NCBI GenBank assembly: GCA_009694465.1
Contig: SHUW01000004.1
Location: 1-34,731 of the forward strand
Direction of reading: 5' to 3'
Source: Ilumatobacteraceae bacterium
GTDB lineage: Bacteria; Actinomycetota; Acidimicrobiia; Acidimicrobiales; Ilumatobacteraceae
DNA length: 34,731 nt
Every line of letters begins with the position of its first letter. Position 1 is the stretch's first letter. Positions 1 to 34,731 of the stretch are shown here, piece by piece. Made by a program: the position numbers and the translations under genes. Below the pieces are notes generated by a model. That model was not told where the DNA came from, did not search any database, and saw only the letters and a program-made list of their open reading frames with translations.

Positions 1-1
1 A

Positions 2-61
2 CCAAAGAAGTTATTCAGCCAGCATTCGTACCAAATCGCTTTGCAGCGTCACCCCGATTAG
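2..61 (+). CDS. C-terminal fragment of an upstream CDS (partial, product unknown)
   Basis: Frame 2 reads PKKLFSQHSYQIALQRHPD then TAG at 59-61, just upstream of an AGGAG motif and the ATG at 72; consistent with a gene end running in from the left edge. Confidence 0.35.
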   Translation, partial: PKKLFSQHSYQIALQRHPD

Positions 62-71
62 GAGAAAACCC

Positions 72-1148
72 ATGACTACATTGCCTACCACTACCGCTTC
101 GGTCACAGCAGAGTGGCTGACCACCACGCTGCGAAGTAGTGGAGCGATAACAGCGGCGACAACAGTGGCCACTGTTGAAGCACAAAATATGGGCGCCGGC
201 ATCGGCTTCATGGGTGAGGTCGGACGCCTTGCCGTGACTTATTCAGGTGGAGACGGACCTGCGCTGATCATCTGCAAGATTCCGACCCAAGATCCCATGA
301 TTCGTGGCATGCTCGGGCCGGCACGAGTGTTTGAACGCGAAGCGCGTTTCTATTTAGAAATTGCTCCCCAACTCAGCGTCGTGCCACAGGCATATTCAGT
401 CTCGGCCGAGTACGACACCGACAACTATGTGTTGCTGCTGCAAGATCTCGGACATCTGCGCGTTGGCGATCAGTCAGTAGGAGTCAATGCGAAAGATGCC
501 ATGAATGCGCTCAAGACCGTAGCCCGTTTGCACGCCGAGTTTTGGGAGTCACCCCGCCTTGATGCATTTGAATGGATGCCTCCGATCAACGGCGAAGGGA
601 TGAAAATAGGAGCCAGCATTTACGAGCAGTCGCTCCCAGGGTTCCTGCAAGTTTTCTCCCACGCTGTTGACGCAGACATGGTTCCACTGATGGAACAGTT
701 CGGCAGCAATGTGCATCAACTTCTTGATCGTTTTGCGGCAATGCCTAACACGATTGTGCACTTTGATTACCGTTTGGACAATCTCTTTTTTGGCGATGGC
801 GACGATGTCTTCATGATTGACTTCCAGACCAGCAGTAAAGGCGGCGGAGCGTACGACGTTGCTTACTTGATGAGCCAGAGTTTGCCGATTGATGTCCGCA
901 AGGAGCATGAAGGCGCGCTACTCAAGGGATACCACGATGAACTCATCGCCCATGGAGTCACCACTTACCCGTTTGCACAATTCTTAGAGGATTACCGGGT
1001 AGGCGTTCTCTACAGTTGGATTATTCCAGTGTTCGCAGTCGGCACGCTCGACTCATCAAGCGAGCGCGCCATGGCACTATGGACTGAAGTGATCAAGCGT
1101 GCGCAATCGGCAATGCGTGATCATCACGTCACAGACCTCTTGAAATAA
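72..1148 (+). CDS. Phosphotransferase family protein (aminoglycoside phosphotransferase / ecdysteroid-kinase-like fold)
   Basis: ORF 358 aa; kinase catalytic-loop-like 'IVHFDYRLDNLFF' followed by 'VFMIDFQTSSKGGGAYDVAYLM' (HxD...N and IDFQ motifs); RBS AGGAG before ATG. Confidence 0.8.
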   Translation: MTTLPTTTASVTAEWLTTTLRSSGAITAATTVATVEAQNMGAGIGFMGEVGRLAVTYSGGDGPALIICKIPTQDPMIRGMLGPARVFEREARFYLEIAPQLSVVPQAYSVSAEYDTDNYVLLLQDLGHLRVGDQSVGVNAKDAMNALKTVARLHAEFWESPRLDAFEWMPPINGEGMKIGASIYEQSLPGFLQVFSHAVDADMVPLMEQFGSNVHQLLDRFAAMPNTIVHFDYRLDNLFFGDGDDVFMIDFQTSSKGGGAYDVAYLMSQSLPIDVRKEHEGALLKGYHDELIAHGVTTYPFAQFLEDYRVGVLYSWIIPVFAVGTLDSSSERAMALWTEVIKRAQSAMRDHHVTDLLK

Positions 1149-1157
1149 GCAGGGTGT

Positions 1158-2075
1158 CTAGGCCTCGGGAAGAGGGTAATGCAGTCCGGGAATTCCTAAT
1201 TCCAGAGCTTGATACCACTCAGGCCGTGGCACGATTCCTGGATAACCAGCACCAACTTTGGCGGCCGTGTCCTTATTCCACTCATGGTGAATCGGAGGAA
1301 TCTGATATGTGCCGTTAGAGGCATTCGTTCCACCATCAACCAAGAGATCATGACCAGTGATGTAACTCGCAGCATCAGAGGCCAAGAACATCACAGGCCC
1401 AACAATCTCTTCTAGTTCACCAACTCGTCGCATCGGAGTTCGGCTGGCAATCCACTTGTCCATGCCGAGTGCCTCAAGAGCGGGACGCACCATTTCGGTG
1501 ATGATAAATCCGGGAGACACTGCGTTCACGCGCACACCGCGATCCGCCCACTCACAACCAAGTTGCTGAGTAAGATTGCGCAAGGCACCCTTAGCTGCCG
1601 TGTAGGCAATGATGTTTGACTCATTGGCGCCACTACCCATGATCGAGCAGATATTGACGATGTTGCCACTCTGACGTTCCAACATATGACGACCGACTTC
1701 ACGCATGTACATGAATGCACCATTGAGGTCAACGGAGATGATCCAATTCCAAGTCGCCATGTCATAGTGCTCAGGCGAAATACCGCGCATGTCGCCGACG
1801 CCAGCGTTATTAATCAAGACGTCAATCTTGCCGTGCTCTTTAATACCAGTCGTCACGACGCGCATCACATCGGCTTCAACCGAAACATCGCCAGTCAGCA
1901 CAGTCACTTTTGAGCCCAAGCCACGACAACGGGTGGCTACCGCTTCCAGCATCTCTGTGCTACGTGCGGTCAAGATGAGATCTGCGCCCTCTTTGGCGAA
2001 ACCTTCAGCGAAACCTTCGCCGAGCCCATAGGAGGCTCCGGTGATGAGAACTGTCTTGCCTGTGAACTGACCCAT
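1158..2075 (-). CDS. SDR family oxidoreductase
   Basis: Rossmann TGASYGLG, NNAG, YTAAK catalytic motif, C-terminal 'ITGHDLLVDGG'. Start moved to MGQFTGK (ATG at 2073-2075) preceded by AGGAGAAA. Confidence 0.9.
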   Translation of the reverse strand: MGQFTGKTVLITGASYGLGEGFAEGFAKEGADLILTARSTEMLEAVATRCRGLGSKVTVLTGDVSVEADVMRVVTTGIKEHGKIDVLINNAGVGDMRGISPEHYDMATWNWIISVDLNGAFMYMREVGRHMLERQSGNIVNICSIMGSGANESNIIAYTAAKGALRNLTQQLGCEWADRGVRVNAVSPGFIITEMVRPALEALGMDKWIASRTPMRRVGELEEIVGPVMFLASDAASYITGHDLLVDGGTNASNGTYQIPPIHHEWNKDTAAKVGAGYPGIVPRPEWYQALELGIPGLHYPLPEA

Positions 2076-2143
2076 TGCGTTTCTCCTGATCGTGATCATC
2101 GCATGCGATGCTCTTGTGAACAACACGCCCTATCGTAGGCGAA

Positions 2144-2824
2144 CTACTCCCCGAGACTCACCTCGGGAAGACTCATGTGAGTAATCCCATTCCACAAACC
2201 ATTCAAATCACCGACAAAGTCGGCCTGGCGCATTTCACTGTCGGTCCGCCGACTTCCTAAAAGTCGCAAAGTTTCAAAAGCTGAGGCCGTCAGAGTAAGC
2301 ACTGGAGCACCCTCACCGACGATGTGTTCGACGCCATCAATCACCGCGCAAAAGGCAGGCAACGACTTTGTCGCAAGGTCGCCTTTGACGAGTTTGAGAC
2401 CCAAGACCGCCGACATTTTGACTCCGCTTGAATCTCGTTGACCAGGTTGGCCTACGGCGTTACGAAGATCATGTTCGTGGACAACCGTGTCATAACTTAA
2501 TGTCCATAAGCGCTTGGGCATTGAATCAATCATCGCTTCAAATGCAGGCGCCACTTCATTCCATTCGTCGACCACACTTAACAGAGTCCTCTCTCGTCGA
2601 TCGCTCACGAGGGCGTCAACCCACACCTGTGTATCTCCTGTCGGACCTTTGCCGCCACCAAGATCCGCAGCCAAGCCCGTGACATGTGAGAAAAGATCTT
2701 TCACCGTCCACTCGGGACAGGCCGGAACAATCCTGTTCGAATCCTCGTCACTCAAACCTTGAGCAATCTCTTGCATCCGTAAGCGACTGAGTTTGTACTC
2801 ATGACCCATCTCTTCATCCATCAC
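2144..2824 (-). CDS. Maleylpyruvate isomerase N-terminal-type / TIGR03083 family protein (DinB-like, putative mycothiol-related)
   Basis: N-terminal 'LRMQEIAQGLSDEDSNRIVPACPEWTVKDLFSHVTGLAADL' typical of this family; start overlaps the stop of the upstream gene (ATGA-type overlap at 2821-2824). Confidence 0.65.
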   Translation of the reverse strand: MMDEEMGHEYKLSRLRMQEIAQGLSDEDSNRIVPACPEWTVKDLFSHVTGLAADLGGGKGPTGDTQVWVDALVSDRRERTLLSVVDEWNEVAPAFEAMIDSMPKRLWTLSYDTVVHEHDLRNAVGQPGQRDSSGVKMSAVLGLKLVKGDLATKSLPAFCAVIDGVEHIVGEGAPVLTLTASAFETLRLLGSRRTDSEMRQADFVGDLNGLWNGITHMSLPEVSLGE

Positions 2825-3648
2825 ATAAACTTTCGCATACCAGTCGCCAAAGCAGCGATGTGGACCTCAGGATTCGCCCAGCCAACAGTGCTCGGTGCTT
2901 CAATCGACCACGGCACCCGAGTGCCCGTTGCCCTGATGGCGCGCACCACAGCAGCGATGTCAAACTCGCCAGCACCTGGTGCTCGTCGCTGAGTCAAACA
3001 GTCCGTGTAGTAATCGGAATTTTCTGGCAGCAATGTGCCGTCGTTCATTTGAATCCCAGTAATGAATTCTGCGGGCAAGTCCGCAATCGCCGCCAAGTCA
3101 CACGCTCCGCGCTGATGATGCCAAATGTCAACACAGATACCTCCATTTGAGCGCCCCGCCGCCTCAACAATGCGTCGCGCATGATGGACCGAGACGATGT
3201 CCGTGAAGGGCAAGAATTCCAGACCCACGACCAACCCATGGTCACCAGCGCGGTCGCATAACAGTCCAAAGGCGCGGGCTGCTTCGCTCACCTCTCCACC
3301 AGGCCCAATGACCTGTAGATAGCGAGATTCAAAATGATCGGCGATGCGCCACGCTGCAGCCTCAAAAAGAGCTGCTTTTTCGCCTCCTTGACCATCTACC
3401 CCGAGGCCAGAGACAACTTCAATCTCCGCCAGACAGATGTTGTGCTGCTGTAAAAGTTCCTCAAGCCCAAAGGGAGCAAAGCCGGACTTTTCTAATTCGA
3501 TGTATTGACCGACATACAGACCGATGCCTGAAAAACCATTTTCGGCAGCTAAGCGCACCCGCTCTTCAATGTCATGCATCGGCGCCAAACTGAAATGGCT
3601 CAAGATCAACTCTTCGGCACCTAGTGCTCGCGCATTATGTTGGGACAT
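2821..3648 (-). CDS. Sugar phosphate isomerase/epimerase family protein (xylose-isomerase-like TIM barrel)
   Basis: 'LAAENGFSGIGLYVGQY', 'GLVVGLEFLPFTDI', 'GGICVDIWHHQRGACDL', 'WSIEAPS' typical of AP-endonuclease-2/xylose isomerase-like barrels. ORF track start is 3684; alternative starts at 3660 and 3648 avoid overlap with the divergent SDR. Confidence 0.75.
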   Translation of the reverse strand: MSQHNARALGAEELILSHFSLAPMHDIEERVRLAAENGFSGIGLYVGQYIELEKSGFAPFGLEELLQQHNICLAEIEVVSGLGVDGQGGEKAALFEAAAWRIADHFESRYLQVIGPGGEVSEAARAFGLLCDRAGDHGLVVGLEFLPFTDIVSVHHARRIVEAAGRSNGGICVDIWHHQRGACDLAAIADLPAEFITGIQMNDGTLLPENSDYYTDCLTQRRAPGAGEFDIAAVVRAIRATGTRVPWSIEAPSTVGWANPEVHIAALATGMRKFM

Positions 3649-3682
3649 GCGGACAAGCATCGCACAATTATCAAGGAGAGTC

Positions 3683-4522
3683 ATGGGAACTCAAGGTCGA
3701 CTAGAGGGAAAAGTTGCCGTCATCACTGGTGGGGCAAGTGGAATCGGTGAAGGTTCAGTACGACGATTCATTGAAGAAGGGGCGCGAGTCATCATCGCCG
3801 ATCTACAAGATGCTCCAGGACAGGCTCTCGCCAAAGAACTGGGCCCTAACACGCGTTTTATACATACTGATGTTGCAGTTGAAGACCACGTGGCCGCGGC
3901 AATTCAGCTGGCGGTCAGCGAATTCGGTCGCTTAGACATCATGTTCAACAACGCTGGCATTGTCGGCGCTGTTGGACGCATTAGCGAAACCAATACCGAT
4001 CATTGGAATCGCACTGTGGCGATCTTGCTGAACAGTGTCTACTTCGGCATGAAGCATGCCTCACCTCAAATGATTGCTCAAGGTAGTGGTGTCATTATTT
4101 CCACCTCAAGTACTGCAGGAATCCTCGGAGGACTTGGACCACATTGTTATACGGCCTGCAAACATGCTGTCATCGGTATCACTAAATCAGTTGCCTCAGA
4201 GTTGGCTCAACACGGCATTCGAGTGAACGCCATCTCTCCTGGCAATACCGCTACGGCAATGACATCAGCAGTCATGACAGGAGACGCGAATGCAATTGAG
4301 ACGGCCACGGCTCACATCGCTAAAACCTCACTTCTCGGCATCGCAGGATTGCCAGAGGATATTGCCAACGCTGCGGTCTATCTCGCTAGCGAAGAAGCGC
4401 GTTATATCACCGGACACACTTTGGTCGTTGATGCGGGTGCAACCACGGTTGGTGGCACTGGTCGCTTCCACCAACAAGATGCCGCACTAATGCGCGAGGC
4501 GGGCGTTCGCGAGTCCTCCTAA
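3683..4522 (+). CDS. SDR family oxidoreductase
   Basis: TGGASGIG, NNAG, YTACK motifs; start at ATG 3683 (MGTQGRLEGK) with AAGGAGAG upstream; the longer ORF N-terminus (3524) is antisense to the divergent gene. Confidence 0.9.
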   Translation: MGTQGRLEGKVAVITGGASGIGEGSVRRFIEEGARVIIADLQDAPGQALAKELGPNTRFIHTDVAVEDHVAAAIQLAVSEFGRLDIMFNNAGIVGAVGRISETNTDHWNRTVAILLNSVYFGMKHASPQMIAQGSGVIISTSSTAGILGGLGPHCYTACKHAVIGITKSVASELAQHGIRVNAISPGNTATAMTSAVMTGDANAIETATAHIAKTSLLGIAGLPEDIANAAVYLASEEARYITGHTLVVDAGATTVGGTGRFHQQDAALMREAGVRESS

Positions 4523-4526
4523 CACA

Positions 4527-5561
4527 CTAGATACGCGGGTCAACCAAAATCTTCATGTTGGTTGACGTGCCACTCGCCAAATCAGCCAGACTTGCATCCA
4601 AGCCAGCCAAGCCAATAGTGAGCGAATGCAATGGTTCGGTGCGAAAACGACCATCGGCGATCATCCCCATACATGTCTCAAACTCTTCGTGGTTATAGGC
4701 CAGTGCCGCGGTCACAGAAATCTCTTTCATCAGCCACTGCACAGGAGAGATTGACGCTTCTTGATCTGCCAACCCAATGAGGCACATCGAACCTCCACGC
4801 CTCGCTAAATCAACAGCGCTTTGCACCGCAAACGGGCGACCGACACATTCATAGACAATGTCAGCGCCGAGACCATGCGACAGTTCTTTCACAAGTTCGT
4901 CTGCTGCTGCTCCGGGGGCGACTGCATAATGGGCGCCTAGTTCAAGAGCAATGGCGCGGCGTTGCTCATTGGGTTCAATCACGATGACCACTCCAGCACC
5001 GGCGGCCTTGACCCACTGCATAGCGCCCAACCCAATCGGTCCAGCGCCCTGCACCACTGCGATATCTCCCAAGCGAATCCCACTGCGCCGTACGGCATGA
5101 AAAGCCACGGTCGTTGGCTCCACCTGAGCTGCCTGAATATCGTTCAAAGCAGGATTGGTTTTGACAATACGCGATGCGCTCACAGCAATACGCGGAGCGA
5201 AGCCACCATGCTTAGGGGCCATGGCATCGCGACCGAGAGCGGACATAAATGACACGAAACAACGATCAGCCTGCCCTGCACGACAGGGCGCGCACTGGCC
5301 ACATGCTGGAGCAACAGCAACGACGACGCGATCACCCTCGCTAAAAGATTTGACATCGGCACCCACCGCACTGAGAGTTCCTGACCATTCGTGTCCACAG
5401 ATGGCAGGGTTATACGGTGCTCCGGATTGGTAGGCGTGGATATCAGTCCCGCAGATACCGCAATACGCGATATCGACGACAACTCCTGATGATGCTGGGG
5501 ATGGGTCGGGAAACTCAATCATCTCCACCTTGTTCTTGCCAGTGATCAATGCTGCAAACAT
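4527..5561 (-). CDS. Zinc-dependent alcohol dehydrogenase (MDR; butanediol/threonine dehydrogenase-like)
   Basis: 'CGICGTDIHAYQSG', 'GHEWSG', structural Zn motif 'CGQCAPCRAGQADRC', Rossmann 'GAGPIGLGAMQW'. Confidence 0.88.
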   Translation of the reverse strand: MFAALITGKNKVEMIEFPDPSPASSGVVVDIAYCGICGTDIHAYQSGAPYNPAICGHEWSGTLSAVGADVKSFSEGDRVVVAVAPACGQCAPCRAGQADRCFVSFMSALGRDAMAPKHGGFAPRIAVSASRIVKTNPALNDIQAAQVEPTTVAFHAVRRSGIRLGDIAVVQGAGPIGLGAMQWVKAAGAGVVIVIEPNEQRRAIALELGAHYAVAPGAAADELVKELSHGLGADIVYECVGRPFAVQSAVDLARRGGSMCLIGLADQEASISPVQWLMKEISVTAALAYNHEEFETCMGMIADGRFRTEPLHSLTIGLAGLDASLADLASGTSTNMKILVDPRI

Positions 5562-5654
5562 CTATGTTCCTCCGTTCATCTGATTTTCTCAGCGTGTCTT
5601 CAGATTACGGCTTGGGACTGCTCGACCAAGGATTGAAGGCACGCACGCAATAAT

Positions 5655-6011
5655 GTGGCAAGCATGAGCCTTATTGCAATTGAAGCATCCATCTACCTCA
5701 ATGATCCTGCAGTCCGTGACGCTGCCGTCGCCGAATCAGTGAAATATCAACAAGCCACGCGCGATGATGAGCCTGGTTGTTTGGTGTATTGCTTCGCTGC
5801 TGATCCATGCATCGCTGATCACATTCAGGTGTATGAACTTTGGGAGAATGCGGAAACTTTAGCCGCCCATTTTGATCATCCGAATTATCACAATATGCGT
5901 GAACTATTGGGCAAATTCGGTCTGAAGTCGGCTGTCAGTCGTAAGCATCTCATCACCAAGTCGGCCCCTGTATACGGAAGCGATTTCAAAGCCAGTTCTT
6001 CGTTTGACTAG
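5655..6011 (+). CDS. Putative antibiotic biosynthesis monooxygenase (ABM)-domain protein
   Basis: 'LVYCFAADPCIADHIQVYELWENAETLAAHFDHPNYHNMRELLGKF' is a typical ABM pattern. GTG start at 5655 or ATG at 5664. Confidence 0.75.
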   Translation: MASMSLIAIEASIYLNDPAVRDAAVAESVKYQQATRDDEPGCLVYCFAADPCIADHIQVYELWENAETLAAHFDHPNYHNMRELLGKFGLKSAVSRKHLITKSAPVYGSDFKASSSFD

Positions 6012-7630
6012 GCGCTCGCTATTTCCTTAGCCCAGCGATAATCCGCTTTACCGGACGGACTGCGGTACACCTGATCAACGAAGATAACTCGACGTGGTGC
6101 TTTGTAGGTCGCCAAAAGTTTCTTGACGTGCTCAATCACTTCGGACTCAGAAATCTCCCCCGAACGCTCTGCCACCAAGGTGATAATTTCCCCGAAGCGG
6201 GTGTCTGGCAATCCAACGACGACGCAATCAACAACGTTCGGGTGTGAACGAGCCGCTACTTCAACTTCTTCGGGATAGACCTTTTCTCCACCCGTATTAA
6301 TGCACACCGAACCGCGTCCGAGAAGATGCACAGTTCCATCTTCATCAATTTCCGCGAAGTCACCTGGAATCGTGTAACGCACACCTTCAATCACCCGAAA
6401 TGTTTGTGCCGTTTTTTCTGCATCGCCAAAATATCCGTCGGGCATTGCTCCCGCAGCCGCAAGAACTCCGTTGCGACCACTTCCAAAGGGAATCTTCTCC
6501 CAAGTTTCCGGGTCAAATAAGGATGTATTAGGAGTCGCCATAAATGCGGCAGTTGCCACTGGGTCTTGACCAGGCATCGTCATTGCCACTGCAAATGGCC
6601 CACCCTCAGATGCCCCGATCATGTCCATCACAACTGCTTGAGTTGCACGTTCCATGAGGGCGCTTTTCATCTCTGATGACAAGGTCGCGCCCGTCGAAAC
6701 AATACGGCTCAGACTGGAAAGATCGTAGGACTCTCCCGATAACTCTGCGCGTTTCAGTTCTTCAACAATTGGGCGAGCAAATGCGTCTCCGACTATTGAG
6801 AGTTGAGAAACTCTTTCACGCTGAACTAGACGCAACAGTTCAGCGGCATCAAAGCGCCTCCCACCAAGAAGTACGACCGTACCGCCAAGTACAAAAGTTG
6901 AAAAAGCTAAAAACATTGCTGTCCCGTGCATCAGCGGAGGTGCAGTCATGTTCACTGGGCTTTTCCCTGCGCCGTTAAGTTCACTGGCAACTCGTGCTAC
7001 ATCGGCCACAGTTTCGGGTAACGCCAAACCCATTGACGCATACCCAGTAAATGCCAAAGCCCCGAATAGTCCAGTGTGGCTCCAAACAACGCCCTTAGGT
7101 AGGCCCGTCGTTCCACCTGTGTAGAGCAGTAGGGAATCATTTCCTGATCGCACAATTGGTGCCATTGGCGCAAATGATTCAATGGCATGCGCGTAGTCAA
7201 CGGCGCTGTCAAGTAGTTCGCTCTCATCACCACCGTCTATCTGCAAAAACAGACGCACCTTTGGCAGTGATGGGCGCGCTTCGCGAACTACATCACGAAA
7301 AGCGGCGTGATACACCAACACCGATGCACCCGAGTCCGCCAAAACATGAATGATCTCTGGTGCTTTGTAACGAAAATTGACATTGACCGTGCTGGCACGA
7401 ACCTTGAATGAGGCATAGGCAGTCTCTAAATATTCTGGACAGTTGTATAACAGTTGTCCGACTTTGGCGTCATGACCAACTCCATACGAGTCAAAGAGTG
7501 AAGCAATACGCGAGGCACGCTCGTCAAGATCTCGCCAGCGAATATGTGTATCGCCAATCACGACTGCGACATGATCTGGCTGCGATGCGGCCAAGGCTTC
7601 CCACAAAGTGGCCCAGTTTTCAGTCAACAT
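6008..7630 (-). CDS. AMP-dependent acyl-CoA synthetase/ligase
   Basis: P-loop-like 'LLYTGGTTGLPKGVVWSH', 'INTGGEKVYPEEVE', C-terminal 'SPSGKADYRW' Lys motif. Confidence 0.92.
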   Translation of the reverse strand: MLTENWATLWEALAASQPDHVAVVIGDTHIRWRDLDERASRIASLFDSYGVGHDAKVGQLLYNCPEYLETAYASFKVRASTVNVNFRYKAPEIIHVLADSGASVLVYHAAFRDVVREARPSLPKVRLFLQIDGGDESELLDSAVDYAHAIESFAPMAPIVRSGNDSLLLYTGGTTGLPKGVVWSHTGLFGALAFTGYASMGLALPETVADVARVASELNGAGKSPVNMTAPPLMHGTAMFLAFSTFVLGGTVVLLGGRRFDAAELLRLVQRERVSQLSIVGDAFARPIVEELKRAELSGESYDLSSLSRIVSTGATLSSEMKSALMERATQAVVMDMIGASEGGPFAVAMTMPGQDPVATAAFMATPNTSLFDPETWEKIPFGSGRNGVLAAAGAMPDGYFGDAEKTAQTFRVIEGVRYTIPGDFAEIDEDGTVHLLGRGSVCINTGGEKVYPEEVEVAARSHPNVVDCVVVGLPDTRFGEIITLVAERSGEISESEVIEHVKKLLATYKAPRRVIFVDQVYRSPSGKADYRWAKEIASA

Positions 7631-7646
7631 TTTTATGCCAACCCCA

Positions 7647-9092
7647 TCAACCTGGCGGCATGATGAACGGCGTCAATGCGCTGACATCACGGTGATCAGC
7701 ATTCAAGCCGTCAATGATGCACTGATCAATATGACGGTGGATGAGGCGCATCCGTGCCTCTTGGTACAACCCAAAACTGACACCCTTCTTGGCATTCTTG
7801 GCGGTGATTTTGAGTCCGAGTTGAACCTTTGGCAAGTTAGCCATGTCCTGTTCAAAGACATCGGCTAATCCTGACATCCCTTCGGCTTCTTTCCATGACT
7901 GCTCGAGTTTGAGGCGTTGAATCGGAGCTGGGTCGGGTCGCTCTTGACCGTCGGGAACTGGCATCATGCGCAACACATCCATATAGCAAGTGTCAGGCGT
8001 GGGGCCAGGGCGCCAGCGATACGTCAGTGATTGTCCCACGCCAGCCCATGGAGCGAAGGCTGGGAACAAGTGATACAGATGCGCGTCAAGCATTTCTGAA
8101 TCAGAAACGTTGGAAAGATCCTTGCCGTAAATCGGACCCATCACCGAGCGGAAAATCTCTGCGACGACTTCGCGTGCCGACGAACCGTCTGGCACTTCAA
8201 CTGATCCACGCTCCGAACGAGCCGAAAAAGCTAAATAGGCGTCGGCTACCTGTTGCTCGCTGAGATCACCAAGATGTGGGCTTTGGATGCCGAAGCCGTT
8301 GATGAAGCGCGTCACGAATGGTGAATCTGCCCAAATGGAATATTCACTGTTGGTGTCACCTGCGAATTCGAGAATCTGCGGATGCGTGGCGATGACGTGA
8401 TACCCCTCGGCGAAGGCCTCCATACAAACCTTCCAGTTAGCTGGAACTTCCTTCACCGCGTGAAAAGCCTTATAACGATTTTCCATGTTGAAATCGCGAC
8501 CGAAATGCTCAATCAGTTTGTCGGCAACTTTTTCAAAGGCCATCGCCTCAGGATCGAGGTTGACAAAGATAAATCCACACCATTCTGCGACGAGAGCCTG
8601 GGGTAAATCAGTGTCGCTCTCGTTGAGTACTTGTGGGAAATCCCATTGGGCAGGGATCTCTGCTAATTCTCCGTTGAGATCCCAACGCCAACCATGAAAC
8701 GGGCAGCGAAAAGAGGCCACTCGTCCATCCTCAACTCGCAACTTTGTTCCACGATGCAAACAAGAGTTATGGAACGCCTTGATTGACCCGTCCTTTGTTC
8801 GTGTCACAATCAGCGATTGATCAGCCACGTCATAGACGACATGATCACCTGGTTGCGCCAACTCGTCCACAGTGCATGCCATTTGCCAAGTCCGAGTCCA
8901 CATGTACTCGTTTTCTAAGGCAGCAAACTCGTGCGAGGTGTAGCGCAGTTTGGGGACATCAGCCTTGCCTTGAGAGACATAAGAATGATCAGTCAAAGAC
9001 GATGGCACCTGACGCGAATCAGCAGTTAAAAGATCCTGAACGGAGGGACCTGTGCTGCGATTCCTTCCTATTTCGGATTCAACGGCCGTCAT
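7647..9092 (-). CDS. Aromatic-ring-hydroxylating (Rieske non-heme iron) oxygenase alpha subunit
   Basis: Rieske centre 'CLHRGTKLRVEDGRVASFRCPFHGW'; mononuclear iron motif 'EAFAEGYHVIATH'. ATGA overlap with the downstream ligase at 9089-9092. Confidence 0.92.
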   Translation of the reverse strand: MTAVESEIGRNRSTGPSVQDLLTADSRQVPSSLTDHSYVSQGKADVPKLRYTSHEFAALENEYMWTRTWQMACTVDELAQPGDHVVYDVADQSLIVTRTKDGSIKAFHNSCLHRGTKLRVEDGRVASFRCPFHGWRWDLNGELAEIPAQWDFPQVLNESDTDLPQALVAEWCGFIFVNLDPEAMAFEKVADKLIEHFGRDFNMENRYKAFHAVKEVPANWKVCMEAFAEGYHVIATHPQILEFAGDTNSEYSIWADSPFVTRFINGFGIQSPHLGDLSEQQVADAYLAFSARSERGSVEVPDGSSAREVVAEIFRSVMGPIYGKDLSNVSDSEMLDAHLYHLFPAFAPWAGVGQSLTYRWRPGPTPDTCYMDVLRMMPVPDGQERPDPAPIQRLKLEQSWKEAEGMSGLADVFEQDMANLPKVQLGLKITAKNAKKGVSFGLYQEARMRLIHRHIDQCIIDGLNADHRDVSALTPFIMPPG

Positions 9093-10732
9093 GACTGTCC
9101 TGATGTTTGGGATTCTTCAAACAAACTGCGAGCTGTCCCGTAATCCGCTTTTCCGTTAGGGGCTCGCGGCACTGTCGTGACAAATACAAGTTGCTTGGGA
9201 ACCTTATAACTCGAGAGTTTAGTTTTGGTGTAAGCAATGACTTCTTCCCCAGTGGGAATACGCTCCCCAGGATTCACCGAAGCCACGCCGACTACGCGTT
9301 GTCCAAAGCGCTCATCGGGGATTCCAAAAACCAAACAGTCCGCCACTACCGCATGGGTTTTGACGGCCTCTTCGACTTCTTCGGGGAAAACCTTTTCTCC
9401 AGCTGTATTGATGCAGTTTGAACCGCGGCCCAACAAGGTGATCGTTCCATCGGCCTCAACAACTGCCATGTCGCCGGGAAAACTGTAACGAATACCGTCA
9501 AAACTCCTAAAAGTCCGATCTGATTTTTCCGGATCTTTGTAGTAGCCAATCGGCACCCCAGAGCCACTCACGCCAACCATGCCTTGTTCACCAGAACCTG
9601 GAACAACTTCTTTGCCAGTCTCAAAGTTGATGACCTTGGTATTGGGCATCGCGCCAAACTTGGCAGTCGTATTGATATTCGCCTTGGTGGCCATTGTCTG
9701 ACCCATTCCACCTTCGCTGGAACCGAGGATGTCCATCACAACTGTGTTCGGCATATATTCAAAAATTTCGGCCTTGATATCTGACGAGAACATTGCGCCT
9801 GTTGACATAATCATTTTCACTGCCGACGTGTCAAAGGGCGTCCCCGTGTCTGACTGTTGTTTGAGAGCTTGCACCATCGGTCGAGCGAAAGCATCACCAA
9901 CGATGATCAAGGTGCCGACTCCATGACGCTCGACAACGCGGAACATTTCCGCGGCGTCAAAAGACTGCCCCTCGAGAAGAACTACTTTGCCGGCCATCAA
10001 ATGAGGGACCAGTGCGCCCAGCCAGACTCCCGTGCCATGCATCAAGGGACAACAAGGCATACCGACTGGTTGACCGGAACCTGTATGAATCATTTTCGCT
10101 AACGCCGACACTCCTTCAATGCTCGTGATAGCGGGAAGCCCAGCAGAATTTGTATAAAAGCCTAAGAAACCCTCGGTAAAGGAGCCCATCGGGTACATCA
10201 CGCCTTTCGGCATCCCCGTTGTGCCTCCGGTGTACAACATGTACAAGTCGTCAACTCCGCGAACAATACGCTCTGCTGGATCGTGATCATCCAGAACCGA
10301 TTCCCATGGAATCGCCCCGATGACCCCAGCCGAGGAGGAATCAAGAACCTCTATCAAGAGTCGCAATTTGGGCAAACGATGCGCAATTCGTTGAATACGA
10401 TCGCCAAGACTTGAATGGAAAACAAGAGCTTCACAATCAGCGTTATCTAAAAGATAGAGCAACTCATCGTCAAGATAGCGATAGTTGACATTGACTGGCG
10501 TGACCCGATTTTTGAAGGCCGCGTATTGGGTAATCAAATACTCTGGGCAGTTGTACATGAACATGCCAACTTTTGAGTGTTCGCCAATGCCGTTGAATTT
10601 GAAGGCTGCGGCAAGACGCGCTGCATGCTCGTCATATTGTGACCATGTCACTTCCACGTCACCGCAAGCAATTGCGACTGCATCAGGAAACTCGTCGGCA
10701 TGCGCCTCAAAAATATTTGCGTAAGTCAGCAT
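9089..10732 (-). CDS. AMP-dependent acyl-CoA synthetase/ligase
   Basis: 'MLYTGGTTGMPKGVMYP', 'INTAGEKVFPEEVEE', 'APNGKADYGTA'; start chosen at MLTYANIFEAHADEF (ATG 10730-10732) with GGGGGGA upstream. Confidence 0.92.
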   Translation of the reverse strand: MLTYANIFEAHADEFPDAVAIACGDVEVTWSQYDEHAARLAAAFKFNGIGEHSKVGMFMYNCPEYLITQYAAFKNRVTPVNVNYRYLDDELLYLLDNADCEALVFHSSLGDRIQRIAHRLPKLRLLIEVLDSSSAGVIGAIPWESVLDDHDPAERIVRGVDDLYMLYTGGTTGMPKGVMYPMGSFTEGFLGFYTNSAGLPAITSIEGVSALAKMIHTGSGQPVGMPCCPLMHGTGVWLGALVPHLMAGKVVLLEGQSFDAAEMFRVVERHGVGTLIIVGDAFARPMVQALKQQSDTGTPFDTSAVKMIMSTGAMFSSDIKAEIFEYMPNTVVMDILGSSEGGMGQTMATKANINTTAKFGAMPNTKVINFETGKEVVPGSGEQGMVGVSGSGVPIGYYKDPEKSDRTFRSFDGIRYSFPGDMAVVEADGTITLLGRGSNCINTAGEKVFPEEVEEAVKTHAVVADCLVFGIPDERFGQRVVGVASVNPGERIPTGEEVIAYTKTKLSSYKVPKQLVFVTTVPRAPNGKADYGTARSLFEESQTSGQS

Positions 10733-10814
10733 TTGTATTTCCCCCCACTGGATTAAAACCTGATCTTTTGCCCTGATAAAGAGCAAATGGATGAACACTT
10801 ATAGGGTAGGCGAA

Positions 10815-11465
10815 ATGCTTGATGCCACTCCACAGGGAACGAACATTCGGGCAATAGTTTTTGATTTCGGCGGGGTCCTGATTACTTCGATCACCCATCA
10901 ACTCCATAACATCGCCGTGGACCACGGGGTGGACGTGGCAACTATGTTGAGAATTCTTTTGGGGCCCCACGAGAGTGGTTCTCACCCTTGGCATCAAGCT
11001 GAGCGCGGTGAGATTGCCGTTTCCGCCATTCAAGAAGGCCTCCAACCGTGGGCGACGCCGCATGGCGTGCGTTTGCAGGGTGACGAGATTGACGCCCTGA
11101 TGGCCCCTGGTCAGTACACGGTGATCACCCCAATGTTGGACAAGGTCAGCGAACTGCGAGAACGGGGCTATAAAACTGGACTGCTCACTAACTCATTCGC
11201 CGAATTTCGTCCAACCATGCAAAGAGATCTTCGTTTTGAGGACTTCTCAGCAATTATTGAGTCCTTTGCCGTCGGCTCACGCAAGCCAGAATCGGCGATC
11301 TATGAGGCCACAGCCCGGATGCTTCAGGTCCCGCACTCAGAGATTCTGTATCTCGACGATTTCGCGCAAAATATTGCCATGGCACAAGGCTTTTCTTGGA
11401 GCACGATTGAGGTTCATGACCCACTCTTGGCCTTAGCCGAGATTGAGACTTTCTTGCCCCTCTGA
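10815..11465 (+). CDS. HAD-like hydrolase (HAD-IA type, epoxide-hydrolase-N-terminal/ACAD10-like phosphatase domain)
   Basis: 'AIVFDFGGVLITS' nucleophile motif, 'TGLLTNSF', 'GSRKPESAIYEATARML', 'ILYLDDFAQNIAMAQ'. Upstream alternative ATG at 10791; start uncertain. Confidence 0.8.
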   Translation: MLDATPQGTNIRAIVFDFGGVLITSITHQLHNIAVDHGVDVATMLRILLGPHESGSHPWHQAERGEIAVSAIQEGLQPWATPHGVRLQGDEIDALMAPGQYTVITPMLDKVSELRERGYKTGLLTNSFAEFRPTMQRDLRFEDFSAIIESFAVGSRKPESAIYEATARMLQVPHSEILYLDDFAQNIAMAQGFSWSTIEVHDPLLALAEIETFLPL

Positions 11466-11519
11466 CATTCGTGCACCTCGGTACCAGTCAAAAGTAATCA
11501 GATGGTCAATAATGGAGTT

Positions 11520-12896
11520 ATGACGACTCTTGAACCTCGACCTGCCCGCTCTCCTGGGGTCAGTTATCAGGAGTTACTTGACGCCGACACCCATCCAGTC
11601 CCTGCGGTGTTGCGCCTTGAATCTCCCCTCTATCTAGGTGATACGGATATCCCCGTTGAGCGTTACATATCCAGAGAATGGCACGAGATTGAGAAAGAAC
11701 GGCTGTGGAGTCGGGTCTGGCAGTTCGCATGTCGTGAGGAGCAAATCCCAGATGCAGGCGATTACGTCGTCTACGACATCACCAACCAGTCCTACATAGT
11801 GGTGCGCCAAGACGATGGGACGATTAAGGCGTATCCGAATGCGTGTCTACACCGCGGTCGTCGACTCAAAGATTATGACGGGCATTGCTCGGAAATTCGT
11901 TGCCCATTCCACGGATTTTCTTGGGCCCTCGAAGGTCACCTCACCGATGTTCCTGCTCAATGGGATTTCCCCCACGTTGAAGAACGAAGAGAAGAAGATT
12001 TTCATCTCCCCGAATGTCAGGTTGGTACATGGGCGGGATTTGTGTTCATCAACCCAGATCCACAATGTGAACCATTGAGCGATTTCCTCGGTGGCATCCA
12101 GGAGCAATTTGAGATTTGGAAGTTAGAAGATCGATTTATCGAAGCCCATGTCACAAAAATTATTGGTGCTAACTGGAAGATCGCTCAGGAAGCTTTTAGT
12201 GAGGCATACCACGTCAATGCAACTCATCCGCAAATCCTCCCCTACCTGGCTGATACGAACTCCCAAGTTGATGTGTGGGAAAACTATTCACGCGTCATCA
12301 CTGCTGGCCTGTCGACTAGCCCACTGCTGTGGTACGACGTAAGCGAAGATGACATGATGCGCGGCATGCTTGACGTTCGCGTAGATCAAGACAGTCCGAT
12401 CAAAATTCCTGCTGGTCAAACCGCGCGCGCCGTGGCTTCAGCCTCAGCGAGAGATCGTTGGCGATCTGCTGTTGGTGATCGCGTCGACTCCATGAGCGAC
12501 TCCGAGATGATGGACAGTATTGACTACACAATTTTTCCAAATTTGCATCCTTGGGGAGCCTTTAACCGCATTGTCTATCGCTTTCGACCCAACGGCGATG
12601 ATCACCGATCATCAATCATGGAAGTCTTCTTTCTCTCGCCCTTTTCGGGCAAGAGACCACCTAACGCCAAGCGTCGGGATCTCGCCATTGACGAACCTTT
12701 TACCAATGCCACAGAGTTGGGCATGTTGGCAAAGGTTTTCCAACAAGATGTTTTCAATATGAGCAAAGTTCAGGCCGGCCTAGAAACAACATGGAAGCCA
12801 GGCGTCACCTTGGGTAATTACCAAGAGGTCAAAGTTCGCTGGCTGCATAAGCTCCTCGGGGAATTTGTCAACAAAGACTTCACGGGACGGCACTGA
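11520..12896 (+). CDS. Aromatic-ring-hydroxylating (Rieske non-heme iron) oxygenase alpha subunit
   Basis: Rieske centre 'CLHRGRRLKDYDGHCSEIRCPFHGF'; iron motif 'EAFSEAYHVNATH'; clear paralogue of 7647..9092. ORF opens at 11502, alternative start MTTLEPRP at 11520. Confidence 0.9.
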   Translation: MTTLEPRPARSPGVSYQELLDADTHPVPAVLRLESPLYLGDTDIPVERYISREWHEIEKERLWSRVWQFACREEQIPDAGDYVVYDITNQSYIVVRQDDGTIKAYPNACLHRGRRLKDYDGHCSEIRCPFHGFSWALEGHLTDVPAQWDFPHVEERREEDFHLPECQVGTWAGFVFINPDPQCEPLSDFLGGIQEQFEIWKLEDRFIEAHVTKIIGANWKIAQEAFSEAYHVNATHPQILPYLADTNSQVDVWENYSRVITAGLSTSPLLWYDVSEDDMMRGMLDVRVDQDSPIKIPAGQTARAVASASARDRWRSAVGDRVDSMSDSEMMDSIDYTIFPNLHPWGAFNRIVYRFRPNGDDHRSSIMEVFFLSPFSGKRPPNAKRRDLAIDEPFTNATELGMLAKVFQQDVFNMSKVQAGLETTWKPGVTLGNYQEVKVRWLHKLLGEFVNKDFTGRH

Positions 12897-12897
12897 G

Positions 12898-13116
12898 ATG
12901 CATGGCATTATCCACCCTTTTAGCAAAGCCTTATACGAACAAGATGGTGAAGGTCATATACGAGTCTCCTTCGAAGGCAAGTGGGGCTTATTCAACGACA
13001 ATGGCAGTTACATTGAAGGCGAGATTCGCGAGTGCGACCCACAGTTGTGTGGCTGGGTGGGTGGACCTCAGGTGGCGAACCATCGCGTCGTCATTGATCC
13101 ACTTGAAAGACACTGA
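12898..13116 (+). CDS. Small uncharacterised protein (72 aa) between a Rieske oxygenase and a ThuA-like gene
   Basis: ATG immediately after the upstream TGA (12894-12896); MHGIIHPFSKALYEQDGEGHIRVSFEGKWGLFNDNGSYIEGEIRECDPQLCGWVGGPQVANHRVVIDPLERH has a protein-like composition; co-directional with flanking genes. Confidence 0.6.
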   Translation: MHGIIHPFSKALYEQDGEGHIRVSFEGKWGLFNDNGSYIEGEIRECDPQLCGWVGGPQVANHRVVIDPLERH

Positions 13117-13155
13117 ACAGTTGATTGTGCTGACCCATACGGACATTCGGTTCTT

Positions 13156-13956
13156 GTGATGGGTATGACAGCCAGCCCGCTGCGGGTTCAAGTCGTGACT
13201 GGTGGACACCCATTCGTTGCCGAACCCTTCTTTGCGATATTTGATTCCATGACAGAAATTGATTGGACCCCAGCCACCACACCGACGCTGGGTTACGACG
13301 TTGTTGTCTTTTACGACATGCCGGGTCTGCAATTCACAGGCTCCAATCCGCCAGTGAACTTTCCCGAACCAACACCCGAGCACCTAGGTGTACTACAGGG
13401 ATTGCAAGACGCTGGTGTTGGTTTAGTGTTTATGCACCATTCTTTGGCAAGTTGGCCGGCGTGGGAGGGCTTTGCTGAACTCATCGGCGGACGATTTCAT
13501 TATCAGCCGGCGACTTTGCGGGGAACGCAATATCCAGATTCGGGTTATGTTTTTGATGTTCAACACACCATTGAAGTGTTGGATCAACAGCACCCGATCT
13601 GTGCGGGATTGAGTGATGCCTTCACCCTGACCGATGAGTTGTACTGCTGTCCCATCTTCGAAGATGATGTGACACCGCTGATGCGCACCAACTTCCCCAC
13701 TCACGATCCGACTCTCTTTAGTTCCTCGGACCTAGCGATTCGCGGACAACGCAATAGCAACGCGGGATGGACGCATCCTGCAGGAAGCAATGTGGTGGCG
13801 TGGGTGAAAAAGGCCGGCAACTCCCCTTTGGCATATCTCCAATTTGGGGACGGTCCAGTGACCTATGGTGATCCGAACTTTCGCCGAGTACTGAGTAACG
13901 CCATCACCTGGGCAGCCTCGGCTGACGCTCAACTATGGGCATCAACTGAGGCTTGA
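13156..13956 (+). CDS. ThuA-like (trehalose-utilisation / class I GATase-like fold) domain protein
   Basis: 'QVVTGGHPF', 'YDVVVFYDMPG', 'GVGLVFMHHSLASWPAWEGFAELIGGRF', 'HPICAGLSDAFTLTDELY', 'SNAITWA' match the ThuA pattern. Confidence 0.82.
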   Translation: MMGMTASPLRVQVVTGGHPFVAEPFFAIFDSMTEIDWTPATTPTLGYDVVVFYDMPGLQFTGSNPPVNFPEPTPEHLGVLQGLQDAGVGLVFMHHSLASWPAWEGFAELIGGRFHYQPATLRGTQYPDSGYVFDVQHTIEVLDQQHPICAGLSDAFTLTDELYCCPIFEDDVTPLMRTNFPTHDPTLFSSSDLAIRGQRNSNAGWTHPAGSNVVAWVKKAGNSPLAYLQFGDGPVTYGDPNFRRVLSNAITWAASADAQLWASTEA

Positions 13957-13976
13957 GGCAACGAACCTAGAAGAAG

Positions 13977-14615
13977 TTAACTCCAACTATTCCAACGCAC
14001 AAACTTTTCTGCAGCAACGCGCTTGGCCACTTTAAAGTCAGTGCCAATTGTGTAGGCCACAGGGAATAACCCAGCCTGGGTGTATTGATCAAATGGAATG
14101 CCGAGCAATTCGGCGGCCTCTTTTTCGTTGGGCAAGTGCAAAGTTGTCCATGCTGAACCCATACCGCGTTCGCGCAATGCCAACATGAAACTCCAGACTG
14201 CTGGCAACAATGATCCCCAAGCCGAAGCTTGACCAAAAGTTGGAGTGCCAGCATCGAGGCGACCAGCAATGAGCGGAATCAGTAACACCGGAACCTGATC
14301 CATGACATCGGCGAGATAGGTCGCTGAATCCAGGATTCGCTCACCCTGATGATCTCCTCGGGGGCGATTGGGGTCATTGACATATGGATAAAAGTTTCCG
14401 CGATACATATCGGCCAAAGCCTTCTTCTTCACTGGGTCATCAACGAAGAGCCAACGCCAACCCTGCATATTGGAACCAGTTGGTGCCTGATGAGCTATTT
14501 CGATGCACTCCATCAATACTTCACGCTCCACGGGCCTTTGCAAGTCGAGTCGCTTGCGCACCGAGCGCGTCGTTGTCAAGACCTGATCGGCCGTTAGTCC
14601 TAGTCGTTCACTCAT
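13977..14615 (-). CDS. Nitroreductase family protein
   Basis: 'TTRSVRKRLDLQRPVEREVLMECIEIAHQAPTGSNMQGWRWLFVDD' is a canonical nitroreductase N-terminus. Confidence 0.88.
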   Translation of the reverse strand: MSERLGLTADQVLTTTRSVRKRLDLQRPVEREVLMECIEIAHQAPTGSNMQGWRWLFVDDPVKKKALADMYRGNFYPYVNDPNRPRGDHQGERILDSATYLADVMDQVPVLLIPLIAGRLDAGTPTFGQASAWGSLLPAVWSFMLALRERGMGSAWTTLHLPNEKEAAELLGIPFDQYTQAGLFPVAYTIGTDFKVAKRVAAEKFVRWNSWS

Positions 14616-15145
14616 GATTTATCTGCTTTCGTTTTAGTGGCCTGTTCGGCCATCCATTCGGATGTTGCTTTACCCATTTTCCCGCCGTCATATCCAATAC
14701 GTTGCGTCGGTTTGACTTCAAGAATGACACGGCGGGGGGAATCTAAAAATAATGTGAAGGCGTCACGCTGAGTTGACGGACCACCGAGAATCGCTTCTGA
14801 CAACTCTGGATAAAACCAATCCTTTGTTGCTTGATCATCATGCAAGACGCATTCGCCTTTCCAGGTGACAGTTTTATTGCGCGCCATTGATGATCCAGTT
14901 GAGGTGACAACAACGCACACGCGCGGGTCACGACGAACCGCGGAAATTCGTGCTCGTTGCGATGAAGCCGTTAGCCAAAAACTTCCTCGTCGCCAGACAT
15001 AGGACATGATCACACCTACTGGCCAACCTTCTTTATTTGACCAAATAAAGGTGCATTCATTCTGCGCCAGTAACAGTTGTTCCTCAACATCCTCGTCAAG
15101 GCCAAAGACGGTGACATCTTCATAATTCTCTGGGTGCTCTGTCAT
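14612..15145 (-). CDS. Pyridoxamine 5'-phosphate oxidase-like (FMN/F420-binding split barrel) protein
   Basis: 'ECTFIWSNKEGWPVGVIMSYVWRRGSFWLTASSQRARISAVRRDPRVCVVVTST' split-barrel pattern; RBS AAGGAG; ATGA overlap with the nitroreductase. Confidence 0.8.
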   Translation of the reverse strand: MTEHPENYEDVTVFGLDEDVEEQLLLAQNECTFIWSNKEGWPVGVIMSYVWRRGSFWLTASSQRARISAVRRDPRVCVVVTSTGSSMARNKTVTWKGECVLHDDQATKDWFYPELSEAILGGPSTQRDAFTLFLDSPRRVILEVKPTQRIGYDGGKMGKATSEWMAEQATKTKADKS

Positions 15146-15180
15146 CTTTTTCTCCTTATTGAATTTTCTTGATCATCTTG

Positions 15181-15954
15181 CTAAGAATCCGCTGGCAACT
15201 CACGTGGCATAAATTGCCCAGTGTTAGCAGTAATACCACCATCAACTGGAACGACTGCTCCAGTCACAAAACTTGAGGCCTGCGAGGCCAGAAAAACAAT
15301 AACTGCTGCTACTTCTTCGGCCGTGCCCCAGCGTTGAAGAGGAACGGCCCGCCGCAGGCTTTCGTACACCTCGGGAACCTGCTTGATGCCCGTTGTCATG
15401 CCGGTTTCGGTCGGGCCTGGACACACAACATTCACGGTGATTGCGTCTGCGGCAAGGTCAAGCGCGGCCCCTTTAGCCAAATTGATGACTGCAGCCTTTG
15501 CGGTGTTGTAGGCCCACATATTTGGATCTGCGTTAATGCCCGACGTCGACGCAGTGATGACGATACGACCGCCACCCCGCCTTCGTAAAGCTGGAACCGC
15601 AGCGCGGATACCAAGTAGGACCCCACGAACATTGACTTCAATCGTTCGATCAAAGATCTCGATGGGCATCATCACAATGTCTCCACTCGCAGGTACGCCA
15701 GCATTCAAGATCATTGCGTCTAAACCGCCGAACTCACTGTCTGCAAGAGAGACTGCGGCATTATTCACCTCTGCGTCAGTGACATCTCCCTCAACAATAA
15801 GAACCCGATCCAGTTTGGCGAGTTCGTGTAACTCGGCACTGGGACGGTCGATGACCACCACTGACCCTCCACTCGCGAGCAAGGCATCAACCGTGGCACG
15901 ACCAATGCCAGAGGCCCCGCCCGTCACGATAGAAACGCGTGTCATCGTCGCCAC
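15181..15954 (-). CDS. SDR family oxidoreductase
   Basis: 'TGGASGIG', 'LNAG', 'YNTAK' and 'GAVVPVDGG'. Confidence 0.88.
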   Translation of the reverse strand: MATMTRVSIVTGGASGIGRATVDALLASGGSVVVIDRPSAELHELAKLDRVLIVEGDVTDAEVNNAAVSLADSEFGGLDAMILNAGVPASGDIVMMPIEIFDRTIEVNVRGVLLGIRAAVPALRRRGGGRIVITASTSGINADPNMWAYNTAKAAVINLAKGAALDLAADAITVNVVCPGPTETGMTTGIKQVPEVYESLRRAVPLQRWGTAEEVAAVIVFLASQASSFVTGAVVPVDGGITANTGQFMPRELPADS

Positions 15955-16005
15955 ACAGCGCGTATCAGAACGACAACAAGTCTGCGCAGGAGCCAGGCCA
16001 CTGAA

Positions 16006-17214
16006 TTACCCCTGCCCGACAGTGTCTTTGTCTGTGCGCAGCGTCCAGCGAATCGGCAAGGTCGTGAGGCCGCGCAGAATAAAAGGTTGATTGACTTGTA
16101 CGGGACCAATGAGTTCAACTTTCTCAAAGGTTTCTACCATCCACCGCAACGCCAACTGCCCCTCGCGACGCGCCAAGACATTACCGATGCAGTGATGCAC
16201 TCCCCATCCAAATGCCAGATGTGGTTTTGAGCCGGGACCGAATCGGTCCAACTGAATGTCGTCAGGGTCCTGCCAAACTTCAGGATCACGATTCGCCGCT
16301 GCAAATAACAATTGCACCTTGGTATCCGCTTCAATTTTTTCGCCGTGCACCACACACTCATCGCGATTGGTACGAAACAGACCCTGCACTGGAGAGTCAT
16401 AGCGCAAGAACTCTTCGACAGCCCACGGGATCAGCGACGGGTCAGCACGCAATAAATCGCTCAATTCCGGTTGCTGAATCAGGCGATACAACATCAGGCT
16501 CAAAAGACTGGCCGTCGTTTCGTGACCAGCAACTAAAACCTGTTGCGACAACCGCCGAACTTCACCGTATTGCAAATCACCATTGCGATAGGCCAGTGTC
16601 AGCACAGTCAGTAAATCATCTGGTGGCGTTTCACCTCGCTCAAGTATCTCTTGACGTTCGGCGACCAAAGCGTCAACGAAGCCGTAGATCCCTTCATTGG
16701 CGATAGCCACAAGAGATAGATCTCCGCCACCTAAGCCGTTGACGATGTCATCGGACCAATGTCCGAATTGTTCACGATCTTCGGGCCGAATGCCCAGCAT
16801 CTCGGCGATCACAATGGCCGGGAAAGGAAAAGCAAAGAGGGTGACGAAATCACCTTCACCATCGCTGGCAAATGCCTTATCCCACAATTCGCGTCCAATG
16901 ATGTCGACCCGTGGGGCCAATGAGGCAATGGCCGCTGGGCGAAATCCATCTTGTAAAACTTTACGTTGACGGCGATGATCCGGGTCATCAGCAGAACCTA
17001 AAACCCCGCCTTCCTGAAAGAAAACACCGGGCCCATCGCCGTTAGTCCACTGCGCTGGGTCTGTGAGCATTGACAAGACATCCTCGTGCCGACTGACGAC
17101 ATAAAAAGGCGGATCAAATGTATCTTCCTTGTGCAATGGGCAATGTTCAATCAAGTGATGGTGCCCAGCAGCGGGCTCAAGATCATTGGCGTGTTCGAGA
17201 TGTGAATAAGTCAC
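16006..17214 (-). CDS. Cytochrome P450
   Basis: I-helix 'VAGHETTASLL', K-helix 'EEFLRYDSPVQG', heme loop 'HLAFGWGVHHCIGNVLARREGQLAL' (FxxGxxxCxG). Start appears to be GTG. Confidence 0.93.
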   Translation of the reverse strand: MTYSHLEHANDLEPAAGHHHLIEHCPLHKEDTFDPPFYVVSRHEDVLSMLTDPAQWTNGDGPGVFFQEGGVLGSADDPDHRRQRKVLQDGFRPAAIASLAPRVDIIGRELWDKAFASDGEGDFVTLFAFPFPAIVIAEMLGIRPEDREQFGHWSDDIVNGLGGGDLSLVAIANEGIYGFVDALVAERQEILERGETPPDDLLTVLTLAYRNGDLQYGEVRRLSQQVLVAGHETTASLLSLMLYRLIQQPELSDLLRADPSLIPWAVEEFLRYDSPVQGLFRTNRDECVVHGEKIEADTKVQLLFAAANRDPEVWQDPDDIQLDRFGPGSKPHLAFGWGVHHCIGNVLARREGQLALRWMVETFEKVELIGPVQVNQPFILRGLTTLPIRWTLRTDKDTVGQG

Positions 17215-17260
17215 GCAATCACACTCAATTCCGCAGGATCTTGATCAGCGATCTCACGAC

Positions 17261-18043
17261 CTAATACGAGAGGCTTCCACCATCGACGGGGAACAAACAG
17301 CCCGTCATATTTCGCGCCGCGTCACTAGCCATCATCACCGCAACGGCGGCAACTTCTTCGACCTTATTCGGACGTTTGATTGCCGACTCTGCACAGAACG
17401 TAGCAATTAAATTGTCGTAGGTCCCAAGCCCCATCGCCACTGCGGAAGCAGGGCCTGTGTTGCGCACGATGTCAGTTTCAATAATGCCCGGCAAAATTGC
17501 ATTGACTGTGATGCCGAGAGTTCCAACTTCTTGGGCTGCTGATTTCACTAATCCGTTCACAGCATGTTTGGTGGCAACATATCCAGGAATACCGGGCTTA
17601 CCAAGTTTTCCTTCCACCGATGAGGTCACAATGATGCGACCACTTTCGCGAGGGATCATATGTTGCAGAGCCCGACGCATGCCCCAGAAAACATGATTCA
17701 GGTTCCAATCGATTTCCAGGTTCCATTCTTCGTCACTCATCTGTGCCACTGGAGCAGTGTTCAAGACACCGCCGGAGTTCAGGCAACAGATATCAAGCTT
17801 GCCGAACTTTTCAATAGTGAAATCAATCAATCCTTCAACGACTGATTGCTTTGAGGAATCGCCAGCGAAGAATGCGGCACGTGCACCAGCATTCATCTCG
17901 TCTAAACAGATTTGACCCTTGGCGGCATCGCGTCCGTTGACCACGACTGTCGCACCCTCAGCCAAGAAGGCATCTGCCATGGCGCGCCCAATGCTTCGCG
18001 TGCCACCAGTAATGCAAGCTATTTTTCCGTCAAGTTTTCCCAT
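17261..18043 (-). CDS. SDR family oxidoreductase (tandem paralogue A)
   Basis: 'TGGTRSIG', 'YVATK', 'FPVDGGSLSY'; start set to MGKLDGK (18041-18043) because its leader GGGGACTGAC aligns with the paralogue's leader GGGGACGAC. Confidence 0.9.
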   Translation of the reverse strand: MGKLDGKIACITGGTRSIGRAMADAFLAEGATVVVNGRDAAKGQICLDEMNAGARAAFFAGDSSKQSVVEGLIDFTIEKFGKLDICCLNSGGVLNTAPVAQMSDEEWNLEIDWNLNHVFWGMRRALQHMIPRESGRIIVTSSVEGKLGKPGIPGYVATKHAVNGLVKSAAQEVGTLGITVNAILPGIIETDIVRNTGPASAVAMGLGTYDNLIATFCAESAIKRPNKVEEVAAVAVMMASDAARNMTGCLFPVDGGSLSY

Positions 18044-18088
18044 GTCAGTCCCCATTATCTATGTCGAAGGTTTTTAGTGAACAAAATT

Positions 18089-18868
18089 TCAGTACGGCGA
18101 AGTTCCACCGTCGATAGAGATCATTGATCCCGTGATTCCCGCACCTGCGTCGGAGGCCAACAAGACCGCCACGAGAGCGACGTCTTCGCACTCGTTGATG
18201 CGCTTGATCGCCGACTCTTGAGCGAACAAATCCAATAAGCCTTCGTATGTCAGACCCATGGCTTCAGCCGCACCTGGTCCCTGGGCCATCATCACATCAG
18301 TTTCAATAGCTCCAGGACAAAGTGCATTGACGGTGATCCCCATCGTGCCCACCTCTTGGGCAGTCGACTTCACGAGTCCGTTAATGGCGTGCTTCGAAGC
18401 CACATATCCCGAAACCATGGGCTTACCCATCTTTCCTTCAACAGAACTCATGGCCATGATTCGACCTGAACCTTGAGGAATCATGTGCTTCAAGGCAGCT
18501 CGCATCGTCCAAAACGTGTGCCAAAAGTTCCAGACCATCGGAACTTCCATGGCCTCATCGGTCATGTCCACCACTGGGCCGGGGTCACCGCCACCGCCAG
18601 CATTTGGCACCAAGATGTCAATACGACCGAACTTCTCCACCGTGCCATTGACAATCGCTTCACAGTCCGCGCGTTGAGTCACATCTCCAGCGATGAAATG
18701 AACCCTGTCTCCAGCATTCAAATCGTCAATTGACTTTTGACCCTTCACTGGATCACGACCGTTGATGACGACCTTGGCACCCTCAGCCAGAAAGGCACGA
18801 GCAACCGCCAGCCCAATTCCTCGAGTTCCCCCCGTTACGCAGGCAACTTTTCCATCAAGTGTTCCCAT
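18089..18868 (-). CDS. SDR family oxidoreductase (tandem paralogue B)
   Basis: 'TGGTRGIG', 'YVASK', 'ISIDGGTSPY'; many shared blocks with paralogue A ('SGRI..SSVEGK.GKP...GYVA.KHA.NGLVKS.AQEVG..GITVNA'). Confidence 0.9.
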   Translation of the reverse strand: MGTLDGKVACVTGGTRGIGLAVARAFLAEGAKVVINGRDPVKGQKSIDDLNAGDRVHFIAGDVTQRADCEAIVNGTVEKFGRIDILVPNAGGGGDPGPVVDMTDEAMEVPMVWNFWHTFWTMRAALKHMIPQGSGRIMAMSSVEGKMGKPMVSGYVASKHAINGLVKSTAQEVGTMGITVNALCPGAIETDVMMAQGPGAAEAMGLTYEGLLDLFAQESAIKRINECEDVALVAVLLASDAGAGITGSMISIDGGTSPY

Positions 18869-18999
18869 GTCGTCCCCTTTTCTTTGACACCTTCACCATA
18901 ATCAACCAAGCGACCGATTCCTATAGTCGAACAAACCTCGGCGGTGTGAGTGCCCATCAGAAAGTGAAGCTGGACATTCAAAACCTGCCCGGAATTTCT

Positions 19000-19641
19000 C
19001 TATTTTTCAGGGTGTTCTAAGAAAGTGCCCCGCAGTGCGCTCTTGATTCCTGCAATAGCACGCCTCTGTAAATTGTGGTCATCCGAGGAGGCGTCAGTTA
19101 ATCCGATCAAGACTGCGAGGATAAAAGCCTGCGTCATCAGGCGGTTTTTGGGAGAAATCTCCCCATTAGCGATTCCAATGTCGATGAGTTCAGTGAAAAA
19201 CGCTTGTCGTTGCAGAGCGTGGGGCTGCACTGCCGCTGCCATCTTTGGGTGACGGCCGGCGTCAACTCGGACCGCTCCTACAAAACGCGCCACCGAGGCA
19301 TCTTCAACGTTCATCTCGTGAGCAGCGTCCAAGATGGCTTCAAACTTCGCCAGGAAAGTTTCGTGACCTTCAACGGCCTCATTAAATTTGGCATAAACCC
19401 GCGACTGGACGTCCTCATGAACTGCCATATATAGGGCAATCTTTGATCCGAAATAGTGATACAGCGCCCCAGAAGTAATGCCGGCAGCCTCGGCGATGGT
19501 GCGATTTGTCGTGGCTTCGAATCCACGAATTGCAAAGATTTCTCGCGCCACGAGCAAAACTCTCTGCTCGGTTTCGGCCGAACTTGTGGCCGGCGGACGA
19601 CCCAAACGACGCTGATTGTTACTATTTTTCTCCACCACCAT
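19000..19641 (-). CDS. TetR/AcrR family transcriptional regulator
   Basis: HTH 'VLLVAREIFAIRGFEATTNRTIAEAAGITSGALYHYFGSKIALYMAVHE'; start set to MVVEKNSNNQRRLGRPP (19639-19641); the track's 19758 start adds an atypical N-terminus. Confidence 0.9.
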   Translation of the reverse strand: MVVEKNSNNQRRLGRPPATSSAETEQRVLLVAREIFAIRGFEATTNRTIAEAAGITSGALYHYFGSKIALYMAVHEDVQSRVYAKFNEAVEGHETFLAKFEAILDAAHEMNVEDASVARFVGAVRVDAGRHPKMAAAVQPHALQRQAFFTELIDIGIANGEISPKNRLMTQAFILAVLIGLTDASSDDHNLQRRAIAGIKSALRGTFLEHPEK

Positions 19642-19758
19642 GCCGCCATCTTGACCGAAAGCCCAGCGAAATCTCCCAGCGAGCACACCGCACCTATTTT
19701 GCTCAGAGAATCGCTCCTCGGTTCTGATAATGATCGTTCGGTCAATTACGGTAGGCAT
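19642..19758. promoter_or_regulatory. Divergent intergenic region between the TetR gene and the acyl-CoA dehydrogenase; probable promoter/operator region
   Basis: Head-to-head arrangement of a TetR regulator and a catabolic gene; no strong palindrome recognised by eye (only imperfect AATGATCGTT). Confidence 0.4.
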
Positions 19759-21066
19759 GTGACTACTTCACAGGCTCCATCCGCTTCTGCGACGAACGAA
19801 TCTGCGCTTCCTTCCGTTGAAGAATTTTCCCAAACTGCTCGCTCCTGGCTCGAAGCCAACGCTGAGTACCGCACTGGTGGCAACGAGGAGAAAGAAATGG
19901 TTTGGGGAGAAGGAGAGTTCTCAGTTTCCGTCTTCCACTCCTTGAGTTTCGCCGATGAGCAAGCTCTTCTCAACAAAGCAAAAGCTTGGACTCAAGCTAA
20001 AGCCGAACACGGATATCACGCCATCACCCAGCCTGTTGAATATGGCGGTCTCGGATTGACTCGTGAGTACAGCCGTGCCTTTGCAAAACTTGAAAGCCTT
20101 TTCGTGACTCCCACCGGACACGAAACTCACAGCGTGACAGTCGGACTGATCGCCCCAACAATTAATGTCTTCGGCACACAACAGCAAAAAGACGATTTTA
20201 TTGGACGCTTCCTAGCGACCAAAGAACTTGCCTGCCAACTTTTTTCTGAGCCTGGCGCCGGCAGCGACCTCGCCTCATTGGCTTGTCGCGCCGATCGAGA
20301 CGGCGACGAGTGGGTCCTCAATGGTCAGAAGGTTTGGTCATCAGGAGCACAGTTTTCCGAGTGGGGTGAACTCATCGCACGCAGCGATGTTGATGTTGTC
20401 AAGCATAAAGGTATGACCGCCTTCATCATTCCGATGAATCTTCCAGGTATTGAGATTCGACCGATCAAGCAGATGAGTGGTGGTTCATCGTTTAACGAAG
20501 TTTTCTTCAATGATGTTCGGATACCTGACTCAATGCGTCTCGGACCTGTTGGCGAAGGCTGGAAGGTGGCGCTCACGACCTTGGGCTTTGAACGCGATCA
20601 TTCGGGTGATGGAGGCGGCGGAGGTTCGCGTGTTGGCGGCTCGTGGCGACAAATCCTCGCCACCGCTCGCGCTATGGGTGTCACTAGTGATCCGATCATC
20701 CGCCAAGAGTTGGCTAAGGCTTATAGCCATTTCCGGATTGAAGGTTTCGTGAATCGTCGAGCCTCCGATTTGCGGCGCGCTGGAGCGCCGGCTGGTCCCG
20801 AGGGCTCGCTTGGCAAATTGATGTGGACAGAAGGGATGACGTATATCTCCGATGTCATTTCCAAAATTCTCGGTGCAACTCTGATCGCTGACAGTGGCGA
20901 GTGGGGCACTTTTGCTTGGGGAGAACATGTCCTCGGAGCACCCGGATACCGCATCGCTGGTGGATCCGATGAAACTCAACGCAATATCATTGGCGAACGC
21001 GTACTCGGCTTACCTGGTGAGCCCCGAGTCGATAAGGACTCAGCATGGAAAGACACCCGTCGCTAG
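19759..21066 (+). CDS. Acyl-CoA dehydrogenase family protein
   Basis: 'ACQLFSEPGAGSDLASLACRADRDGDEWVLNGQKVWSSGAQFSEWGELIAR', 'FNEVFFNDVRIPDSMRLGPVGEGWKVALTTL', C-terminal 'GGSDETQRNIIGERVLGLP'. GTG start at 19759 inferred. Confidence 0.92.
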   Translation: MTTSQAPSASATNESALPSVEEFSQTARSWLEANAEYRTGGNEEKEMVWGEGEFSVSVFHSLSFADEQALLNKAKAWTQAKAEHGYHAITQPVEYGGLGLTREYSRAFAKLESLFVTPTGHETHSVTVGLIAPTINVFGTQQQKDDFIGRFLATKELACQLFSEPGAGSDLASLACRADRDGDEWVLNGQKVWSSGAQFSEWGELIARSDVDVVKHKGMTAFIIPMNLPGIEIRPIKQMSGGSSFNEVFFNDVRIPDSMRLGPVGEGWKVALTTLGFERDHSGDGGGGGSRVGGSWRQILATARAMGVTSDPIIRQELAKAYSHFRIEGFVNRRASDLRRAGAPAGPEGSLGKLMWTEGMTYISDVISKILGATLIADSGEWGTFAWGEHVLGAPGYRIAGGSDETQRNIIGERVLGLPGEPRVDKDSAWKDTRR

Positions 21067-21122
21067 ACAACTAACTGCGGTTTATTCAGTAATACTCAAA
21101 CACACAACTATGGGGGAACATC

Positions 21123-21878
21123 ATGGATCTAGGACTCGCAGGAAAAAAAGCACTCATCACGGGCTCAACCAAAGGCCTTGGCCGTGCCATTGCTGAAACA
21201 TTGCTCGCTGAAGGGGCATCCGTCGCAATTTGCGCCCGCAACGCTGAAGAAGTGGCCACAGCAGTTGCCGAAATGTCAAAACTTGGAAAAGTCGTCGGCG
21301 CATCGGTAGATGTTGGCGATCCAGAAGCCCTTCGCGCTTGGGTGGCATCATCGTCAGAGCAGCTCGGCGGCATTGACATCTACGTACACAACACGTCCGG
21401 AAAGCCTGCCCGCAAACTTGAGCAGTGGATCAATAACTTCAATATCGATTTGATGGCCTTAGTTCACGGTGTTGACGCCGCTAAAGAAGCACTCGCTAAC
21501 GGTGGTGGCTCGATCATCAGCATCGGTACCACTGCAACGAGCGAACACTTTGCAAGTGGTTCAGGTAGCTACAGCGCAATGAAGTCAGCTGTTGTCAACT
21601 GGACATTGGGTCAGGCCCAAGTTCTTGGCGCCCAAGGAATTCGTTGCAATGTTGTCTCACCTGGACCAATCATGGTTCAAGGTGGCGACTGGGACATGAT
21701 CAAAAATGCCATGCCACCTTTCTTTGAGGCCACCCAGAAGGGTCACCCACATGGACAGTTGGGTGAGCCCATTGATGTCGCTAAGACCGTCGCCTTTCTC
21801 GCAAGTCCAGCAGCCCGACACATCAGTGGCGTCAATGTCACTGTTGATGGTGGCTTCTTAAAGCGCATCGACTTCTGA
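21123..21878 (+). CDS. SDR family oxidoreductase (atypical NNAG region)
   Basis: 'TGSTKGLG', 'YSAMK', 'VNVTVDGGF'; the usual NNAG is 'HNTSG'. RBS GGGGGAA before ATG. Confidence 0.88.
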   Translation: MDLGLAGKKALITGSTKGLGRAIAETLLAEGASVAICARNAEEVATAVAEMSKLGKVVGASVDVGDPEALRAWVASSSEQLGGIDIYVHNTSGKPARKLEQWINNFNIDLMALVHGVDAAKEALANGGGSIISIGTTATSEHFASGSGSYSAMKSAVVNWTLGQAQVLGAQGIRCNVVSPGPIMVQGGDWDMIKNAMPPFFEATQKGHPHGQLGEPIDVAKTVAFLASPAARHISGVNVTVDGGFLKRIDF

Positions 21879-21888
21879 GCCACTAGCC

Positions 21889-22659
21889 ATGAGCAGCGGC
21901 ACACCGGGCCGTCGTATCGACGTCACTCTCGTCGCTGGCGGCAAATATCACGACATTGACTTCGCTCGTCGCGAGTTACTTGACTTGCTTGGCGAACATG
22001 ACGAGTTTCGAGTGCGCGTGCAACCCGATTATGAGGACACCGCAGGAATCACTGCATCGTCGATCCTCGTCTCGTATACCTGCGATGTACGACCCAGCGA
22101 ACGTGCTCAGCAAGAAGTACGTCAATGGGTTGAAAATGGTGGACGTTGGGTGGCGCTACATGGCACGAATGCGGCGCTCACACTCGGCGGACCGAACGGA
22201 GTCGAGGCCCCACGAGTATTCCCACTCTGGGCTGAAACCCTAGGTAGCCAATTTGTTGCTCATCCCCCGATTCAGCCGTACCCAGTTCAGATCAGCGACC
22301 CATCGCATTGGCTTGTCTCAGGTATTGAAACTTTTGACACCGACGACGAGTTGTATCTCTGCGATTACGCCGACCGTTCTGCACTTCAACCTTTGCTGCA
22401 CACCACATGGCAAGGCGAAGCGACTGGATTTGTCGAACACGATTGGAATGAGTGCGACCCGACACATTTGATTATGTATCTTCGCAATGTAGGTCAGGGC
22501 TCCATTTTGTATAACACCCTTGGACATTGCCGCGGACATTACGACATGGCACCCGTACTTGATTACTACCCGCGCATTGAAAGATGCTCATGGGGCCAAC
22601 CTGCGTATTACGAATTGTTGCGTCGCTCACTGCGGTGGGCGCGCGGCCTTGATCACTAA
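21889..22659 (+). CDS. ThuA-like domain protein
   Basis: 'VTLVAGGKYHDIDFARRELLDLL', 'VENGGRWVALHGTNAAL', 'HWLVSGIETFDTDDELYLCDY', 'GSILYNTLGHCRGHYDM...ELLRRSLRWA'. Confidence 0.85.
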   Translation: MSSGTPGRRIDVTLVAGGKYHDIDFARRELLDLLGEHDEFRVRVQPDYEDTAGITASSILVSYTCDVRPSERAQQEVRQWVENGGRWVALHGTNAALTLGGPNGVEAPRVFPLWAETLGSQFVAHPPIQPYPVQISDPSHWLVSGIETFDTDDELYLCDYADRSALQPLLHTTWQGEATGFVEHDWNECDPTHLIMYLRNVGQGSILYNTLGHCRGHYDMAPVLDYYPRIERCSWGQPAYYELLRRSLRWARGLDH

Positions 22660-22676
22660 GAAAGTATTAGGAACAT

Positions 22677-23681
22677 ATGGAAATTTCAACGACGAAACAA
22701 TTTGATCTACATCGGCGCATGGTGCGCATTCGACTTTTCGAAGAAGCCGCTGGTCGTCTCGCCGAAGCCAATCGACTCCCCGGATTCCTCCATCTCTATG
22801 TGGGTGAAGAGGCTGTTGCCTCTGGAGTCTGCGGAGCGCTCAATGATGATGACCACATCACGTCAACTCATCGCGGACATGGTCACCTCGTCGCTAAGGG
22901 CGGTGACTTCAATCGGATGATGGCCGAATTGATGGGTAAGGCCACTGGTTACTGCAAAGGCAAGGGCGGGTCGATGCATATCAGCGACACGTCGCTGGGC
23001 ATGCTCGGTGCTAACGGCATTGTTGGTGCTGGTTCCCCGATCGCTGTTGGTGCCGCTTTCGCTAATCGCTATCGCGGCCGCGGTCAAGTTGCAGTTGCGT
23101 TCTTCGGTGATGGTTCAACCAATATCGGAGCCTTTCATGAAGCCGCCAATATGGCCTGCGCTTTACATCTGCCTATTGTCTTCGCCTGTGAAAATAACGA
23201 GTATGGCGAATTCACTCCACGTCACAAGACCATGGCTATTACTGACATCGTGGATCGCGCTGCTGGATACGGCATGCCAGGAGTCATCGTGGACGGCATG
23301 GATGTCATTGCCGTGCATGAAGCCGCTGTTGAGGCTGTTGAGCGCGCCCGTCAGGGAGGCGGACCGTCGCTCATTGAGGCCAAAACATACCGTTACTACA
23401 ATCACCACGGAATCCAGAACCTTGGTCTCAAGTATCGCCCCGATGAAGAGGTGGCCGCATGGAAACAGCGGGATCCTATTTTCACTTTTGAAGATCGAAT
23501 GATTGAGAATGGTGTCGCCACACGCGAAAAAGTTGACGAAATATGGGCAGAACTTCGACAAGACATTGAAACAGCAATCCAGTTTGCTGATGACAGCCCC
23601 TACCCCACTCCCGACCAAATCATGGTCGATGTATATACGAAGTCAAGTACGTCAGACACCACAGTTGGAACGAAATCATGA
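22677..23681 (+). CDS. Thiamine-pyrophosphate-dependent dehydrogenase E1 component alpha subunit (acetoin/pyruvate type, AcoA-like)
   Basis: 'GHGHLVAKGGDFNRMMAELMGKATGYCKGKGGSMHI', TPP motif 'GDGSTNIGAFHEAANMACALHLPIVFACENN'. Confidence 0.93.
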   Translation: MEISTTKQFDLHRRMVRIRLFEEAAGRLAEANRLPGFLHLYVGEEAVASGVCGALNDDDHITSTHRGHGHLVAKGGDFNRMMAELMGKATGYCKGKGGSMHISDTSLGMLGANGIVGAGSPIAVGAAFANRYRGRGQVAVAFFGDGSTNIGAFHEAANMACALHLPIVFACENNEYGEFTPRHKTMAITDIVDRAAGYGMPGVIVDGMDVIAVHEAAVEAVERARQGGGPSLIEAKTYRYYNHHGIQNLGLKYRPDEEVAAWKQRDPIFTFEDRMIENGVATREKVDEIWAELRQDIETAIQFADDSPYPTPDQIMVDVYTKSSTSDTTVGTKS

Positions 23682-24679
23682 GCGACGAACGCAAACTTAG
23701 TTATGGACAGGCCTTCAATGAGGCCGTCAGCCAAATGATGGAAGCCGACCCAGATGTTTTCTGCGCTGGCGAAGATATCGGTGCCTTTGGTGGAGTGTTC
23801 GGAACCTTCCTCGGACTTCAGGCCAAATTTGGCGAGCACCGTGTGGTCGACACACCGATTAGCGAGCAGGCCATTGTTGGTCTCGGCGTGGGTGCATCGG
23901 TGACTGGGCTGCGACCAATCGTTGACTTGATGTTCATGGACTTCATCTGTGTTGCACTTGACCAGATCGTCAACCAAGCAGCAAAACTAAAATACATGTT
24001 TGGCGGTGAAGCCAGTCTGCCGATGACTATCACTACTGCTGGTGGTGGTGGCTTGTCGGCCGCCGCGCAACACAGCCAGTCCCTTGAAGCCCTGCTCTGT
24101 CATATCCCCGGACTCAAAGTTGTGATGCCTTCAAATCCTTACGACATGAAGGGTCTGATGATCTCATGCATTAAGGACAACAACCCCACTGTGATGATCA
24201 AGCACAAGCGTCTTTTGGGTATGAGCGCTGTTGTTCCCACTGAGGCATACGAAATCCCGCTCGGTAAGGGAAATATCTTGCGCCCTGGCACCGATGTCAC
24301 CATCGTGGCTTATGCACGCATGGCGAACGAAGCATTGATTGCTGCTGCCGAATTAGCCAAAGAGGGAATTGAGTGCGAAATTATTGACCCACGCACATTG
24401 CAACCCTTGGACACTGACCTGATTGTGGATTCGGCAAAGAAAACGAATCGTGTTGTTGTGGTACACGAAGCGGTTCGCTTTGGAGGTTTGGGTGGCGAGA
24501 TCGCTTCGCAGATTCAAGAACTCGCTTTTGACTATTTAGATGCACCAGTGACTCGTATTGGTGCTCCATTTTCACCCGTACCGTTTAGTCCCGCTCTCGA
24601 ACAGCATTACATTCCCGATGCGAAAACTATTTTGGCTGGCGTGCGTGAGATCATGCAGCGGAACGTCATTCGAGGCTGA
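23678..24679 (+). CDS. TPP-dependent dehydrogenase E1 component beta subunit (AcoB-like)
   Basis: 'FCAGEDIGAFGGVFG', 'RVVDTPISEQAIVGLGVGASVTGLRPIVDLMFMDF', 'IIDPRTLQPLD'; ATGA overlap with E1 alpha. Confidence 0.94.
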   Translation: MSDERKLSYGQAFNEAVSQMMEADPDVFCAGEDIGAFGGVFGTFLGLQAKFGEHRVVDTPISEQAIVGLGVGASVTGLRPIVDLMFMDFICVALDQIVNQAAKLKYMFGGEASLPMTITTAGGGGLSAAAQHSQSLEALLCHIPGLKVVMPSNPYDMKGLMISCIKDNNPTVMIKHKRLLGMSAVVPTEAYEIPLGKGNILRPGTDVTIVAYARMANEALIAAAELAKEGIECEIIDPRTLQPLDTDLIVDSAKKTNRVVVVHEAVRFGGLGGEIASQIQELAFDYLDAPVTRIGAPFSPVPFSPALEQHYIPDAKTILAGVREIMQRNVIRG

Positions 24680-24687
24680 ACAAAATC

Positions 24688-25716
24688 GTGACACGCACGG
24701 CGTCAATCGTTGGCATTATCGTCAACCCCAACGCGGGTAAAGACATCCGCCGTTTGGTGACCCCTGCGACTCACACATCTGACGTCACCAAAGTTGGCAT
24801 TGTGCGACGAGCAATTGTTGCAGCATTCGAATCAGGAGCAAGCAAGGTTCTCTTGATGCCCGATAACCATCGTTTGGCTGAACGTGCCTCTGACGGCATC
24901 AAGGGTGACATCGAAGTTCTTGACATGCCATTGAGCGGCTCGCGTTTTGACACCATCACTGCCGCACATTTGTTTTGTCAGGCGCAGGTTGGAGCGGTGA
25001 TTGCTTTAGGAGGCGATGGAACTTCGCGCGATGTGGCGATCGGTTGGCCTGATGCTCCCCTGATCGCCATTTCCACTGGGACCAATAATGTTTTTCCTTC
25101 GGCCATTGACGGAACTTCAGCGGGTGCGGCGGCAGCCTTCGTGGCCAGCGGGGCTGTGTGTCTCAGTGTTGTTGGTCGGCGTTCAAAGAAGGTCGTCGTC
25201 AAGATTGATGATCGCGATAAGTCGCTCGACGATCTTGCTTTAGTTGATTTGGCTTTCATCAACTCGATGTTCGTTGGTGCTCGTGCCGTTCGAGATCCGC
25301 ATACAGTTCATGCTGTGATTGCTTGCGTTGCAACTCCTGCGAGTACCGGCTTATCCAGTATCGCTGGACGCATCCACCCTGTGGGTCGCTGGGAGACTGG
25401 TGGTGTCTTCGTCAGGCTCGGTGCTGGAGGACGTAAAGTTCGTGTTCCTCTCGCACCTGGTTCCTTCACAACAATGGAAATCGCTGAAGTCCGCCCCCTT
25501 GGCGAAGGTGAAAAGATTTCTTTGAGCGGCAAGACAATGTTGGCTTTTGACGGTGAGCGTGATCTCCCAGTCTCTGAATTTGGAACAGTCACCGCGCATA
25601 TCGAGGCCACTGGTCCCCTGTTGATTGATGTCGAGCAAACGCTCGTCCTAGCTGCTCAAGCATTGATGTTTGACGAAACTGCTCGTCATATCTCGGAGGA
25701 AAACCATGTCTACTGA
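24688..25716 (+). CDS. acoX: ATP-NAD kinase-like protein, AcoX type
   Basis: 'GIIVNPNAGKDIRRLV', 'IALGGDGTSRDVAIGWPDAPLIAISTGTNNVFP'; located between E1 beta and E2 as in aco clusters. GTG start. Confidence 0.75.
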   Translation: MTRTASIVGIIVNPNAGKDIRRLVTPATHTSDVTKVGIVRRAIVAAFESGASKVLLMPDNHRLAERASDGIKGDIEVLDMPLSGSRFDTITAAHLFCQAQVGAVIALGGDGTSRDVAIGWPDAPLIAISTGTNNVFPSAIDGTSAGAAAAFVASGAVCLSVVGRRSKKVVVKIDDRDKSLDDLALVDLAFINSMFVGARAVRDPHTVHAVIACVATPASTGLSSIAGRIHPVGRWETGGVFVRLGAGGRKVRVPLAPGSFTTMEIAEVRPLGEGEKISLSGKTMLAFDGERDLPVSEFGTVTAHIEATGPLLIDVEQTLVLAAQALMFDETARHISEENHVY

Positions 25717-27145
25717 ATTCATTATGCCCAAGTTGGGTCTGACCATGGAAGAGGGCACGATTCTCGAATGGCTCGTTGAGGATGGCGCCGAGATCACCGC
25801 CGGAATGCCAGTGTTGCGCATTGAGACCGACAAGGTTGAAAGCGATGTTGAATCCCCCGCGTCCGGTCGATTCCATCGTCTCGGGACTCAAGGAGAGGCC
25901 TATCCATGTGGCGCGCTGATTGGCTACTTATTAGCTGATGGCGAAGAGATCCCAGTATCCAAGTCTCCGACGAGTGCGACACCTGCGGTGACTGCATCTC
26001 CCACAAGCAGCCCTTCCCCCACTTCTGCACCTGTCACTAGCGTGCAACGTCAGGGGCGTCAATTCGCTTCACCGAATGCGCGACGCGTAGCCGAAGAACT
26101 TGGTATTGATATCAACACTGTGATCGGAACGGGACCCGACGGACGCGTTGTTTCAGAAGATGTTGAGGAAGCCCACAAGAATCCACAGGCACTTCGTGTC
26201 GTGGCAGTTTCTGCTGTTGCGACTGTTGCACCGATCATGTCCTCCAACGGAAATATTTTGGCTACTGCCGCGGCGCGCCAACTGGCGGATCTTTTGGGCA
26301 TTGACCTCAGCCAGGTTCCCTATGACGCTCAAGATGGTCGCATCACCAAAGACGGCGTCGCAACGTATGTGCGCTCACGACTATCCGTGCCATCTCCTTC
26401 CACGACGCCCGCCACCCCGACAGTGCAACAGTCAGCATTTGCCCCCGCTAGTCAAACACCTTCTTCAATAAAGAAGATTTCTGGGATGCGCGGCACGATT
26501 GCCAAGCGCATGCATTCTTCGTTGCAGGAGATGGCGCAACTGACCCTGCATATGGATGCCGATTTCGATGCCATCGTGAAGGATCGTGATGACCGCAAGG
26601 GTGCGGGAGGCACTGCAAGCCTTCCAGGTTTCACCGATTACATCATCGCTGCCACGGCACGGGCATTGAAGTTGCATCCAATCGTCAATTCACAAGTCAC
26701 CGCGCAAGGGATTGCTGTTCTCCCCGAGATTCATGTAAGTCTGGCCGTGGCCCTTGACGAAGGATTGATTGTTCCAGTCATCAAGAACACCACGTCCCTT
26801 GACTTATCTTCATTGGCATCTGAGACAAAGCGTCTTTCGGGCGCTGCGCGAGATGGCAAGTTGACTCTGAGCGAACTCGAGGGTGGAACTTTCTCGGTGA
26901 GCACTCTTGGAATGTTTGGCGTTGATGGCTTCACGCCTGTGATCAATCCGCCTAACACCGCAATCCTTGGGGTCGGACGCTTGCGTGATGATGTAGTCGT
27001 CAATGCCAATGGGAAAGTCTCGACCGTGAAGCGCATGACGCTGAGTCTGACATGGGATCATCGTGTGTTTGATGGTGCGCCCGCCGCCGAGTTCTGCAAG
27101 TCAATCGTTGATCTTCTCGCCGATCCCTCAGCGCTGAACAAGTAA
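25706..27145 (+). CDS. Dihydrolipoamide acyltransferase (E2) component of 2-oxoacid/acetoin dehydrogenase complex
   Basis: Lipoyl domain 'EWLVEDGAEITAGMPVLRIETDKVESDVESP', PSBD-like segments 'ASPNARRVAEELGIDINTVIGTGPDGRVVSEDV' and 'ATAAARQLADLLGIDLSQVPYDAQDGRITKDGV', catalytic 'DHRVFDG'. Start at 25706 with TCGGAGGA. Confidence 0.93.
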   Translation: MSTEFIMPKLGLTMEEGTILEWLVEDGAEITAGMPVLRIETDKVESDVESPASGRFHRLGTQGEAYPCGALIGYLLADGEEIPVSKSPTSATPAVTASPTSSPSPTSAPVTSVQRQGRQFASPNARRVAEELGIDINTVIGTGPDGRVVSEDVEEAHKNPQALRVVAVSAVATVAPIMSSNGNILATAAARQLADLLGIDLSQVPYDAQDGRITKDGVATYVRSRLSVPSPSTTPATPTVQQSAFAPASQTPSSIKKISGMRGTIAKRMHSSLQEMAQLTLHMDADFDAIVKDRDDRKGAGGTASLPGFTDYIIAATARALKLHPIVNSQVTAQGIAVLPEIHVSLAVALDEGLIVPVIKNTTSLDLSSLASETKRLSGAARDGKLTLSELEGGTFSVSTLGMFGVDGFTPVINPPNTAILGVGRLRDDVVVNANGKVSTVKRMTLSLTWDHRVFDGAPAAEFCKSIVDLLADPSALNK

Positions 27146-28369
27146 CTCTCGCGTCTCGGGGTTCAACTTCAGCTTCCATCCGCCTTCGTGCGCTGCATGA
27201 TGGTGGCGTGAGCACAGTGGGACCAAGTTACTCAGGTCAGTTGCTCCACCGCCAGTAATTGCATTCACCCAGTAGTCAATATGGTGTGGTTCGCAGTGGC
27301 TGAACTTCACAGGACAACCATCAATTGCACAGGTCTCATGCACTGCTGCCAAGGCCCGGCGTTGATAGGCCGTGGCTAATCGTTTCGATTTTCCGACATC
27401 AAGGGGAACACTTTTACCGTCAAGTACCAACGGGATGATCTCGGCTTCACAGGCCAAGCGTCGAATCGTTTCGACAGTGAGTTCTGATCCATTCAGCGTC
27501 CGACATGTACGTGGGTCGCCAAGAGCGGACTCGCGCACACCACCCGCCAATAACTCGTAGTCAATGTGCACGATGATCTCAGCACGGGCTGGACGAGGGC
27601 ATGGAGAACTACTGGGTGATGATTCGCCCTCCAGTCCATTTGTGTGCCCCTGCAACAAGGCCACGAGCGCTAGGGCACGGCGATGGTCATTGGGTTGCAC
27701 GGATGAATCGCATTCGACAGGTACTTCTTTGTCGCCAGAGTGAAACATCGCTTCGACTCCGGCGTCAAGCAGTGCGGTCAGGACAGAACCACGCTCGGGA
27801 TCAAACTTGCCGAAGAGGTTGGTCATACCGTCGGCGTCGACCCAATGACGAAGGAAGGTCTGTCGGCGCTGCTTCTCAAAATGACTGATGCCACCGTCAT
27901 CAGTGAGGGACCGCACAGTGTGCTTGACGAACTGAGAAAACTCATCAGGGGTCATCGTTTGTGCAGTCTTCAATAGTTCGGATGCACGTTCGACTAATCG
28001 CTCAGATTGCTCGCCCATTGTCTTGAGGCCACTTGACAGAGCATCAATATGAGCGGAAGTGACATTGCCTTCGGCCAATGCTTCGCCGAATACGGGGATG
28101 AAGCCAATGGTTTCAGTTCGGGTCATCACTTTGCGCACATCAGAGCCGGACAATCCACTCTCACGGATGAGTTCAACTTCGGGTATCACCGATTCGTGAG
28201 TAAGGGAGACAGACTTCATCGCTTCAATGATCTGCGACTGCATTGCGTCAAGCCAGGAACGTACATGACGAATAGCGATATTTGACTCTCGTAATTCAGC
28301 AACGGATTGCGAAGAAAAATCACTACTACTTAAGTTGCGTACTCGATCAAGAACACTTGAACTATTCAT
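27128..28369 (-). CDS. DUF222 / 13E12-repeat family protein with C-terminal HNH endonuclease domain
   Basis: C-terminal 'CAIDGCPVKFSHCEPHHIDYWVNAITGGGATDLSNLVPLCSRHHHAAHEGGWKL' HNH motif; start set to ATG 28367-28369 with GGGAGGTGAAGTCC leader. Confidence 0.88.
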   Translation of the reverse strand: MNSSSVLDRVRNLSSSDFSSQSVAELRESNIAIRHVRSWLDAMQSQIIEAMKSVSLTHESVIPEVELIRESGLSGSDVRKVMTRTETIGFIPVFGEALAEGNVTSAHIDALSSGLKTMGEQSERLVERASELLKTAQTMTPDEFSQFVKHTVRSLTDDGGISHFEKQRRQTFLRHWVDADGMTNLFGKFDPERGSVLTALLDAGVEAMFHSGDKEVPVECDSSVQPNDHRRALALVALLQGHTNGLEGESSPSSSPCPRPARAEIIVHIDYELLAGGVRESALGDPRTCRTLNGSELTVETIRRLACEAEIIPLVLDGKSVPLDVGKSKRLATAYQRRALAAVHETCAIDGCPVKFSHCEPHHIDYWVNAITGGGATDLSNLVPLCSRHHHAAHEGGWKLKLNPETRELLVQR

Positions 28370-28511
28370 GGACTTCACCTCCCGACATTGACAATCAAGT
28401 AGTTTTCAAACTAAATGCCGTGGGAAGTCGACAAACAAAGATTACTTCAGGGGTGCAACAGAGTTAATCGAAAATGTGATCACTCACAAAACTTTGTAAA
28501 ATATTTATTGC

Positions 28512-29423
28512 CTAGCCGCGGGCGGCTTCAACGACTGGCAAGAAACGTTCGGGAACATCGAGCCAGTCTTCGGGCTTTTCAATGTCTTGCCAGAAGTTGT
28601 GCTCAAGAGTCAACTCAACAAAGCCCGCTTCACGACACGCCGTCGCATCAGCCACGAGTGCAGCCATGTTGTCTCCGTCGGTGGCACGAGGTGCAAGTGG
28701 TCCTTGAACAAATGAGCGATAGTAAACCTCAAGTGGCTTTTGATCAGCCGTCCGTTGCTCATTGAGACCCGCAACGATCTTTAGCACCTTGCCAACGGGC
28801 ATGCCCGCAGGGTTCCATGCATCAAACCACTTCGCAGTGCGCGCCATTCCATCTGGCGACCACATACCCGACAACAATTTCGGTCGCGGGTTCTGCACGG
28901 GCTTCGGACTCACGAACGAACTTGGGATTGAAAAGATTGGTCCGTCATACGACACCGGATCTTCTTGCCAGCAGGCCAACATCGCTGGAATGAAATCGTC
29001 CATTCGCCGACCACGAGTTTCAATCTCCGTGCCAGATGCAGTGTGCTCTTCAGCATTCCAACCCACACCAAGACCGACAATCAAGCGACCATTGCACATG
29101 TGATCAATCGTGGCCAGGCGTTGCGCCAAGGGAACGGGCCAGTGGTTACCTGCAACCAGAATGCTTGTTCCTAAATGAACCTTCGACGTGATACCGGCAA
29201 CAAAGGCCAACATCTCGGTCGGCGCGAAAACAGACTTGTATTGATGGGGTGGCAAGCGATCGGTTCCGCCATATCCACGAATCGGCTTTTCGGGATACAT
29301 GAAGTGGTCTTGCACCCATAACGCTTCATACCCCATCGCCTCCGCCCGTCGAGCAAACTCAGCAACAATGTCAGCCCGTACGTGAGGTCCAAGTTGTGGC
29401 AAACACAAACCAACACCAGTCAT
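28512..29423 (-). CDS. LLM-class (luciferase-like) F420-type oxidoreductase
   Basis: 'RRAEAMGYEALWVQDHFMYPEKP', 'VHLGTSILVAGNHWPVPLAQRLATIDHMCNGRLIVGLGVGW'. Confidence 0.88.
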   Translation of the reverse strand: MTGVGLCLPQLGPHVRADIVAEFARRAEAMGYEALWVQDHFMYPEKPIRGYGGTDRLPPHQYKSVFAPTEMLAFVAGITSKVHLGTSILVAGNHWPVPLAQRLATIDHMCNGRLIVGLGVGWNAEEHTASGTEIETRGRRMDDFIPAMLACWQEDPVSYDGPIFSIPSSFVSPKPVQNPRPKLLSGMWSPDGMARTAKWFDAWNPAGMPVGKVLKIVAGLNEQRTADQKPLEVYYRSFVQGPLAPRATDGDNMAALVADATACREAGFVELTLEHNFWQDIEKPEDWLDVPERFLPVVEAARG

Positions 29424-29502
29424 GATCGGCGCCCCATCACCGATATTTTTTCCAACGAAGCAAGGCTGAAACTAAAAGTCGCAAAGTTCATGACCGACCG
29501 AA

Positions 29503-30711
29503 TCAGTAGTTCGTGATTCGACCGGCGTCGATACCCGTACGAAAAAGCTCGTTTAAGTCATCGTCCGAAGTTTTCAGCAATGCATCCAACCAGCCATGAA
29601 CATATTGGGCTCCACCTTCATTACGACCAAAGTGCAGAACTTTTTTCGCTCCAGTTTTTACCGTGCGCTGAATCTTGAGTCCAGTTGCGTAGTCCTCATC
29701 ACGCACAACATTCTCTAAAAAGGCAATCTGTTGATTAGCCGCTTCAATGAATTCGTCGGTCAGTGGCGCAGTCGAGATGAAGTCCAAGTAGGTCACCGAT
29801 TCCTCGGGCGTAGCGCCGGGAAAGACGCGTCCGACTTGATAAAACTTGTGTCCCAAGATTTCGAATCCAGCGATCGAACCGTGGGGGAAAATACTCCACA
29901 CCCCACCGGTCAAAACTGACTCTGGCCATTCCGACGTCGGACGATCTTCCAGTTTCGCCCAGTTGCCACGTGGTCCTGTTACACGCTGATGTGGTCCGAC
30001 ACGATGGAATAACGCGTCTGGTGACATGTCCGGACCAAAAGTGTTCTTATGCAGAATTGGAAGATGATAAAAATCAACGTAGCCATCAAAAGAGATCTTC
30101 CAATTTGGCCCCGCCAAAATGCGGGTTCCAAAGTGATTCATCTGTGCAAAGCCACAGAACTCCAAGAGTTCGTCATAGCCAGCAAAAAATGCGTCCATAT
30201 CCAATGTTGAGGTTGGTGACAATGTCACCCAAATCAGGCCTGCGCGCTCGGTGATCGGCAACTGCGTCAAACCTAAACACGAAGTGTCTAGCTCACCGAA
30301 ATCATCCTGCTTGAATATCCCGACAAGGGCACCCTCTTGGTTATACGTCCAGTTGTGATACGGACAAGCAAATCGGCGCGCTGTGCCAACACCTGGATCA
30401 ACCAACATTGATCCACGATGACTACACATGTTGACGAAGGCCCGCGCCACACCATCTGCACCACGCGAAATCAGGACCGGCATCCCAACGACTTCAATAG
30501 CTTTATACGAATTCACTTCTTTGATTTCTGCGGTCATTGCCAAGAGCAATGGAACACGCTTGAAAATTAAGTCGACTTCTTTCTGCCAACGCTCGGGGTC
30601 AAAATAATTGGAAGCAGGAATCGTCGTCACAGATTCAGTCAGATGAACCGTGCCAGCCTTATTATGAGCGATTGTTCTCTCGGCCATGACCACTAATTTT
30701 TCGCGACTCAT
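29503..30711 (-). CDS. Rieske 2Fe-2S oxygenase alpha-subunit-type protein
   Basis: 'CSHRGSMLVDPGVGTARRFACPYHNWTY', iron-ligand-like 'DGYVDFYHLPILH'; RBS GGGGGG upstream of ATG. Confidence 0.9.
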   Translation of the reverse strand: MSREKLVVMAERTIAHNKAGTVHLTESVTTIPASNYFDPERWQKEVDLIFKRVPLLLAMTAEIKEVNSYKAIEVVGMPVLISRGADGVARAFVNMCSHRGSMLVDPGVGTARRFACPYHNWTYNQEGALVGIFKQDDFGELDTSCLGLTQLPITERAGLIWVTLSPTSTLDMDAFFAGYDELLEFCGFAQMNHFGTRILAGPNWKISFDGYVDFYHLPILHKNTFGPDMSPDALFHRVGPHQRVTGPRGNWAKLEDRPTSEWPESVLTGGVWSIFPHGSIAGFEILGHKFYQVGRVFPGATPEESVTYLDFISTAPLTDEFIEAANQQIAFLENVVRDEDYATGLKIQRTVKTGAKKVLHFGRNEGGAQYVHGWLDALLKTSDDDLNELFRTGIDAGRITNY

Positions 30712-30787
30712 GCCGTACCCCCCAATAAATTTTTGTGCAACATCATGAGCCTAGAGGTTCGCCATTCAACGCTCACGACCCCAAGAG

Positions 30788-31726
30788 TTAGTCATTTTGT
30801 AATAGGTGCACCAGACTGCTGGTATCCCAGCGCTGACCACCGCGGGCCATCACTTGCGCGTAAAACTGGTCAATCACGGCGGTCATTGGTAAACGCGCGC
30901 CATTGCGTTGGGCCTCATCTAAACAGATCCCAAGATCCTTACGCATCCATTCAACGGCGAACCCAAATTCAAACTCCCCACGACCCATAGTTGAGGCACG
31001 ATTTTGCATTTGCCAACTGGCGGCGGCACCTTGACCGATGACCTCAACAACCTTGTCGACATCAAGACCAGCGCGCTGAGCGAAGTTGACTCCTTCGGCC
31101 AAACCTTGCACGAGGCCCGCAATACAGATCTGATTCACCATCTTCGTCAGTTGGCCCGCACCCGCTCCCCCAAGTCGTTCGCAGGCGCGCGTATAAGGCG
31201 CCATGGCTGCTTTGGCGCGCTGGAATACAGATTCATCGTCACTGCCGCACATGATCGTCAGAGCGCCATTCTGTGCCCCAGCCTGACCACCAGATACTGG
31301 GGCATCAACAAAACCAACACCGCGTTCAGCGCAAGCCGCTGACAATTCACGCGCTAGATCAGCAGACGCTGTTGTGTGGTCAATCAAAATTGATCCAGGC
31401 TTCATGGCTCCCAGCGCTCCACCAGTCCCGGTGCCTGTTGCACCCAGTACGACAGAGCGAACATCGTCATCGTTACCCACGCACATCATCACGAAGTCAG
31501 CACCTTCAACTGCTTCGGCGGCCGTTGGCTTGGCGAAACCTCGATTGAGGGCGACCCATGCCAAGGCCTTATTCGGGTTACGGTTATAAACCGTGATTTG
31601 ATAGTCGGCGGCGGCCAAGTGACCGGCCATGGGGGCGCCCATCACGCCAAGACCGAGGAAAGCGACTTTTGGTCCGGTGCCAATCACAGGAATTGGCCCA
31701 GTTGCATCTTCAGGAGTTTGTGACAT
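30788..31726 (-). CDS. NAD(P)-dependent oxidoreductase, 3-hydroxyisobutyrate dehydrogenase family
   Basis: 'VAFLGLGVMGAPMAGHLAAADYQITVYNRNP', 'FVDAPVSGGQAGAQNGALTIMCGSDD', 'GAGQLTKMVNQI'. Confidence 0.92.
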   Translation of the reverse strand: MSQTPEDATGPIPVIGTGPKVAFLGLGVMGAPMAGHLAAADYQITVYNRNPNKALAWVALNRGFAKPTAAEAVEGADFVMMCVGNDDDVRSVVLGATGTGTGGALGAMKPGSILIDHTTASADLARELSAACAERGVGFVDAPVSGGQAGAQNGALTIMCGSDDESVFQRAKAAMAPYTRACERLGGAGAGQLTKMVNQICIAGLVQGLAEGVNFAQRAGLDVDKVVEVIGQGAAASWQMQNRASTMGRGEFEFGFAVEWMRKDLGICLDEAQRNGARLPMTAVIDQFYAQVMARGGQRWDTSSLVHLLQND

Positions 31727-31759
31727 GCCTCCTAGTTTGTCAGGCTCTGAGGTACCACC

Positions 31760-32425
31760 ATGAGCAAGAACCTACATATTGACCATCTTGTGTACGCGAC
31801 CTCGGATTTAGCAAGTGCCGTAGCGGACATTGAGTCCCGTTTCGGGGTTGCCCCGACCCCTGGCGGAGCCCATCTCGGACTCGGCACTTTCAATGCTTTG
31901 CTTGGATTGGGTCCACGTACATACCTCGAAATCATCGGCCCCGACCCCGCTCAGCCAACGCCAATCGCCCCCCGTCCCTTCGGCATTGATGACCTCGCGT
32001 CACCCAAGTTGGTGGCTTGGTGCGCGTCCCCACAACGCGCACTCGGCGATGTCGTGAACGCTGCTCGCGAAAGTGGTTTTGATCCAGGTGATGTTCGCTC
32101 AATGAGTCGTCAACGACCCGACGGCGTCATGTTGGAGTGGGAACTCACCTTGGCTCCTTTGCCGATTCCCGAAGGAGGAGTGTTGCCATTCTTTATTGAT
32201 TGGGGACGCACCATACATCCGACAGAAAGCCTCGCAACTGGTGGCACGCTAGTGACCTTGGATCTCTTTCACCCGCAACCGCGAACAATTGACTTGATGC
32301 TCTCCGCAGTGAGTGACTCAGCGCTATTAGGCGATGATCAAGTAAATATCACTTTGAACTATGACGATGAAGCGAAACTGAGTGCCACAATCATGACCGC
32401 TCACGGATTGGTCACTCTGGGCTAG
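31760..32425 (+). CDS. VOC / glyoxalase-like domain protein
   Basis: 'HIDHLVYATSDLASAVADIESRFGVAPTPGGAHLGLGTFNALLGLGPRTYLEIIGPDP' characteristic of Glyoxalase_3-like proteins; RBS GAGG. Confidence 0.85.
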   Translation: MSKNLHIDHLVYATSDLASAVADIESRFGVAPTPGGAHLGLGTFNALLGLGPRTYLEIIGPDPAQPTPIAPRPFGIDDLASPKLVAWCASPQRALGDVVNAARESGFDPGDVRSMSRQRPDGVMLEWELTLAPLPIPEGGVLPFFIDWGRTIHPTESLATGGTLVTLDLFHPQPRTIDLMLSAVSDSALLGDDQVNITLNYDDEAKLSATIMTAHGLVTLG

Positions 32426-32426
32426 A

Positions 32427-33197
32427 TCACTGTGGAGTGACGTAGGCCGCCGTGATGCCGCCATCAATAATCAATGATTGACCCGTCATCCAACTGCTCT
32501 CATCAGATGCAAGAAAGAGTGCTCCGTTAGCGATTTCACTTGCATCGCCAAAACGACCCATCGGGATATGCACAAGTCGCCGCTGACGTTTTTCGTCATC
32601 ACTGAGAAACTTCGCCAACATGGGGGTCATAATCGGTCCAGGGCACAAGGAATTCGCACGAATCCCTTGACGAGCGTAAATAACCGCAATTTCGCGAGTC
32701 ATCGCTAATACCGCTCCTTTAGAGGCGGTATAGGCCACTTGCGGAGTCGCCGCACCCATGTGAGCCACGAAACTCGCCACATTCACGATCGAGCCACCAC
32801 CACTTGCCAACATTGCGGGAATGGCGTAGCGACATCCAAGCAGTGTGCCTAAAACATTGATGTCCATGGTGCGTTGGTAGGTCTCCACAGATGTGTTCGT
32901 CGGACCGTCATCATCGCTGAGCATCACACCAGCGTTGTTATACAAAATGTGTAGCCCACCGAAAGTTTCAACGGCGTGCTGTACTGCTGCTTCAACAGAA
33001 CCTTCATCGCTGACATCACAGCGCACAAATGTTGCTTCACCACCTGCCGCATCAATGGCGTCCACCACCTCATCACCATCAACAACATCAGCGATAACAA
33101 TTTGGGCGCCTTCACGGGCGAAGAGTTCTGCACCGACTCGGCCAAGACCTGATGAACCGCCAGTGATGATTGCGACTTTTCCTTGTAGACGACCCAT
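32427..33197 (-). CDS. SDR family oxidoreductase
   Basis: 'TGGSSGLG', 'NNAG', 'YTASK', 'SLIIDGG'. Confidence 0.92.
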   Translation of the reverse strand: MGRLQGKVAIITGGSSGLGRVGAELFAREGAQIVIADVVDGDEVVDAIDAAGGEATFVRCDVSDEGSVEAAVQHAVETFGGLHILYNNAGVMLSDDDGPTNTSVETYQRTMDINVLGTLLGCRYAIPAMLASGGGSIVNVASFVAHMGAATPQVAYTASKGAVLAMTREIAVIYARQGIRANSLCPGPIMTPMLAKFLSDDEKRQRRLVHIPMGRFGDASEIANGALFLASDESSWMTGQSLIIDGGITAAYVTPQ

Positions 33198-33258
33198 GAA
33201 ATTCTCCGTTCTTTACGCTTCGACGATACTGCCCACTGGGTGAGTTTGAAGCACAAAC

Positions 33259-34635
33259 TCAGATTCGCTCGAAGTAGCGATTCTTTTCCCAATCGGTGAC
33301 CGTACGATTGAAGGCTTCCCATTCACTTTGCGCGGAACGCAAAATCCAGTGATGCACTTCCTCACCGAAACATTCACGCGCTATGTCACTGTCACGCCAC
33401 AAGGCAATCGCATCGGGAAGATTCCAAGGAATCCGACCCACACTTGAGTCCTCGTATCCATTGCCAACAAAGGGTTCGCCGAGCGTCAACTTATTTTTGA
33501 TGCCGTACAGGCCGCCAGCAATCGTGCCGGCGAATGCCAGATAACTATTGGCATCGGCACCCGGAATCCGATTCTCCACCCGCGTTGCGTTGCCATGTCC
33601 GACCTGACGGAAACCCAAGGTTCGATTATCGACGCCCCAACCAATACCCGTTGGAGCCCACGAACCGGGTTGGAAACGGCGATAACTATTGACCGTTGGG
33701 GCCCATAACAAAGAGAACTCGCGCGCCGTATGAATTTGCCCAGCCAAAAATTGTTTGAAGACCTGACTCATGCCCAATGCATCAGCGGAATCGGCGAAGA
33801 CCGAAGTCTGACCGTCCAGCGACCACAAACTGGCATGGATATGACAGGACGAGCCCACATCATTGAAATCGGGCTTAGCCATGAAGGTGAGAGAGCGTCC
33901 GTGAGCGGCTGCGATTTCTTTGGCAGCATTTTTGTACAAGTGGTTGCGGTCGGCCATCTCAATCGCCGTCGAATATGACAAGTTGATCTCATGCTGTCCA
34001 GCACCAGCCTCGCCTTTAGAGAACTCAACGGGCACGCCTGATAATTCCATGGCTGAGCGAATCGCTCCGACGATGTATTCATCGCGTGTCGTCTGCAAGA
34101 TGTTGTAATCCTGCGCCCATGCCGAATGGGGTCGTAACGATGCGTAGCCGTTCTTCTTTGCTTCGTCGTATGAGTCATGAAATAGGAAGAACTCAATCTC
34201 GCTACCGAGCAGTGTTAAGAAGCCCATTGAAGCGGCCTGATCAACTTGCTGGCGCAAGATTGAACGTGGCGCAACAGCGACCACTTCTCCCGAAGTGCTA
34301 TCGAATAAATCACACATGATGATTGCTGTCTTGGGCAACCACGAGGCAATGCGAATGGTCTCCCAATCAGCCTTGGCCAACATATCTCCATAGCCCAGAC
34401 CGAAGTTTGAAAAGCGAAAGCCAACCTCGGGCTGATTGTCAATATCGCAGGTCAGAAGATAATCGCAATTTTCAGTTCCATGATCTGCCACGTGATCGAG
34501 AAAGAATCTTCCAGTTGCACGCTTGCCGACTAAACGACCATAGCGATCAACGAAAGCCATGATCACGGTCTCAATGTCGCCACTCTGGATGTGAACACTC
34601 AGTTCTTCACGAGATATCACCGCGCGCTTCATCAT
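33259..34635 (-). CDS. Glutamine synthetase family protein (possible gamma-glutamyl-polyamine/amine ligase type)
   Basis: 'GAGQHEINLSYSTAIEMADRNHLYKNAAKEIAAAHGRSLTFMAKP', 'NSYRRFQPGSWAPTGIGWGVDNRT', 'VENRIPGADANSYLAFAGTIAGGLYGI'. ORF track start 34653 is a TTG; two ATGs at 34635/34632 are preferred. Confidence 0.85.
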   Translation of the reverse strand: MMKRAVISREELSVHIQSGDIETVIMAFVDRYGRLVGKRATGRFFLDHVADHGTENCDYLLTCDIDNQPEVGFRFSNFGLGYGDMLAKADWETIRIASWLPKTAIIMCDLFDSTSGEVVAVAPRSILRQQVDQAASMGFLTLLGSEIEFFLFHDSYDEAKKNGYASLRPHSAWAQDYNILQTTRDEYIVGAIRSAMELSGVPVEFSKGEAGAGQHEINLSYSTAIEMADRNHLYKNAAKEIAAAHGRSLTFMAKPDFNDVGSSCHIHASLWSLDGQTSVFADSADALGMSQVFKQFLAGQIHTAREFSLLWAPTVNSYRRFQPGSWAPTGIGWGVDNRTLGFRQVGHGNATRVENRIPGADANSYLAFAGTIAGGLYGIKNKLTLGEPFVGNGYEDSSVGRIPWNLPDAIALWRDSDIARECFGEEVHHWILRSAQSEWEAFNRTVTDWEKNRYFERI

Positions 34636-34694
34636 TGCACGCACGCTAACCAATATTGAACAAAAGTGGCACGGGTGAACGCCCCAAGGGAAAA

Positions 34695-34731
34695 CTACTT
34701 TTTCTTGGCTTCGGGCTTCTTTGCCACTGCC
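34695..34731 (-). CDS. C-terminal end of a CDS running off the right edge (Ala/Lys/Pro-rich tail, product unknown)
   Basis: Reverse strand reads ...AVAKKPEAKKK then TAG (34695-34697); upstream of and co-directional with the glutamine-synthetase-like gene. Confidence 0.35.
   Translation of the reverse strand, partial: AVAKKPEAKKK

Follow-up and report, generated by a model that had tools for sequence, protein, structure and literature searches.

A putative small subunit encoded beside a Rieske oxygenase alpha subunit in a conserved catabolic cluster of freshwater Ilumatobacteraceae

Gene content and conservation of the locus

The DNA analyzed here (the window, a whole contig of 34.7 kb) belongs to a metagenome-assembled genome of 1.48 Mb that is 69% complete. 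Judging by its named relatives, it falls within the Acidimicrobiia, close to freshwater Ilumatobacteraceae ('acIV' bins). Three genes lie on its minus strand: ACS1, an AMP-binding acyl-CoA synthetase (6008-7630), Rieske A, an oxygenase alpha subunit of 481 aa (7647-9092; PF00355 and PF00848), and ACS2, a further acyl-CoA synthetase (9089-10732). Both synthetases are of the PRK07798 subfamily, matching NF005863 with 582.7 and 578.7 bits, respectively, over a cut-off of 543. The ACS2 start was moved from the listed GTG at 10798, which is too early, to the internal ATG at 10732, because the NF005863 match begins at residue 24, adjoining that ATG. Divergent from this set, the plus strand carries a gene for a HAD phosphatase-like protein (10791-11465; PF00702, with TIGR02247 at 88.9 bits, under its cut-off of 125), a second alpha subunit of 464 aa, Rieske B (11502-12896; PF00355 and PF00848), an open reading frame of 72 aa (12898-13116), hereafter SP, which we propose from its linkage, fusions and co-loss as a small subunit of Rieske B, and ThuA1, encoding a ThuA-like protein (13156-13956; PF06283). 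The intergenic region between the two sets (10733-10790) measures 58 bp, or 82 bp with the HAD start at its second Met. All seven genes named by an earlier, sequence-only reading are thus present, its estimate of a ~60-80 bp gap was close, and the two Rieske proteins that it took for paralogues share 38-40% identity. It had further suggested that the two operons are co-regulated; as no sigma-70-like promoter match was found in 10600-14100, gap included, against 3.0 expected by chance, this remains an assumption.

Beyond ACS1, the locus is flanked by genes for a Zn-dependent alcohol dehydrogenase (4527-5561, minus strand) and an ABM-domain protein (5655-6011, plus strand). Downstream of ThuA1 follow a nitroreductase, a PNPOx-like protein, an SDR, a cytochrome P450 and two SDRs (13977-18868, minus strand), and then an acyl-CoA dehydrogenase, an SDR, a second ThuA (21889-22659) and an acetoin-dehydrogenase-like block in the order E1a-E1b-NAD/AcoX-kinase-like-E2 (19756-27145, plus strand). 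These flanks are all kept among relatives. A third alpha subunit of 402 aa, Rieske C (29503-30711, minus strand), has its homologue directly 3' of SP in many relatives.

Judged by every defining residue, Rieske B is the alpha subunit of a Rieske non-heme iron oxygenase. Its cluster ligands (C115/H117/C134/H137), its iron ligands (H237/H242/D416) and the bridging E234 are invariant among 50 aligned relatives, and PF00355 and PF00848 match with E-values of 6e-16 and 2.9e-16. The best PDB matches of the Rieske alpha include 9jp5 and 2b1x, the catalytic-domain profiles aligning to solved structures only as far as the two histidines. The top NCBIfam match for the Rieske proteins was GbcA, with 105.3 bits for Rieske B and 115.6 for Rieske A, the cut-off being 670. 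Neither protein reaches a curated equivalog, so the sequence-only reading survives one of the two outcomes that it had named as refuting, a fall inside a well-characterized substrate clade. No NTF2/SnoaL-like beta-subunit gene was recognized among the Pfam-scanned proteins of the window, and no ferredoxin or reductase gene was recognized in its 34.7 kb.

To place the locus among its relatives, the window proteins were mapped onto 20-kb stretches of their genomes. A common gene order extends across the genus: EcKL kinase, SDRs, TIM-barrel protein, alcohol dehydrogenase, ABM protein, ACS1, Rieske A, ACS2 and, in some congeners, HAD; then Rieske B, SP, ThuA, nitroreductase, PNPOx, SDRs and P450; and finally acyl-CoA dehydrogenase, second ThuA and the acetoin-dehydrogenase-like block. 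The window locus is thus part of a conserved catabolic cluster of ~30 kb in freshwater Ilumatobacteraceae. Many congeners lack HAD and have a phosphotransferase kinase and a protein of 154-164 aa between SP and ThuA. Among the loci read, the ACS1/Rieske A/ACS2 set occurs only in this genus and one neighboring genus, and more distant relatives are without ligases, Rieske A and HAD but still have Rieske B and SP as a pair. The core of the cluster is therefore Rieske B plus SP, with the ligase pair, Rieske A and HAD as local additions; ThuA is the second most conserved 3' neighbor of the pair. Overall, the neighborhood described in the sequence-only reading is real and, far from being unique to one contig, conserved genus-wide, whereas back-to-back ligase/Rieske modules do not define the unit, and the small protein that had been called an orphan accompanies Rieske B more faithfully than any other.

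Association of the small protein with Rieske B

A single nucleotide separates the stop codon of Rieske B from the SP start codon (TGA G ATG). Close relatives of SP occur in 35 of 100 relative genomes, for which reason the reading frame is regarded as a real gene, and among these 100 relatives SP sites coincide with Rieske B sites. When GTDB genomes were scanned with SP alone, a Rieske-B-type alpha was present at every one of the 80 loci kept, the best of 218 that encode a relative. Taking all loci read together, 120 of 121 SP matches were found beside (same strand, within ~130 bp) or inside a Rieske-B-type alpha, in a tally where two overlapping collections enter some genomes twice. One SP-like half-domain, by contrast, is borne by an enoyl-CoA-hydratase stub that has no Rieske gene in its vicinity. 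These data strongly support an association between SP and Rieske B.

Three architectures make up the 120 linked matches. SP is located 3' of alpha in 98 and 5' in 17, the latter with an alpha from a sister subfamily of ~50% identity, and it is fused to alpha in five. Most alpha/SP junctions show a stop/start overlap of the TGATG/TAATG type or a gap of a few bases, and from this gene anatomy the translation of the two proteins would usually be coupled. In the fused subfamily, the SP domain is inserted in the catalytic domain, between Rieske B residues ~278 and 303 as placed by sequence comparison alone, where it replaces a short helix 36-60 residues past the second iron-binding histidine. Among 397 sampled genomes of the order, SP was detected in 56, representing 30 of 203 genera, and many of these matches lie inside frames of 529-590 aa, which is the length of the fused form. 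An AlphaFold model was obtained for a natural in-frame read-through alpha-SP chain; its alpha part reached a mean pLDDT of 71, with residues 397-468 below 50, which is too poor to place SP.

In a tree of Rieske alphas from the loci, SP is present in every one of the 96 tips that descend from the last common ancestor of the SP-linked alphas (support 0.998), and the sister group, which includes Rieske A, is SP-less. No divergent SP was found near these sister alphas with all filters off, an empty gap separating matches of E<1e-4 from the next at 0.28. Relatives such as Rieske A therefore show that the Rieske fold as such does not need SP. In a second tree (FastTree), to which Rhodococcus, Nostoc and sphingomonads were added, the main SP clade comprised 56 tips after thinning and had a support of 0.991; a single divergent SP-linked alpha (L162) fell outside it at low support. 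Apart from this unstable placement, the SP-linked alphas hence make up a single clade. In addition, two congeners constitute a natural experiment of co-loss: they lack Rieske B, SP and ACS1, yet they have ACS2, Rieske A, the kinase, the 154-aa protein, ThuA, nitroreductase and more. This joint loss with the flanks retained links SP to Rieske B rather than to its neighbors.

Across 397 sampled genomes of the phylum, SP was present only in the family of the window. Matches in MAGs assigned to Binataceae, Acidobacteria and Pseudomonadales may reflect either genuine transfer or errors of binning. Among plasmid records it was found on five Rhodococcus megaplasmids. Rhodococcus sp. ZPP has an alpha of 50% identity (WP_208963840) followed by a 67-aa 'hypothetical protein' (WP_208963839) and ThuA, with E1 alpha/beta genes upstream, so that the order alpha-SP-ThuA is common to the window locus and a Rhodococcus megaplasmid. 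In Rhodococcus sp. USK13, the order is alpha, a 94-aa protein, aldehyde dehydrogenase, E1 alpha and E1 beta, with an ATGA overlap. Plasmid relatives from sphingomonads, Diaphorobacter and Nostoc (37-46%) are without SP, and in Croceicoccus and Novosphingobium humi alpha is directly followed by ThuA. The link with ThuA consequently spans the divide between alphas with and without SP, and SP marks one branch.

Nature and proposed role of the small protein

SP and Rieske B have similarly low dN values against congeners (0.14-0.27 and 0.13-0.21, respectively) with dS saturated for both genes, which indicates that strong purifying selection acts on SP. The AlphaFold2 model of SP predicts a core of four strands and one helix, with pLDDT >90 for residues ~11-50. 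Conservation falls mainly on Gly, Pro, Phe, Val and Trp residues, plus one Asp. His6 and Cys51 are near-invariant, yet they are substituted in some Rhodococcus copies, making metal or cofactor binding, or catalysis, by SP unlikely. The Pfam search returned no family for SP, the beta-subunit families included (best E 0.0019, in one of 74 members tested), and the window copy had no match in NCBIfam or PHROGs. No sequence relative was present in the PDB at E<=10, and Foldseek, run against the PDB and the viral models of BFVD, gave no fold match at E<=0.001. By these searches, SP belongs to no described small-protein family. We also considered and rejected a function of SP in phage or plasmid addiction, as there was no phage or PHROGs match and the plasmid matches were only to Rhodococcus catabolic loci.

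We propose that a single oxygenase comprises both Rieske B and SP as subunits, with SP at the catalytic domain and the enzyme acting in CoA-dependent catabolism, and we put the probability of this reading at roughly three in four. SP would be a domain of ~8 kDa, probably non-catalytic, that packs onto the catalytic domain of alpha by the loops leading to the mononuclear iron. Since one subfamily has SP built into alpha, we infer that it binds alpha permanently also where it has its own gene, in a physical complex with SP over the entrance and a part in substrate handling. In characterized Rieske enzymes, active-site loops control entry and selectivity (PMC12445004). By analogy with these loops, and given the insertion site, SP most likely completes or gates the substrate entrance or stabilizes the oligomer, which other Rieske oxygenases achieve through beta subunits or long loops. 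The natural fused and split forms would offer a built-in test of subunit function at the catalytic domain.

SP might instead be a redox-partner adaptor, contributing to the docking surface for a ferredoxin or reductase and not to the substrate entrance. Docking specificity could matter where the window holds no recognized gene for either partner, and known beta subunits also touch redox partners (PMC12445004). Nevertheless, the insertion falls in the catalytic domain past the two iron-binding histidines, outside the Rieske domain, and SPs as a whole share no strictly conserved charged or Cys/His signature; we consider such a function unlikely. It is very doubtful that SP acts as a transient maturation factor or chaperone for alpha (in iron-sulfur or iron loading, or in folding), as might be supposed from its small size, obligate linkage and co-translation, because a transient factor has no need to be kept permanently in the alpha chain, as SP is in one whole subfamily, and close relatives mature without it. 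Finally, the operon is conserved across the genus, as would also be seen if SP were an unrelated pathway gene or a chance frame and only the undescribed ligase/Rieske operon were of interest, but SP accompanies Rieske B even at loci devoid of ligases, Rieske A and HAD, occurs fused to it and disappears together with it, which makes that idea scarcely credible.

With Rieske B and SP read as two subunits of one oxygenase, the enzyme would be of an alpha-SP type, in place of alpha3 or alpha3-beta3. Known terminal Rieske oxygenases are alpha3, alpha3-beta3, alpha3-alpha'3 or alpha3-alpha3 (2025 review, PMC12445004). These types do not include a subunit of 70 aa, and a small Rieske subunit of this size was not found described in the literature searched, which together suggest a new small partner for a Rieske oxygenase. 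What would be new here is this partner, the alpha subunit itself being of a known kind. Rieske B resembles the alpha subunits of alpha3-beta3 oxygenases (naphthalene, biphenyl and phthalate 3,4-dioxygenase) in its Rieske and catalytic domains, its ligand pattern, a length of ~450 aa and the small partner gene adjoining it. However, SP has only ~70 aa and does not match NTF2-like beta subunits, it may be inserted within alpha, and the bridging Asp of these enzymes is Glu in Rieske B. Membership of this class was rejected, as no NTF2/SnoaL-like gene was recognized beside alpha among the Pfam-scanned proteins of the window. The bridging Glu (E234) is shared with Group V alpha3 enzymes, i.e., the carnitine (CntA) and glycine betaine (GbcA) monooxygenases, the residue in CntA being E205 (PMC7948474). 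Some members, CntA among them, also have a Cys-X-X-Cys pair next to the iron site (Cys206-X-X-Cys209 in CntA; PMC10952381), whereas the corresponding positions in Rieske B are Ala and Val (EAYHV), and nothing comparable to SP is described for CntA or GbcA. A Group V quaternary-amine oxygenase was thus rejected for Rieske B, on the missing Cys pair and the score of 105.3 versus 670 bits. In phthalate dioxygenase-type alpha3-alpha3 hexamers, an extended region of the catalytic domain makes oligomer contacts (PMC12445004). Set side by side by description, the inserted SP is a possible analogue of this extension, but the latter is described as part of the chain and not as an independent gene.

More broadly, and with less confidence, we lean towards SP being a third kind of partner beside beta and alpha', that is, a tiny subunit of new fold at the entrance, occurring as a free 3' or 5' gene or as an inserted domain, and defining an alpha-SP clade in Acidimicrobiia and Rhodococcus within an undescribed CoA-dependent pathway. 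In the literature searched, we found no report coupling Ilumatobacter with Rieske oxygenases, or Rieske oxygenases with ThuA and acyl-CoA synthetase. If the proposal is correct, annotation and expression of Rieske oxygenases would have to change to take into account a very small subunit with an evolutionary history of its own. Cloning only the gene for the 'aromatic ring-hydroxylating dioxygenase subunit alpha' from loci of this kind would then omit an essential piece, and easily so, because SP is a 'hypothetical protein' wherever its annotation was seen. The hosts belong to a group that contains abundant actinobacteria of fresh and marine waters, about whose catabolic substrates little is known, and the same gene pair is present in culturable hosts, namely the Rhodococcus isolates.

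Pathway and substrate

The CoA ligases, P450, SDRs, acyl-CoA dehydrogenase and acetoin-dehydrogenase-like complex encoded around Rieske B and SP point to a CoA-dependent catabolic route served by the locus. One pathway of this kind would be the classical actinobacterial degradation of steroids (cholesterol-type). Both CoA ligases are in the PRK07798 subfamily, which we take to include the mycobacterial FadD19, a P450 and many SDRs are present, and the locus of Desertimonas flava adds a flavoprotein similar to KstD and 4-oxocyclohexanecarboxylate dehydrogenase. Nonetheless, this flavoprotein scores far under every equivalog cut-off, and in five congeners that are 90-97% complete there was neither a KstD-like match at E<=1e-40 nor an HsaC-type match at E<=1e-20. 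At these thresholds, the lack of both homologues leaves canonical steroid-ring degradation unsupported; a cluster of that type was rejected, and we regard a steroid locus as highly improbable. The flavoprotein of D. flava hints at an alicyclic ketone, and the substrate of Rieske B-SP would probably be an alicyclic or bulky carboxylic compound.

Rieske alpha subunits around SP and an exception

In many relatives (loci L132, L138, L142 and L151-L158 from other genomes or plasmids), the gene found directly 3' of that for SP, the 72-aa protein proposed as the small subunit of Rieske B, encodes a homologue of Rieske C (window 29503-30711; approximately 50% identical), resulting in an alpha-SP-alpha' tandem. 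Locus L117 (188-3103) holds one SP gene between two Rieske B copies, in the order alpha-SP-alpha. Over all loci read, the sole SP match not near a Rieske alpha subunit is in L078 (7731-8045, minus strand), with no Rieske gene in its surroundings. This 104-aa hybrid carries the C-terminal two thirds of the SP domain fused behind an N-terminal enoyl-CoA hydratase stub.

SP-alpha pairs under other taxonomic labels

Some SP-alpha pairs come from MAGs that carry a Pseudomonadales, Acidobacteria or Binataceae label (L111, L141, L146, L162, L164, L165). As some of these are nearly identical to actinobacterial copies, the labels may reflect binning or labelling errors.

ThuA and kinase genes

A ThuA gene lies directly 3' of sphingomonad alphas belonging to the SP-less relatives (L180, L181), so the association of ThuA with this group of oxygenases may be ancient. 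In many congeners, two further proteins are encoded between SP and ThuA (L107 10256-11745; L091 10243-11736): a phosphotransferase of the APH type and a protein of 154-164 aa that has no Pfam match. Neither occurs in the window, where HAD instead lies 5' of Rieske B and positions 72-1148 encode an EcKL/APH kinase. The set of kinase, HAD and acyl-CoA dehydrogenase is reminiscent of ACAD10/11 and levulinate-type 4-hydroxyacyl-CoA phosphorylation. A second ThuA is followed by acetoin-dehydrogenase-like E1a, E1b, NAD-kinase/AcoX-like protein and E2 genes (window 21889-27145), a block that is conserved across Acidimicrobiia, as are the SDR and acyl-CoA dehydrogenase genes that accompany it.
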